Positions 1 to 64,000 of a stretch of DNA of 64,000 nucleotides are shown here, piece after piece. The first letter of the stretch is position 1, and every line of letters starts with the position of its first letter. The DNA lies in assembly GCF_010731715.1 (NCBI RefSeq), contig NZ_AP022587.1, positions 1,178,001-1,242,000 on the forward strand. Reading direction: 5' to 3'. A program made the position numbers and the translations under genes. Source of the DNA: Mycobacterium stomatepiae. GTDB taxonomy: Bacteria; Actinomycetota; Actinomycetes; Mycobacteriales; Mycobacteriaceae. A model generated the notes under the pieces. It searched no databases. It worked only from the letters and a program-made list of their open reading frames with translations, and had not been told where the DNA came from.

Positions 1-8078
<8,078 letters not shown>

Positions 8079-8122
8079 GTGAGCCCCCCAAAGGTCCACC
8101 CGAGTCCCCGTACCCAGGCGGT

Positions 8123-8353
8123 TTACTTATCAAAACTCCGACCCGCTGCCAGCCGGTCGCGCAGACTCTTCGGCCGGATATCGGGCCAGTTCTGCTCGAT
8201 GTAGTCGAGACACGCCGCCCGATCGGCCTCCCCGTATACCACCCGCCATCCAGCGGGAACATCGGCGAACGTCGGCCATAGGCTGTGCCGCTCCTCGTCA
8301 TTGACCAAGACGAAAAAACTGCCATTATCGTCGTCGAACGGATTGGTGCTCAC
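8123..8353 (-). CDS. mbtH: MbtH-like NRPS chaperone
   Basis: This small protein (76 residues from GTG 8353) binds and activates adenylation domains of NRPSs. The family signature is clear: it starts STNPFDD, has the [16 protein letters not shown] strand, then the FADVPAGW segment with the conserved tryptophans and a C-terminal [17 protein letters not shown] helix. An in-frame ATG at 8437 would add 28 residues, but the usual MbtH length and the GGAGAA just before GTG 8353 favour the short form. It lies 44 bp upstream of the NRPS on the same strand, so its partner is almost certainly that protein. Confidence 0.92.
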
Positions 8354-9204
8354 AGTTCTCCAGGCGTTCTCTCGATATAAGTGGGGTCGTTCCAAACCAT
8401 ACTGGAGGCCTACAGGCTCGGTCGGAGGTTTCGACAAAGTTCCTGATGTGATCTGTTAAGCACTCGTGACACCTCTGGGCAATTCGTTGCGCGGCGCAAC
8501 GCCGGGGCGTTGGCGCCCCCGAGTGCAGTGACCTGCAGCGACGGTATGGACTGTCTGCCGCCCGCCAAGAGTACGGTACCTACGGCCAGAAAACGACCGA
8601 GTTACGCTCTCGTGCCCGTTAGTAGCCGCGGTGAATACCGCCTAACCGGCCGGGGCGTGGACGCGTAGATCCGGCCGGAAACGCCGGCAAGACGCCCACA
8701 GCAAATGCGTGCGCGGCGGGGTAGCTACCGGTGTGCGGGGGCCGATGTCATCGCGCGACGGCGCCGTTCCCCTTTGCCGCTCGGCCGAATCACTGGACCT
8801 TGATGGGTGGGCGACAAATCGTGCTTTCAGCCACCTCAGCGAACCGCTCGCACTTCGTTAGCCGACGGACGCCGGATGACGCCTTCCGCACGGGATCGCG
8901 GTGCAATGTAATATGTGTCACCATCCCTCGGGACAATGACGCATACAACACCCGCCCGGTGGGGCGGATTCCGCGTGTTGCTAGCCTGCCCTACGCACAC
9001 CAGACGAGTAACGATCCCGTACCGGGTTACGAAAGATCTGATGTCGGCGCTAATCGCGTGGTTTACTCATCAAGATCTGGTTGCACTCGCCGAACGCCGC
9101 TCGTTCGAGCTGACCGCCGCAGGTCTGGCGTGGTGCGATTGAGGGTTGGGTACTGTTCGGGCGGTTGACATGAGCGAGTCTGTTAACGGGTTGAAGGGGG
9201 TGCG
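8354..9204. promoter_or_regulatory. Long divergent intergenic region between mbtH-mps1 and mmpS4
   Basis: These 851 bp separate two operons that face away from each other and together make and export GPL, so promoters for both should lie here. I found no convincing protein-coding gene. The region holds nested palindromes at 8485-8519 (listed separately) and two CCGGCCGG copies near 8646 and 8671. A TTGACA at 9165 has no matching -10 at normal spacing, so I could not place a promoter. The length is unusual for mycobacteria and suggests complex control or an unseen small RNA. Confidence 0.6.
8485..8519. promoter_or_regulatory. Three overlapping inverted repeats upstream of mbtH
   Basis: Three perfect inverted repeats share bases. 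The first has arms 8485-8492 and 8494-8501 (CGTTGCGC / GCGCAACG). The second has arms 8498-8503 and 8506-8511 (AACGCC / GGCGTT). The third has arms 8504-8509 and 8514-8519 (GGGGCG / CGCCCC, loop TTGG). They lie about 130-165 bp upstream of the mbtH start. They could be operator sites or mutually exclusive RNA hairpins in the mbtH leader; no regulator can be named. Confidence 0.5.
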
Positions 9205-9798
9205 GTGGTCGAACACGACGTTCGAGCCCGGTCCGACGTCGCCGCAGAAGGCGGCCAGGGCGTGAGCAAGTCTGCTGGGCGCCTGCGGAGGTTCGGTCGT
9301 CAGTCCGCACCTGGGCCGCAAAAGCTCAATGGCGCCCGAAAGGGCGGACGGAATTCCCGGGGCGGGGCGATCAAACTCCTGGGAAAGCTGTGGATCCCGC
9401 TGCTGATCATCGCGGTCCTCACCGCGGGCGGATTCACGGTGTCGCGGTTGCACGGGATATTCGGCTCCGAGAAGCGCCAGTCCTATGCCGACTCCAGAGT
9501 CAAAGACAGCAAGCCGTTTAACCCCAAGCATCTGAAGTACGAGGTCTTCGGCGCACCGGGGACCGTGGCCGACATCAGCTATTTCGACGTCAACGCCGAC
9601 CCACAGCACATCAACGGCGTCACTCTGCCGTGGTCGATGGATCTCTCGACCACGCTGCCATCGATCGTGGGAAACGTAGTGGCACAAGGTGATAGCGATA
9701 CGATCGGCTGCCGCATCATCGTCGATGGCACCGTTAAGTCCGAGAAGGTCTCCCACGAGGTGAACGCCTTCACGTACTGCGTGCTGACGGCGGCATGA
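9205..9798 (+). CDS. mmpS4: MmpS4-like membrane protein, accessory to MmpL
   Basis: The protein has 197 residues from GTG 9205; GTG 9262 (SKSAGRLRR) is a credible alternative start. A basic N-terminal stretch is followed by one membrane helix ([18 protein letters not shown], residues about 62-80). A periplasmic domain with the MmpS pattern [18 protein letters not shown] follows, and it ends with a cysteine pair (IGCRII and TYCVLT). MmpS proteins assist MmpL transporters in moving surface lipids, here the GPL. The stop overlaps the start of mmpL4a by 4 bp, so the two are translationally coupled. Confidence 0.9.
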
Positions 9799-12689
9799 GC
9801 GACGAAAACACCGGCACCGAGCGGCCCACGCGAGGTTTCATCGCGCGGTCGATCCACGCATTTTCGATTCTGATCATCCTGGCGTGGCTGGGTCTTGCCG
9901 TCTTCTTCACCATCGGCGTCCCTCCGCTCGAGGTTGTCGAGCAAGGACATTCGGTATCGCTGAACCCGACCGACGCCCCGTCCTTCAAGGCGATGGTGCG
10001 CCTCGGCCAGGACTTCAAAGAATCCAATTCCGGGGCGCTGGCGATGATCGTGCTGGAGGGGGACCAACCGCTCGGCCACGACGCCCACCAGTACTACGAC
10101 GAGCTGGTGCGTCGGCTCGACGCTGATACCAAGCATGTTCAGCACGTCCAGAACTTCTGGGGAGATCCGGTCACCGCGGCCGCCGCGCAGAGTATCGACG
10201 GTAAGGCCGCCTATGTGCAGTTGAACCTCGGCGGTCTCCAAGGTGCTTCCGCGGGAGACGAATCGGTAGCGGCAGTCCGGGGCATCGTGGCCGGGCTGCC
10301 CGCGCCGCCCGGGCTCAAGGTGTATGTCACCGGCCCCGCTGCCACCGTCGCGGATATGAACAAGGCCGGTCAGGAGACGGTCACCACCATCACGCTGGCG
10401 AGCCTTTCCGTGATCTTCATTATGTTGCTGCTCGTCTATCGTTCGATCTTTACCGTCATTCTGTTGTTGTTGATGGTCGGGCTGCAGTTGACCGTATCCC
10501 GTGGAATGGTGGCATTTCTCGCCTATCACGGCTTCATCGGCCTCACCACCTTCGCCGTTAACCTGCTGGTGGCCGCCGTCATTGCCACCGGTACCGACTA
10601 TGGAATTTTCTTCGTCGGGCGGTATCAGGAGGCGCGACAAGCGGGGGAAGATAAGGAAACGGCCTTCTATACCACTTTCAGCAGTGTCGCCAAGGTGGTT
10701 TTGGCGTCCGGCCTGACAATCGCGGGGGCCGTTCTCTGCCTGAGCTTTACCCGGCTCCCCTATTTCCAGCCGCTGGGCCTTCCCAACGCGGTGGGTATCG
10801 CCGTTGCCGTCCTGGTCGCCCTCACGCTGACACCGGCACTGATCGCAGTGGGGTCACGTTTCGGGCTGTTCGAGCCCAAACGGAAGATCCAGGTGCGCGG
10901 GTGGCGGCGAATCGGCACGGCGATCGTTCGCTGGCCTGCGCCCATCTTTATCTCCACATTGGCGATTGCGCTGATCGGGCTGTTGACCCTTCCCGGATAC
11001 AACCCGAGTTACGACGACCAAAAGTTCATTCCCGACGACATCCCCGCCAGCATCGGCAATGCGGCCGCGGCGCGACATTTTCCCGAGTCGCGAATGATGA
11101 TGCCGGAAATCCTTTTGGTAGAGGCCGATCACGACCTGCGCAATCCCACGGATATGTTGGTATTGAATCAACTAGCCAAGGGGATCCTCGCGGTCCCGGG
11201 CGTCTCTACCGTTCAGAGCGTGACTCGACCCGAGGGAACACCGCTCGCGCACACCAGCATTCCGTACATCATGAGCATGTCGCAATCGTCTCAGTTGACG
11301 AACATGGCGTTCCAAAAGGACCGCATGAACGACATGATGAAACAGGCCGAAGAAATGGCCAAAATGATTGCGTTGATGCAGCACATGCTGGGCCTGATGA
11401 AAGAGCTCGCCGCCACAACGCATGACATGGTGGGCCGGACGCATGAAATTCAGAAAGCCAACGCGGAATTGCGGGACCGCGTTTCGGACTTCGAAGACTT
11501 CTTCAGGCCATTCCGCAGTTATTTCTATTGGGAAAAGCATTGCTACGACGTTCCCGTCTGCTATGCAATCAGGTCTGTTTTCGATGCAATCGACGGCGTC
11601 GACGAGGTCAATGACAAGTTCAGCGAACTGGTCGCAGACCTTGACAAACTAGACTTTGTCTTGCCCCAGATACTCGTACAGATCCCGCAAATGATCGAAA
11701 CGATGCAGAGCATGCGGACCATGATGCTGACAATGCACAGCACCATGGAAGGAACCATCGGTCAGATGGAGGTGAACGGCGGCCAAAACCCAAATGCGAT
11801 GGGCCAGGCGTTCGACACCTCCAAGAATGACGACAGTTTCTACATCCCGCCGAGCATTATCGAAGGCTCGGACACCTTCAAGCGGGTCATGAAAATCTTC
11901 CTGTCGCCAGACGGAAAGAACGCCCGCATGCTGATTGCCCAAAAGGGCGACCCGGCGACGCCCGAGGGGCTTTCCCGCGTCGAACCGATCAGGACGGCCG
12001 CCGAGGAGGCGCTCAAGGGCACGCCATTAGAGGACGCCAAGGTTTACCTCACCGGAACCGCGGCGGTGGTAAAGGACTTGGTCGAAGGCGCTAAATTCGA
12101 CCTTTTGATCGCGGGAGTCGCGGCCCTCTGTCTGATCTTCATCATCATGTTGATCATGACGCGCAGTTTTCTCGCCGCGCTGGTCATCGTGGGTACGGTA
12201 TTGTTTTCACTGGGCGCCTCGTTCGGGATGTCCATCCTGGTTTGGCAGTATTTGCTTGGGCTGCAAATTCACTGGACTGTTCTGTCGATGTCGGTGATCG
12301 TGCTGCTGGCGGTGGGATCCGACTACAACTTGCTGCTGGTTTCCCGGATGAAAGAAGAATTGGCCGCCGGCATTCACACCGGCATCATCCGCGCGATGGC
12401 GGGTACCGGAAAGGTCGTGACCAATGCCGGCCTGGTGTTCGCGTTCACCATGGCGTCCATGGCAGTCAGCGACCTGCGCAGTATCGCCCAGCTGGGCACC
12501 ACGATCGGGTTGGGCCTGATGTTCGACACCCTGGTGGTGCGCGCCTTCATGACACCCGCGGTCGCGGCGCTGCTGGGGCGCTGGTTCTGGTGGCCGCAAC
12601 GGGTGCGCACCCGCCCCGCAAGCCAGATGCTGCGGCCGTTGGGGCCCCGCCCGTTGGTGCGCTCGTTGCTGCTGAAAGAAACGAGGTGA
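9795..12689 (+). CDS. mmpL4a: MmpL4a-like RND lipid transporter
   Basis: This 964-residue RND-family protein uses the proton gradient to export lipids. It has the two-fold MmpL plan: a helix near residue 20, a first periplasmic domain, helices 2-6 with GTDYG near residue 266, a second periplasmic domain, then helices 8-12 with GSDYN near residue 841. These Asp-Tyr pairs are the proton relay. The second periplasmic domain holds a long Met-rich, helical, probably coiled-coil insert (about residues 498-655) typical of the MmpL4/5 type. It matches TmtpA/MmpL4a of the GPL locus, where loss abolishes surface GPL. It overlaps mmpS4 by 4 bp and is followed by its paralogue after 7 bp. Confidence 0.93.
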
Positions 12690-12696
12690 GGCGCGC

Positions 12697-15633
12697 ATGA
12701 CTACGGAACCGATAGCCAGTCAGCATGCCGCGCCCCCCGTGGAGAAGCCGTTCGTGGCACGGACGATCCGCAATCTTTCGGTGGTCTTCCTGCTGGGGTG
12801 GGTGGCGCTAACCCTGCTGGTCACTTTCGCGGTCCCGTCACTGGAGCGGGTCGGCCGGGAGCACTCCGTGCCATTGGCGCCGCAAGATGCGCCGGCGGTG
12901 CAGGCCATGATGCGCATGGGCAAGGTCTTCAAAGAGTCCGACTCGGACAGCTTCGTGATGCTCGTGATCGAGGGGCAACAGGAGCTCGGGGACAGCGCGC
13001 ACAAGTACTACGACAAGTTGATGCGGCTGTTGAAGGCCGACACGAAACATGTTGAGCACGTTCAGGATTTGTGGGGCGACCGACTCACCGCGGCGGGCGC
13101 GCAAAGCCCCGACAGTAAGGCCGTCTACGTCCAGATGAACCTGGCCGGTAACCAGGGCACCACGCAGGGCCAAGATTCCATTGCTTCAGTGCGCAACATC
13201 ATCGCGAAGAATCCGCCGCCCCAGGGCATCAAGGCTTACGTCACCGGTCCGTCAGCGCTGTTCTCGGACATGCAGGAGGCCGGTGACAGATCGATTCTGA
13301 AGATGACCGCGGTCGGCGCGGCGATCATTTTCGTGGTGCTGCTGTTCGTCTATCGGTCGATCATCACGGTGATTCTGTTGCTGATCACGGTCGGCGTCGA
13401 GGTACTCGCGGCCCGGGGGATCGTCGCGTTTCTGGGTGATCACAGCCTGGTCCAGCTGTCGACGTTCGCCGTCAACCTGCTGGTGGCCCTGACGATGGCG
13501 GCCGGCACCGACTACGGGATCTTCTTCTTCGGCCGATATCAAGAGGCACGACAGGCCGGCGAGGATCGAGAAACCGCCTACTACAACACCTTCCGCGGGG
13601 TCGTCCCCGTCGTGTTGGGTTCCGGCTTGACGATCGCCGGCGCCATGTTGTGCCTGAGCTTCACCCGGATGCCCATCTTCCAGACCATGGGTGTGCCGTG
13701 TGCGATCGGCTTGGTCATTTCCGTCGTGATCGCACTGACGTTGGTTCCCGCGGTATTGACCATCGGTGGCCGCTTCGGGTTGCTCGATCCCACCCGGGCG
13801 ATCCGCTTCGGTCGGTGGCGCCGAATCGGTACGGCGATCGTCCGCTGGCCGGTGCCCATCCTCGTCGCGACCATCGCGGTCGCGCTGGTCGGTTTGGTCA
13901 CGCTGCCGGGCTACCAGACGAGTTACAACAACCGGCTCTACATGCCCGACGACATTCCGGCCAACATCGGCTACGCCGCCGCCGACCGGCACTTCTCCCA
14001 GGCGCGGATGCTGCCCGAGATCCTGATGATCGAGTCCGACCACGACATGCGCAATCCGGCCGATTTCATCGTCCTGCACAGGCTGGCCAGAGCCATCTTC
14101 AAGGTGCCCGGAATCGCCCGGGTTCAAGGCATCACCCGGCCCGAGGGCACGCCGATCGAGCACACCTCGATCCCCTTCATGCTTGCCATGCAGAACTCGG
14201 CCCAAACGCAGAACATCAAATACATGAAGGCTCGCATGGACGACATGCTCGAGCAGGTCCACATGATGGACATCCAAATCGCTTCGATGACACGGCTTTA
14301 CGAGTTCCAGAAGGAACTGACCGCTCTTACCCACGAGTCGATCAGCAAGACCTATGAGATGACCCAGCTTTTGTACGAGTTGAGAAATCACTTCGCGGAC
14401 TTCGAGGATTTCCTCCGGCCGATCAAGAGCTACTTCTACTGGGAGAAGCACTGCTTCGACATCCCCATCTGCTGGTCGTTGCGGTCGATTTTTGACACGC
14501 TCGACGGGGTCGACGAGCTGAGCGACAAACTCGGCGACCTGCTGGTCGATCTCCACAAGATGGATCTGCTGCTGCCGCAACTGCTCGAGCAGTACCCGCA
14601 GTTGATCGCGTCCATGAAGTTCTTCAAGACGACGACGCTGACGATGCACAGCACCATGAGCGGGATCATCGGCCAGGTCGACGTCGACAACAAGGACGCC
14701 ACCACGATGGGTCAAGCGTTCGACAATTCGAGGAATGACGATTCCTTCTATCTGCCTCCGGAGATTTTCAAGAACGCGGACTTCCAGAAGGCGATGAATC
14801 AATTCCTGTCGCCCGACGGGAAAGCGGCGCGGTTCATCATTTGCCACAAGGGCGACCCAGCATCCCCCGAAAGCGTGGACCGGGTCGACAGGATCAAGAC
14901 GGCGGCCGAAGAGGCACTCAAGACAACACCGCTGGAAGACGCCAAGATCTACCTCGCCGGCACCGCCTCGACATTCAAGGACTTCAAAGACGGCTCGAAA
15001 TTCGACCTCTTGATCGCCGGAATTGGCGCGCTCTGCCTGATTTTCACGATCATGCTGATCATCACCCGAAGTTTCGTGGCCGCAATGGTGATCGTCGGCA
15101 CGGTTGCCCTTTCGCTGGGCTCGTCGTTCGGGCTTTCGGTGCTGATCTGGCAGTACATTCTCGGCATCAAGCTGTACTGGATGGTGCTGCCGATGTCGGT
15201 GATCGTCCTACTGGCGGTCGGGTCCGACTACAACTTGTTGTTGGTATCGCGCATGAAAGAGGAAATAGGCGCGGGTATCAATACCGGCATCATTCGCGCG
15301 ATGGGTGGTACCGGAAAAGTCGTGACCAACGCGGGGCTGGTGTTCGCGTTCACGATGGCGTCGATGGCGTCCAGCGATTTGCGGATCATCGGCCAGGTCG
15401 GTACGACGATCGGCCTGGGCCTGCTCTTCGACACCCTGATCGTGCGCTCGTTCATGACGCCCTCCATCGCCACCCTGCTCGGACGATGGTTCTGGTGGCC
15501 GCAGGTCGTCCGACCGCGTCCGTCCAGTCAGATGCTGCGAACCGAAGGACCTCGTCCGGTGGTGCGTGCTTTGCTGGGTCAGGAGCATCCCGACGACGCG
15601 CCCACCGCCGAAATCCCAAGGCAATCGGTCTAG
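12697..15633 (+). CDS. mmpL4b: MmpL4b-like RND lipid transporter
   Basis: This 978-residue paralogue of the preceding transporter has the same architecture: GTDYG near residue 270, GSDYN near residue 842 and a predicted helical insert at about residues 512-662. It corresponds to TmtpB/MmpL4b. GPL loci carry both proteins, and they probably work together as one export unit. The GAGGTGAGGCGCGC stretch just before ATG 12697 supplies the ribosome site. The shared motif spacing shows an old duplication; the second copy is now clearly divergent, with far fewer methionines in its insert. Confidence 0.93.
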
Positions 15634-15799
15634 TTTGCCTCACCGATTTGCCGACAAACGCCGATCGCTTTGTTGAGAATTTGTCGATGTTTGCGCGCCT
15701 GACCAATTGGAGTTGCGATTGAATAGGCATCGACGGGGCAAACACCATCTACCGCGAATTCGACCAAGTGGCCGGGGCCATCATGAGATACTCCCTACT

Positions 15800-16747
15800 G
15801 TGTCTCCACTGGCAATCGAGGTCGCAGATCTCACAAAGACTTTCGGGGGAAACACGTCTGCGCTGTCCGGCGTGAGTTTCTCGGTTCCGGCCGGAACGGT
15901 GTGCGGCCTGCTCGGCCACAATGGCGCCGGAAAGACCACCACGATCAACATCCTGTCGACCCTGCTGCGCCCCACTTCCGGCCGCGCCACCGTTGCCGGA
16001 TACGACGTCGTCCGCCAGCCCGCAAAAGTGCGGTCCAGCATCTCGATGACCGGACAATTCGTCGCGCTGGATTCGTTGCTCACCGCCCGGGAGAACCTGG
16101 TGCTGTTCGGCCGGATGCGCGGCCTGCATCGCCGTGAGGCCAAGGCCCGCGCCGACGAGCTGATCGAACGGTTCGACCTCGTCGCGGCCGCCGACCGCCA
16201 CGTATCCACCTACTCAGGAGGCATGCAGCGGCGCGTCGACCTCGCCGGTGCCTTGATGGTGCTGCCGAAGGTGCTGTTCCTCGACGAGCCGACCGCCGGC
16301 CTTGATCCGCGCAGCCGCCGCGACGTCTGGGCGCTGGTGAGTTCGTTGGCCCAGCAAGGGATCACCGTGCTGCTGACCACGCAATATCTCGACGAGGCCG
16401 ACATCCTCAGCGACTCGATCGTCGTCATCGACCAAGGCAAGGTGATCGCCAGTGGCACCGCCGAGGACCTCAAGCGCCGCGCCGGTACCGGCTATTGCCA
16501 AGTGAGTCCGGCGAATCCGGCCGACCTGCCCCAGGTGGCCACGGCGCTGACCGGACTCAACGGGATCGATGTCGACGGCGACACCAATTCGGTGTCGGTT
16601 CTTGCCCCCGACGGGGTGGCCACGCTGGCCGAGGTGTTTCGCCGGGTCGACGCGCTCGGCGTCGAACTCGCCGACATCTCACTGCGCAAACCCTCACTGG
16701 ATGAGGCATTCCTGCACATCACCGAGCGGACCGCCGCCCGATCATGA
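15800..16747 (+). CDS. drrA: ABC transporter ATP-binding protein, DrrA-like
   Basis: This 315-residue ATPase subunit has Walker A GHNGAGKTT, signature YSGGMQRRVDLAGAL, Walker B VLFLDEPTAGLD and a switch histidine replaced by Gln (LLTTQYLDEAD), all normal for the DrrA/DRA family. GTG 15800 (SPLAIEVADLTKTFGG) is the likely start; the frame is open further upstream but without a domain. It forms a three-gene unit with the two permeases that follow, joined by 4-bp ATGA overlaps. In MAC-type GPL loci drrABC mark the edge of the serotype-variable sugar genes. The substrate is not proven; a glycolipid is likely. Confidence 0.9.
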   Translation: MSPLAIEVADLTKTFGGNTSALSGVSFSVPAGTVCGLLGHNGAGKTTTINILSTLLRPTSGRATVAGYDVVRQPAKVRSSISMTGQFVALDSLLTARENLVLFGRMRGLHRREAKARADELIERFDLVAAADRHVSTYSGGMQRRVDLAGALMVLPKVLFLDEPTAGLDPRSRRDVWALVSSLAQQGITVLLTTQYLDEADILSDSIVVIDQGKVIASGTAEDLKRRAGTGYCQVSPANPADLPQVATALTGLNGIDVDGDTNSVSVLAPDGVATLAEVFRRVDALGVELADISLRKPSLDEAFLHITERTAARS

Positions 16748-17487
16748 GCGCTTTGGCCGCGCTGACCGAACGGTCGCTGGTGTCAGCGACGCGGGACGGC
16801 GAGATGATTTTCGAGGTGCTGTCACCGATCGCGTACCTGGCCGGCTTCAGCGTCGCCCTGCACGGCCTGATCGACACCGGCCCGGTGACCTACTCGCAGT
16901 ATCTGGTGCCCGCGGTGGTCGTCCAGTCGATGATCTTCGTCGGACTGCTCACCGCGGACCGCGCGATCCGCGACCACCTCAGCGGCCTGGGCCTGCGGTT
17001 GCGGACGCAGCCGATCTCCGCGGCAACCCCCGTGACCGCCCGCATGGCCGCCACCCTCATCCGGGCGGTACTAGCACTTTTAGTGGCGCTGATCGCCGGC
17101 TATGCCTTCGGGTTCCGGATGACCGGCGGGCCGGCGTATGCGACGGCGTTCGTGCTGATCGCGTTGCTGCTGTGCCTGGCGGTCGGGCTGGGCGCCGACG
17201 CCCTGGGATCGAGTTCCAACAGCTTGCAGGGAGCCAGCTACATGCTGTTCGTCCCCCAGCTGCTGCTGTTCCTGCTGTCCACCGGAATCGCCCCCGAGAA
17301 GACATTCCCCGGCTGGCTGCGCCCGTGGGTGCGCAATCAGCCGGTTTCGCAGGTCGCCGAGACGCTGCGCGGCCTCGGCAGCGGGCACCTGGTGGCCAAC
17401 AATCTGGTCATCAGCCTCGCCTGGTGTTTCGGTATAGTGCTGGTCTTCGGCGCCATCACGATGCGGATGCAGAGGCGCAGCGCATGA
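16744..17487 (+). CDS. drrB: ABC transporter permease, DrrB-like
   Basis: This 247-residue ABC-2 type permease has about six membrane helices, including AATLIRAVLALLVALIAGYAF and the segment YMLFVPQLLLFLLSTGIAP. It carries the C-terminal family motif PWVRNQPVSQVAETLRGL. The start ATG overlaps the drrA stop and its stop overlaps the drrC start, so the three subunits are made together. It would pair with DrrC as the membrane half of the exporter. Confidence 0.88.
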   Translation: MSALAALTERSLVSATRDGEMIFEVLSPIAYLAGFSVALHGLIDTGPVTYSQYLVPAVVVQSMIFVGLLTADRAIRDHLSGLGLRLRTQPISAATPVTARMAATLIRAVLALLVALIAGYAFGFRMTGGPAYATAFVLIALLLCLAVGLGADALGSSSNSLQGASYMLFVPQLLLFLLSTGIAPEKTFPGWLRPWVRNQPVSQVAETLRGLGSGHLVANNLVISLAWCFGIVLVFGAITMRMQRRSA

Positions 17488-18278
17488 CGTCGCATGCCGC
17501 GGACCAAGGCTCGTTGCTGAATCAGAGCTGGTTGCAAGCGATTCGACTGCTGATCCGGTGGCGGCGCGACCGTGCGGTGCTGATGGGTTCACTGCTCTTA
17601 CCGGTCTTTCTGCTGCTGTTGTACCAAGTGGTGCTGGGTGAGCAGGTGCGCAAGGTCACCGGCGTCGACAGCCTCTATGGGCTGGTCCCGTTCTGCGCGG
17701 TGCTGTCCGCGCTGTTCGGCGCGTTGGGCAACGCGGTCGGCATCACGATGGACCGTCAGTCCGGATTGCTCAGCCGAATGTGGGTGCTCCCGGTACACCG
17801 GGCCAGCGCGCTGACCGGACGGCTCACCGCCGAGGCCGCCCGCACGCTCGTCGGCACGGTCCTGATCACCGCTCTCGGCGTGATGATGGGACTGCGCTTC
17901 AAGCACGGCGTGGCCGGGGCGCTGCTGTACATCCTGACTCCGTCGATCATGGTGGTCGGCTTCACGGCGCTGGTGATCGCGCTGGTCCTTCGCACCACCA
18001 GCCCCGCCGTGCTGACCTGGATCATGGGCGGCACCGTCACGCTGGCGTTCGTGAATCCGGGAACCACGCCGATCGGGATGTTCCCGGAGTGGCTTCGGCC
18101 GTTCGTCCGTTACCAGCCGATATCGCCGCCCATCGAGACGATGAGGTCACTGGCGTACGACGGTCCCATCGTGTGGCCGCTGGCGATGACCGTCCTCTGG
18201 ACGGTGGCGATGCTCGTGGCGTTCGTCCCAGTGGGGTTGCGCGGTTACCGGATCTGCGCCGAGACCAGCAACCTGTAA
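17484..18278 (+). CDS. drrC: ABC transporter permease, DrrC-like
   Basis: This 264-residue ABC-2 permease is the second membrane subunit. It has about six helices and the conserved PFVRYQPISPPIETMRSLAY motif near the C terminus, parallel to that of DrrB. Its TAA stop abuts the stop of the convergent gene at 18279 with no gap. In MAC species drrC borders the serotype-specific sugar cluster, and that holds here: everything to the right up to about 50.9 kb is sugar metabolism or transfer. Confidence 0.88.
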   Translation: MTSHAADQGSLLNQSWLQAIRLLIRWRRDRAVLMGSLLLPVFLLLLYQVVLGEQVRKVTGVDSLYGLVPFCAVLSALFGALGNAVGITMDRQSGLLSRMWVLPVHRASALTGRLTAEAARTLVGTVLITALGVMMGLRFKHGVAGALLYILTPSIMVVGFTALVIALVLRTTSPAVLTWIMGGTVTLAFVNPGTTPIGMFPEWLRPFVRYQPISPPIETMRSLAYDGPIVWPLAMTVLWTVAMLVAFVPVGLRGYRICAETSNL

Positions 18279-19085
18279 CTACGCCCCGGCATTGTCCGCC
18301 CGCGCCTTGGACGCGGCCTTGAATCGGGTGCGCCATGCCCGCACCGCTAACTGGCGGTTCTCCTTTTGCTTGAAGAACGACAGCATCCTGCCGCCGGTCT
18401 CCATCGCCCCCACCCAGAAGTACATCGGCAGCCGTTTTCTGAACTCCTTGTCCGTGCCCGTCCGCATGCTCAGGCCGGTCATGTCGTTGTAGTCGGCGAC
18501 GACGATGTCCATGTACCGGATCGCGAGCGCCGGGTTGGAGAAGCAACGGATGTTGAAGTCCCAGTCGGCCCAGATCGGATAACGCAGGTTGTACGGGCCG
18601 ATCCCGGCGAAAAGCGCGCGGCGATAGAAGATCGACTGGTGGCAGATGTTGGTCTCGAACTGCAGCCGGTCCAGGTCGAATGCCCCCGCATGTCGCGCGC
18701 CGGTCGAGCCCATGATCACGTCGCCGTACACCAGGTCGCAGGGTTCGTTGTCGCCGATGAACGCGGCCACGCTGGCCAGCGTATCCGCGTCGTGCAGTCT
18801 GTCGTCGGACCCGAAAAACAGTAACCAGGCCCCTGACGCCAGGCCGACCCCGCGGTTCATCGCGTCGTAGATGCCTTGATCTGGCTCGCTGTGGACGACC
18901 AAGCGTGAGCCGAAATCGGCGGCGAAGCCGTTCACGACGTCGAGTGTCCCGTCCGTCGAGGCCCCGTCCACCACGACCAGCTCGAAATCGGTGAACGTCT
19001 GCCGCAGCAGGCTCTCGGCACAGCCACCGACGTGCGCCGCCGCCTTCCAGGTGGGGACGATGATCGAGAACATCGGCCCGCTCAT
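18279..19085 (-). CDS. Family 2 glycosyltransferase
   Basis: This 268-residue GT-A fold enzyme has N-terminal SIIVPTWKAAAHVGGC and ADFELVVVDGASTDGT motifs and the FFGSDDRL motif (DxD region) near residue 92. The acceptor-side half has the WADWDFNIRCF pattern. It should transfer a sugar from a nucleotide donor in the cytoplasm. There is no membrane helix. It is the last gene of a leftward group (23223 to 18279) that also holds nucleotide-sugar enzymes, so its donor may be the product of those genes. Donor and acceptor cannot be read from sequence. Confidence 0.88.
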   Translation of the reverse strand: MSGPMFSIIVPTWKAAAHVGGCAESLLRQTFTDFELVVVDGASTDGTLDVVNGFAADFGSRLVVHSEPDQGIYDAMNRGVGLASGAWLLFFGSDDRLHDADTLASVAAFIGDNEPCDLVYGDVIMGSTGARHAGAFDLDRLQFETNICHQSIFYRRALFAGIGPYNLRYPIWADWDFNIRCFSNPALAIRYMDIVVADYNDMTGLSMRTGTDKEFRKRLPMYFWVGAMETGGRMLSFFKQKENRQLAVRAWRTRFKAASKARADNAGA

Positions 19086-19130
19086 CCGAGACTCACGATC
19101 TTCGACATAAGGGCTCCCGGTGCAGCGTTG

Positions 19131-19867
19131 CTAGGCAATGTGATCCTCGCGGAAAAAGATGCCGTCGGCCTGCAGCATTCGGCCGTTACGAATATCGGTG
19201 AAGCAGGGCAACATCCCGGTCAGGGTGAAGCCCAGCGAATATGCCAAGTCCAGCGCCTCGCGGATCAGCATCCCACCTTCATACAACGGTAGGAACGAAA
19301 GTTCGAGTTGCATGCCGATACAGCGATCGGTCACCGTCGCCGTGCTCCCGGCGAGCACCTGTTTCTCGAACCCCTGCACGTCGATCTTGAGAAATATCCG
19401 ATCCGTCGGGCGCAGAATCTCGGGCACCACGGTATCGAGCCGGTGAATCGGAACCTCTTCGGCACCAACATAATTTGCTGCCGGAAAGACATCCTGATGA
19501 CTTTTCAGCATCGGCAGGACGGAGCTGCTTTCACCGGAGTTGCCCGCGACATTGATCGAGATCGTCCCATCGACATCGCCGAGTGATGCCGGCGGCACTC
19601 CCACAGCGGGTCCTTCGCTGCGTTGCTCTGCAAATCGGAGAATGGGCCCGCCAACGGTTCGAACGAGACCAGACGCCCCTGGTAGCCCCGCTTGCGCAGG
19701 CCCATGGCGTACTGACCGGAGTTGGCGCCCACATCGAGAACGACGTCTACCTGACGTGATTTGAGCTGGTTGACGAACTGGCGCTTCCAGGCCCGCTCAG
19801 AAAAGTAGCGTGGCACTTCGAGGGAGACGCCACGCGCGATCAAGCGGGCATTGTCCAACAAAGGCAC
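19131..19867 (-). pseudogene. FkbM-family methyltransferase, frameshifted
   Basis: Two frames together encode one FkbM-type SAM-dependent O-methyltransferase of about 245 residues. The first part (GTG 19867) holds the SAM motif DVVLDVGANSGQYA and GRLVSFEPL. The second holds LGDVDGTISINVAGN, the RIFLKIDVQGFEKQVL motif and the usual C-terminal strand. The frame changes near 19585-19600, where one missing base would restore continuity. Such enzymes methylate sugar hydroxyls in GPL loci. Whether this is a true mutation or a base-calling error cannot be told from the sequence; unlike some other breaks here, it is not in a long homopolymer. Confidence 0.8.
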
Positions 19868-19947
19868 TGCCTCACACTAACATGCCGACACCCGCGGGCG
19901 GCCCGGATTTGCCAAAGCTATCCGGCCGGCGTTTGTCACCTTGCTAA

Positions 19948-20889
19948 TCAGTTCAGGCGCAACGCATCTGATTCGAGGAACCAGGCATACATCTTTTTCA
20001 GACCGGCTTCGATGCTCACCGAAGGCCGCCATCCGAGCGCCGTGAGGTTGGTGTTGTCCATGATCTTGCGTGGCGTGCCATCCGGGCGGGAGTGGTCGAA
20101 CTCGACGCGCCCCTCGAACTCGACGATCGATTTCATCAACAGTGCCAGGTCTCGAATTGAAATCTCTTCGCCCGAGCCAACATTGATCATCCCGCCATCG
20201 TCATAAGAACGCAGCAGCAGGACGCACGCATCGCCGAGGTCGTCGGCGTCGATCAGCTCCCGCAACGGCGAGCCACTCCCCCAGACCACAACCTCGTCGG
20301 CGCCGGCCAGTTTCGCCTCGTGGAACCGGCGCATCATGCCGGCCACCACGTGGGAGTGCTCCGGATGGAAATTGTCGCCGACGCCATAGACATTTGACGG
20401 CATCACCGTAAATGCGTTGAAGCCGTACTGCTTTCGATAAGCGTCGCACATCGTCTTGCCCGCGATTTTTGCGATCGCATAGGGCAGGTTGGTCTCCTCC
20501 AACGGACCCGTCAGCAGCGCATCCTCACGAATCGGTTGCACGGCATCTCTCGGGTAGATGCAACTCGAACCCAGGAAGAGCAGCTTCTGCGCGCCATGCC
20601 GATACGCGGCGTCGATGACATTCGTCTGGATCTTCAGGTTCTCCCGGATGAAGTCCGCGCCGTAGGTCGCATTCGCAACGATTCCACCGACCTTCGCCGC
20701 CGCGAGGACGACGTACTGAGGACGCTGCGCGGCAAAGAAATCCTCGACCGCCGCAGGGTCGTCGAGTGGCAATTCGCCGTGGGTGCGGGTCACGACGTCG
20801 GTGAAGCCTTCGCTGACCAGCCGGCGCGTGATCGCGGAGCCCACCATCCCGCGGTGACCAGCGACATATACCCGCGAACCTAGATCCAT
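19948..20889 (-). CDS. fcl: GDP-L-fucose synthase-like epimerase/reductase
   Basis: This extended short-chain dehydrogenase of 313 residues has the Rossmann motif GHRGMVGSA, the GMER-type LAAAKVGGI and SSCIYP segments and catalytic Tyr-Lys in NLPYAIAKIAGK. The family turns GDP-4-keto-6-deoxymannose into GDP-fucose or a related 6-deoxyhexose in two steps (epimerise, then reduce with NADPH). M. tuberculosis Rv1512 (epiA) is the nearest relative I can recall. ATG 20889 is preceded by GAGGTG and chosen over GTG 20895. The usual upstream partner, GDP-mannose 4,6-dehydratase (gmd), is not in the window. Confidence 0.88.
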   Translation of the reverse strand: MDLGSRVYVAGHRGMVGSAITRRLVSEGFTDVVTRTHGELPLDDPAAVEDFFAAQRPQYVVLAAAKVGGIVANATYGADFIRENLKIQTNVIDAAYRHGAQKLLFLGSSCIYPRDAVQPIREDALLTGPLEETNLPYAIAKIAGKTMCDAYRKQYGFNAFTVMPSNVYGVGDNFHPEHSHVVAGMMRRFHEAKLAGADEVVVWGSGSPLRELIDADDLGDACVLLLRSYDDGGMINVGSGEEISIRDLALLMKSIVEFEGRVEFDHSRPDGTPRKIMDNTNLTALGWRPSVSIEAGLKKMYAWFLESDALRLN

Positions 20890-20896
20890 TGGCACC

Positions 20897-21886
20897 TCAC
20901 AACAGTTCGTTGGTCACGGCGTCGCTACCGTATCGAAGGTACCAAGCGGCGGTGCGCTTCAGCCCCTCGTCCAGGCCGACGACCGGCTGATAGCCGAGTC
21001 CCCGCATCTTCGAAATGTCGGGGCATCGGCGCGGGGTACCGCCCTCGGCATCCTCGGTCGGACTGATCTCCACCTCGATCCCCACCGCCTTCGCCACCCG
21101 GCCGGCCAGATCCCGGATGGACACCTCTTCGTCATTGCCGATGTGGAAAACTTCGCGGTGGCCCCCGTTCTCGTACATGGTGAGCACGCCATCGACGATG
21201 TCGTCGACGTAGCAGAACGCCCGCGTCTGGGTGCCGTCACCCTGGATCTCGAACCGCGCCGGTCCTTGCGATGTCTCGTCACGGGCCGTGCGGGCCCTGG
21301 CGATGAATTGCGGGATCACGTGCTTGTAGCCCATGTCGGGGCCGTACACGTTGTGCGGGCGAAACACCTGAACCTTGCGGTAGTGGTCTTGCGCGTAGTC
21401 GAATGCGATCAACTCGCTGACGATCTTGGACCCGCCGTACGAGTACCTCGGATTCAGGCTATCCGGCAGCATCAGTGGAATCGTCTCCGGTGTAGGCACC
21501 ACCGAGGGCGTCTGATACACCTCCGCGCTGGACGCCACCACCAGATCCGGCACGCCGGCGTTGCGCCCGGCGTTGACGACGGCCAAGGCACCGCGTAATC
21601 CCACGTCCAGCACCAACTCTGGGCGCTTGTAGAAGTTTTCGGTGCCATTGATCGCCGCGAGATGCATGACCACCTCGGCGCCGGAGAACGCCCGCTCAAG
21701 CGCGTCCTGGTCGCGGACGTCGCAGCTGAAGAGCTCGATATCGCCGGCCACTTCGGCCAGGCGGCCGGCCTCGCCGCGCACCATCGTGTCGACGACGGCG
21801 ACGTCCCAGCCGTCACGCACCAAACGCCTGACCAGATAGGCGCCGATGAACCCGCCGCCACCTGTCACCACGACGCGAGTACTCAT
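20897..21886 (-). CDS. NAD-dependent nucleotide-sugar epimerase/dehydratase
   Basis: This extended SDR has 329 residues from ATG 21886 (GGAGG four bases upstream). It shows TGGGGFIGAYL for NAD binding, the SSAEVYQ strand and active-site YSYGGSK. Family members act on C4 or the 4,6-positions of UDP-, dTDP- or GDP-sugars. The substrate is uncertain. The start codon shares one base with the stop of the dehydrogenase upstream, so the two are coupled; one reading is that they successively modify the same nucleotide sugar. Confidence 0.82.
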   Translation of the reverse strand: MSTRVVVTGGGGFIGAYLVRRLVRDGWDVAVVDTMVRGEAGRLAEVAGDIELFSCDVRDQDALERAFSGAEVVMHLAAINGTENFYKRPELVLDVGLRGALAVVNAGRNAGVPDLVVASSAEVYQTPSVVPTPETIPLMLPDSLNPRYSYGGSKIVSELIAFDYAQDHYRKVQVFRPHNVYGPDMGYKHVIPQFIARARTARDETSQGPARFEIQGDGTQTRAFCYVDDIVDGVLTMYENGGHREVFHIGNDEEVSIRDLAGRVAKAVGIEVEISPTEDAEGGTPRRCPDISKMRGLGYQPVVGLDEGLKRTAAWYLRYGSDAVTNELL

Positions 21887-23223
21887 CACACCTCCAGCCT
21901 GCTGTTGCCGACCGCGAAGTACGAGTTGCCCAGCTCCGATGCTGGCAAGTGGCTGAAGTGATTCCAGTAGTCGAACACGAAGCCGTCGGGAGCGATGAAC
22001 TCGCTGATCGTGCGCGGCGAAATTCTGCCAAGCTCAGGATGATTGTTGGCGATGATCACCACCGACGCTCCGCTCACGGCGTCGCCGAGTCGATCGAATG
22101 CATGCTCGTCGGGGAAGGCCGCCTCCAGGTGCTCGGTCGTGATGACCGGGTCGAACAACCGGATTTCGGCGTCCGGATGAGCCTTCTTCACTTCGTCGAG
22201 CACCTTGATGGACATCGACCCCCGGAGGTCATCGGTAGCGGGAATGCCCTTAAAGGCCATGCCCAGCAACGCTATTCGTAACGGCGCGGCAAGATTGCGC
22301 CGGGCGACCTCGTCGCTGATGAAGTTGACTGTTTCGGCCGGCTGTCGCTCGTTGACGAGCCGGCCCGCGACGGTGATCTCCAGTTCGATTCCGCGGGTAC
22401 GCGCGCTCTGCAGCAGGATGTGCGGATCCTTCTCCAGGCACGGCCCGCCCACCAGGCCCGGCAGCGGGACGTTGGTCCGCTGGTATCCCAACTTCCCGGA
22501 CGAGATCACCTCGTGCGCATTGACCGCGAACGCATCGCACAACCGCGCCACTTCGTTTGCGAACGCGAAATGCACGTCACGGTAAGTATTGTCGACGAGC
22601 TTGATGATTTCGGCGGCCTCCGGCGTCGACACCTGGACGATGGAGTTGGTCAGCCGGCGGAAGATGGCCGCGGCACGGTCGCTGACGGCGGGCTCGTCGG
22701 CGCCCACGATCTGCGGCAATTCGCGAAGTTCTTGCAGTGCTCGACCTTCCAGTGTTCGCTCCGGGCACATGGCGATGTCGAAGTTCTTGCCGGACTGCGC
22801 GAGAATGGGCGAAACCACATCGCGCGTGGTTCCGACTTTCACCGTGGACCGCAGGATCACCAGTGCGCCATCGCTCATGTTCGCGGTGACCTCGCGGCTG
22901 GCCGCCTCGATCATGTCGGTACGGACGAGTCCTTCGCTGGACAGCGGCGTCCCGACCGTGATGATGTACGCGTCGCACACCGCATCTGGACTGAGTTGCC
23001 CGACGGCCACCAGGCTGCCCGACCCGACGACTCGGGACAGGGCTTCCTGCAGTCCGGTCTCGGAAAAATGTGGGATACCGGCATTGGTCTGTTCGACCAC
23101 CTCTGGCCGCTTCTCCACGCCGATCACTTTGTTGCCAGCCTCGGCCAGCACCGTCGCGAGCGTTAGCCCAACGTAGCCAAGGCCGATGACGCCCACGTCA
23201 TAATGCGAAACTGGCTGACCCAT
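21886..23223 (-). CDS. UDP-glucose/GDP-mannose-type sugar dehydrogenase
   Basis: This 445-residue NAD-dependent 6-dehydrogenase converts a nucleotide hexose to a uronic acid. The N-terminal domain has VGVIGLGYVGLTLA and the TVGTPLS segment, and the middle has the catalytic cysteine in GGPCLEKDPH with the helix SGKLGYQRTNVPLP before it. The C-terminal domain has LGMAFKGIPATDDLRGS. The short motif form is closer to the WecC (UDP-ManNAc) branch than to classical Ugd, but I cannot fix the substrate. ATG 23223 has GGAGGG just upstream. GPL of some serotypes carry glucuronic acid, which would suit this gene. Confidence 0.85.
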   Translation of the reverse strand: MGQPVSHYDVGVIGLGYVGLTLATVLAEAGNKVIGVEKRPEVVEQTNAGIPHFSETGLQEALSRVVGSGSLVAVGQLSPDAVCDAYIITVGTPLSSEGLVRTDMIEAASREVTANMSDGALVILRSTVKVGTTRDVVSPILAQSGKNFDIAMCPERTLEGRALQELRELPQIVGADEPAVSDRAAAIFRRLTNSIVQVSTPEAAEIIKLVDNTYRDVHFAFANEVARLCDAFAVNAHEVISSGKLGYQRTNVPLPGLVGGPCLEKDPHILLQSARTRGIELEITVAGRLVNERQPAETVNFISDEVARRNLAAPLRIALLGMAFKGIPATDDLRGSMSIKVLDEVKKAHPDAEIRLFDPVITTEHLEAAFPDEHAFDRLGDAVSGASVVIIANNHPELGRISPRTISEFIAPDGFVFDYWNHFSHLPASELGNSYFAVGNSRLEV

Positions 23224-23444
23224 GGTCCCTCCCGACAGTCGATATGCCAATCATTGCCGACCCGGCCGGATCTGCGGCGCGAAATGCTCTGCAAGCACGG
23301 CGTCGACATGCAATACACATCTCCTTCGTCCTTGCCCTGCAACCCACCGCACCCGGTAGTGTGCCACCCAATGGGTCTGGGCTGTCCGGCGGCAGTTGAA
23401 GTCCCTGCTTTGCTTCGTTTCGCGCAGAACCGAGGAGATTGCAG
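23224..23444. promoter_or_regulatory. Divergent promoter region
   Basis: The 221 bp separate the leftward dehydrogenase operon from the rightward GT-C gene, so both should start here. No gene or clear operator was recognised. GAGGAG at 23432-23437 is the ribosome site of the rightward gene. Confidence 0.5.
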
Positions 23445-24926
23445 ATGAATCGACCCGAGAAATCGCGACGCGGTCCGGTCACCGCGGTCCGGGAAGGGTT
23501 TGGGGCCGTCACCGGACAATCCCCGCGTACCATCGTCCTCGGCACGATCCTGCTGGCGACGGCGGTTTCGGTGTTCACGGGTTTTGTTCTCACGCAATAC
23601 TTCGCGATCGATGTCATTTCTTCTTTGCTCGCTTTCCCTTACGCCGATTGCTACCTCGACTGGGGCACGAACATCGGCCGGCACTGCTTCAGCGACTACG
23701 CATTCGAAGTGATGTACGGCATGCGGGCCAATCCGTGGGAGCCCTTCGACATATTCGTCCAACCGGACTACCACCAACTGGCGGTCAATAACTACCCGGC
23801 GGCCGGCATGCTTCCGCAGGTGGCTTTTGGGCTGGTGGGCAAATTATTGGGCGCGCCTGTCCTGGGGCTGTTGGGCTACCTGCTCGCCCTGACTGTCGCG
23901 GTGCTTTCGCCCGCGGTATGGGCGGCCCGGGGCGCTCAGGGCCTCGAGCGGATTGTGGTTTTCGTGGCCTGTGGCGCCGCGGCGATCCCGGTGTGGTCCG
24001 TGATCGACCGGGCAAACTCGGTGGGTTTCATCGCTCCGATCGGCCTGGTGTTCCTGATCGCCCTGGTTCGGCAACGCTGGGGACTCGTCGCGGCAATGGT
24101 CATCCTCGCCGCGCTGCTCAAGCCGCAATTCGTGATACTGGCCATCGTGCTGTTGGCTGCCCGGCAGTGGCGGTGGGGCGGCATCGCGCTGGGCGGCGCG
24201 GTCGTTTTGAATGTCGCCGCATATTTGTTCTGGCCGCAACACTTTCCGCACAACATCGTGCAATCGGCGGCCGGCGTTCTCGGCTACGGCGCGGGCAGCC
24301 TCAGCGCCGTCGCGACCACGAACGTCTCGTTCAGCCGATCACTGCTGTTGGCACCCGACATTCTGATGTTCTTGCAAACCGGCGGCAAAATGCCCGACGG
24401 CTACCTGGCCGGTCCGCGCTCGATGATCGGATACGTCATCCTCGTCCTGGTCGTCGTCGCCGTGCTGGCGCTGGGACGACGCATCCCGCCCGTCCTGGCG
24501 GGCATCGTGCTGCTGGTGACCGCGGCCCTGTTCCCGATGGTCAGCATCAGCTACTACTTCGTGTTCGCCCTGCCGATCGCGGCGCTGCTGGTGCGGGATC
24601 CGGCCGGGCCGCCGGGCACCGGGATCCTGGACCGGCTCGCAACCGTCGCCGGCCACCATCGCACGGTCGGCATCTGGCTGAGCCTGGCCACGGCGCTCAC
24701 CCTCGCGACGATCGCGCTGCCGAGCCCGCCGATGCAGGTCCTGCTGTACCGCAAGGACGGCCCGCCGATCCAGGAGCTCACGGTGCTCACCACGGCGACG
24801 CTGGTGCCGATGCTGTGGCTGGTGACACTGGTGATCATCCTCGTCACCTACGCTCGCAAGCCGGACGCGGCCACAGACGCCGACGCGGCATCCGAGTCAC
24901 CGGTGGCGGCCACCACCACGTCCTGA
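23445..24926 (+). CDS. Polytopic GT-C glycosyltransferase (GT87/DUF2029-like)
   Basis: This 493-residue integral membrane protein has about ten helices, for example TIVLGTILLATAVSVFTGFV near the N terminus and IGYVILVLVVVAVLALG near residue 330. The first periplasmic loop carries DCYLDWGTN and the LLKPQF motif lies near residue 226, features of the mycobacterial GT-C/GT87 group that uses polyprenyl-phosphate sugars on the outer face of the membrane. ATG 23445 is placed by GAGGAG seven bases upstream. With a GtrA flippase (24939-25448) and a GtrB-like synthase (28751) nearby it would complete a Gtr-type glycosylation system. Confidence 0.82.
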   Translation: MNRPEKSRRGPVTAVREGFGAVTGQSPRTIVLGTILLATAVSVFTGFVLTQYFAIDVISSLLAFPYADCYLDWGTNIGRHCFSDYAFEVMYGMRANPWEPFDIFVQPDYHQLAVNNYPAAGMLPQVAFGLVGKLLGAPVLGLLGYLLALTVAVLSPAVWAARGAQGLERIVVFVACGAAAIPVWSVIDRANSVGFIAPIGLVFLIALVRQRWGLVAAMVILAALLKPQFVILAIVLLAARQWRWGGIALGGAVVLNVAAYLFWPQHFPHNIVQSAAGVLGYGAGSLSAVATTNVSFSRSLLLAPDILMFLQTGGKMPDGYLAGPRSMIGYVILVLVVVAVLALGRRIPPVLAGIVLLVTAALFPMVSISYYFVFALPIAALLVRDPAGPPGTGILDRLATVAGHHRTVGIWLSLATALTLATIALPSPPMQVLLYRKDGPPIQELTVLTTATLVPMLWLVTLVIILVTYARKPDAATDADAASESPVAATTTS

Positions 24927-24938
24927 ACCTCCCCGGCG

Positions 24939-25448
24939 CTAGGTGGTGCGGGTCGTCTCGTCCCGCGCATCCGCACTGTCGGTGTCGCCGCCGCTTCGCC
25001 GGAACGAGAAGTAGCGGTGGCCGAAGTAGCTCAGCAGTGTGGTCGACGCCAAGATGATCGCCTGTGCCGGAATGCGATTCAGACCGAGCTCGACCAACAC
25101 GGGCAAGGCGACGACATTGATGCCCAGCGCGGTGAGGTAGACACTTCAGAAGCGCACCAGGTCGCGCAGCACGTGGCCGCGGACCCGAAACACGAAGCGT
25201 CGATGCATGACGAAGGCGAACAGCACGCCCAGCACGTGGGAAATCCCGACTGTCGCGAGCGCGCCAGCGACCTTGCCCAACCGATGGTCGACGAAGTGGC
25301 CGATGCTCTCCGAGACGGCGATGAAAAGGCCGAAACCGACGACCGTGTTGATGCCACCGACCAGCACGAACGCCACGCGCTGATCCCGCACCAGCCGGAT
25401 CAGCGGTCCCGGAGGCGCCGATTCGGGTGGCAGGTCGAATTCGGTCAC
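24939..25448 (-). pseudogene. GtrA-family flippase, interrupted by an in-frame TGA
   Basis: The small four-helix GtrA family moves polyprenyl-phosphate sugars across the membrane. The frame starts at GTG 25448, overlapping the stop of the next gene upstream, and reads FVLVGGINTVVGFGLFIAV and HRRFVFRVRG. It then hits TGA at 25146-25148 inside a helix. The same frame goes on at once with SVYLTALGINVVALPVLVELG and a good C terminus (LLSYFGHRYFSFRR) to TAG at 24939. A single codon change therefore splits an otherwise intact protein of about 169 residues. Loss should disable flipping unless the stop is misread or a sequencing error. Confidence 0.85.
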
Positions 25449-26461
25449 GCGAGGCTTTCGAAGCCGGCGATCTGCTCCTGCGTCGCCACCATCACGTCGG
25501 CACCCTGACGCACGCGGCGCTCCCAGTCGACCGTCCAGGCCAGAGCCTCGTGGAAACCCAGCCGGTTGCGCCAACCGAGCTCGCGGTGCGCCTTGCTGGC
25601 GTCCAGGGCCAGCAAGTTGGCCTCGTGCGGTTGCGCACCGTCCACGAGCACCCAATGCGCGCCACCGCCCCACATCTCCGCCGCCAGCGTGGCCACGCGC
25701 CCGACCTCGACGAAGCTGTCGCGACCCGGGCCGAAGTTCCACTCGCCCAGTCCGGAGCCAGCTAACAGGGCGTCGACGAGGGTGAGATAGCCGTTCAGGC
25801 AGTCGAGCACGTGTTGCCATGGCCGCACCGCGTGCGGGAAACGCAGCTTGGGTGCCTGGCCGCTCGCGTAAGCGGCCATCAGGTCCGGTAGCAGCCGATC
25901 CCGGCTGATGTCCCCGCCGCCGATGACGTTGCCCGCGCGCGCGATCGCGGTGGGGGTGCCCGGAAAGCTGCGAATCCAGGACTGGGCCAGCAGATCCGCC
26001 ATCGCCTTCGACGCGCTGTACGGATCGTCGCCGCCGAGCGGATCGGTTTCGACGTAGCCGGCCTGCTGGCCGACGTTGCGGTAGACCTTGTCGGTGGTCA
26101 CGACGACGTGCGCGCGCACCGATTCGGCGGCCGCGACGGCCTCGATCACGTTGAGCGTGCCGATCGCGTTGGTCTCGTAGGTGTACCGCGGGTCGCGATA
26201 GGACTCGCGGACCAGCGCCTGCGCCGCCATGTGCACCACGACGTCGGGAGCGGCGGCGGACACCGCAGCCTTGGTGGCTTCGGCGTCGCGGATGTCGACC
26301 CGGAAGTCACAGTCGAGGTGCTCGGCCAGCCCCAACCGTTTGAACAGGCTGCCCTCGTCGGGGTCGAGGGCCAGACCCGACACGCGGTGCCCACGGCCGA
26401 AAAGGAGCAGTGCGAGCCAAGCGCCCTTGAACCCGGTGTGCCCAGTGACCAGATAGTGCAC
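25445..26461 (-). CDS. rfbG: CDP-glucose 4,6-dehydratase
   Basis: This 338-residue extended SDR converts CDP-glucose to CDP-4-keto-6-deoxyglucose with bound NAD. The start GTG 26461 (HYLVTGHTGFKGAWLALLL) gives the hallmark GHTGFKG motif. The catalytic YSASK lies near residue 148, after the TTDKVYRN strand. It sits 2 bp after the rfbH-type gene, and its stop overlaps the GtrA start. Together with the cytidylyltransferase at 27984 it commits glucose to the CDP-3,6-dideoxyhexose branch. Confidence 0.93.
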   Translation of the reverse strand: MHYLVTGHTGFKGAWLALLLFGRGHRVSGLALDPDEGSLFKRLGLAEHLDCDFRVDIRDAEATKAAVSAAAPDVVVHMAAQALVRESYRDPRYTYETNAIGTLNVIEAVAAAESVRAHVVVTTDKVYRNVGQQAGYVETDPLGGDDPYSASKAMADLLAQSWIRSFPGTPTAIARAGNVIGGGDISRDRLLPDLMAAYASGQAPKLRFPHAVRPWQHVLDCLNGYLTLVDALLAGSGLGEWNFGPGRDSFVEVGRVATLAAEMWGGGAHWVLVDGAQPHEANLLALDASKAHRELGWRNRLGFHEALAWTVDWERRVRQGADVMVATQEQIAGFESLA

Positions 26462-26463
26462 GG

Positions 26464-27771
26464 CTATCGGGCAGCCTCGGCCATGTACTCGCGGATCGAA
26501 TCCGCCACGAAGTCGAGCATCGGCGTCGTCAGCGCCGGGTAGGTGCCGACCCAGAAAGTCCGGTTCATCACGATGTCGGTGTTGGTCAGGTCCCCCACGA
26601 TCCGGAAGTCGACATCGCGGTACGCGGGCTGTTTGACGAGGTTGCCGGCGAACAGTTGCCGGAACCCGATCTTGCGCTCGTCGAGGAACTGCATGAACTT
26701 CGTTCGGTCGACCGGGTGCTCGGGATCGAGCGTGATCGGGTAACCGAACCACGACGGGTCCGAGTTCGGCGTGGGCACCGGCAGGATGAGCCCCTCGACA
26801 CCGGTCAGTCGCGAGGTCAGGTACTTGAAATTGTCCTTGCGCGCCTGGACGAACCCGTCGAGCTTGGCCATCTGGGACAGCCCCACCGCGGCCTGCATGT
26901 CGGTGGCCTTGAGGTTGTAACCGATGTGGCTGTAGATGTACTTGTGGTCGTAGCCCCTGGGCAGGTCACCGAGTTGCCACTCGAACCGTTTCTCGCAGGT
27001 GTTGTCGTTGCCCGGCGCGCAGTAGCAGTCCCGGCCCCAGTCGCGGAACGACTCCGCCTGCTTGCGCACCAGCGCCGACTTGACGAACACGGCGCCGCCC
27101 TCGCCGGTCGTAATGTGGTGTGCGGGATAGAAACTTACCGTCGCGGTGTCGCCGAAACTGCCGGTGCGTTTCCCGTCGTAGGTCGACCCGAGGGCATCGC
27201 AGGAGTCCTCGACCAGCCATAGGCCGTGCTTGTCGCACAACTCCTGGACGGTGTCGAGGTCGAACGGATTGCCCAGGGTGTGGGCCATCATGATGGCCCG
27301 TGTCTTGGGACTGACGGCCTCGCGGAGGCGATCGGGTATGGCGTCGTAGGTGCCCAGCTCGATGTCGACGACCACCGGACGCATTCCATTCTGGATGATC
27401 GGGTTGACGGTCGTGGGAAATCCCGACGCAACCGTCAGCACCTCGTCGCCGGGTTCCAGCGGACGCTTGCCGAACCGCTTCTTGTACTGGCCGAGCTTCG
27501 GGCTGGTCAGGGCGCTGAGCGCAACCAGGTTGGCGCTCGACCCGCTGTTGACGAAGATGGCTCCCCGGGCGCCGACGTAGCGGGCCAGGGCCCGCTCGAA
27601 GAGCGGATGGAACCGGCCCGCGGTCAGCCAGCCGTCCAGCGAAGCGTCGACCAGCGCGGCGAAGTCTTCCGGGTCCAGGACCTTGCCCGACACGGGGACC
27701 GGCGTGACGCCGGGGACGAACTCGGAAGTCGTGAGCTTGTGCTTCGCGTATTCGCGGACCGCGGACAGCAT
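26464..27771 (-). CDS. rfbH: CDP-4-keto-6-deoxyglucose 3-dehydratase (E1, RfbH/DdhC)
   Basis: This 435-residue member of the DegT aminotransferase fold is adapted to remove the C3 hydroxyl. The PLP-binding lysine is replaced by histidine in FYPAHHITTGEGGAV (around residues 218-219), the known mark of E1 and ColD. The segment DCYCAPGNDNTC supplies cysteines of the [2Fe-2S] cluster found in E1 but not in ColD. N-terminal VNSGSSANLVAL and the EDSCDALGS motif complete the fold. E1 needs a reductase partner (E3); none is in this window. It is divergent from rfbF and followed directly by rfbG. Confidence 0.93.
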   Translation of the reverse strand: MLSAVREYAKHKLTTSEFVPGVTPVPVSGKVLDPEDFAALVDASLDGWLTAGRFHPLFERALARYVGARGAIFVNSGSSANLVALSALTSPKLGQYKKRFGKRPLEPGDEVLTVASGFPTTVNPIIQNGMRPVVVDIELGTYDAIPDRLREAVSPKTRAIMMAHTLGNPFDLDTVQELCDKHGLWLVEDSCDALGSTYDGKRTGSFGDTATVSFYPAHHITTGEGGAVFVKSALVRKQAESFRDWGRDCYCAPGNDNTCEKRFEWQLGDLPRGYDHKYIYSHIGYNLKATDMQAAVGLSQMAKLDGFVQARKDNFKYLTSRLTGVEGLILPVPTPNSDPSWFGYPITLDPEHPVDRTKFMQFLDERKIGFRQLFAGNLVKQPAYRDVDFRIVGDLTNTDIVMNRTFWVGTYPALTTPMLDFVADSIREYMAEAAR

Positions 27772-27983
27772 ATCCTCGCGATACTCCTCAAGCCCGCCCC
27801 CCGTAAGCCCATCGGTATCGAGTCTTGAAATGAGATCTCCTCGTGCGTGTGTGGTCTGTACTGCGCCCGGCAGGCCTGGGAAACCCCGCCACCGCGTTTC
27901 GACATTGCTAGTGTGTCACCTGCGCGTCGCCGCGTCAGCAAAACCGGTCGGGGAACGATCGCCTTGAGATTGGACCAATCCTC
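27772..27983. promoter_or_regulatory. Divergent promoter region between rfbH and rfbF
   Basis: This 212-bp gap separates the leftward rfbH-rfbG-gtrA group from the rightward rfbF-led operon. The CDP-sugar genes on the two sides would be switched on from here together. I saw no clear operator or hairpin. Confidence 0.5.
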
Positions 27984-28760
27984 ATGAAAGCCGTGCTTCT
28001 CGCTGGTGGTCTGGGTACCCGCATGCGGGAGGAAACCGAGTTCCGGCCCAAGCCCATGGTGGAGGTCGGGGGACGGCCGGTGCTGTGGCACATCATGAAG
28101 ATTCTTGGACATCACGGCATCTCGGAATTCGTCGTCTGCACGGGCTACAAGAGCGAGTACATCAAGGGCTACTTCTCGAACTATGGGGTGTCGAACCTCG
28201 ACTTCACCATCACCCTCGGTGACCAGTCGAGCATCAAGTATCACGGTTCGCACGACGAATTCAATTGGCGGGTCACGGTCGCCGACACCGGCTTGAACAC
28301 GATGACAGGCGGCCGCATCAAGCGCATCCAGAAGTATGTGGGCGAGGAAACCTTCCTCTGCACGTACGGCGACGGCATCGCCGATGTCGACATTCCCGCC
28401 CTGCTGGAGTTTCACAAGTCGCACGGCAAACTCGCCACGGTGACGGCCACTCAGCCGATGAGCCGGTTCGGGGTCATCGACCTGGAGCAGGACGGTGCGG
28501 TCGCCAAGTTCCGGGAGAAGCCCAAGACCGAAGACTGGATCAACATCGGCTACTTCGTCTTCGAGCCGGGGGTGCTCAACTACCTCGACGGTGACGAGAC
28601 GGTGTTGGAGGACAAGCCGTTGCTACGTTTGGCCGAAGACCGCCAGATCGCCGCGTTCGGACACCGAGGGTTCTGGCAGCCGATGGATACCTTCCGGGAA
28701 TCCCAGCTGCTGAACAACCTCTGGAACAGCGGGAACCCCCCGTGGAAAGTATGGGAGTAG
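27984..28760 (+). CDS. rfbF: Glucose-1-phosphate cytidylyltransferase
   Basis: This 258-residue nucleotidyltransferase makes CDP-glucose from CTP and glucose-1-phosphate. It shows the N-terminal LLAGGLGTRMREET loop with FRPKPMVEVGGRP, the GYKSEYIKGYF segment, CTYGDGIADVD for the metal site and WINIGYFVFEPGVL. Length and motifs match RfbF closely. It opens a rightward operon that continues without gaps through the GtrB-like, TPP and aldolase genes, and supplies the substrate for RfbG encoded on the other side of the divergent promoter. Confidence 0.94.
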   Translation: MKAVLLAGGLGTRMREETEFRPKPMVEVGGRPVLWHIMKILGHHGISEFVVCTGYKSEYIKGYFSNYGVSNLDFTITLGDQSSIKYHGSHDEFNWRVTVADTGLNTMTGGRIKRIQKYVGEETFLCTYGDGIADVDIPALLEFHKSHGKLATVTATQPMSRFGVIDLEQDGAVAKFREKPKTEDWINIGYFVFEPGVLNYLDGDETVLEDKPLLRLAEDRQIAAFGHRGFWQPMDTFRESQLLNNLWNSGNPPWKVWE

Positions 28761-29701
28761 GCGTGGGAGTGAAGAAGAAGATCGCCGTAATCGCCCCTGC
28801 CTACAACGAAAGTGAATGCGTCGAGGAGCTAGCTCGCCAGCTGGCGGCGGTCTTCGACTCCGAGCCGGGGTACGACTTCGAGGCCATCATCGTCGAAAAC
28901 GGTTCCAGCGACGACACGATGGACAAGCTGCTCACCATCCACAAGGCGGACCCGCGATTCAAGATCGTGCAGCTGGCCCGCAACTTCCGGATGGATGGCG
29001 GCCTGACCGCCGGCCTCAATGTCGCCGACGCCGACGCCGTCGTGCTGATGACGGCCGACCTGCAGGACCCGCCCGAGTTCATCCCGCAAATGATCCGGGC
29101 ATGGGAGCAGGGCTACGAAAACGTCTACGGGGTGGTCACCGAGCGTGGCGGCACCGGCCCGATTCGCAAGATGAACTCCCAACTGTTCTATTGGCTGGCG
29201 GGCAAGCTCACAGACGATCGAATTACCAGCAATGCCAGCGACTTTCGTTTGGTCGACCGTAAGGTGTACGAGGCCGTGCGTTCGATGGACGAACGCAACC
29301 GGTTCGTCCGGGGCCTGTTCTCGTGGGTGGGTTTCAAGTCGATCGGACTGCCGATGAAGCGGGCGCCCCGCTTCGCCGGTGAATCCAAGGCCTACACCCT
29401 CAAGGTGATGGACCTCGCCGGCAAGGGAATTCTCACCCACTCGTATGTACCGCTGCGGCTCATCACGATGACCGGGTTTTTCTTGAGCGCCATGGCGGCC
29501 GTCGCCGTGCTCATCCTCGCAGCGCGGTTCGTCTTCTACGGGGTGCCGTTCCCGGGATTCGGGTCGCTCATCTGCGTGATGCTGATCGGGTTCGGCGTGA
29601 TCACACTGCTACTCGGGGTCGTCGGCGAGTACCTTGCGCTCATCTACGAAGAGGTCAAGCAGCGCCCCAACTTCGTTGTCAGCCAGAAAGTTGGCTTATG
29701 A
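28751..29701 (+). CDS. Polyprenyl-phosphate glycosyltransferase (GtrB/DPM-like GT2)
   Basis: This GT2 enzyme of about 316 residues has IAVIAPAYNESECVEEL, the ENGSSDDT motif, the MTADLQDPPE metal site and the NASDFRLVDRKV region. It ends with two membrane helices (FFLSAMAAVAVLILAARFVFY and LICVMLIGFGVITLLLGVVG), the GtrB/ArnC layout. Such enzymes load a sugar onto undecaprenyl- or decaprenyl-phosphate. It overlaps the rfbF stop; GTG 28742, ATG 28751 and GTG 28762 or 28768 are possible starts, and I use the ATG. Its stop overlaps the TPP gene by ATGA. The donor may be the CDP-sugar made by its neighbours, but that is inference. Confidence 0.87.
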   Translation: MGVGVGVKKKIAVIAPAYNESECVEELARQLAAVFDSEPGYDFEAIIVENGSSDDTMDKLLTIHKADPRFKIVQLARNFRMDGGLTAGLNVADADAVVLMTADLQDPPEFIPQMIRAWEQGYENVYGVVTERGGTGPIRKMNSQLFYWLAGKLTDDRITSNASDFRLVDRKVYEAVRSMDERNRFVRGLFSWVGFKSIGLPMKRAPRFAGESKAYTLKVMDLAGKGILTHSYVPLRLITMTGFFLSAMAAVAVLILAARFVFYGVPFPGFGSLICVMLIGFGVITLLLGVVGEYLALIYEEVKQRPNFVVSQKVGL

Positions 29702-31523
29702 CCTCTCTGCCCCTGAAGTACTCGGATCAACTGACCGACTGGCTGGTCGACGCCGGGTACACGCACTGCTTCTTCGTCGCGGGTGGCAACAACATGCACC
29801 TGCTGAACTCGGTGCGGTCAAGGATGGTGTGCGTGCCGTTCGTGCACGAGGTCGCCGCCGCGATTGCGGTGGAATATTTCAACGCCGCCCGCGACGAAAA
29901 CACCGGACGCGCACTCGCGTTGGTAACAGCCGGTCCCGGAATCACCAACGCCATCACCGGAATCGCGGGTGCGTGGCAAGAAAGTCGCGAACTGCTCATC
30001 ATCGGCGGGCAGGTCAAAAGCAGCGACCTGAGCCGCGGCGCGCTGCGGCAGCGCGGCATCCAGGAGATCGACGGCGTGGAGCTGCTGCGCAGCGTCACCA
30101 AACGCGCGATCCGTATCGAGCAACCGGTCGAGCGCCATGTCATCCTCGACGCAGTACTGGACGGCCGCACACCCCGCCAAGGACCCGTCTTCCTGGAGAT
30201 CTGCCTCGACGCACAGGGCGCACCCGGGCTGGCCGGCCAGGACGGCGTCGCGATTCCCGCATCCGCCGCCCTCCCCCAGGTGTCCGCGACGGACCTGGAA
30301 CAAGTGGTGGACTGGACGCGCAAGTCGGAGCGTCCCGTCGTGCTGATCGGCGGCGGGGTCAGCCGCGCGGCCGTGCGAGCCCTGGGCCAGCGCGCCGCGG
30401 CCGCAGGCGTCCCGTTGATGACCACCTGGCACGGAGCCGACCGCGTTCCGGCCGAGCACCCGATGTACGCGGGCCGCCCGAACACCTGGGGACAGCGGTC
30501 AGCCAACATCCTCATTCAGCAGGCCGATCTGGTGATCGCCATCGGCAGCCGGCTGGGGCTGCAGCAGACGGGTTTCGCCTGGGAAGAGTTCGTCCCCGTC
30601 GGGCGGTTGATCCAGGTCGACATCGACGCCGCCGAACTCGAAAAGGGGCATCCGCGCGTCGACCTCGCACTACGCGGCGACGCCGACGCCTTCCTGGCCG
30701 CGTTTTACGGGGCCGACCTCGGCGACGCCGCGCGGTGGCAGCCGTGGCGGGAATTCATCGCCGCCGTGCGGGCCGAGCTGCCGCTGAACGATCCGGAGAA
30801 CGTCACGGCCGCGGGATACGTGAAGCCGTATGAGTTCGCGATGCGGTTGGCCGAGGTCGCCCAGCCCGATGCGATCGTGGTGCCCTGCAGCAGTGGCGGC
30901 GCCTTCACCGTCGCCATGCAGGCCATGCAATTGCGAGCGGACCAGAAAATCGTCTCGAACAAGGCGCTCGCAAGCATGGGGTACGGGCTCTCCGGGGCCA
31001 TCGGCGCGGCGCTGGCCAACCCCCGCCACCAGGTGTTCCTCACCGAGGGAGACGGCGGATTCGCGCAAAACCTCCAGGAACTCGGCACGCTGGCTGCGAC
31101 AGCGGCCAATGTCAAAGTCTTCGTACTCAACAACAATGGGTATGCGTCGATTCGGATGACACAGCGCAACTACTTCCGGGGGGGGCATGGATCGGTTGCG
31201 ACGCGCAGACTGGCCTGGGTCTGCCGAGCTGGGAGGAGCTGGCCCGGGCATACCGGATTCCGTTCGCCCGGCTCGACGCCGAGGCCGGTTTGAACGCTCC
31301 TTCCGTCGTTTCCCTGCTGGAAGCGGACGGTCCGGCGCTGATCGAAGTGCCCATCGACCCGGATCAGACCTACTACCCGAAAATAACTTCGGCGGTCCAG
31401 GCCGACGGCTCCATGAAGTCCAACCCGCTGCACCGGATGAGTCCCGACCTTCCTCCCGATGTGGAGAAGCGGGTGTCCGTACACCTCGGCGCCACAATGT
31501 CCCAAGCCGCAGGCGCGAATTGA
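29698..31523 (+). pseudogene. Acetolactate-synthase-like TPP enzyme, frameshifted at a G8 run
   Basis: Restored, this is a thiamine-diphosphate enzyme of about 609 residues. The N-terminal domain has catalytic Glu51 in FVHEVAAA, the middle domain has RPVVLIGGGVSRAA, and the C-terminal domain has the TPP motif GDGGFAQNLQEL to NNNGY. The frame breaks in a run of eight G at 31178-31185. A ninth G would join YFRGG to AWIGCDAQTGLGLPSWEEL and carry on to TGA at 31523. As given, translation ends at 31293 with a wrong tail. There is no ilvN or ilvC nearby, so branched amino acid synthesis is unlikely. The setting suggests a YerE-like role, adding an acyl unit from a 2-keto acid to a 4-keto sugar. Confidence 0.82.
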
Positions 31524-31618
31524 GCGCGTCAGGTGTTTTGCCCAAAATCGCCCGTCGTGTCGGATGACGCGGAATCATTCTCTGCAGATTGATTGGGGCC
31601 CAAACAGGGGAAGGCGAG

Positions 31619-32419
31619 ATGAACAAGACCGAACGGCAGATGGTCGAGATCCTGCGTGTTGGCAAGGAAAAGCACGGCGTCGTGAGTGTGAAGGCCGAGT
31701 TCGAGGCTGAAGGCACCCGAATCGATGAGTTGCTGCGCCTTGTCGACATCGCGCGCTCCGCGGGTTTGCCGCTCACGGTCAAGGTCGGTGGCTGCGAGGC
31801 GATGCGAGATCTTCTCGAAGCCAAGCAGATCGGGGTGCGCTACATCGTCGCACCGATGGTGGAGACCGCCTACGCCCTCTCGAAGTACATCGCCGCCAAG
31901 AACACCGTGTACGACGAGGACGAGGAGCTCGACACCGATTTCCTGTTCAACCTGGAAACGATCACGGGTTTCAACAACCTCGATGAGATGCTCGAACTGG
32001 CCCACAAGAACCGCGGTGTGCACGGCATCGTCTTCGGCCGGGTCGACTTCACCGGGTCGCTCGGGCAGACCCGCGAAACCATCAACAGCCCGGAGATCAC
32101 CCGCTATGTGACGACCGCCGCCGAGAAGGCGAAGCAGGCCGGTCTCGATCTGGTGCTGGGCGGCGCGATATCCAGCGACACTCTCGACACGATCCGCGAA
32201 GTCGCGAAGGTGCACCTGACCCGTTTCGAGACCCGCAAGGTCGTGCTCGACGGCTCGGCCGGCACGCTCGACTCGATCGAAGACGGGCTGCTCAACGCCG
32301 TGCACTTCGAATTGCTCTGGCTGCTGAACAAGCGCGACTACTACGGCCACATCACCGACGGGGACCCTAAGCGCATCGAGATGCTGGACAAACGCTGGAA
32401 GGTGCTCAACCACCACTGA
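31619..32419 (+). CDS. HpcH/HpaI-type aldolase (citrate-lyase family)
   Basis: This 266-residue TIM-barrel protein has the class II pyruvate-aldolase pattern: [13 protein letters not shown] with the metal-binding Glu, the [10 protein letters not shown] strand, and [14 protein letters not shown] with the metal Asp. The family cleaves or forms 2-keto-4-hydroxy acids with pyruvate and a divalent metal. ATG 31619 has GGGGAAGGCGAG before it. The gene lies between a TPP enzyme and an SDR in a sugar operon. A synthetic role, condensing pyruvate with a short aldehyde to a 2-keto-3-deoxy acid for the TPP enzyme, is my inference. The exact substrate is unknown. Confidence 0.82.
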
Positions 32420-32552
32420 GCACCACGTCGGCACCGCCCCACATCTCCGCCGTCGCAGTGCCGCGGATAGCGTATGGGCACGTGCAACAAGAAGGGACGA
32501 GCGTGACCGGGTCCGGCCAGCGGCGCGTCCGCGATCGCGGGGTTGAACACAC

Positions 32553-33218
32553 GTGAGTTCCACCGCCCTTGTCACCGGCGCCGCGCGCGGCATCGGCCGC
32601 AGCGTCGCCGAGACCTTGGAGTCGAAGGGAATTCGAGTGCTGCGGCCCAGCCGCCACGAACTCGATCTCGCGGAGCCCGAATCCGTCGCCGCCTATCTCG
32701 GCGAACTTGACGAGACCGTCGACATCCTCGTGCTCAACGCCGGCATCAACAATCCCGAACCCCTGCAAGAGATTTCGTCGGAGAATTGGTCGGCCACGCA
32801 GCAGGTGAACGTCAGCGCGAATCTGCAACTCCTGCAGGAACTGCTGCCAAGGATGGCCGCCGCCGGCTACGGCAGGGTGGTCGCGGTATCGAGCGTCTAC
32901 GCACACCGGGCTCGTGCCGGACGGGTGGCCTACAGTTCGTCGAAGGCCGCGATCGAGGAAGTGGTGCGCTCGGTCGCCGTGGAGTACGGCCCCTTCGGTG
33001 TCATCGCCAACTGTGTTGCCCCGGGATTCGTCCTCACCGATCTGACGTACCAGAACAACGATGCGGAGCAGCTCGAAGCGCTGGCCGCGCGCGTCCCGCT
33101 CGGCCGTCTGGCCGAGCCGGTGGAGATTGCCCGCTTTATTTCTTGGCTGGTGTCGGCCGAGAACTCCTATATCACTGGACAGTCCATAACGATCGACGGA
33201 GGTTTTCTGTGCCTGTGA
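32553..33218 (+). CDS. Short-chain dehydrogenase/reductase
   Basis: This classical SDR has 221 residues: TGAARGIGRSV for NAD(P), NAGINNPEP, catalytic Ser in VVAVSSVYAHR and Tyr-Lys in VAYSSSKAA, then the C-terminal ITGQSITIDGGF. The GTG start at 32553 is the first in a fitting position. Its stop overlaps the start of the dehydroquinate-synthase-like gene. Within the cassette it could reduce the keto group left by the TPP ligation, or a keto intermediate of the side-chain precursor. Confidence 0.85.
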   Translation: MSSTALVTGAARGIGRSVAETLESKGIRVLRPSRHELDLAEPESVAAYLGELDETVDILVLNAGINNPEPLQEISSENWSATQQVNVSANLQLLQELLPRMAAAGYGRVVAVSSVYAHRARAGRVAYSSSKAAIEEVVRSVAVEYGPFGVIANCVAPGFVLTDLTYQNNDAEQLEALAARVPLGRLAEPVEIARFISWLVSAENSYITGQSITIDGGFLCL

Positions 33219-34297
33219 CCCAGGATCGAATGATCATCAAGTCCGAACAGGGTGACTATCCGGTGGATTTCGTCGGTGACGTCGCGCAGGTGCCCGCGCT
33301 GGTCGATGCCGGCCCGGAGACGTTCGTCATCATCGACGAATTGCTGGTCGAGATCTACGGCGAAGCGCTAGGCGAGCTGCTGAAGTACCCGACCTATCGA
33401 GCGACGGCCGACGAAGAGACCAAAACCCTTGCCGGCGTGAGCATTTTCATCGACTGGCTGCTGGAGAACAAGGCAACGCGCTCGGCGCGCATCGGGGCGA
33501 TCGGCGGTGGCGTCATCCAGGACGTCGCGACCTTCGCGGCGCACGTCTACTACCGCGGCGTGAGTTGGACCAACGTTCCGACCAACCTGCTCAGTCAGGC
33601 GGACAGTTGCATCGGGGCGAAATCCAGCATCAACGTGTTGCCGCTGAAGAATCAGCTCGGCGTCTTCCACTCACCCAGCCACGTGGTGATCTGCTCCGAG
33701 TTTCTGACCAGCCTGCCCCAGGTCGAGCTGGACTCGGGCTATGGCGAGATCTACAAGCTTGCGCTCACCAATGACGGCGCGTTCTTCGACGACCTCGTCG
33801 ACGCCCTGCGCGATGGGGGCCACCGCAATCCGCGTCTGCTGGAGATGATCCGCAACTCCCTGGAGAGCAAGCGGCTGGTCATCGAGCAGGACGAACACGA
33901 GTCGGATCTGCGGCGCGTGCTGAACTACGGCCATAGCTTCGGCCATGCGCTGGAAGCGCTGACCCACAACGAAGTTCCGCACGGAATTGCCGTGATGTGG
34001 GGCATGGACCTGATTAACTTTCTCGGCGTGAAGTGGGGCCTGACCAACCCGCAAACGGCCGCACGGGTACGCGCCGCGCTGACCGCCAACACCGACTACA
34101 CGATCCAGAACATCCCGTCGGCGCGAGAGCTGGTGGATACGCTCAAGCGCGACAAGAAGGTTCGCAAGGGCGTCATGCACTTCTCGGTCCTGCACGACGA
34201 GGGCGACCTGAGGATTGTGCCGAAAGAACTAGACGAGGCACTGGTAGCCGAGGTCTCGGAATACTTGGATGACGAGCCGCTCTTCGCTGCTCGTTGA
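33209..34297 (+). CDS. 3-dehydroquinate synthase-like sugar-phosphate cyclase or lyase
   Basis: This 362-residue AroB-superfamily protein has the NAD-binding GAIGGGVIQDVATFAA, the QADSCIGAKSSIN phosphate-site motif, and all three metal ligands: Glu in GYGEIYKLAL (about 178), His in LNYGHSFGH (about 241) and His in VPHGIAV (about 257). AroB oxidises, eliminates phosphate, reduces and cyclises DAHP. Relatives act on other sugar phosphates. No shikimate genes are near, so a specialised role is likely: either a cyclitol, or phosphate elimination on a 2-keto-3-deoxy acid. GTG 33209 follows GGAGG by six bases and is preferred to GTG 33215. The next gene starts inside it. Confidence 0.8.
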   Translation: MPVTQDRMIIKSEQGDYPVDFVGDVAQVPALVDAGPETFVIIDELLVEIYGEALGELLKYPTYRATADEETKTLAGVSIFIDWLLENKATRSARIGAIGGGVIQDVATFAAHVYYRGVSWTNVPTNLLSQADSCIGAKSSINVLPLKNQLGVFHSPSHVVICSEFLTSLPQVELDSGYGEIYKLALTNDGAFFDDLVDALRDGGHRNPRLLEMIRNSLESKRLVIEQDEHESDLRRVLNYGHSFGHALEALTHNEVPHGIAVMWGMDLINFLGVKWGLTNPQTAARVRAALTANTDYTIQNIPSARELVDTLKRDKKVRKGVMHFSVLHDEGDLRIVPKELDEALVAEVSEYLDDEPLFAAR

Positions 34298-35542
34298 CGT
34301 CGGCGCGACCTACATCAAGGTCGCGGTGCTGCGCGACGACGAAAACATCGTCGCAGAAAACAAATTCGACTTTCCCCCGTTCTCATCGCTCGACGGACCG
34401 TATCGGACGGTCGACCCCACGGTAACGCTCGCCGCGGTCGAAGCGGCCATCGCGTCGGTCCTGCCCGGGGCCGACAACCCGGAGCGGATCCTGCTGAGCG
34501 GACAAATGCACGGCTGGACGCTGACCGACGAGCACAACGTGCCACAGCTGCCTTTGGCCACCTTCCAGGACAACCGCGCGCTCTCTCCCCGCAACGGCAG
34601 CTCCTACCTCGACGAACTGCGCAACGCACAACCGTCGGAGACCTGGCTCGCGGCCGGAAACGAGCTGCGCTCGGGTCTGCCGGTCGCGGGCATCTATGCG
34701 ACCGACCTCACGGCCTTCGACGGCCCCCTTCGGGTGCACAGCCTGCTGTCGTGGGTGGCCGCGGCACTGACCGGCGCACCGGCCTTCGTGCAGCACCTCA
34801 CCGATGCAGCTGCCTCCGGCATGTTCGACCTGAAAGCCGGATCCTGGTCCGAGCCGATCGCCGCCCTGGTCGGCGGCCGCACCCGACTGCGACTGCCGCG
34901 GGTCTCGTCGGCCCTGGAGGTGGTCGGCATCCACCCCGCTTCGGGCGCGGCCGTTTTCACTCCGGTGGGCGATCAACAGGCGGCGCTGCTCGGTGCCGGT
35001 CTGCGACACGGCGTTACCGCATTCAACATCTCCACCGGGGGTCAAGTTGCCCGGCTCGCCGACACCCACGCCGAAGACCGTTGCCAGACCCGCCATATTT
35101 CGACGGACTGCTGCTGCACACCAGGACGCACCTGCCGGCCGGACGCACACTCACGCACGGCGTTGAGTTGCTCTCACGCGGTGACGCCGACGACCGCGCA
35201 TGGGAGTGGGCCGTGCGCGCCGCCGCCACGCCCACGAATCGTCCGCTCCCCCACGCGCACCCGACGTTCTACCACGCTAACGGCGGTGGGTGGTCACAGA
35301 TCACGGATGCGCACACCGCCGAAGACCTGCTACGCGCGCTCGTTATCGCGGTCGCCGCGCCCTACGTCCACTCGGCACCGGAAGTCGGATACCTCCCGTC
35401 GGATGAATTGCTGTTCTGCGGTGGCGTGGCCCAGCGTTTCGCCCCGCTGCGCGCCGCTATCCAGTCGGGCCTGGGCGGGCCCGCGACGGTGGCACCCGAC
35501 GGAGATATGGCGCTGCGCGGGCTCGCCGTGGTGACGCGATAG
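34269..35542 (+). pseudogene. FGGY-family sugar kinase, frameshifted
   Basis: The N-terminal part (ATG 34269, overlapping the previous gene by 29 bp) has the phosphate loop LLVDVGATYIKVAVL and the substrate motif SGQMHGWTLTDE. The middle has AFNISTGGQVARL, the second phosphate motif. The frame breaks near 35088-35095, where one missing base would join it to PYFDGLLLHTRTHLPAGRTL and the C-terminal LLFCGGVAQRFAPL ending at TAG 35542. The restored length of about 424 residues suits a FGGY kinase of the xylulokinase/sedoheptulokinase group. It would phosphorylate a sugar or sugar acid for the dehydroquinate-synthase-like enzyme. Confidence 0.8.
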
Positions 35543-35559
35543 CCGCCGAGCAATCCGAA

Positions 35560-35584
35560 TTTGCCGAGATGCCGGTTCGGCAAA
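35560..35584 (+). terminator. Hairpin after the kinase gene
   Basis: Perfect 8-bp arms TTTGCCGA (35560-35567) and TCGGCAAA (35577-35584) enclose a 9-base loop, 17 bp after the kinase stop. There is no U tract, which is common for mycobacterial terminators. It may end the rfbF-led operon. Confidence 0.4.
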
Positions 35585-35745
35585 CATTCGTACCGCTTGG
35601 GCATCAAGCTGGGGCCCAGTTATCGCAGCGCAAGGCAACTGTCGCCAGGCGTCGCTCAAAATAGCTTGCGGGATAACCGATTACGAATGTGCCGCGGAGT
35701 GGAATAGAGTCGTGAAAAAGGGGTTCTAGGGGGTTTCAAAACGCC

Positions 35746-36669
35746 ATGGGTCAAGCGTGTCCGATCTGCGGAGATCCGGGGGCCATTGAGGCATATGGGC
35801 GAATCGCACCCTTCATTCGCGAGCTCAGCAGCGATCCGCGAAGCGCACCCCATGACACTGCCCTCCGCCACTGCGACAACTGCGATTTGGCGTACTTCTC
35901 CCATCGCTTCGACGCCGACACTCTCGATGCGATGTATTCGGGGTATCGAGACGACCGCTACCTTTCGATCCGGCGAAGCTGGGAGCCCTGGTACTCGCGG
36001 AAGACGAATTCCGCAACAAAGCCCGGCTCCGACGCCGCCGCCGAGCGGACCGGCTTCATGACCGAAGTTGTTGCCGCCCATGCGGATATCGAAGACTTTC
36101 GCAATATCGTCGATTATGGAGGCGACGAGGGTCAGTTCTTCCGCACCGGCTATGCGGGTCGCAAGTACGTCATCGAAGTCTCGGGAAAGAACTTGGTCGA
36201 AGGCGTGAAGGCGGCGTCGACGCTCGATGAGCTACCCGACAGACCGCACCTGGTGATCGCGGCTCACCTCCTCGAACACCTCGTCGACCCCCTGGCTTTG
36301 GTCTCTGAGATCCGGGCCGCGGTAGCCGACGACGGGTTGTTCTACGTCGAGGTGCCCCTGGACCGGCCGAAGGTGCGCCCATGGCATTCCGGGCCGCAAT
36401 ACCGCCGTTTCCTGAAATGGGTTTCGGTCTCCCGTTTCAGCTGGGTCGCTGCGGATTTCGCCACCGGCGTCGCTCGCAACTTCGGCCGAACGGTGCCACG
36501 CTACGGGACCGTCAAGCAAAGCGAGCACATCAACTACTTCTCGACACGATCTTTGCGAACGTTGCTGACCCGTGGTGGTTTTCGGATAGTCGGCACCGCA
36601 TCCGATCCGACCGCGAGTGTCGGGGGTTTGCGGATGGGCCGGCTGGGAGCCCTGGCGGTTCCGGCGTGA
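35746..36669 (+). CDS. Zinc-ribbon SAM-dependent methyltransferase
   Basis: This 307-residue protein has a cysteine pair CPICG at residue 5 and CDNCDLAYF near residue 43, a likely zinc ribbon. A class I methyltransferase fold follows, with NIVDYGGDEGQFF as the SAM loop and LVIAAHLLEHLVDP as the next strand. The two-part layout recalls sugar C-methyltransferases of the TylCIII/NovU type, but it is shorter and lacks their long C-terminal domain. A role in methylating a sugar of this locus is plausible; C- versus O-methylation cannot be settled here. It stands alone between a likely terminator and a convergent gene. Confidence 0.75.
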   Translation: MGQACPICGDPGAIEAYGRIAPFIRELSSDPRSAPHDTALRHCDNCDLAYFSHRFDADTLDAMYSGYRDDRYLSIRRSWEPWYSRKTNSATKPGSDAAAERTGFMTEVVAAHADIEDFRNIVDYGGDEGQFFRTGYAGRKYVIEVSGKNLVEGVKAASTLDELPDRPHLVIAAHLLEHLVDPLALVSEIRAAVADDGLFYVEVPLDRPKVRPWHSGPQYRRFLKWVSVSRFSWVAADFATGVARNFGRTVPRYGTVKQSEHINYFSTRSLRTLLTRGGFRIVGTASDPTASVGGLRMGRLGALAVPA

Positions 36670-36691
36670 TTTAGCCTGCCGGGTTGGTTGG

Positions 36692-37624
36692 TCAAGTCCG
36701 GCCGAGCACCCCGCGGGCGGTGATCTCGACTTGACCGTCCAGCGGTACGGTGTCGAATTGCCATTTCTGGCAACGACTTTCCCAATCCTGTCCGTCGCTG
36801 TGGTACCGATCCGGATTACCGGCATCGACCGTGTCACGGCTGATTGGCGCGTCCGGGCGCACGACTCGGGCGACCCGACTTGCCAGTTCCGCCATCTCTA
36901 CCAGCTCACCCCCGCTGTCGATCGTGCAGGGCCCGACGCCGCCCTCGGCGATGCCCAGTGCGAGTAGCTCCTCGGCAAGGACGTAGCGGCGAAACACCGG
37001 ACGGCGCGCGGTGATTCGTATCGCCCCGGAGTTCGCAGCCTGGATCATCGATCCCAACGCATAGTTCTGCGGATTCTGCACGTGGGCACCCGAGATGCTC
37101 CACGCTCGGGCGACCACTGACGTCACCCCGCTGTCGCCCGCCGCCTGCGCCAGCCGGTGCTCGGCCTCGCGCTTGAGATAGCCGTACGGGTTGTCCTCGA
37201 CTTGCCCGTCGAGAGCGTCGCGGGGGTAGACGGCCGCCCCGCTGGAGACGGTGAGTGCCAGGCGCACCCCCGGCAGGCGCGTCGCGTACACCAATTGGTC
37301 GGTCAGGCCGCGGTTGACGGCAACGTACTCGTTCAGCGGCATCCCTGCGACCCGGTCCCGGGTAAGAAACGCGCAGTCCAGCACGACGGTCGGCGCGAAG
37401 GATGCAACCTGCACGGGATCCCATGCGTAGCAGTCGATTTCGCGATCCGCGACGCGGATGCGTCGGGTCCGACTGGCCAGAGCCAGGGTCGGCAGACCCA
37501 ACGGTGCCAGCAGGTCGAGAGCGGTTCGCCCGAGCCAGCCGGACGCGCCGGTGATCAGTATCCGGTCGTCGCCGAGTGATCGCGCTGCGAACTTCCGCGC
37601 GCTCGTGCTCACCAACCCCGTCAT
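36692..37624 (-). CDS. NAD-dependent epimerase/dehydratase family protein
   Basis: This 310-residue extended SDR has ILITGASGWLGRTALDL for NAD binding, a serine pair in LTVSSGAAVYP and catalytic Tyr-Lys in NPYGYLKREAE. The C-terminal half is less typical of sugar-nucleotide enzymes, so the substrate is open. It starts 8 bp after the end of the acyltransferase gene and is read from the same strand, so the two are probably co-transcribed. Confidence 0.8.
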   Translation of the reverse strand: MTGLVSTSARKFAARSLGDDRILITGASGWLGRTALDLLAPLGLPTLALASRTRRIRVADREIDCYAWDPVQVASFAPTVVLDCAFLTRDRVAGMPLNEYVAVNRGLTDQLVYATRLPGVRLALTVSSGAAVYPRDALDGQVEDNPYGYLKREAEHRLAQAAGDSGVTSVVARAWSISGAHVQNPQNYALGSMIQAANSGAIRITARRPVFRRYVLAEELLALGIAEGGVGPCTIDSGGELVEMAELASRVARVVRPDAPISRDTVDAGNPDRYHSDGQDWESRCQKWQFDTVPLDGQVEITARGVLGRT

Positions 37625-37632
37625 GCGACAGG

Positions 37633-39845
37633 TCAGTTGCGGGCGAGGGTGCGGTCGGCCAGCAGACCGATGACGGGCGCCAACTGCCGCGCGTATTCGT
37701 AACTGAGGTGTACCTCATCGAGGTACACCAGGGTGTTGCCCACAATGACCGGGCAGCGGTCGGCAGTGCAGAACAGTGTGGTGAGGTCGGCGTACTGGCC
37801 CCCGCGGCCTTGGTGGCGGTGGCCTCGGCCGCGATACCGACGTCGTTGACCGCGTACGACCGTGACCGTCCGCACGCCGTCGCATCGTCGAGGTGAGCCG
37901 AGAGGCAGACCGGCACCTTCGACTGCGGGTCCGGGATCGGCCCGAGCACCAACACCTCCGCACCGGTGCCGCGCAACTCCTGAACCAGGCGGGTCAGACC
38001 GCCGATCCACGCCGCGTCGTACGCCGTGAAACCCTGGTCACGGTAGGTGCGCGAGATGCTCAGCGCGATCAGGCGCGGGTGTTCGGCCTGTAATCGGCTG
38101 ATGACCGGCCCGCGCCACTGTTCGCACTCGGTGTACTCGCGTCGCAGGTGCGGGGTGGTCAGCGGCAAGTCGAACAGCGGGCAGCCGACCTTATCCAGGC
38201 TCTCCAGCCGCCAGTGCCGCTGCACGGCGACTTCCTCGAACGCGGGGGTCCACATCGCCGCATTCGAGTCGCCGACGAGGGCAACCGTCGTGTGCGACGC
38301 GGTGTCCCCCGACGCACATACGGGCTGATCGGCCTGGAAAAAGTCGCGCATGCAGGCCCTGCCGAACATGGCCGACTGTTCAGCGGTCGCGCCGCCGAGC
38401 GACGGTTGCAGGTTCGACGGCACGGCCTTGACGTTTGCCGACGCCGCGACCGCGGCCTGTACTTGCGCGAACGCCCGTCGCACGGCGCCGTCGTACGGCT
38501 CGGCGCCCCGACCGGTGGGAGGTGTCACCGTCACCGCGAGCGTGGGCGCCGCGGGGCCTCGCCCGATCGGCAGCGGCACCAGCACCAGCAGCACCACGCT
38601 CACGCACACCGCGACCGCGGTGGCCGCGCCGCCGACCGCGAGACTGCGGCCGGCCGACAGGTTCACGGCGGCCGAGAATCGGACGGGATTCTCGATGAAA
38701 CGCAGGGTGAGCAGGGCCAGGCCTGCGGAGATGACGACGGTCACCAACCTGCCCGTCAGCCCCAGCGGGTGGCCGAGCAACGGCGCGGCCAGCAGCAGTA
38801 CCGGCCAGTGCCACAGATACCACGAGTAGGAGATGCGCCCGATTGCCCGCATCGGCGTCAACGACAGCAGCTGCCCAGCTCCCCGGGTCGGCGTGGCACA
38901 ACCCGCCCCGATGACCAGCGCCGTACCCAGCACCGGGACAAGCGTGGCGATACCCGGATACTGCGTGGTTGAGTTCAAGAAAACACAGGTCAGCACGACT
39001 GCAACCAGGCCAACCCAGCCGGCGGCCGCGGTGACCAGTGGCGACAGGCGGCTCCACCGGCCGGCCGTGAGAGCCACCACCCCGCCGGCGGCCAACTCCC
39101 AGGCCCGGGTGGGCATCAAGAAGAACCCGGCGGGCGGCCACGCGCGCGTGACCAACAGCGCCGCCACGAGGGACGTCGCTCCAATCAGCACAAGGACAAC
39201 GAGGTATGTCTTCGGCGTAATGGCATTGGCACCGTCCCGCCGACGCCGGCGGATTACCCAGGCCACACCGAGCATGATGGCCGGCCACACGAAATAGACC
39301 TGCTCCTCCACGCCCAGCGACCAATAGTGCAGGAATGGCGACGCGTTGGCGCTATCGGAGAAGTAGTCCGTGGCCTCGAGAAAGAACCAGCAGTTACCCA
39401 CATAGAGCGCACTGGTAATGCCGTCCAGCAACACGGGCGGGACTAATAGCGGCGGCAATAACAGGAACGACGCGATCGCGGTGACGACGCCCACCGTCGC
39501 CGACGCCGGCAGCAACCGACGGGCGCGCGCGCCATAGAAGCGGCGAAGCCGGATAGTTCCCGCGCTGCTCACCTCGCGCCAAAGCAACCCAGTGATAAGG
39601 AAACCCGAGATGACAAAGAAGACATCCACGCCGATGAACCCACCACCGACTCCGGGCACGCCGGCATGAAACAGGACAACACCCAACACGGCGACGGCGC
39701 GCAAACCCTCGATATCGGGGCGAAACTTGGTGTGCCCCGGGCGCGGACCTGCGCTGTCACCATTCGGGCGCGGTGACGCAGCGCTTTGGAATTGAGTGAA
39801 ACTCTGACTCTGCTGGGATGAATTCGTGGCCGACGGCTCCGTCAA
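37633..39845 (-). pseudogene. OafA/YrhL-type acyltransferase with SGNH domain, frameshifted
   Basis: Restored, this is a membrane acyltransferase of about 737 residues from TTG 39845. Residues 40-400 form the acyltransferase-3 domain (FRPDIEGLRAVAVLGVVLFH with the catalytic His, then about ten helices). The C-terminal periplasmic SGNH hydrolase-like domain has VALVGDSNAAMW near residue 523 and ends with the LDEVHLS Asp-His block. The frame breaks at about 37797-37805 in a run of five G; one added G joins ATKAAG to GQYADLTTLF and leads to the stop at 37633. As given, translation runs on into the next gene's region in a wrong frame. Such enzymes O-acetylate exported sugars, and an acyl group on the GPL or another surface glycan is the likely product. 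Confidence 0.82.
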
Positions 39846-40056
39846 GGAGTTATTCCCTTCTTGCTCCCCCGTCTTAATGTGTACTCCCTAACAAGATTCC
39901 GGGCCGCCACCCCAATGGCGAACTGCAGAACATCAACACCCTACTCGACTTCAACCGGTGGGTAACGCATTACGAACCGAGCCTCCATCCGATCCGCTGC
40001 CCGTCACCGATACCCGGACAGCGCCGCCGCACGGCATCTGAGAGGCTGGGCTCCTG
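39846..40056. promoter_or_regulatory. Divergent promoter region
   Basis: These 211 bp separate the leftward acyltransferase from the rightward glycosyltransferase. The stretch is richer in A/T than its surroundings around 39870-39960. No operator or gene was recognised. Confidence 0.45.
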
Positions 40057-41325
40057 ATGAAATTCGTCCTGGCAAGCTACGGAACGCGCGGCGATATCGA
40101 GCCTTCGGCCGCCGTCGGCCGCGAACTGCAGAGCAGAGGGCACGACGTGGCGCTGGCGGTCCCGCCCGGGCTGCTGGACTTCACCGAGGCCGCCGGGCTT
40201 GCGGCCGTGTCCTACGGGCCGCCGATCGAGGAGTTCCTGGACGAGGACTTCCTGCGCAACATGTGGACGGATTTCTTCCGCAGCGCCTGGACGATCACCG
40301 GCCCGATCAAACTGGTGCGCAAGATCTGGGAGCCCATCATCGTGCACTGGGCCCAGGTTAATACGACGCTGATGTCGCTGGCAGACGGGGCCGACTTGCT
40401 GTCCACCGGCATCAATTTCGAACAGCCCGCAGCCAATGTGGCTGAACACTACGACATTCCGTTGGCCACGCTGCATCACTTCCCGATGCGGGCGAACGGC
40501 CAGCTGGCGCCGACCATGCCGGCACCGCTGGTCCGTTCCTCGATGATCGCGATCGAATGGCTGTTTTGGCTCTCGACGAAGAAGGTCGACAACGAACAGC
40601 GCCGCGAACTCGGCCTGCCGACCGCGACAGCTCGCTCACAGCGACGCATCGCCGACCGGGGTTCCCTGGAAATCCAGGGCTACGACGACGTGTGCTTTCC
40701 CGGGCTGACCGCCGAGTGGGCGAAATGGGGCGACCGCAGGCCCTTTGTCGGTGCGCTGACAATGGAATTGACCACCGACGCCGACGAGGGCGTCACGTCG
40801 TGGATCGCCGCGGGAACACCCCCGATCTGCTTCGGCTCGGGCAGCATCCCGGTCGAATCCCCGACGGAATTGGTGGAGATGATCGGCGCGACGTGCGCGG
40901 AATTGGGTGAGCGAGCACTGGTGTGCTTCGGCGGGACGGACTTCACCGACGTGCCGCATCCCGAGCACGTCAAACTGGTGGGTCCGGTGAACTACGCAAC
41001 GGTCTTCCCCGCCTGCCGCGCGGTGGTTCACCATGGCGGCTCGGGCACCACAGCCGCCAGCATGCGCGCGGGGATCCCCACGCTGATCCTGTGGAGCTCG
41101 GCCGACCAGCCGTACTGGGGAGCTCAGGTGAAACGGTTGAAGGTCGGCGCAGCGCGGCGCTTTTCGACGGCCACGCAGGAGACGTTGGTCACGGATCTAC
41201 GCGAGATCCTGGCCCCCCAGTACGCCGGTCGCGCCCGCGAACTCGCGACGCGGATGACCAAACCCGCCGAAAGCATCGGCCGCGCCGCCGATCTCCTCGA
41301 AGAGGCCGCCCGCGGCAAAGGCTGA
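40057..41325 (+). CDS. GPL-type family 1 glycosyltransferase
   Basis: This 422-residue GT-B enzyme is of the UDP-glucosyltransferase-like group that includes GtfA, GtfB and RtfA of mycobacterial GPL loci. The N terminus reads MKFVLASYGTRGDIEPS, and the donor site CRAVVHHGGSGTTAA lies near residue 325 and is followed by GIPTLILW. It should add a deoxyhexose to the peptide-linked sugar chain. It is one of three paralogues in the window (also 43327 and 44908) and the only one on the plus strand. Which sugar it adds cannot be read off, so I give no symbol. Confidence 0.88.
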   Translation: MKFVLASYGTRGDIEPSAAVGRELQSRGHDVALAVPPGLLDFTEAAGLAAVSYGPPIEEFLDEDFLRNMWTDFFRSAWTITGPIKLVRKIWEPIIVHWAQVNTTLMSLADGADLLSTGINFEQPAANVAEHYDIPLATLHHFPMRANGQLAPTMPAPLVRSSMIAIEWLFWLSTKKVDNEQRRELGLPTATARSQRRIADRGSLEIQGYDDVCFPGLTAEWAKWGDRRPFVGALTMELTTDADEGVTSWIAAGTPPICFGSGSIPVESPTELVEMIGATCAELGERALVCFGGTDFTDVPHPEHVKLVGPVNYATVFPACRAVVHHGGSGTTAASMRAGIPTLILWSSADQPYWGAQVKRLKVGAARRFSTATQETLVTDLREILAPQYAGRARELATRMTKPAESIGRAADLLEEAARGKG

Positions 41326-41330
41326 GCGGG

Positions 41331-42233
41331 TCACTGTACCGGCTTGATCAGCAGGCCCTGCCCGGTGGGCAGCGCGCAGATCGCCACGCCGAATTCGGCT
41401 GCCAAGGCGTCCATGGCGGCACGCTGCTCGTCGCGCCCCCGATTCGCGTAATCGTCGAGGAGCACAAAGGCGCCCGGCGTGAGTCGCGGCCAGAAATGGC
41501 GCAGCGCGGCGATTTCGGGTGGCGCACAGTTCATGTCGATGTGCAGGTAAGCCACCGACTGCGACTCGACCTGGTCGAGGGTTTCGGGAACCGCACCGAC
41601 GATGATGCGCACGTTTTTCCACTCTGCGAAATTCGCGCGGACACCCTCGACTCCGCTGACGTACATCCCGTTGCGCAGCTTGGTCTGGCTTCGCTCAAAC
41701 TCCCCGGATTCGCGTTCGTGGTCTGTGACGAAGCGCGAATCGATGCCTGCGAAGGTGTCGAGCAAATAGAACGTCTTGCCCAGCCGATCCCAGTCGAGGT
41801 GCTCCATGATGGCGCTGCTCAAGAACCCATAACTGACGCCGCACTCCACGAAATCGCCGTCCAGTCGGCTGGCGCTCTTTGCCGCCCACAGCCCGACGTG
41901 CACCCGCCACTGCCACTGGTACCAGTCCTGGTCGGGCAGCGCCTGCGCACCGCGTTTGTAGGCCCGCTGGAACGCGGGGTCGTCCAGGAATGCGTCGTTG
42001 TGAAAGCTGATCAGGCCATCGCTTGCGTAGACATCGGGCAGCACGGTGCGGGCGAGCCAATACTCACCGCGCACCCACCACATCAGCAGGCGTGTCTTGA
42101 CGTGTAGACCGTTTGCCACGGCGGCAACCATAACATTGGCGCCCACCGTGCCTCCGGTGAATGGGATGGGTCCACGGCCAACGTGGTTGACCGAACGCGC
42201 GACACCCGGTGCGGCAAACATGTTCGGAGGCAT
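41331..42233 (-). CDS. TylF-like SAM-dependent methyltransferase
   Basis: The core has GDFVECGVSYGFLSSAIMEH for SAM binding, YLLDTFAGID, then AYLHIDMNCAPPE and FVLLDDYAN, the metal-binding Asp pairs of TylF-type sugar O-methyltransferases. The longest reading starts at 42233. GTG 42146 with GGAGG upstream, or ATG 42131, is as likely, because the first 30-35 residues look unrelated to the fold. It ends 5 bp from the convergent glycosyltransferase. It is clearly more divergent than the TylF pair at 42306 and 46199. Confidence 0.83.
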   Translation of the reverse strand: MPPNMFAAPGVARSVNHVGRGPIPFTGGTVGANVMVAAVANGLHVKTRLLMWWVRGEYWLARTVLPDVYASDGLISFHNDAFLDDPAFQRAYKRGAQALPDQDWYQWQWRVHVGLWAAKSASRLDGDFVECGVSYGFLSSAIMEHLDWDRLGKTFYLLDTFAGIDSRFVTDHERESGEFERSQTKLRNGMYVSGVEGVRANFAEWKNVRIIVGAVPETLDQVESQSVAYLHIDMNCAPPEIAALRHFWPRLTPGAFVLLDDYANRGRDEQRAAMDALAAEFGVAICALPTGQGLLIKPVQ

Positions 42234-42305
42234 GGGTTTACAGCGAACGACGTTCGCCGTCCGTGCTTTTGGGAACCGGCTCCAGATGCTACGGCCGTGT
42301 GGTGG

Positions 42306-43145
42306 TCATGGCTTGCGCCACAGCACGCCGGTGCCGTCGATTTCCTCGATCTCGGCGGTTATTCCGTGCTTCTCGCGGTAGTCAGCCACCGCCTGCTCAC
42401 ACGCTTTCAGGGCGTGATAGTCGTCGATAATGCAATAGCCGCCCGACGACAACCGTGGGTAGAGCGCATCGAGGGCCTGGATCGTCGATTCGTAGAGGTC
42501 GCCGTCAAGGCGTAGCACCGCGATCTGCCCGATCGGGGCGTCGGCCAATGTGTCCTTGAACCAGCCCGGTACAAAATCTACCTGGTCATCGAGTAACCCG
42601 TAACGCTCGAAATTCGCCTTGACCTGCTCTTGCGAGACCCCAAGAATGCTCGCGTGGCGGTGCAGCTTAATCCCTTTATCCGCTTTGTAATTCGCGGCGT
42701 CCGGCGGAGGTACGCCGGCAAACGAATCGGCGAGCCACACCTTGCGCGTCCGATCTCCGTAGGCCGAAAGGACCGCACGCATCAAAATCGAGGCGCCGCC
42801 GCGCCACACGCCACACTCGACCAGGTCACCGGGAACGTCATCGGCCAGCACCGTCTCCACACACTGTTGCAGGCTGGTCAGCCGCTGCATCCCGATCATG
42901 GTCAACGCGTCCGCCGGCCAATCCAGGCCCCGGTCCCGCGCGTACGCGTTGAACGGGTACTTGCGCACGAGCATGAAATTCCGGGCGTTGAAAATGGGCC
43001 GCCCCAGCCGATACCACCCGACCGGCACCAGCTCGTCTTGACCGTATCGAGTGAGGTCACGTCGGAGCAGATCGAGATACGCGGACCGCGCGTCGAGATC
43101 AGTCACGGTCAAAACGGCCTTCTCCTCGCATGCCATTACATCCAA
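42306..43145 (-). CDS. TylF/macrocin-type O-methyltransferase (copy 1)
   Basis: This 279-residue class I methyltransferase has GDLVECGVWRGGASILMRA for SAM, WLADSFAGVPPP, and LRLDGDLYESTIQAL with GYCIIDDYHAL for the metal and the sugar hydroxyl. GPL rhamnose O-methyltransferases of mycobacteria belong to this family. ATG 43136 or 43145 may be the start. A close paralogue lies at 46199; the two are near identical over their last 43 or so codons. It follows the glycosyltransferase at 43327 on the same strand, a pairing that is mirrored in the second copy. Confidence 0.88.
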   Translation of the reverse strand: MDVMACEEKAVLTVTDLDARSAYLDLLRRDLTRYGQDELVPVGWYRLGRPIFNARNFMLVRKYPFNAYARDRGLDWPADALTMIGMQRLTSLQQCVETVLADDVPGDLVECGVWRGGASILMRAVLSAYGDRTRKVWLADSFAGVPPPDAANYKADKGIKLHRHASILGVSQEQVKANFERYGLLDDQVDFVPGWFKDTLADAPIGQIAVLRLDGDLYESTIQALDALYPRLSSGGYCIIDDYHALKACEQAVADYREKHGITAEIEEIDGTGVLWRKP

Positions 43146-43326
43146 TCCTGGAGCCTAAGCGCCCCAACTCCCCGCTCGATCAGTCATCCCGATCCCGCAT
43201 TACCAATCCAGGGCTCGAGATGCCGTCCATACCAACCCCCAAAGCATGTTAGCTGAGTGCCCGACGCATGACTCCCGAATCGAGGTGCTGAAGGGCGAAT
43301 CGGCGGCGCCTAGCCTCGCCCGCCGA

Positions 43327-44604
43327 TCACGCAAAACGTCCGTTATGCGCGAAACTTTCCAGCAGGTCGGCAGCGCGGCTGACGCTGTCGTTGGCCTGCG
43401 TCATCTGAGTGGCCAGTGCGCGCGCTTTGGCAGCGCATTCCGGAGTGAGGATCTGCCGCAGATCCTCGATCAACGTCTCCTTGGTGGTGAGCGAAAACTT
43501 GCGGGCTGCACCGACTTTCAGTCGTTTGAGATGACCTCCCCAGAATGGCTGATCGCCTGCCGTCCAGAGAATCAGGGTGGGGATACCGGCGCGCAGGCCC
43601 GCGGCGGTGGTGCCCGAACCGCCGTGGTGCACCACCGCGCGGCAGTGTGGGAAGACCTTCGCGTAATTCACTGCACCGACCACCCTGACGTGATCGAAAT
43701 GCGGCACCTCGCTGAAGTCGGCCCAACCGGCGCAGACCAATGCCCGCTCGCCCAATTGCTCGCAGGCCGACGCGATCATCTCGACCGTATCGGTCGGGGT
43801 TTCGCTGACCGGCATGCTGCCAAAGCCAAAGACGATCGGCGGTGTTCCGGCGTCCGCCCATGCCGCGACCTCGTCGTCGATGTCCGTCGTCAAGCCCATC
43901 GTCAGCGCGCCGACAAAGGGCCGTCGCTCGCCCCATTTCGCCCATTCGCGCGCCAGGCCCGGGAAACACACCGCGTCGTAGGCCTGTAGCTCCAACGATC
44001 CGCGTTTGGCGATCCGTTGCGGGGAGGCACACGTGGTCTTGGGCAGGCCGAGCTTGCGGCGCTGGGCATCCTCGGCCTTCTTGTTCATCCGCCAGACCAT
44101 CCAGTCGTACGCCGCCATGCCGGTGCGGACCAGCGGCGCCGGCAGATTCGGGATGAGCTGCCCGTTGGGCCGCATCGGGATGTAGTGCAGTACAGCCATC
44201 GGGATGTCGTAGTACTCCGCGACGTTCGTCGCGAGGTCCTGGTACAGCTGGCCGGTAAAGAGTACGTCGGCCCCGGCGGTCAGCGCGGTCAGGGTCTCGC
44301 TCATGTCCGTCCAGGACCGCAACACGGGCTCCCAGGCTTCGCGCACCAGCTCGATCGGGCCGCGGATGGACCAGAATGTGCGACGGAACCTCGACCAGAA
44401 GTTGCGCAGGAACTCGTCGTCCCAGAACGCCTGCATATCCGGTCCATACGCAACCGCGTCAAGGCCGGCCGTCTCGGCGAGGCCAAGCAGGTTAGGCGGG
44501 ATGGCCATCCGAACTTCGTGGCCTCGACGCAGCAGTTCGCGCCCCGCGGCGAGAGAGGGCTCGACATCCCCCCGGGTTCCATAACATGCCAGAACAAATT
44601 TCAT
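43327..44604 (-). CDS. GPL-type family 1 glycosyltransferase
   Basis: This 425-residue GT-B glycosyltransferase starts at ATG 44604 (MKFVLACYGTRGDVEPSLAA). The longer frame to 44643 adds residues without family likeness. The donor site is CRAVVHHGGSGTTAAGLRAG with GIPTLILWTAGDQPFWG after it. It is a paralogue of the enzymes at 40057 and 44908 and matches the Gtf/Rtf set of GPL assembly. The partner methyltransferase at 42306 may act on the sugar it adds. Confidence 0.88.
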   Translation of the reverse strand: MKFVLACYGTRGDVEPSLAAGRELLRRGHEVRMAIPPNLLGLAETAGLDAVAYGPDMQAFWDDEFLRNFWSRFRRTFWSIRGPIELVREAWEPVLRSWTDMSETLTALTAGADVLFTGQLYQDLATNVAEYYDIPMAVLHYIPMRPNGQLIPNLPAPLVRTGMAAYDWMVWRMNKKAEDAQRRKLGLPKTTCASPQRIAKRGSLELQAYDAVCFPGLAREWAKWGERRPFVGALTMGLTTDIDDEVAAWADAGTPPIVFGFGSMPVSETPTDTVEMIASACEQLGERALVCAGWADFSEVPHFDHVRVVGAVNYAKVFPHCRAVVHHGGSGTTAAGLRAGIPTLILWTAGDQPFWGGHLKRLKVGAARKFSLTTKETLIEDLRQILTPECAAKARALATQMTQANDSVSRAADLLESFAHNGRFA

Positions 44605-44907
44605 CGCGAGGCAAGACCTATCACTTCCCGTCGGCCTAAGCAAGCCCGCTCTGGCGCATTTATCATCGCTTCACACCCTTCTTTCAGCATCCGGGGCCGA
44701 ACCGAAATTCGCTATCGCCGCGGACACATCGGTGTTCGTAGGCAGCGAGCAACTCTCGACCATCAGAGCATGTGATCGGAAGACCAAAGGTGGTCTGCCG
44801 ATTTAATATTCGACAACGCAAACGCCTGGCAAATCTTCGGATATAGCGAACTCGAGACATGTTTGCCGACGGTCGCTGCACAATTGGCGGCGAGCCACGT
44901 TCGCCGG
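44605..44907. other. Intergenic stretch between two glycosyltransferase genes
   Basis: These 303 bp lie between two leftward genes and are A/T-richer than their neighbours (for example near 44800-44830). They probably hold the terminator of the upstream gene (hairpin at 44777-44800) and a promoter for the gene at 43327-44604. No coding sequence with family likeness was seen on either strand. Confidence 0.5.
44777..44800 (-). terminator. Hairpin after the 44908 glycosyltransferase gene
   Basis: Arms AGACCA (44781-44786) and TGGTCT (44791-44796) with a 4-base loop extend past one mismatch to CGG/CCG. It lies just over 100 bp past the stop of the leftward gene and has no U tract. A terminator is likely but not certain. 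Confidence 0.4.
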
Positions 44908-46176
44908 TTAAGCAAAATGCTTCGCACGAGCGAACTCTTCGACCAGATCGGCCGCGGTACTGACACTCTCGGCGGGCTTGGTCATCCGGATGGCGAGCTC
45001 ACGGGCCCTCGTCGCGTATTCCGGGACCAGGATCTGGCGCAGGTCAGTGAGCAGCGACGCGCGGGTGGTGTTCGAAAAGCGCCGGGTGGTGCCCACTTTC
45101 AGCCGTTTGAGCTGCGCCCCCCAGATCGTCTGGTTCGGGTCCATCGAGAGGATCAACGTGGGAACGCCCGCGCGCATGCTGGCGGCCGTCGTTCCCGAGC
45201 CGCCGTGGTGCACGACGGCACGGCAGGCGGGAAAGACCTTCGCGTAGTTCACGGCCCCTACCACCTTGACATGGTCGAGGTGCGAGACGCCGCTGAAATC
45301 GCTCCAGCCGGCGCACACCAATGCCCGCTCACCCAGCTCCGCGCAGGCCGCGCTGATCATCTCGATGGTCTCGGCCGGCGATTCCACCGGCATGCTGCCG
45401 AAACCAAAGCAAATGGGCGGTGTGCCCGCGGCAATCCATGCTGCCACGTCGTCATCGACGTCGGTGGTCAGCTCCATCGTCAGCGTGCCGACAAACGGGC
45501 GTTGGCCGTCCCATTTCGCCCATTCGGCCGCCAGCCCGGGAAAGCACGCTTCGTCGTAACCCTGGATCTCCAGGGATTGCCGTTTCGCGATCCGGCCCGG
45601 GGACGGGCCGGATGCCTTCGGCAGGCCGAGTTCACTGCGCTGCGTGTCCTCGACCTTCTTGTTCAGCCGCCAGCAGAACCAGTCGAACAAGACCATTGAG
45701 TAGCGCGCCAGCGGTGGTGGCAGGAACGACACGACTTGGCCGTTGGGCCGCATCGGGACGTGATGCAGCGTGGCCAGCGGAAGGTCGTAATACTCCGCGA
45801 CATTGGCGGCGGGTTCCTGGTAGCTCAGCCCCGCGAACAACAGGTCGGCGTCTTCGGCCAGCGACACCAGTGTCGTGTTCATCTGCGACCAGCACTCGTC
45901 GCTAAGGTCCCACATCTCGCGCCACAACCGTCTTAGCTGCCGGACCCGCCAGAACCTGCTGAAGAAAGTCGTCCAGAGGTTGCGGTAGACGTCCAGCCAG
46001 GTCCGCGTGTCCAGTCCGTAGGAGACCGCCGGAAGGCCCGCCGCCTCGACGAATTCCATCAGGTCGGGCGCGACGGCCATCCGCACGTCGTGGCCCCTGC
46101 GCTGCAGTTCGCGCGCCACCACGAGGGAGGGCTCGACATCGCCTCGAGTTCCGTAGTTAGCCAGCACGAATTTCAT
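44908..46176 (-). CDS. GPL-type family 1 glycosyltransferase
   Basis: This 422-residue GT-B enzyme starts at ATG 46176 (MKFVLANYGTRGDVEPSLVV). The nucleotide-sugar site CRAVVHHGGSGTTAASMRAG is in the C-terminal half. Compared with its two paralogues in the window it carries a Met-Asp-Pro-Asn segment after the donor loop (LILSMDPNQTIWG), which may affect donor choice. It ends a two-gene unit that begins with the TylF-type methyltransferase at 47005, 22 bp upstream. Confidence 0.88.
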   Translation of the reverse strand: MKFVLANYGTRGDVEPSLVVARELQRRGHDVRMAVAPDLMEFVEAAGLPAVSYGLDTRTWLDVYRNLWTTFFSRFWRVRQLRRLWREMWDLSDECWSQMNTTLVSLAEDADLLFAGLSYQEPAANVAEYYDLPLATLHHVPMRPNGQVVSFLPPPLARYSMVLFDWFCWRLNKKVEDTQRSELGLPKASGPSPGRIAKRQSLEIQGYDEACFPGLAAEWAKWDGQRPFVGTLTMELTTDVDDDVAAWIAAGTPPICFGFGSMPVESPAETIEMISAACAELGERALVCAGWSDFSGVSHLDHVKVVGAVNYAKVFPACRAVVHHGGSGTTAASMRAGVPTLILSMDPNQTIWGAQLKRLKVGTTRRFSNTTRASLLTDLRQILVPEYATRARELAIRMTKPAESVSTAADLVEEFARAKHFA

Positions 46177-46198
46177 TGCGAACTCAGGCCTTAGGTCG

Positions 46199-47005
46199 TT
46201 ATGGCTTGCGCCAGAGCACGCCGGTGCCGTCGATTTCCTCGATCTCGGCGGTTATTCCGTGCTTCTCGCGGTAGTCAGCCACCGCCTGCTCACACGCCTT
46301 CAGGGCGTGATAGTCGTCGATAATGCAATAGCCACCCGACGACAATCGCGGATAAAGGGCGTCCAGTGCCTGGATCGTCGATTCGTACAGATCGCCATCG
46401 AGCCGCAACACCGCAATTTGCTGGACCGGAGCGTCAGCTAACGTGTGCTTGAACCAGCCGGGGATAAAGCGAACCTGGTCATCAAGCAGACTGTAGCGCT
46501 CGAAATTCGCCCTGACTTCCGCCTCCGGCACGCCCAATATTTTCGCGTGACGGTGCAGCTTAATCCCTTTATCCGCTTTGTAATTCACAGTATCGGGCGG
46601 TGGCACTCCGGCAAACGAATCAGCCAGCCACACGGTTCGCGTGTGGTCTCCGTAAACCGAAAGGACCGCACGCATCAAAATCGAAGCGCCGCCGCGCCAC
46701 ACGCCACACTCGACCAGGTCGCCCGGCACGCCGTCGGTCAGCACCGTCTCGACGCAATTCTGCAGGCTGGTCAGCCGCTGCATGCCTATCATTGTCAGGG
46801 CGTCAGTCGGCCAATCCAGGCCCAAATCCCGCGCATGCTGGTCAAAGGGATATTTACGCACCAGCATAAAATTGCGGGTATTGAAAACGGGCCGCCCCAG
46901 GCGATACCACCCGACGGGCACCAGCTGATCCTGGCCGTATCGGGTGAGGTCACGACGGAGCAGGTCGAGATACGCCGAACGCGAATCAGTTTCAGTCGCG
47001 GTCAA
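46199..47005 (-). CDS. TylF/macrocin-type O-methyltransferase (copy 2)
   Basis: This 268-residue paralogue of the gene at 42306 has the same SAM loop (GDLVECGVWRGGASILMRA), active-site segment and C terminus. GTG 47005 gives TATETDSRSAYL. Differences from copy 1 gather around residues 155-185, close to the substrate pocket, so the two may methylate different hydroxyls. It precedes the glycosyltransferase at 44908 and was probably transcribed with it. Confidence 0.88.
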   Translation of the reverse strand: MTATETDSRSAYLDLLRRDLTRYGQDQLVPVGWYRLGRPVFNTRNFMLVRKYPFDQHARDLGLDWPTDALTMIGMQRLTSLQNCVETVLTDGVPGDLVECGVWRGGASILMRAVLSVYGDHTRTVWLADSFAGVPPPDTVNYKADKGIKLHRHAKILGVPEAEVRANFERYSLLDDQVRFIPGWFKHTLADAPVQQIAVLRLDGDLYESTIQALDALYPRLSSGGYCIIDDYHALKACEQAVADYREKHGITAEIEEIDGTGVLWRKP

Positions 47006-47247
47006 AACTGCCCCCTACTTGCCATGCCTCTACTCCCATGTGTCAACCGGTTGTTCAGCCTAGACGTCCACCGACGCCGCCAATGCATTTCGCGGTTTTC
47101 CCTCGAGCCTCCGGCGCCACCTGACCTCAGCACGACGCGTGACTTCACGGGATCGGCGCCCCAGAACGTTCCTGCGCCGACGCCACGGCCAGTCGAACCT
47201 GCCGGGCCCCGACGGCGTGTGGCACTCTACCGCCAATTGCGGTCAAG

Positions 47248-48348
47248 CTAACGCATCCGGTCGAGCTTACCCAGTCCGGTGATCTCGAGACTCACCGACT
47301 TCCGCGACCCGGCCACCCCCAGCAGGAAAAGCACGTCTCCTATCGGGGCGCCCAGCCAAAATCGCCAGAACGGCTTTCGCAAGAACTTCACGGCGAAGCT
47401 ACCCTCCCCAATCAGCCAATACACCGGGACCGCGACCATGCGGTAGAAGATGCGCTTCCATCGCGCGGAAACCATCTCGAGATTCATCTCCATCATCTCG
47501 AGGCCCCAAGCGCGGTACTGCCATTCCAATTCGTAGCGTGACTGAAACTGGAAGAAGGCCCGCATTTCACCATTGGTGACGAGATACTCGTCGAAGACGA
47601 GGATCGAACCCGGAACGAACCGTTCCTTGCACGTTTCCAACGCGTGCAGGCAACTCTCGTAGGTGTCCAGATCCATATGAAACAACCTGATCGGCGCATT
47701 CGGCCGCTCGGCGAGAAACGGGGCCAGCGTGTCGTAGGTGCTTCCCTTGATGAACTGGACTTTACGACCGAGGGCGTCGGGCAGCCCCTCGTGGAAATTC
47801 ACGCCGGTATCGTGCATAAAGCGCTGCGCGAACGGATCTGACAAAGAAAACGTTCCGCGTTTGACGACATGGTCCTCGAGTTTCCAGTCCTCCACGAGAC
47901 CCTCGAAGCTGTCGAAACCGTAAACCATCCGGCCGCTCGCATCCGATATCAGCCTTGTCGACCATCCGATCCAGACACCGAGGTCGAGGATTAATTCGTC
48001 GGAGTCCCCCAGAGATGGCCCGGCCAAACCCGAGGCCTCCGACAACAACGTGTGGTCTCGGATTCGGCGCAGACGCAAATCCTCCATGGTCTTATGAATG
48101 AACTCGCGATAGGCGTCGTCATAGATCTTGGTGTCACGGGCATACAGGTTGGGAATGAAGCGATCCCGCCCCGGATAAACGATGCGTGCGCCTAGGAGCA
48201 ACACCAGGATTGCGCCGATTGCGATGAGCAGGGCCGGCTCGAAGTAGCATGCCGCAGCCACGACGAGCGCAATCCCGATGAGGACCGCTTTCCACAGACG
48301 ATGAACTGCCGTCCGCTCCACTGCCCGCCTGTCCACCACAACGCCCAC
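47248..48348 (-). CDS. Membrane-anchored TylF-like methyltransferase
   Basis: This protein has 366 residues from GTG 48348, preceded by GGGAGGTGA. Two N-terminal helices (AVLIGIALVVAAACYF and LLIAIGAILVLLLGARIVY, residues about 21-60) anchor a cytoplasmic methyltransferase domain. That domain has LILDLGVWIGWSTRLI for SAM, VYGFDSFEGL, then RLFHMDLDTYESC and ILVFDEYL. The membrane anchor is not usual for this family and suggests an acceptor that is already lipid-linked. The C-terminal 80 residues contain another hydrophobic stretch (YRMVAVPVYWLIGEGSF). It is the fourth member of the TylF-like family in the window. Confidence 0.8.
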   Translation of the reverse strand: MGVVVDRRAVERTAVHRLWKAVLIGIALVVAAACYFEPALLIAIGAILVLLLGARIVYPGRDRFIPNLYARDTKIYDDAYREFIHKTMEDLRLRRIRDHTLLSEASGLAGPSLGDSDELILDLGVWIGWSTRLISDASGRMVYGFDSFEGLVEDWKLEDHVVKRGTFSLSDPFAQRFMHDTGVNFHEGLPDALGRKVQFIKGSTYDTLAPFLAERPNAPIRLFHMDLDTYESCLHALETCKERFVPGSILVFDEYLVTNGEMRAFFQFQSRYELEWQYRAWGLEMMEMNLEMVSARWKRIFYRMVAVPVYWLIGEGSFAVKFLRKPFWRFWLGAPIGDVLFLLGVAGSRKSVSLEITGLGKLDRMR

Positions 48349-48564
48349 CGGTTCACCTCCCTGTCCTGGCTACATTAGGGCGAATCACCCAAAGTTAATG
48401 AATGAATCACACGATTGCCTAATAAGTCACCCTGGGCTGTACAGCGAACTCGACTTCACGGCGGCGCGCCCCCGGCCCGGCGGACCTTTCCCACGTGGTC
48501 ACAAGTGACGGCGTGACGCGTGCCCAGTCGTTGCACGCCAAGCTGTTCGACGTGCGGCCATCGG

Positions 48565-49698
48565 CTAGTTCCGACCGGCATGTTCTGCTATCGAACGGTT
48601 CGATTCGCGCCCGTGATCGGTTGCCGCGGAAGCGGATTCCCGCTGCCGTTCGATCCATTCCAGCAGTTTTCGCAAACCGTCGTCGAGCGTCCACTTCGGG
48701 CGCCAGTCCAGCACTTCTTGGGCAGGCTCGATATCGCAACTCGCCGCCCGCACGTCGCCATCGCGGAATTTCGATACCACGACCGGTTCGGGGGCCCGGC
48801 AAACGGCGCTGATCGTTTGTGCCAGCTGATGAATCGTGGTCGGGGTGCCCGATCCGATGTCGAGACAGCGTTGTTCGATCGCGGGTTGCTGCACCGAGGC
48901 GAACAGCGCGTCGACCACTTCGTCGATATACACGAAATCGCGCACGATCCGGCCGTCCTCGTAAACTTCCAGCGAATGCTGCTCGCGGGCCAGCCGGGCG
49001 AAGAGTGCCACGATTCCGGTGTACGAATTGGTCAGCGACTGGCCCGGCCCATACACGTTCTGCAGGCGCAGCACACTCACATTCGTGTCGTGCGCGGCGG
49101 TCCAGGCTGCCAAGGTGTGCTCCTGGGCAAGCTTTGTCGCCGCGTAGACGTTGGTGGGCCGGGGCTCGGTTCGGCCCGCGCGGCTCGGCAGGGGCACCGC
49201 GGGTTCACCCGTGGGGCCCTGCGGATCCCAGTTGCCCGCCACCAGCTGAGCGTGGCTGCGCGGCCGCGGGTAGAAGACCTGCCCGCCGCATTCCCAGGCG
49301 CCCTCGCCGTAGACGGCCCTCGACGACGCCAGCACCAGCTGATCGGGGACGATTCCCGCGCGGCTCAACGCATCGAGAAGCTGGGTGGTGCCGACAACGT
49401 TGACCGAGCCGTGCCGCGTCGCCTCCGAGAGCGATTGCGCCGTTCCCGTCTCGGCGGCCAAATGCACGATCTGCGAAGGACGGAACAACCGAAGCACCGC
49501 ATCCCAGTCGGGTGCGTGGGTGACGTCGCCGGTGAACAATCGCACGGACGACGGCAGATCGATCGCCTGCCCTGCGGCGTGCACCTGGGGGTGCAGAACA
49601 TCCATCACAGCGACGTCGTAACCGGCTTTGACCAGGCGGCGCGACAGCGCCGACCCGATGAATCCAGCTCCACCGGTGATAAGCACGGATTTTGACAA
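48565..49698 (-). CDS. NAD-dependent epimerase/dehydratase
   Basis: This extended SDR of 377 residues has SVLITGGAGFIGSALSRRL, VHLAAETGTAQS, SSRAVYGEG and active-site NVYAATK. The TTG 49698 start, with GGGAGA upstream, fits the motif position; TTG 49722 and GTG 49689 are alternatives. An insert of about 40 residues sits between the serine motif and the Tyr-Lys pair. The family acts on nucleotide sugars, for example in making the 6-deoxytalose or rhamnose of GPL. The substrate is not identified. Confidence 0.83.
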   Translation of the reverse strand: MSKSVLITGGAGFIGSALSRRLVKAGYDVAVMDVLHPQVHAAGQAIDLPSSVRLFTGDVTHAPDWDAVLRLFRPSQIVHLAAETGTAQSLSEATRHGSVNVVGTTQLLDALSRAGIVPDQLVLASSRAVYGEGAWECGGQVFYPRPRSHAQLVAGNWDPQGPTGEPAVPLPSRAGRTEPRPTNVYAATKLAQEHTLAAWTAAHDTNVSVLRLQNVYGPGQSLTNSYTGIVALFARLAREQHSLEVYEDGRIVRDFVYIDEVVDALFASVQQPAIEQRCLDIGSGTPTTIHQLAQTISAVCRAPEPVVVSKFRDGDVRAASCDIEPAQEVLDWRPKWTLDDGLRKLLEWIERQRESASAATDHGRESNRSIAEHAGRN

Positions 49699-49895
49699 GA
49701 GCTGACGTCTCCCGTTCGTCAATGGGTCAGGTCGATCATATAGAGGACCGTCCGCGCACTAGCCGCATTCGGTATATAGGTTCCCAGCCGTCGACCCGGT
49801 TGGTTGATAGCCGGATGCTGTACCGCGGTTATCGATAGCGAAGAATATTCGTTATGACGTTGCGGCGCAAATGTTTTCGGCAAACCGGCATATCG

Positions 49896-50897
49896 CTAGG
49901 CCCAAGTTCCCCGGCGCCGGTGCGCCATCGCGACCAGCTCCATCATCGGCATCGCGATCGAAGGCTTCAGAAACCGGTAGAGGGCTTTCTTGGAGTGGGC
50001 GTGGAAATCCTCGAAGGCCGAGCGTAACTCGTGTTCGCTGGCGCTATACGACTCGAAAATGCCATCCAGAGCAGCATTGTCTACTGGCTCGTCATGCGCG
50101 GCCGCGCAGAGCGCGGTGTGCACGGTGGAAATCCAGTCCGCGCCACCGAGCCCTTGCACGCATCCAGAGTGCCGCTGACGCCAGAGATCGGGTGACAGGA
50201 ACTCCTCGATTGCGGCCTCTTGCGGAGCTTTCAGGTCGACCTCCAGCGTCGTGGAGATCCGCTTCACTTCCCGGCGCCAGTCGTCCAGGAAGTCGGCGTA
50301 ATCGACGAAAACGCGCGGCAGGCCGCGCGTGTATCGCTCCGCGAGCAGGCTGTATTTCAGCCACAGCGCCGCCGAGAGGTCCCGCGAAACTCGCCAGGTC
50401 GCGGCGACCGAGGAGATGACCTCCATCGGATGGCGTACCGCGATCACGGCCGCAACCTCGAAGCCGGCCCGTCGCGCGGCTTCGAACCAGAGGGGAGACA
50501 GTGTGGTGATCCGGGGCTCCTTGATCACCAGCAGCGGCGCGACGGGCAGCCCGGTGAGATAGTCCTCGATCTGACCGATGCAAGCGGCCTTCTCCTTGGC
50601 GTCCAGAGCGCCGTCGTCCATCGAGCGCAGCGACGGGTCGAACCACGCGCTCTGGTGGCGATGCAGGATGGTTTCGTTGATGGCGATGGCTTTACGCGGT
50701 TCCCAGTAGCCGCGCGGATTGCCGGCGTCGGCGCCCAGCATCCCGGTCGGCAGGGCGCCTCCGGAGAGGGACAGAACGCGAGTAATCGCCGACGTTCCCG
50801 ATCGTTGCGGCCCGAGCACGAACAGGACGACCCTGCGATGTGCGCTCTTGACCTGGCGCGCGTTCTTGGCCCGACCGACCGTCGCCGTCACGGTCAC
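49896..50897 (-). CDS. Sulfotransferase family protein
   Basis: This 333-residue protein has the PAPS 5'-phosphate loop FVLGPQRSGTSAI (residues about 26-38) and the 3'-phosphate segment AVIAVRHPMEVISSVAATW (about 160-178). Between them are YWEPRKAIAINE and the LLVIKEPRITTLSP strand, typical of bacterial sulfotransferase-3 types. Sulfated GPL exist in some mycobacteria (known from M. fortuitum-group work), so a surface glycolipid is a fair guess for the acceptor. It is the last accessory gene before the conserved flank. Confidence 0.83.
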   Translation of the reverse strand: MTVTATVGRAKNARQVKSAHRRVVLFVLGPQRSGTSAITRVLSLSGGALPTGMLGADAGNPRGYWEPRKAIAINETILHRHQSAWFDPSLRSMDDGALDAKEKAACIGQIEDYLTGLPVAPLLVIKEPRITTLSPLWFEAARRAGFEVAAVIAVRHPMEVISSVAATWRVSRDLSAALWLKYSLLAERYTRGLPRVFVDYADFLDDWRREVKRISTTLEVDLKAPQEAAIEEFLSPDLWRQRHSGCVQGLGGADWISTVHTALCAAAHDEPVDNAALDGIFESYSASEHELRSAFEDFHAHSKKALYRFLKPSIAMPMMELVAMAHRRRGTWA

Positions 50898-51137
50898 GAC
50901 TCCGTGCGGGGTACGGCGCGGAAGGCACCGCTACATCGACTTTTACTCACTGCCCGACGTAATTGACGGAACGGTAGAAAAATAAACGCGGGCGCGTCGG
51001 TTGCGTACGTGTCTTGGCACAACGGAAACTCTTTCGCTCGGCCCCCTACCTCGTGGTTCTTTGGTGGTAACCGGGCGTTCACCATCGAGGGTTGCCTGAT
51101 TTTACCGCTTAACCCGAGGTTGCGACGCCTAACGGAG

Positions 51138-52424
51138 TCAGCCGGCGACCGCCCCCTGCTCGCCGAACGGCGACCCGAACTCGGTAACGGGCCGAAAACT
51201 CCGCTTGCGGGCCTTGCCGACACCCACCTTGAGCAGGTTGCCCAGCGTGGCCACCCCGGAGTGATCCAGCACCAGGAAGGGCGACAGCAGCCGGTTGTGC
51301 ACGAACGCGAACGCCAGCCCCGACGCGGGGTCGGCCCAGCCGAACGACCCGCCCATCCCCACGTGACCAAAGCCCGGCATCACATTGCCGAACGGCACGC
51401 TGTGATAGCCGAGGTGGAATGACAAGGGCATCATGATGTTTCGGTCCCGTTTCAGGCTGCGCCGTCCGGTCAGTCCGGCGACGATCTCGGGCGACAAGAA
51501 CCGGGTGCCGTCGATCTCACCGTCGTTGGCGATGGCGCCGTACATCCGAGCCAGCCCGCGGGCCGTCGCCACCCCGTTCGCCGCCGGCATCTCGGCGTCC
51601 AGCAGTGGAATATCGCCCTGCACGGCGGCCATCACGCCGCGGAAGTACAGCGAGCGGAATCCACCGGACAGCTCCGTAGCCACTTTGCGTGCCGCGTAGC
51701 CGATGATCGGATTGCCGATGACGTTCTGCGGCATGATGATCTCCGCGACCCGGGTGGGCGCGCCGGCGGGTGGCCGGCCGAGGTGCATACCATCGGTGCC
51801 CAGCGGCTCGGCCAGTTCTTCGCGAATCAGCGCGCGCATGCCCTTGCCGGTGACGGCCCGGGCCAGGCCGGACATCAGCCAGCCGAAGGTCAACGCGTGG
51901 TAAGCGGGTTTCCCCAGCAAGCGTCCGGGCGACGCGGCGGCCAGCCGCTCCTCCATCACCAGGTGATCGAGCAAGTCTTCCTGCGTGGCCCCGCGCAGGC
52001 CCGACAACCCGCCCCGGTGCCGCATCACCTCGCGGACGGTGAGCGTGGATTTCCCGTTGGCCCCGAACTCTCGCCAGTACTCGGCAACCGGGGCTTCGTA
52101 GTCGATCAGCCCCCGATCGGCGAGCCGGTGGATCACCGTCGCGGCCATGCCCTTGGTCGCGGAGAACACCATCGGCGCCCGGTCGGCCGTCCACGGCACC
52201 CGGCCCGCCCGGTCCGACCAGCCCGTCCACACGTCGACAACGGGTTGACCATCGAGATAGACCGCCAGCGCCCCACCGCCGAAGCGGCGACCGGGGAACA
52301 TGCTCGAAAAGCCCCGGACGACGCACGAGAAGTTTGGGTCCGCCGCACCGAACGCACGATGACCTGCGTCAGGGGCATCGTGGGAGGGGTTCGTACGGCG
52401 ATCGACCCCGTTGTCTACCGTCAC
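51138..52424 (-). CDS. lipL: Beta-lactamase-fold serine esterase, LipL-like
   Basis: This 428-residue class C beta-lactamase-type hydrolase has the SxxK nucleophile in FSATKG near residue 88, a Tyr in the YHALTFGWLMSGL region and HVGMGGSFGWADP near the C terminus in place of the KTG box. Position next to meaB and mutB matches M. tuberculosis lipL (Rv1497), an esterase. No signal peptide is evident. It marks the return to genes conserved across slow-growing mycobacteria. Confidence 0.87.
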   Translation of the reverse strand: MTVDNGVDRRTNPSHDAPDAGHRAFGAADPNFSCVVRGFSSMFPGRRFGGGALAVYLDGQPVVDVWTGWSDRAGRVPWTADRAPMVFSATKGMAATVIHRLADRGLIDYEAPVAEYWREFGANGKSTLTVREVMRHRGGLSGLRGATQEDLLDHLVMEERLAAASPGRLLGKPAYHALTFGWLMSGLARAVTGKGMRALIREELAEPLGTDGMHLGRPPAGAPTRVAEIIMPQNVIGNPIIGYAARKVATELSGGFRSLYFRGVMAAVQGDIPLLDAEMPAANGVATARGLARMYGAIANDGEIDGTRFLSPEIVAGLTGRRSLKRDRNIMMPLSFHLGYHSVPFGNVMPGFGHVGMGGSFGWADPASGLAFAFVHNRLLSPFLVLDHSGVATLGNLLKVGVGKARKRSFRPVTEFGSPFGEQGAVAG

Positions 52425-52487
52425 AATTTTAAATTTACTTCGGATCCGCCCGCCGGAGGCACAAACACGGATTAATTTACCTTTCCG

Positions 52488-53456
52488 TTAGCGCGACGCG
52501 GCGTCTAAAATTTGCTGTGCCGCCATTGCCGGTGTCAGCTCGCCCGCTTTGACTTGCCGCTCCACATCGGCGCGCATCTTGCGCACCGCCGGGTTGGTCA
52601 TCACCCGGTCCAGGACCGTGTCGCGGACCATCTGCCACGTCCAGTCGACCTGCTGCGCGCGTCGCCGGGTTTCGAATTCGCCGGCCTCGGTGAGCACCTG
52701 ACGGTGCCGCTCGACGGTGTCCCACATCTCGGCCAGGCCGCTGCCGTCTATCGCGCTCATCGTGAGAACCGATGGTCGCCAAAGGGTTTCGCGCGGATAG
52801 ATCATCCGGATCGCCGACGACAGCTCCCGGGCGGCTTTGCGCGCCTCGGGCAGGTGCTCGCCGTCGGCCTTGTTGACGACGACGATGTCGGCAAGTTCGA
52901 GCACGCCCTTTTTGATGCCCTGCAGCTGGTCACCGGTGCGGGCCAGGGTCAGCAGCAGGAAGGTGTCGACCATGTTGGCCACGGCCACCTCGGACTGCCC
53001 GACGCCGACGGTTTCGATCAGGATCACGTCGAAACCGGCCGCCTCCAGCAGGACGATGGTCTCCCGAGTGGCCTTTGCTACACCGCCCAGCGTTCCCGAC
53101 GTCGGCGAGGGTCGGATGTAGGCGCCGGGTTGGGCCGCCAATCGCGACATCCGAGTCTTATCGCCGAGGATCGAGCCGCCGGTCCGCGTCGAGGAGGGGT
53201 CGACCGCCAGCACCGCCACCCGGCGGCCGCGGTCGATCAGATGCATGCCCAGCGACTCGATGGTGGTGGACTTTCCGACCCCGGGGACCCCGGTGATGCC
53301 CACCCGGTGCGCCTTTCCGGAGTCCGGCAGCAGATCCAGCAGCAACTGCTGCGCCCGCTCCCGATGGTCGGCACGGGTGGACTCCAGCATCGTGATGGCT
53401 CGCGGCAGCGCCGCGTGATCGCCGTCGCGAATGGCCTGGGCTAGATCTGAGCTCAT
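52488..53456 (-). CDS. meaB: Methylmalonyl-CoA mutase-associated GTPase MeaB
   Basis: This G3E GTPase of 322 residues protects and reloads the B12 mutase. It has the P-loop GVPGVGKSTT near residue 57, LAVDPSSTRTGGSILGDKTRM, the ETVGVGQSE switch motif and the NKAD base-recognition motif. ATG 53456 is preferred because the longer frame adds no conserved residues. It is read from the same strand as mutB and mutA. The mazEF4 toxin-antitoxin pair that I recall between mutB and meaB in M. tuberculosis is absent. Confidence 0.94.
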   Translation of the reverse strand: MSSDLAQAIRDGDHAALPRAITMLESTRADHRERAQQLLLDLLPDSGKAHRVGITGVPGVGKSTTIESLGMHLIDRGRRVAVLAVDPSSTRTGGSILGDKTRMSRLAAQPGAYIRPSPTSGTLGGVAKATRETIVLLEAAGFDVILIETVGVGQSEVAVANMVDTFLLLTLARTGDQLQGIKKGVLELADIVVVNKADGEHLPEARKAARELSSAIRMIYPRETLWRPSVLTMSAIDGSGLAEMWDTVERHRQVLTEAGEFETRRRAQQVDWTWQMVRDTVLDRVMTNPAVRKMRADVERQVKAGELTPAMAAQQILDAASR

Positions 53457-53472
53457 TTCCCGCCCCCGGGGA

Positions 53473-53558
53473 CCGCGAGCTGGGGGCACCTCCCGCTCGC
53501 GGGGGAAAGCACACTGCGAAAAACCCCGGCCAAATTCGCAGTGTGCTTACGCTCGCGG
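53473..53558. repeat. Nested inverted repeats between mutB and meaB
   Basis: Two hairpins share the 117-bp gap. The stronger has perfect 14-bp arms at 53507-53520 and 53535-53548 (AAGCACACTGCGAA / TTCGCAGTGTGCTT) with a 14-base loop. The other has 8-bp arms at 53473-53480 and 53495-53502 (CCGCGAGC / GCTCGCGG). A third GCTCGCGG at 53551-53558 can also pair with 53473-53480. This could be a mutB terminator, an mRNA-stability element or a dispersed repeat. Confidence 0.7.
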
Positions 53559-53573
53559 TTAGGAATAGGCACG

Positions 53574-55835
<2,262 letters not shown>

Positions 55836-55839
55836 CGTG

Positions 55840-57708
55840 TTACGCCCCCAACCGAGTGAGCAGATCCGAAAGGGCTTCGATCGCATTGATTTTGGCAGTC
55901 AGGTATGCATCAGGGCGGTGCTCGGGATCGATGTCGGCGACCGCCTTTTCCGGCCCGGCCAAGTAGATCCGCGATACGCCGGCCGTACGCGCCGCGTCGA
56001 CGATCGCGGCCGCTTCGGTTGCGTACCGCTTGTCGGTGCCGCAGATCACCGCCGCAGGCGATCCCGCCTCGGACACCACCGCGGCGACGCCATCGGCGTC
56101 GAGCGTTCCCGGGTTGACCGCCTCGATGCCACCCGACGCCAGCAGATTCGTCGCGAACGTGGTGCGGATGTTGTGCTCGGCCAGCGGGCCCAGCGGAAGC
56201 AGCAGCGCCTTGGGCCGGGACTCGGTACGAGCCAGGAAGGCATCCGAGCGATCGCGCAGCGCCTCGAATCCCGCGGCGTAGCGCCGCAAGTTCCCGACAT
56301 CGGGCTGACCGATCGAATCGCTTTGCGGCAGTGCGGGTTCGGTGAGGTTAGGAAATTCGTTGACGCCCGTGATCGCGGTGCGGCGATGCGCGATGTCATC
56401 GGCGCGCCGCGCGGCAATCTCGGCGATAACCTCGGCGATGTAGTCGCGAGCGTCGACGAATCCACCGCGGCCCTCGATGGCCTGGAAATGTTCCCAGGCA
56501 CCTTCGGCAATCCGTTTGGTGAGGTCTTCGACGAACCACGATCCCCCGCCGGGGTCCAGCACCCGGCCGACGTGCGATTCCTCCAGCAACAGCAGCTGGG
56601 TATTGCGCGCGATGCGCCGCGCGAAGCTTCGCGCCGTGCCGGGAAAACCGCCCGGGATCGCGATGTCGAACGGGAACACCAGCACGGTGTCGACGCCGCC
56701 GACGCCGGCTCCGAACGCGGCCAGCGTGCAGCGCAGCATGTTCACCCACGGATCGCGCTGGGTCATCATCGGCAGCGACGTCTGGGCGTGCACGATCGCC
56801 CAGCCTGCGTCGGGTTCGCCGACGACGTCGGCGACCCGCGCCCAGAGTTGCCGCGCGGCACGCATTTTGGCGATCGTTAGGAACTGGTCATCGTCGGCGG
56901 CCAGCCGGAAACTAATCTGGCCCAAGGCTTGTCCGACCGGAATCCCCGACTCGGTCAGCACCCGCAGATAGGCCACCGCGGCCGCGATGCTGGCGGCCAG
57001 CTCCCACGTCGCGTTGGCGCCGAGGTTGTGGAAGGCGGGCCCGTCGACGGTGATCGCCCGCACCCCGTGATCGCCGGCCGCCCGCGAGGCGACCGCGACC
57101 ACGTCGTCGATCGCCGGCGCGGGACGTTCGCTCAGTGCCGCGGTCAGCGGGTCGGCGCCCAGGTCTATCGACAGGGTGGCGCGCTGGTCGGATTCGACCT
57201 CGGCCACCAGGGCCAGCGCCGCTTCGGCGGCCGCCGCGTAGTCGGCGCCGGCCTCGAGGATGATCGGCGCCATGCTCAGGTGCACGCCCGCGAGCAGCCC
57301 TTCGAGATCCTGTGGTGCGACACCGTCCGCACCCACCCGCAGTAGCAGCGCGCTGACCCCGTCACCGAGCGCACCCAGCACGGCCGCGTTGGTTTCGGCG
57401 GCGGTGGCCCCGGCGCTCGGAAACGCCTCGACGACCTTCCAGCCGGACTTGACGTCGCGAAACGGGTCTGCGCCGCGCAGATAGGGCCACTCGCCGGGCA
57501 GCGACGGCTCGGGCAGCTCGTCGAAGGCGGTGTAAAGCGGGCGGACGGCGAACCCGTCGTAGGTCGGGGTGTCCAGCAGCTGCTCGGGTTGCTCCCCCAA
57601 CTCGGCGGGTTCCTTGCGCGTGCTTTTGGCAAGCACACCGGCGACCGCGGCGCGCCAACGCTCGCGGACCTCTTCCAGGTCGGCGAGCTCGGGTACATCA
57701 ATGGACAC
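55840..57708 (-). CDS. mutA: Methylmalonyl-CoA mutase small subunit
   Basis: This 622-residue partner subunit of MutB is related to it in fold but catalytically inactive; the C-terminal domain lacks the DxHxxG cobalamin motif. Recognisable segments are [13 protein letters not shown], the [27 protein letters not shown] region and [13 protein letters not shown] 57708 is the start. It leads the leftward mutA-mutB-meaB set. Confidence 0.93.
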
Positions 57709-57900
57709 CGACTGCTCCTGTTTTCGCAGCTATTGGCAACGTTGCTTGAGGTTGGTGAGCAACACTCAACTTGCTAATCAGGCTAAATGATCGGCCCCGC
57801 CGCAAAAAACCGTGGGGTGACGAGGTCTGGGCCGGGACAAGAGCGAAACACCAGGCTCGGGATACAAGTTATTCATTTCCGGCCCGTAACGTTGAGTGAC
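57709..57900. promoter_or_regulatory. Divergent region mutA / TVP38 gene with palindromes
   Basis: A perfect 10-bp palindrome GCAACGTTGC at 57736-57745 lies about 30 bp upstream of mutA. GTTGCT at 57741-57746 also pairs with AGCAAC at 57758-57763. This could be an operator for mutAB. No B12-riboswitch features were seen. The regulator is unknown. Confidence 0.45.
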
Positions 57901-58653
57901 GTGACGGGCCCCGCCACCTCAAAAACCACCAGCACGCTGCGTAGTCTCTCGCGCGCGCTGGGGACGGGCGTGCGCCAGCTGTCCCGGCCGCGCGCCGCCA
58001 CCGCAGTGGTCGTAATCACAGTCTTGGTCGCCGTGGCGCTGTGGGTTCCGCTGCCCGGCGCGGTGCAGCTACGCGATTGGGCTCAATCGCTGGGCCCGTG
58101 GTTCCCGCTGGCGTTTCTGGTCGCGCACATCCTCGTCACGGTGGTGCCCGTCCCCCGCACGGCGTTCACCCTGGCCGCGGGCCTGCTGTTCGGCCCGGCC
58201 CTGGGGGTCGTGATCGCGGTGGTCGCCAGCACCGCGAGCGCGGTGCTGGCGCTGCTGCTGGTCCGCGCCGCGGGATGGCGGTTGAACCGGCTGGTTCGCT
58301 ATCGCGCGATCCACCGCGCCGACGAGCGGCTGCGCGAGCGGGGCTGGGTGTCGGTGCTGTCGCTGCGGTTGATTCCGGTGCTGCCGTTTTCGGTGGTGAA
58401 CTATGCGGCCGCCGCGTCCGCCGTCGGCATCCTGCCCTACACGCTGGCCACGCTGGCCGGCCTGCTGCCCGGCACCGCCGCGGTTGTTTTTCTCGGCGAC
58501 GCGCTGGCCGGTCACCCCAGCCCGTTGCTTTTCCTGGTGTCGTTGGTCACCAGCGCGATGGGGCTCGCGGGGCTGTTCCTCGAAATACGGCACTACCGCC
58601 GGCGTCACCACGCGCCGGACGAGGCCGCCCCCGAGCCCGCGATTTTCGGCTAA
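57901..58653 (+). CDS. TVP38/TMEM64-family (SNARE-associated, DedA-like) membrane protein
   Basis: This protein has 250 residues from GTG 57901. It has about five to six helices, with the family core FPLAFLVAHILVTVVPVPRTAFTLAAG, then GPALGVVIAVVASTASAVLALLL and RLIPVLPFSVVNYAAAAS. The two Pro/Arg-containing re-entrant segments are the mark of the TVP38 group, which is thought to move or scramble lipids. Its place beside mutA matches M. tuberculosis Rv1491c. An upstream in-frame ATG at 57787 is less likely because the added residues are unlike the family. Confidence 0.83.
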   Translation: MTGPATSKTTSTLRSLSRALGTGVRQLSRPRAATAVVVITVLVAVALWVPLPGAVQLRDWAQSLGPWFPLAFLVAHILVTVVPVPRTAFTLAAGLLFGPALGVVIAVVASTASAVLALLLVRAAGWRLNRLVRYRAIHRADERLRERGWVSVLSLRLIPVLPFSVVNYAAAASAVGILPYTLATLAGLLPGTAAVVFLGDALAGHPSPLLFLVSLVTSAMGLAGLFLEIRHYRRRHHAPDEAAPEPAIFG

Positions 58654-58702
58654 CTCAGCCATTTTGTTGAGCGGGCCGCCCGTTGCCTGAAAGATCTACT
58701 CA

Positions 58703-59701
58703 ATGGAGCGGGTTTACGCGCAGCAGCTTGCGAGTTTCGGCCTGCAGCCGTCGCGCGCCGGTCTCCTGATGCTTTTGCTCTGTGCCCTCGCGTCGGTGGC
58801 CGTCGCGGTCGTGTCCTTTCTGCTCGATCGGATCAAGCTGCTTCGCGTCCCGGCCGGCGGCGCCCTCACCACGGCAGCGGTCGGCTACCCGCCGGCACCG
58901 CGAGCGCGTACGCACGCCTCGGTACTGACGATCGCCGCGGCGGTAGCCGCCGTCGTGTGCATCGCGGCCATCTGGCTGGTACCCAAGAACGTCGCACACG
59001 TGCCGGACCTCGCAGAGCCAAACCTGACGCCTATCGCGTTGCCCGCGTCCGCGGTCGCCGGACCGGGTACGGGCATTTACGTCGATTACACCGATGGTTC
59101 CGGTGGAATGGGTTGCACGGCTGGATTTTTGGTGCGCACCAGCATGGGTGAGTCCGGTCTTCTCACCGCCGGACACTGCAATCGGCCGCAGAGACCGAGC
59201 GTCGTGATGATGAATCTCGGCGGAACCCTGCCCTACGCGAAGCTGGGCACGTTCATTCGGACCGTCAGCGAGGGCGTTCACAACGAGCAGCACGACATCG
59301 GCCTGATCGTGCTCAACGGCGACAATGTCCCGCAGAGCCCGGCCATCGCAGCCACGTTGCCGATCACCGGGGTCGCCAGCGATCTCTCGCTTGGACAGGA
59401 GCTCTGCAAGTTCGGCATGAGCAGCGGCGAGGCCGAGTGCGGAGCGATAATCGACATCACCGAGAGCAAGGTCACCTTCTCGGCCGGCGGCCAATGCGGT
59501 GATTCCGGCGGCCCGGTCTATCTCATCCGAAGCGACGGCACCGCCACCGCCGTCGGCATCGACATCCGGGGCAGCAACCCCGCCAATCCCAACGCGGGGT
59601 GTCTGGCCCCGGCTAGGTTCTCGGTTGCCGAGCTTGTGCAGCCGTGGTTGGACAAGTGGCATCTGACCGCCGTGACCGCACAACAATCCGGACCGCGCTG
59701 A
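58703..59701 (+). CDS. Membrane-anchored trypsin-like serine protease
   Basis: This 332-residue protein has two N-terminal helices (AGLLMLLLCALASVAVAVVSFLL and VLTIAAAVAAVVCIAAIWLV). They are followed by an outer chymotrypsin-fold domain with His in LLTAGHC (about 157), Asp in EQHDIGLIVL (about 197) and Ser in GQCGDSGGPVYL (about 268). The domain has five or more cysteines for disulfides. It is complete and likely active in the periplasm or cell wall. The target is unknown. A short proline-rich membrane protein follows 25 bp downstream. Confidence 0.85.
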   Translation: MERVYAQQLASFGLQPSRAGLLMLLLCALASVAVAVVSFLLDRIKLLRVPAGGALTTAAVGYPPAPRARTHASVLTIAAAVAAVVCIAAIWLVPKNVAHVPDLAEPNLTPIALPASAVAGPGTGIYVDYTDGSGGMGCTAGFLVRTSMGESGLLTAGHCNRPQRPSVVMMNLGGTLPYAKLGTFIRTVSEGVHNEQHDIGLIVLNGDNVPQSPAIAATLPITGVASDLSLGQELCKFGMSSGEAECGAIIDITESKVTFSAGGQCGDSGGPVYLIRSDGTATAVGIDIRGSNPANPNAGCLAPARFSVAELVQPWLDKWHLTAVTAQQSGPR

Positions 59702-59726
59702 TACGACGAGCAACGTGGGGAGCCAC

Positions 59727-60026
59727 ATGACCTCCGACACCGCCCACACCGGCGCGCCGGGACGGCGCTTTTCCACCGCCGCACTGGTCGTCGCCGGCCT
59801 GGTTGGCCTGATCGTCGGCGCGATCGCCGCATTCGCGGTCACCGGATTGGTCTTCACCGTCCGGCTCCAGCTACCCCCGCCGCCCTATCCGCCGCCGTTC
59901 TCGTCGACGCCGGCGCCGGTGTATCCCGCTCCGCCCGTCAGCGTCGCCCCCGCGCCTTCCGCCGGCATCGCACCGGCGCCCGCGCCGAGCGTCGTGCCCG
60001 CGCCACCGTTGCCCCCGAGTCCCTAA
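59727..60026 (+). CDS. Small membrane protein with proline-rich tail
   Basis: This protein of 99 residues starts at ATG 59727 (GGGGAG upstream). One helix (ALVVAGLVGLIVGAIAAFAV) is followed by a tail of about 50 residues made mostly of Pro, Ala, Ser and Val with PPPPYPPP and PAPAPSVVPAPP repeats. The tail is probably extracellular and extended, as in cell-wall-spanning proteins. No enzymatic motif is present. It may be co-transcribed with the protease. Confidence 0.7.
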   Translation: MTSDTAHTGAPGRRFSTAALVVAGLVGLIVGAIAAFAVTGLVFTVRLQLPPPPYPPPFSSTPAPVYPAPPVSVAPAPSAGIAPAPAPSVVPAPPLPPSP

Positions 60027-60050
60027 GCGGCACAACGGTATTCGCTGCGA

Positions 60051-60407
60051 CTAGCTCTGGTCCGGCCCCTTCAGCGTCATCGCGGCGACCAGGGCCAAGA
60101 ACAGCGCGGCCGGAAGGCCGTTGACGACCTTGTCGCGCACCCGCACGTGCGCCCCCACCGCCAGGACGAAGTACAGCGTCAACATCGCCGTCGTCAGCCG
60201 CGCGAGGGCCGGGAAACGGGTGACCGAGAGCAGGCCGACCGCGGCGGCCGCCTTCACCACCGGCAGCACCGGGCGGACGTTCTCCGGAAGCCCGACGTCA
60301 TCGAGAACTTTCTTGATGGGCGCCACCTGGATCCCGCACAACACCGCGTCGACGGCGTGGAACGCGCCCAGCGCCGTATAGGTCTTCGGGGAAGTCAAAA
60401 CACTCAT
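60051..60407 (-). CDS. DoxX-like small membrane protein
   Basis: This 118-residue protein has about four hydrophobic segments, with VVKAAAAVGLLSVTRFPALARLTT and LYFVLAVGAHVRVRD matching the DoxX/DoxX-like layout (conserved GL and HxR region). Function in mycobacteria is uncertain; some relatives are linked to oxidative stress. It ends the leftward run that starts at 62030, 9 bp after the SPFH gene. Confidence 0.75.
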   Translation of the reverse strand: MSVLTSPKTYTALGAFHAVDAVLCGIQVAPIKKVLDDVGLPENVRPVLPVVKAAAAVGLLSVTRFPALARLTTAMLTLYFVLAVGAHVRVRDKVVNGLPAALFLALVAAMTLKGPDQS

Positions 60408-60416
60408 CCGACAATC

Positions 60417-61553
60417 CTATTGGGTCAGTTCCGGCGGCCGGCCGTCGATCGGCTGGCGCGCTATCGCCTCGGCGTTCGCGACCGCCTGGGCGATCTTGGG
60501 ATCGGTCTCGGTGGAGAACCAGTCGGCCACCTCGGCGTCGTCCGCGTCGGCCGCGTGCCTGGACACGTCCTCGACAGGAGACGGCTGGAAGCGGAACACC
60601 CCATCCTCGCCCGGGGTGCCCAGCAGCTTGGTGAAACCCTGCAACGCCGCGCTGAAGTCGCTGGGCACCACCCACACCTTGTTCGCGTCGCCGCGGGCCA
60701 TCTCCGGCAGCGTCTGCAGGTACTGGTAGGCGAGCATCTCCGGGGTAGGCCGGCCGGCCTTGATCGCGGCGAACGTCTTCTCGATGGCCTTGGCCTGACC
60801 TTGCGCCTGCAGGTAGGCCGCGGCGCGCTCACCCTGTGCACGCAGCATCCGCGATTGCCGGTCCGCCTCGGCTGCCAGGATCGCGGCCTGCTTGGCGCCC
60901 TCGGCGGCCAGGATCTGCGCCTGCTTGGCACCCTCGGCTTGTTTGATCGCCGCCTCCCGGGTGCCCTCGGCAGTCAGGATCATGGCTCGCTTCTCGCGGT
61001 CGGCCTTCATCTGCTTTTCCATCGAGGCCTGGATCGACGGCGGCGGATCGATGCTGCGTAGCTCGACCCGCGCGACCCGCAGGCCCCAGCGTCCGGTCGC
61101 CTCGTCGAGCACACCCCGCAGCTGGCCGTTGATCTGGTCGCGGGAGGTCAGGGTCTGCTCGAGCGTCATGCCGCCGACAACATTGCGCAGCGTGGTCGTG
61201 GTGAGCTGCTCGACGCCAACGATGTAGTTGCTGATCTCGTAGACGGCCGCCTGCGGAACGGTGACCTGGAAATACACCACGGTGTCGATGTTGAGCGTCA
61301 GGTTGTCCTCGGTGATCACCGGCTGCGGCGGGAACGACACCACCCGCTCACGCAGGTCGATCCGGGCGCGGACGCGATCGATGAACGGGATCAGCAGCGT
61401 GAGCTGCCCGCTGACCGTGCGACTGTACCGACCTAGCCGCTCGATCACCGCCGCCTCGGCCTGCGGGATCAAAGCAACAGACTTGGCCACAACGATGATC
61501 GCGAAGATCACCAGGACGGCCAGCAACACTAAACCTGCAACCGCACCTTCCAC
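60417..61553 (-). CDS. SPFH/band-7 (stomatin-like) membrane protein
   Basis: This 378-residue protein has an N-terminal helix (GLVLLAVLVIFAIIVVAKSVAL), the SPFH domain (VIERLGRYSRTV, IPFIDRVRARIDLRERVVSFP, VYFQVTVPQAAVYEI) and then a long Ala/Gln/Glu coiled coil (about 180-260) of the QmcA/stomatin kind. Such proteins form ring assemblies in the membrane and support proteases or lipid domains. It pairs with the NfeD gene 48 bp upstream, a widespread linkage; together they match M. tuberculosis Rv1488 and Rv1487. Confidence 0.92.
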   Translation of the reverse strand: MEGAVAGLVLLAVLVIFAIIVVAKSVALIPQAEAAVIERLGRYSRTVSGQLTLLIPFIDRVRARIDLRERVVSFPPQPVITEDNLTLNIDTVVYFQVTVPQAAVYEISNYIVGVEQLTTTTLRNVVGGMTLEQTLTSRDQINGQLRGVLDEATGRWGLRVARVELRSIDPPPSIQASMEKQMKADREKRAMILTAEGTREAAIKQAEGAKQAQILAAEGAKQAAILAAEADRQSRMLRAQGERAAAYLQAQGQAKAIEKTFAAIKAGRPTPEMLAYQYLQTLPEMARGDANKVWVVPSDFSAALQGFTKLLGTPGEDGVFRFQPSPVEDVSRHAADADDAEVADWFSTETDPKIAQAVANAEAIARQPIDGRPPELTQ

Positions 61554-61601
61554 CGGAGTTCCTTTCTCTCGCAGCGTCTTCGCAGCGTCTGGGCCGACTA
61601 G

Positions 61602-62030
61602 CTAGTGCTTGAAGACCACCGCCGTCGCGCCGTCGATGTGCACGACGGTGACCGATTCCCCGGGCTCGTAGACGTCGCCTTCGTTGAACGGACGCGCCGT
61701 CCACACCTGGCCGTCCAGTTTCACCTGGCCCGCGTCGCGGTCGACCCGATTGAGTACCACCGCGCGCTTGCCCTCCAGCGCCTTGATGCCCGTCGGCAGC
61801 GACTTCGGGGTCATTCGCTGCCGCAAAGCGGGCCGGACCAGCACGACCAACAGCACCGAAACAACCAGGAACACCGCCCCGTCGGCCAGGATGGGCCAGT
61901 CCGTGAGCCATGCGGTGCCCGAGGCGGCCAGCGCGCCGCCGCCCAGCATCAGCAGGAACATATCGCCCGTCAGCGCCTCGGCCCCGGCAAGAGCCAGCGC
62001 GAAGATCAGCCAGCTCAGCGCGATCGCCAT
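61602..62030 (-). CDS. NfeD-family membrane protein
   Basis: This 142-residue protein starts at ATG 62030 ([19 protein letters not shown]). Three to four helices are followed by a C-terminal OB-fold domain ([27 protein letters not shown] and [16 protein letters not shown]), the short NfeD type without the protease domain. It acts with the SPFH protein next door in membrane organisation. A longer frame to 62072 lacks family likeness. Confidence 0.9.
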
Positions 62031-62087
62031 GCCTTCAGAATACGCGTGATCCGCCTTTGCCGGACCGAACAACTACACTGCGAGTTC

Positions 62088-63029
62088 ATGTGGTGTCCGA
62101 GTGTTTCGCTGTCCGTGTGGGCCAACGCCTGGCTCGCGGGAAGGGCTGCGCCCGACGATGTGTTGGACGCGTTATCTCTTTGGGCACCAAAGCAATCCGT
62201 CACCGCGTATGATGCCGTCGCTGCCGGCCACACCGGACTGCCGTGGCCCGACGTCCACGACGCCGGGACCGTCTCGTTGTTGCAGACGCTGCGCGCGGCA
62301 GTTGGCCGGGTGACGCCGGCGGGGGCCGCCGGGTTTCCGGGTCCATTGCCCGGGACGATCAACGTGGTGTTGCCGGTTCCCGGCGACGTGCGCGGCCTGG
62401 CACCCGGCACGCAGTTCGAGCGCGACGCCCTGGCCGCGGGCGAGGCGGTGATCATCGTCCATCCCGACGATCCCACCACCGCGGTCGGTCTGGTCCCCGA
62501 GTTCTCCTATGCCGATCTCGACGAGCCCGACGACGACCCGGATGCGCCGGAACTGTGTGCGTTGGCCTGGACGGTGTATTCGCTGCCGAGGGCGCCCGTA
62601 TTCGATCACCACGAGCTGGGCGATGCCGAATACTCGCTGCGGTCGGCAGTGCGTTCGGCCGCCGATGCGCTCGGCGCGATCGGACTGGGATCGGCAAGCG
62701 ACATCGACGATCCACGCGGACTCGTCGAACAGTTGCTGGAATCCACACGGCAACACCGCATTCCCGACCACGCGCCGAACCGGGCCTTGCGGGTGCTGGA
62801 GAACGCCGCGCATGTCGACGCGATCATCACCGTCGGCGCCGGCCTGAGCCGGGCCGACTCGCCCGACCGTTCCACCGCGCACATCGCCGCCGGGCTGGAG
62901 CAACTTGGAACGCAATCGTCTTCCGAAGCCCGCATCGCCGGCGACGCGCTGCGGCCGCTGCACGCGGTGGTGCGTTCCGCGCGAATGGCCGCGGTGAATG
63001 CGATCCTGTATTCGGCCTGGACGGACTAA
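62088..63029 (+). CDS. Conserved mycobacterial hypothetical protein (Rv1486c-like)
   Basis: This soluble protein of 313 residues starts at ATG 62088. It is acidic and rich in Ala, Asp and Leu, and has no membrane segment or catalytic motif I can name. The N terminus reads [25 protein letters not shown] and the middle [17 protein letters not shown]. It lies between nfeD and hemH, where M. tuberculosis has Rv1486c. Its stop overlaps the hemH stop by 4 bp on the other strand. Confidence 0.82.
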
Positions 63030-64000
63030 CTCTCTTCTCGCGCAACACAATGCGGCGGACAGCAGGCCGCGCCGTTGACGACGGCCAGACAGCCCGCGAC
63101 CGGGTGGGGGCCGCTCACCCGTTCGGGCGCACGGCCATAGCGCAGCTCGTCGATCAGATCGGCGGCGAGGTTCGCGAAACGTGGGTGGGCATTGGGCGTT
63201 GAAGCGCGCACCAGCGCCACGCCGGCCGCGTCGGCCTGGGATGCCAACTCGTGGTCGAGATCCCACACCACCTCGATGTGGTCGGCCACAAACCCGATCG
63301 GGCAGATGATGACCGCCTTGGTGCCCGCGGCGGCCAGCGCCGTGAGGTGGTCGGCGATATCGGGTTCCAGCCACGGCACCTGCGGGGGTCCCGAACGGGA
63401 CTGCCAGGCCAGGTCGTACTCGGTGTATCCGGCGGCTGGCGCGACAAGGCTTGCGGCGTAGGCGACTTGGCGGCTGTACAGCCGCGGCCCGAGGCGCTCG
63501 TCGGCGGCCACCGGAATCGAATGCGCGGTGAACACCAGGCGCGCGCCCGCCTGTTGCTCGGCGGTCAGCGCGCCGGAGGCCGCACCGATGGTGTCGGCGA
63601 AGATCTGCACGAACCTTGGGTGGTCGAAATAGGGTCGCAGCTTGACCAATTCGGGCGCATCGGGCCCCGCTGCCGCCCGCGCGCGAGCGATGTCTTCGCC
63701 GTACTGCGTGCAGCTGGAATACCCGCTCCACGCCGACGTCGTGAACACAGCCGCGCGACGGACGCCGTTGTCGCGCATCGCCGCTACCGCGTCTTCGACG
63801 TACGGCTCCCAGTTGCGGTTGCCGAAATACACCGGCAGATCCAGACCGCGCTCGGCCAGCGCGGCTTCCAGCTGCATGATCAACGCGCGGTTGATGGCAT
63901 TGATCGGCGAGACGCCACCGAAATGCAGGTAGTGCTCGGCGACGTCGTCGAGTCGTTCCGGCGGCACATTGCGACCCCGGGTGACGTTCTCCAGGAACGG
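63026..64000 (-). CDS. hemH: Ferrochelatase (5' end beyond window)
   Basis: The C-terminal 324 residues of ferrochelatase, which inserts iron into the porphyrin in the last steps of haem synthesis. Visible are [13 protein letters not shown], the [13 protein letters not shown] segment, the active-site His in [10 protein letters not shown] and the metal-site stretch [20 protein letters not shown]. The tail has cysteines ([17 protein letters not shown]), which fits the [2Fe-2S] cluster of actinobacterial enzymes. The reading frame continues to the window edge without a start, so an N-terminal part is missing only because of the cut. Confidence 0.95.

What the first reader, a model, noticed from the sequence alone, without database searches (positions are those of the whole stretch)
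25445..35542. Candidate pathway for a branched 12-carbon CDP-sugar (caryophyllose type) inside a GPL locus
Seen: rfbF, rfbG and an rfbH-type E1 (PLP Lys replaced by His, Fe-S cysteines) next to a TPP enzyme, an HpcH-type pyruvate aldolase, an SDR, a dehydroquinate-synthase-like enzyme and a FGGY kinase, tightly packed. Known: RfbF/G/H give a CDP-3,6-dideoxy-4-keto-hexose intermediate, and YerE-type TPP enzymes add an acyl unit to C4 of it (yersiniose). From memory, caryophyllose, found in M. marinum lipooligosaccharide, carries a 1,3,4,5-tetrahydroxyhexyl group on C4 of a 3,6-dideoxyhexose. Inference: that side chain is what results if a 3,7-dideoxy-2-heptulosonic acid (pyruvate plus a C4 aldehyde by the aldolase) is decarboxylated by the TPP enzyme, joined to C4, and the new ketone reduced by the SDR. 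The set explains the aldolase and TPP enzyme in one scheme, and I know of no such sugar assigned to a GPL locus.
Basis: partly seen in the sequence, partly recalled or inferred. Interest (0 to 1): 0.92.

Follow-up and report, generated by a model that had tools for sequence, protein, structure and literature searches.

The report
Caryophyllose sugar cassette in glycopeptidolipid locus
A mycobacterium carries, inside the gene region for one kind of surface lipid, the same gene cassette that a related species uses to build the rare 12-carbon sugar caryophyllose for a different surface lipid, and comparing many bacteria suggests how the sugar's unusual side chain is made.

Summary
Window 24,957-35,534 is one cassette: GtrA, RfbG, RfbH | RfbF, polyprenyl-phosphate-type GT2, TPP enzyme, HpcH-type aldolase, SDR, AroB-like enzyme, FGGY kinase. 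It is colinear, about 80% identical in DNA, with a cassette beside PKS and mmpL genes in an unnamed M. marinum-like genome. In M. marinum the TPP enzyme (MMAR_2332), the GT (MMAR_2333) and, by gene order, the aldolase (MMAR_2331) are published as needed for caryophyllose. Here the cassette lies beside NRPS and mmpL genes, a glycopeptidolipid locus; my searches found no such report.

On mechanism: of 33 loci with this aldolase, 19 have an AroB-like gene plus SDR, ten a HAD phosphatase, four neither in the stretch seen, none both. In two mycobacteria a NeuB-like gene replaces the aldolase. The AroB-like enzyme keeps 13 of 13 residues checked. I infer: the aldolase makes a phosphorylated 3-deoxy-2-ulosonate, AroB-like eliminates the phosphate, the SDR reduces the resulting ketone (hence the terminal methyl), and the TPP enzyme joins this unit to C4.

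In this assembly TPP enzyme, kinase and GtrA are broken, so this strain may not make the sugar. No chemistry was tested. Product class: likely. AroB route: plausible.

The parts
23439..24926 (+). Candidate GT-C glycosyltransferase (495 aa), likely transfers a polyprenyl-phosphate-linked sugar
   Evidence: No Pfam or NCBIfam match; AlphaFold model, mean pLDDT 66.6; best Foldseek hits PimE 9dm5 (E 2e-4) and, third, ALG6 6snh (E 6e-3); that both are GT-C is recalled. Moderate confidence.
24957..25447 (-). GtrA/DPMS-type membrane protein, in-frame stop near 25.15 kb in this assembly
   Evidence: PF04138 on the open part; 81% to M. ahvazicum GtrA
25445..26461 (-). RfbG, CDP-glucose 4,6-dehydratase
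   Evidence: TIGR02622 above cut-off; 79% to the M. marinum-like copy
26464..27771 (-). RfbH, CDP-4-keto-6-deoxyglucose-3-dehydrase (E1)
   Evidence: NF011936 above cut-off; 3BCX 561 bits, active-site His kept; C-X57-C-X-C-X7-C
27984..28760 (+). RfbF, glucose-1-phosphate cytidylyltransferase
   Evidence: TIGR02623 above cut-off
28742..29701 (+). GT2 of polyprenyl-phosphate sugar transferase type; counterpart of MMAR_2333 (WcaA) by order
   Evidence: NF047588 PgfS 221 bits and NF007986 (undecaprenyl-phosphate transferase) 133 bits, both under their cut-offs; 88-90% to L035/L036
29698..31524 (+). YerE-like TPP enzyme, broken in this assembly (two frames meeting near 31.18 kb); counterpart of MMAR_2332
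   Evidence: 82% (residues 7-499) and 82% (496-606) to M. marinum IlvB1_3 as two separate pieces; tree
31619..32419 (+). HpcH/CitE-superfamily aldolase; counterpart of MMAR_2331 by order
   Evidence: PF03328; 94% to L035; AlphaFold pLDDT 88.4; Foldseek best CLYBL 5vxc E 2.5e-9, next HpaI 4b5w E 7e-9
32553..33218 (+). Short-chain reductase found with the AroB-like gene; proposed reductase of the C6 ketone
   Evidence: PF13561; with the AroB-like gene in 19 of 19 such loci, detected in 0 of 10 phosphatase loci
33215..34297 (+). AroB (dehydroquinate synthase)-like enzyme; proposed phosphate-eliminating enzyme on a 3-deoxy-heptulosonate 7-phosphate
   Evidence: Best model TIGR04425, 305 bits, under its cut-off of 400; 13 of 13 checked residues kept; housekeeping AroB is elsewhere in the genome
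34269..35534 (+). FGGY kinase, broken in this assembly near 35.09 kb; accessory phosphorylation step, exact substrate unknown
   Evidence: PF00370; two pieces, 83% and 78%, to M. ahvazicum
36692..37624 (-). Epimerase-family oxidoreductase; candidate for reducing the ketone left by the TPP step
   Evidence: PF01370; relatives near the aldolase in loci of both types and in the M. marinum-like genome
35746..36669 (+). Methyltransferase next to the cassette, possibly acting on the sugar
   Evidence: PF13489; relatives in L001 (M. ahvazicum), L006, L013, L022, L039, L041

Best explanation
The block is a sugar cassette, shared with a LOS-type locus, that makes a caryophyllose-type sugar (a CDP-3,6-dideoxyhexose carrying a 1,3,4,5-tetrahydroxyhexyl chain on C4) and passes it to a polyprenyl carrier, here for a glycopeptidolipid. 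Steps. (1) RfbF, RfbG and RfbH give CDP-3,6-dideoxy-4-keto-glucose (established family functions). (2) The aldolase joins pyruvate to a phosphorylated C4 aldehyde such as erythrose 4-phosphate, giving a 3-deoxy-heptulosonate 7-phosphate (inferred). (3) The AroB-like enzyme oxidises, eliminates the phosphate and re-reduces as dehydroquinate synthase does, but releases the open-chain 3,7-dideoxy-hept-2,6-diulosonate instead of closing the ring (inferred). (4) The SDR reduces C6, giving 3,7-dideoxy-heptulosonate (inferred). (5) The TPP enzyme decarboxylates it and adds the C6 unit to C4 of the keto-sugar (as reported for YerE and ErwE; for MMAR_2332 reported only with an aldehyde acceptor so far). 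(6) An epimerase-family reductase reduces the remaining ketone (inferred). (7) The GT2 loads the sugar on polyprenyl phosphate, GtrA helps it cross the membrane, and a GT-C enzyme transfers it (inferred from families and fold). Estimates: caryophyllose-type product, 0.85; a 3-deoxy-2-ulosonate donor, 0.85; AroB-like plus SDR creating the terminal CH3, 0.6; destination GPL, 0.7; a working pathway in this very strain, 0.4.
For: Colinearity with the cassette of an M. marinum-like genome: nine genes at 72-94% protein identity, about 80% DNA identity with sharp ends, GtrA included, beside PKS, FadD-type and mmpL genes there. Published mutants of MMAR_2331-2333 lack caryophyllose (PMC5706390); MMAR_2332 is the YerE-like enzyme for it and has a donor preference like ErwE, i.e. 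hydroxylated 2-keto acids (PMC12247030). The TPP gene is in the fetched stretch in 30 of 33 aldolase loci. AroB-like plus SDR and HAD phosphatase exclude each other: 19 / 10 / 0 both / 4 neither of 33 loci; all 10 phosphatases confirmed by Pfam. A whole-genome search finds a single AroB-family hit in each of the 10 phosphatase genomes and a second one in 3 of the 4 'neither' genomes. The phosphatase state changed at least 4 times on the aldolase tree. Two TPP-positive mycobacteria have a NeuB-like gene in the aldolase's place and no AroB-like gene. In 248 genomes of the genus, the 6 with the AroB-like gene (E up to 1e-110) are all among the 8 with the TPP enzyme (E up to 1e-120). AroB-like keeps 13 of 13 residues, including the recalled carboxylate-binding Arg264. 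GPL setting: NRPS domains and mmpS/mmpL genes lie next to each other.
Against: No enzyme here was assayed and no sugar was seen. Three cassette genes are broken in this assembly. The exclusion of AroB-like and phosphatase has Fisher p 4e-6 with relatedness ignored (32 loci), but phylogenetically independent pairs are too few to be significant (5 pairs; phosphatase goes the other way in 3.3 on average, the same way in 0; p 0.125-0.25). It was tested for the phosphatase only within the fetched stretches, some cut by contig ends. The kinase fits poorly: 14 of 19 AroB-like loci show none, so it is accessory or my account of its step is wrong. L006 has neither gene and no second AroB-family hit. 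The aldolase is remote from solved ones (best PDB match by sequence E 2e-4), and the HpaI Arg70 position could not be matched with confidence. No E3 reductase partner for RfbH was looked for. The locus tag MMAR_2331 for the aldolase is inferred from order, not read from a record. The depositors of the second-best PDB match (5ahk) call it acetolactate synthase II.
Confidence: 0.78

Rival explanations
1. The AroB-like enzyme closes a ring as dehydroquinate synthase does, so the cassette makes a carbocyclic or cyclitol-bearing sugar rather than an open-chain branch.
For: It keeps every dehydroquinate synthase residue checked, and its nearest NCBI model is named a cyclizing phospholyase.
Against: The orthologous cassette of the M. 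marinum-like genome has an 84% identical AroB-like enzyme, and M. marinum LOS is published with open-chain caryophyllose (PMC5706390). The paired SDR and the swap with a phosphatase fit an open-chain route better.
Confidence: 0.12
2. The sugar is another C4-branched one (gastriose-like or a new diastereomer) rather than caryophyllose.
For: The loci show that the keto-acid module is swapped between species; the review names several such sugars (PMC12247030).
Against: The window carries the complete M. marinum-type set in the same order; the two NeuB-type mycobacteria lack aldolase and AroB-like genes in the stretches fetched.
Confidence: 0.15
3. In this strain the cassette is a decaying remnant and no branched sugar is made.
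For: TPP enzyme, kinase, GtrA and a nearby acyltransferase are interrupted relative to M. ahvazicum, 4 of 17 open frames compared.
Against: A close full-length copy of the TPP enzyme exists (P0122); the other cassette genes are open and highly conserved; frame errors in a single-contig assembly cannot be excluded.
Confidence: 0.4
4. The SDR reduces the ketone left by the TPP enzyme, and the terminal methyl comes from a ready-made deoxy aldehyde.
For: A reductase is needed for that ketone in every version of the pathway.
Against: The SDR was not detected in any of the 10 phosphatase loci, which need that step too, and was found in all 19 AroB-like loci.
Confidence: 0.15

Closest known systems
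Caryophyllose genes of the M. marinum LOS locus (MMAR_2328-2337 by inferred order)
   Same: Same ten genes in the same order and orientation; nine compared as proteins, 72-94%, GtrA within the DNA alignment
   Different: Lies beside PKS, FadD-type and mmpL genes; here beside GPL NRPS and mmpS/mmpL genes
Yersiniose and erwiniose pathways (YerE, ErwE) on CDP-3,6-dideoxy-4-keto-glucose
   Same: RfbF/G/H acceptor, TPP enzyme adding a decarboxylated 2-keto acid to C4 (PMC12247030)
   Different: Own aldolase, AroB-like enzyme, SDR and kinase to build a C7 keto acid; TPP sequence only distantly related to solved TPP structures
Gastriose (M. gastri, MygE)
   Same: Mycobacterial branched sugar made with a YerE-like enzyme (PMC12247030)
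   Different: I recall a C7 chain without the terminal methyl; the NeuB-type loci of G104 and G044 may be of this kind, but neither genome is known to be M. gastri
3-Dehydroquinate synthase (AroB)
   Same: Family and 13 of 13 checked residues
   Different: Second copy beside the housekeeping one, found with an SDR; below the aroB cut-off (249 of 305 bits); proposed not to close the ring
HpcH/HpaI class II pyruvate aldolases (YfaU, HpaI)
   Same: Superfamily fold; the two metal-ligand positions, Glu113 and Asp143, invariant in the 24 sequences aligned (ligand role from the family)
   Different: Far in sequence; no curated aldolase model above cut-off

Membership tests
M. marinum-type caryophyllose cassette | All pathway genes, same order | tested here: met
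M. marinum-type caryophyllose cassette | Caryophyllose in a surface glycolipid | not testable with these tools
   Needs GC-MS and NMR
YerE-like TPP enzymes | Groups with rfb-linked TPP enzymes, apart from acetolactate synthases | tested here: met
   29-row clade, support 100/99, apart from three of its own genome's other TPP enzymes (of 14 found) and from L008_18110; their branches are long and none is a labelled catabolic enzyme. Best PDB hits 8rph and 5ahk, which I recall as JanthE and PpYerE; 5ahk is titled acetolactate synthase II. No named YerE or ErwE sequence was in the tree.
YerE-like TPP enzymes | Accepts a ketone and a 2-keto acid | not testable with these tools
   No assay
RfbH (E1) dehydrases | His for the PLP lysine, C-X57-C-X1-C-X7-C (motif recalled) | tested here: met
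RfbH (E1) dehydrases | E3 reductase partner | not tested
   None among the cassette genes identified; the genome was not searched for it
3-Dehydroquinate synthase | Catalytic and substrate-binding residues (A. nidulans numbering, recalled) | tested here: met
   13 of 13 in the window and in 10 of 11 proteins compared, of 19 known; L022 differs at K197 and is unreadable at H275
3-Dehydroquinate synthase | Curated aroB score | tested here: not met
   249 bits against 305, so not filed as AroB
TIGR04425 cyclizing phospholyase | Curated score 400 | tested here: not met
   Window 305; four relatives 271-311; best-matching model all the same
HpcH/HpaI pyruvate aldolase | Fold and metal ligands | tested here: met
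HpcH/HpaI pyruvate aldolase | Catalytic Arg70 | tested here: inconclusive
   Very weak alignment there; an invariant Lys55 lies close by
GPL locus | Two large NRPS genes beside mmpS/mmpL, with GPL-type glycosyltransferases | tested here: met
   that this is the GPL layout, and the names mps1/mps2, mmpS4 and mmpL4, are recalled

The most novel reading that the evidence does not exclude
A dehydroquinate-synthase relative works as a non-cyclising deoxygenase: it strips the phosphate from an aldolase-made 3-deoxy-ulosonate phosphate by elimination, and with its partner SDR turns a CH2-OP end into a CH3 end; across bacteria this pair is swapped for a phosphatase, and in some mycobacteria the aldolase for a NeuB-like synthase, so that C4-branched sugars are built from exchangeable chain-making modules that also move between lipooligosaccharide and glycopeptidolipid loci.
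Probability: 0.55. Interest if true: 0.75.

Novelty: new member of a known kind. Interest (0 to 1): 0.6.

Why it matters
In the papers I could see, how caryophyllose's side chain is made is not assigned beyond the TPP enzyme. The swap pattern gives each gene except the kinase a definite, testable step. If right, it adds a new job for the dehydroquinate synthase fold, a rule for predicting the chain end of C4-branched sugars from genes, and a case of a whole sugar cassette shared between two classes of mycobacterial surface lipid.

Tried and rejected
Catabolic acetolactate synthase for the TPP enzyme: not supported. The catabolic model (TIGR02418) gives 139 of 551 bits, and every acetolactate synthase model among the 25 shown is far below cut-off, the best with 220 of 738; tree and neighbours point elsewhere, though no labelled catabolic enzyme was in the tree.

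TIGR04425 or aroB membership: best models, but both cut-offs missed.

This says nothing about its genome. Novosphingobium plasmid records carry a 53% aldolase relative, not followed.

Literature: 'glycopeptidolipid' with 'caryophyllose' gave one paper, PMC13354803, in which the one passage shown for caryophyllose is in the reference list; 'Mycobacterium', 'glycopeptidolipid', 'branched-chain sugar' gave none; of three papers holding two of dehydroquinate synthase, caryophyllose, erwiniose and yersiniose, none holds dehydroquinate synthase; 'gastriose' gave only PMC12247030; some searches were seen as listings. The library lacks most subscription papers, and three cited originals that I asked for are not held (Steitz 2022, Rombouts 2009, Krug 2024), so absence here is weak. 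Passages of two papers that mention dehydroquinate synthase gave no residue table for carboxylate binding; that residue's role is recalled.

Full report
Observation. A GT2 of polyprenyl-phosphate type lies between RfbF and the TPP enzyme, and a GtrA gene lies left of RfbG. RfbH keeps the E1 marks: best PDB match 3BCX, 561 bits, with the histidine kept, and the cysteine spacing C-X57-C-X1-C-X7-C (motif recalled). The TPP gene changes frame near 31.18 kb, the kinase near 35.09 kb and an acyltransferase gene near 37.8 kb, and GtrA has a stop near 25.15 kb: 4 of 17 M. ahvazicum open frames compared, one of which (113 aa) may be no gene. A full-length TPP protein, 99% identical over 93% of the window's frame, is known elsewhere (P0122), so the break is not general.

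Setting. The window is base 1,178,001-1,242,000 of a single-contig 6.21-Mb genome, a Mycobacterium by its relatives. NRPS condensation domains lie at 1,171,263-1,186,057 on the minus strand in two long frames (2562 and 3438 aa), running into the window. An mmpS-type gene and two mmpL genes follow at 9205-15633, then ABC exporter genes to 18278 and EryCIII-like glycosyltransferases at 40057-46176. This is the layout of a GPL locus (recalled). The nearest match to the PKS that lies beside the M. marinum-like cassette is 53% identical and about 660 kb from the window's cassette.

Same cassette in M. marinum. Searching 248 genomes of the genus with the M. marinum M protein IlvB1_3 (P0132) found 8 with a close relative (E up to 1e-120); G236 has it at 99%. 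Around it lie all the window's cassette genes in the same order, nine of them at 72-94% protein identity; DNA aligns over window 24982-31492 (81%) and 31605-35529 (78%), and apart from a rearranged stretch at 23646-24652 nothing else of the window aligns with the 40 kb fetched there at E up to 1e-20. L036 also holds a PKS, an mmpL-family gene and an AMP-binding, FadD-type gene. PMC4403928 (section 11 read) lists MMAR2340 as PKS, 2341 as fatty acyl-CoA synthetase, 2342 as MmpL and 2333 as glycosyltransferase; PMC12247030 (passages) names MMAR_2332 as the caryophyllose TPP enzyme. Counting genes in L035/L036 from the PKS gives RfbG 2336, RfbH 2335, RfbF 2334, GT2 2333, TPP 2332, and so aldolase 2331, SDR 2330, AroB-like 2329, kinase 2328; the two independent anchors agree. 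PMC5706390 (passages) reports that mutants of MMAR_2331, 2332 and 2333 accumulate the LOS precursor without caryophyllose. The aldolase is thus needed for caryophyllose, or for its transfer as that paper allows, if the inferred tag is right.

TPP enzyme. In a 33-row tree the window piece sits in a 12-row clade with IlvB1_3 (100/99; 11 mycobacterial rows and the unnamed P0199) inside a 29-row clade (100/99). That clade holds the 24 rows taken from the window and the rfb- or aldolase-linked loci, and 5 database proteins, four of whose surroundings were not looked at. Three other TPP enzymes of the same genome, of 14 found, and a second TPP enzyme of L008 fall outside, on long branches. Best PDB matches are 8rph (235 bits) and 5ahk (190 bits), then acetolactate synthases (165 and less); I recall the first two as JanthE and PpYerE, though 5ahk is titled acetolactate synthase II.

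What comes with the aldolase. One genome-contig scan gave 22 loci, genome searches added 2 (G236, G160), 2 (G440, G614) and 6: with the window 33 loci. The TPP gene is in the fetched stretch in 30 of 33; L004 and L020 are cut by contig ends, and in L021 it is not in the stretch, though a TPP protein named for the same organism (P0131) comes from a contig of the same length, 435,757. RfbH at 50% identity or more is in 24 of 33.

The swap. In the same cluster, within about 4 kb of the aldolase, 19 of 33 loci have the AroB-like gene and the SDR together; 10 have a HAD phosphatase (L005, L010, L012, L013, L014, L016, L017, L019, L020, L056); 4 have neither in the stretch (L003, L006, L021, L058); none has both. 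All ten phosphatases match Pfam HAD families. The pattern was noticed on the first 25 loci; the eight fetched later gave 6 AroB-like, 1 phosphatase, 1 cut. A whole-genome search with TIGR04425 found one AroB-family hit, taken as the housekeeping one, in each of the 10 phosphatase genomes; two in both AroB-like controls given (L008, L015) and in the genomes of L003, L021 and L058 (in the last the second is a fragment at a contig end); and one in that of L006. So by genome up to 22 have the AroB-like gene, 10 the phosphatase, 1 neither. Incomplete genomes could hide some, and genomes were not searched for phosphatases outside the stretches. By locus, without L058, Fisher's test gives p 4.4e-6 with relatedness ignored. 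On the 32-row aldolase tree (L022 left out because its aldolase is in two pieces) the phosphatase state needs 5 changes, at least 4 forced by well-supported branches; a test on independent pairs (without L058) cannot reach significance (5 pairs, p 0.125-0.25).

NeuB type. In G104 and G044 the gene next to the TPP gene is a NeuB-family protein (under the curated cut-offs of the NeuB and PseI models for the one tested). Aldolase, AroB-like gene and kinase were not detected in the 40 kb fetched from each; G044 has an SDR of 33% identity some 6.7 kb into L042. In the genus sample the AroB-like gene (E up to 1e-110) occurs in 6 of 248 genomes, all of them among the 8 with the TPP enzyme; the other two are G104 and G044.

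Mechanism. NeuB-type synthases and HpcH-type pyruvate aldolases both give 2-keto acids of the 3-deoxy-2-ulosonate kind (established knowledge). Finding one or the other beside the TPP enzyme supports such an acid as its donor, in line with the donor preference reported for MMAR_2332 and ErwE (PMC12247030). A phosphatase beside the aldolase suggests that the aldol product bears phosphate. The exchange of phosphatase for AroB-like plus SDR suggests another way of losing it. Dehydroquinate synthase acts on a 3-deoxy-heptulosonate 7-phosphate, eliminates phosphate after transient oxidation at C5, and passes through an open-chain 2,6-diketo form before ring closure (established). If released there, the product is 3,7-dideoxy-hept-2,6-diulosonate; reduction at C6 gives the acid whose decarboxylation yields caryophyllose's 1,3,4,5-tetrahydroxyhexyl chain. 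The window enzyme keeps all 13 residues that I checked against the genome's own AroB, including the arginine that I recall as binding the carboxylate; the same holds for 10 of the 11 proteins compared, L022 being the exception. From the published name (D-altro chain, PMC5706390) I derive that C5 fits D-erythrose 4-phosphate and that C4 is opposite to DAHP, which would explain a dedicated aldolase; this is reasoning, not a test. The kinase was seen in 5 of 33 loci, all mycobacterial; I take it as an extra source of the phosphorylated intermediate.

Reductases and transfer. The SDR follows the AroB-like gene, so it is assigned to C6. Relatives of the gene at 36692-37624 occur in loci of both types and in the M. 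marinum-like genome about 17 kb from the AroB-like gene, which makes it a candidate for the ketone left by the TPP step; L012, L014, L016, L017 and L019 have another epimerase-family cluster instead (Pfam for L012 only). The GT2 resembles polyprenyl-phosphate transferases, GtrA is next to a GT2 in L008, L009, L010, L011 and L018, and the protein at 23439-24926 folds like PimE and ALG6 (model confidence modest). So the sugar is probably transferred outside the membrane.

Verdict. A new member of a known kind: the M. marinum-type caryophyllose cassette, in a GPL locus. The route proposed for the side chain is the more novel part and remains inference.

Noticed in passing
L039:16261-17403 and L041:16687-17715: NeuB-family gene in the aldolase's place next to the YerE-like TPP gene in two mycobacteria; possibly a gastriose-type pathway.
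   Followed up: partly
L012, L014, L016, L019 (about 10.3-15 kb): A radical SAM gene, a second gene with a weak radical SAM match, an epimerase-family gene and a further family recur behind the aldolase in these betaproteobacterial loci (some of them also in L017 and L020); role unknown.
   Followed up: no
window 36906-39845: Acyltransferase with SGNH domain, interrupted near 37.8 kb relative to M. ahvazicum; sugar acylation of the GPL is possible.
   Followed up: no
L003 near 11.4 kb: Integrase-core fragment right behind the aldolase in M. asiaticum; the AroB-like gene lies about 18 kb away on a contig of the same length, as if the cassette had been split.
   Followed up: partly
window 19948-23250: UDP-sugar dehydrogenase and two epimerase-family genes left of the cassette, suggesting a further uronic acid or deoxysugar in the same glycolipid.
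   Followed up: no
window 49896-50897: Weak sulfotransferase-family match (below cut-off) near the GPL glycosyltransferases.
   Followed up: no
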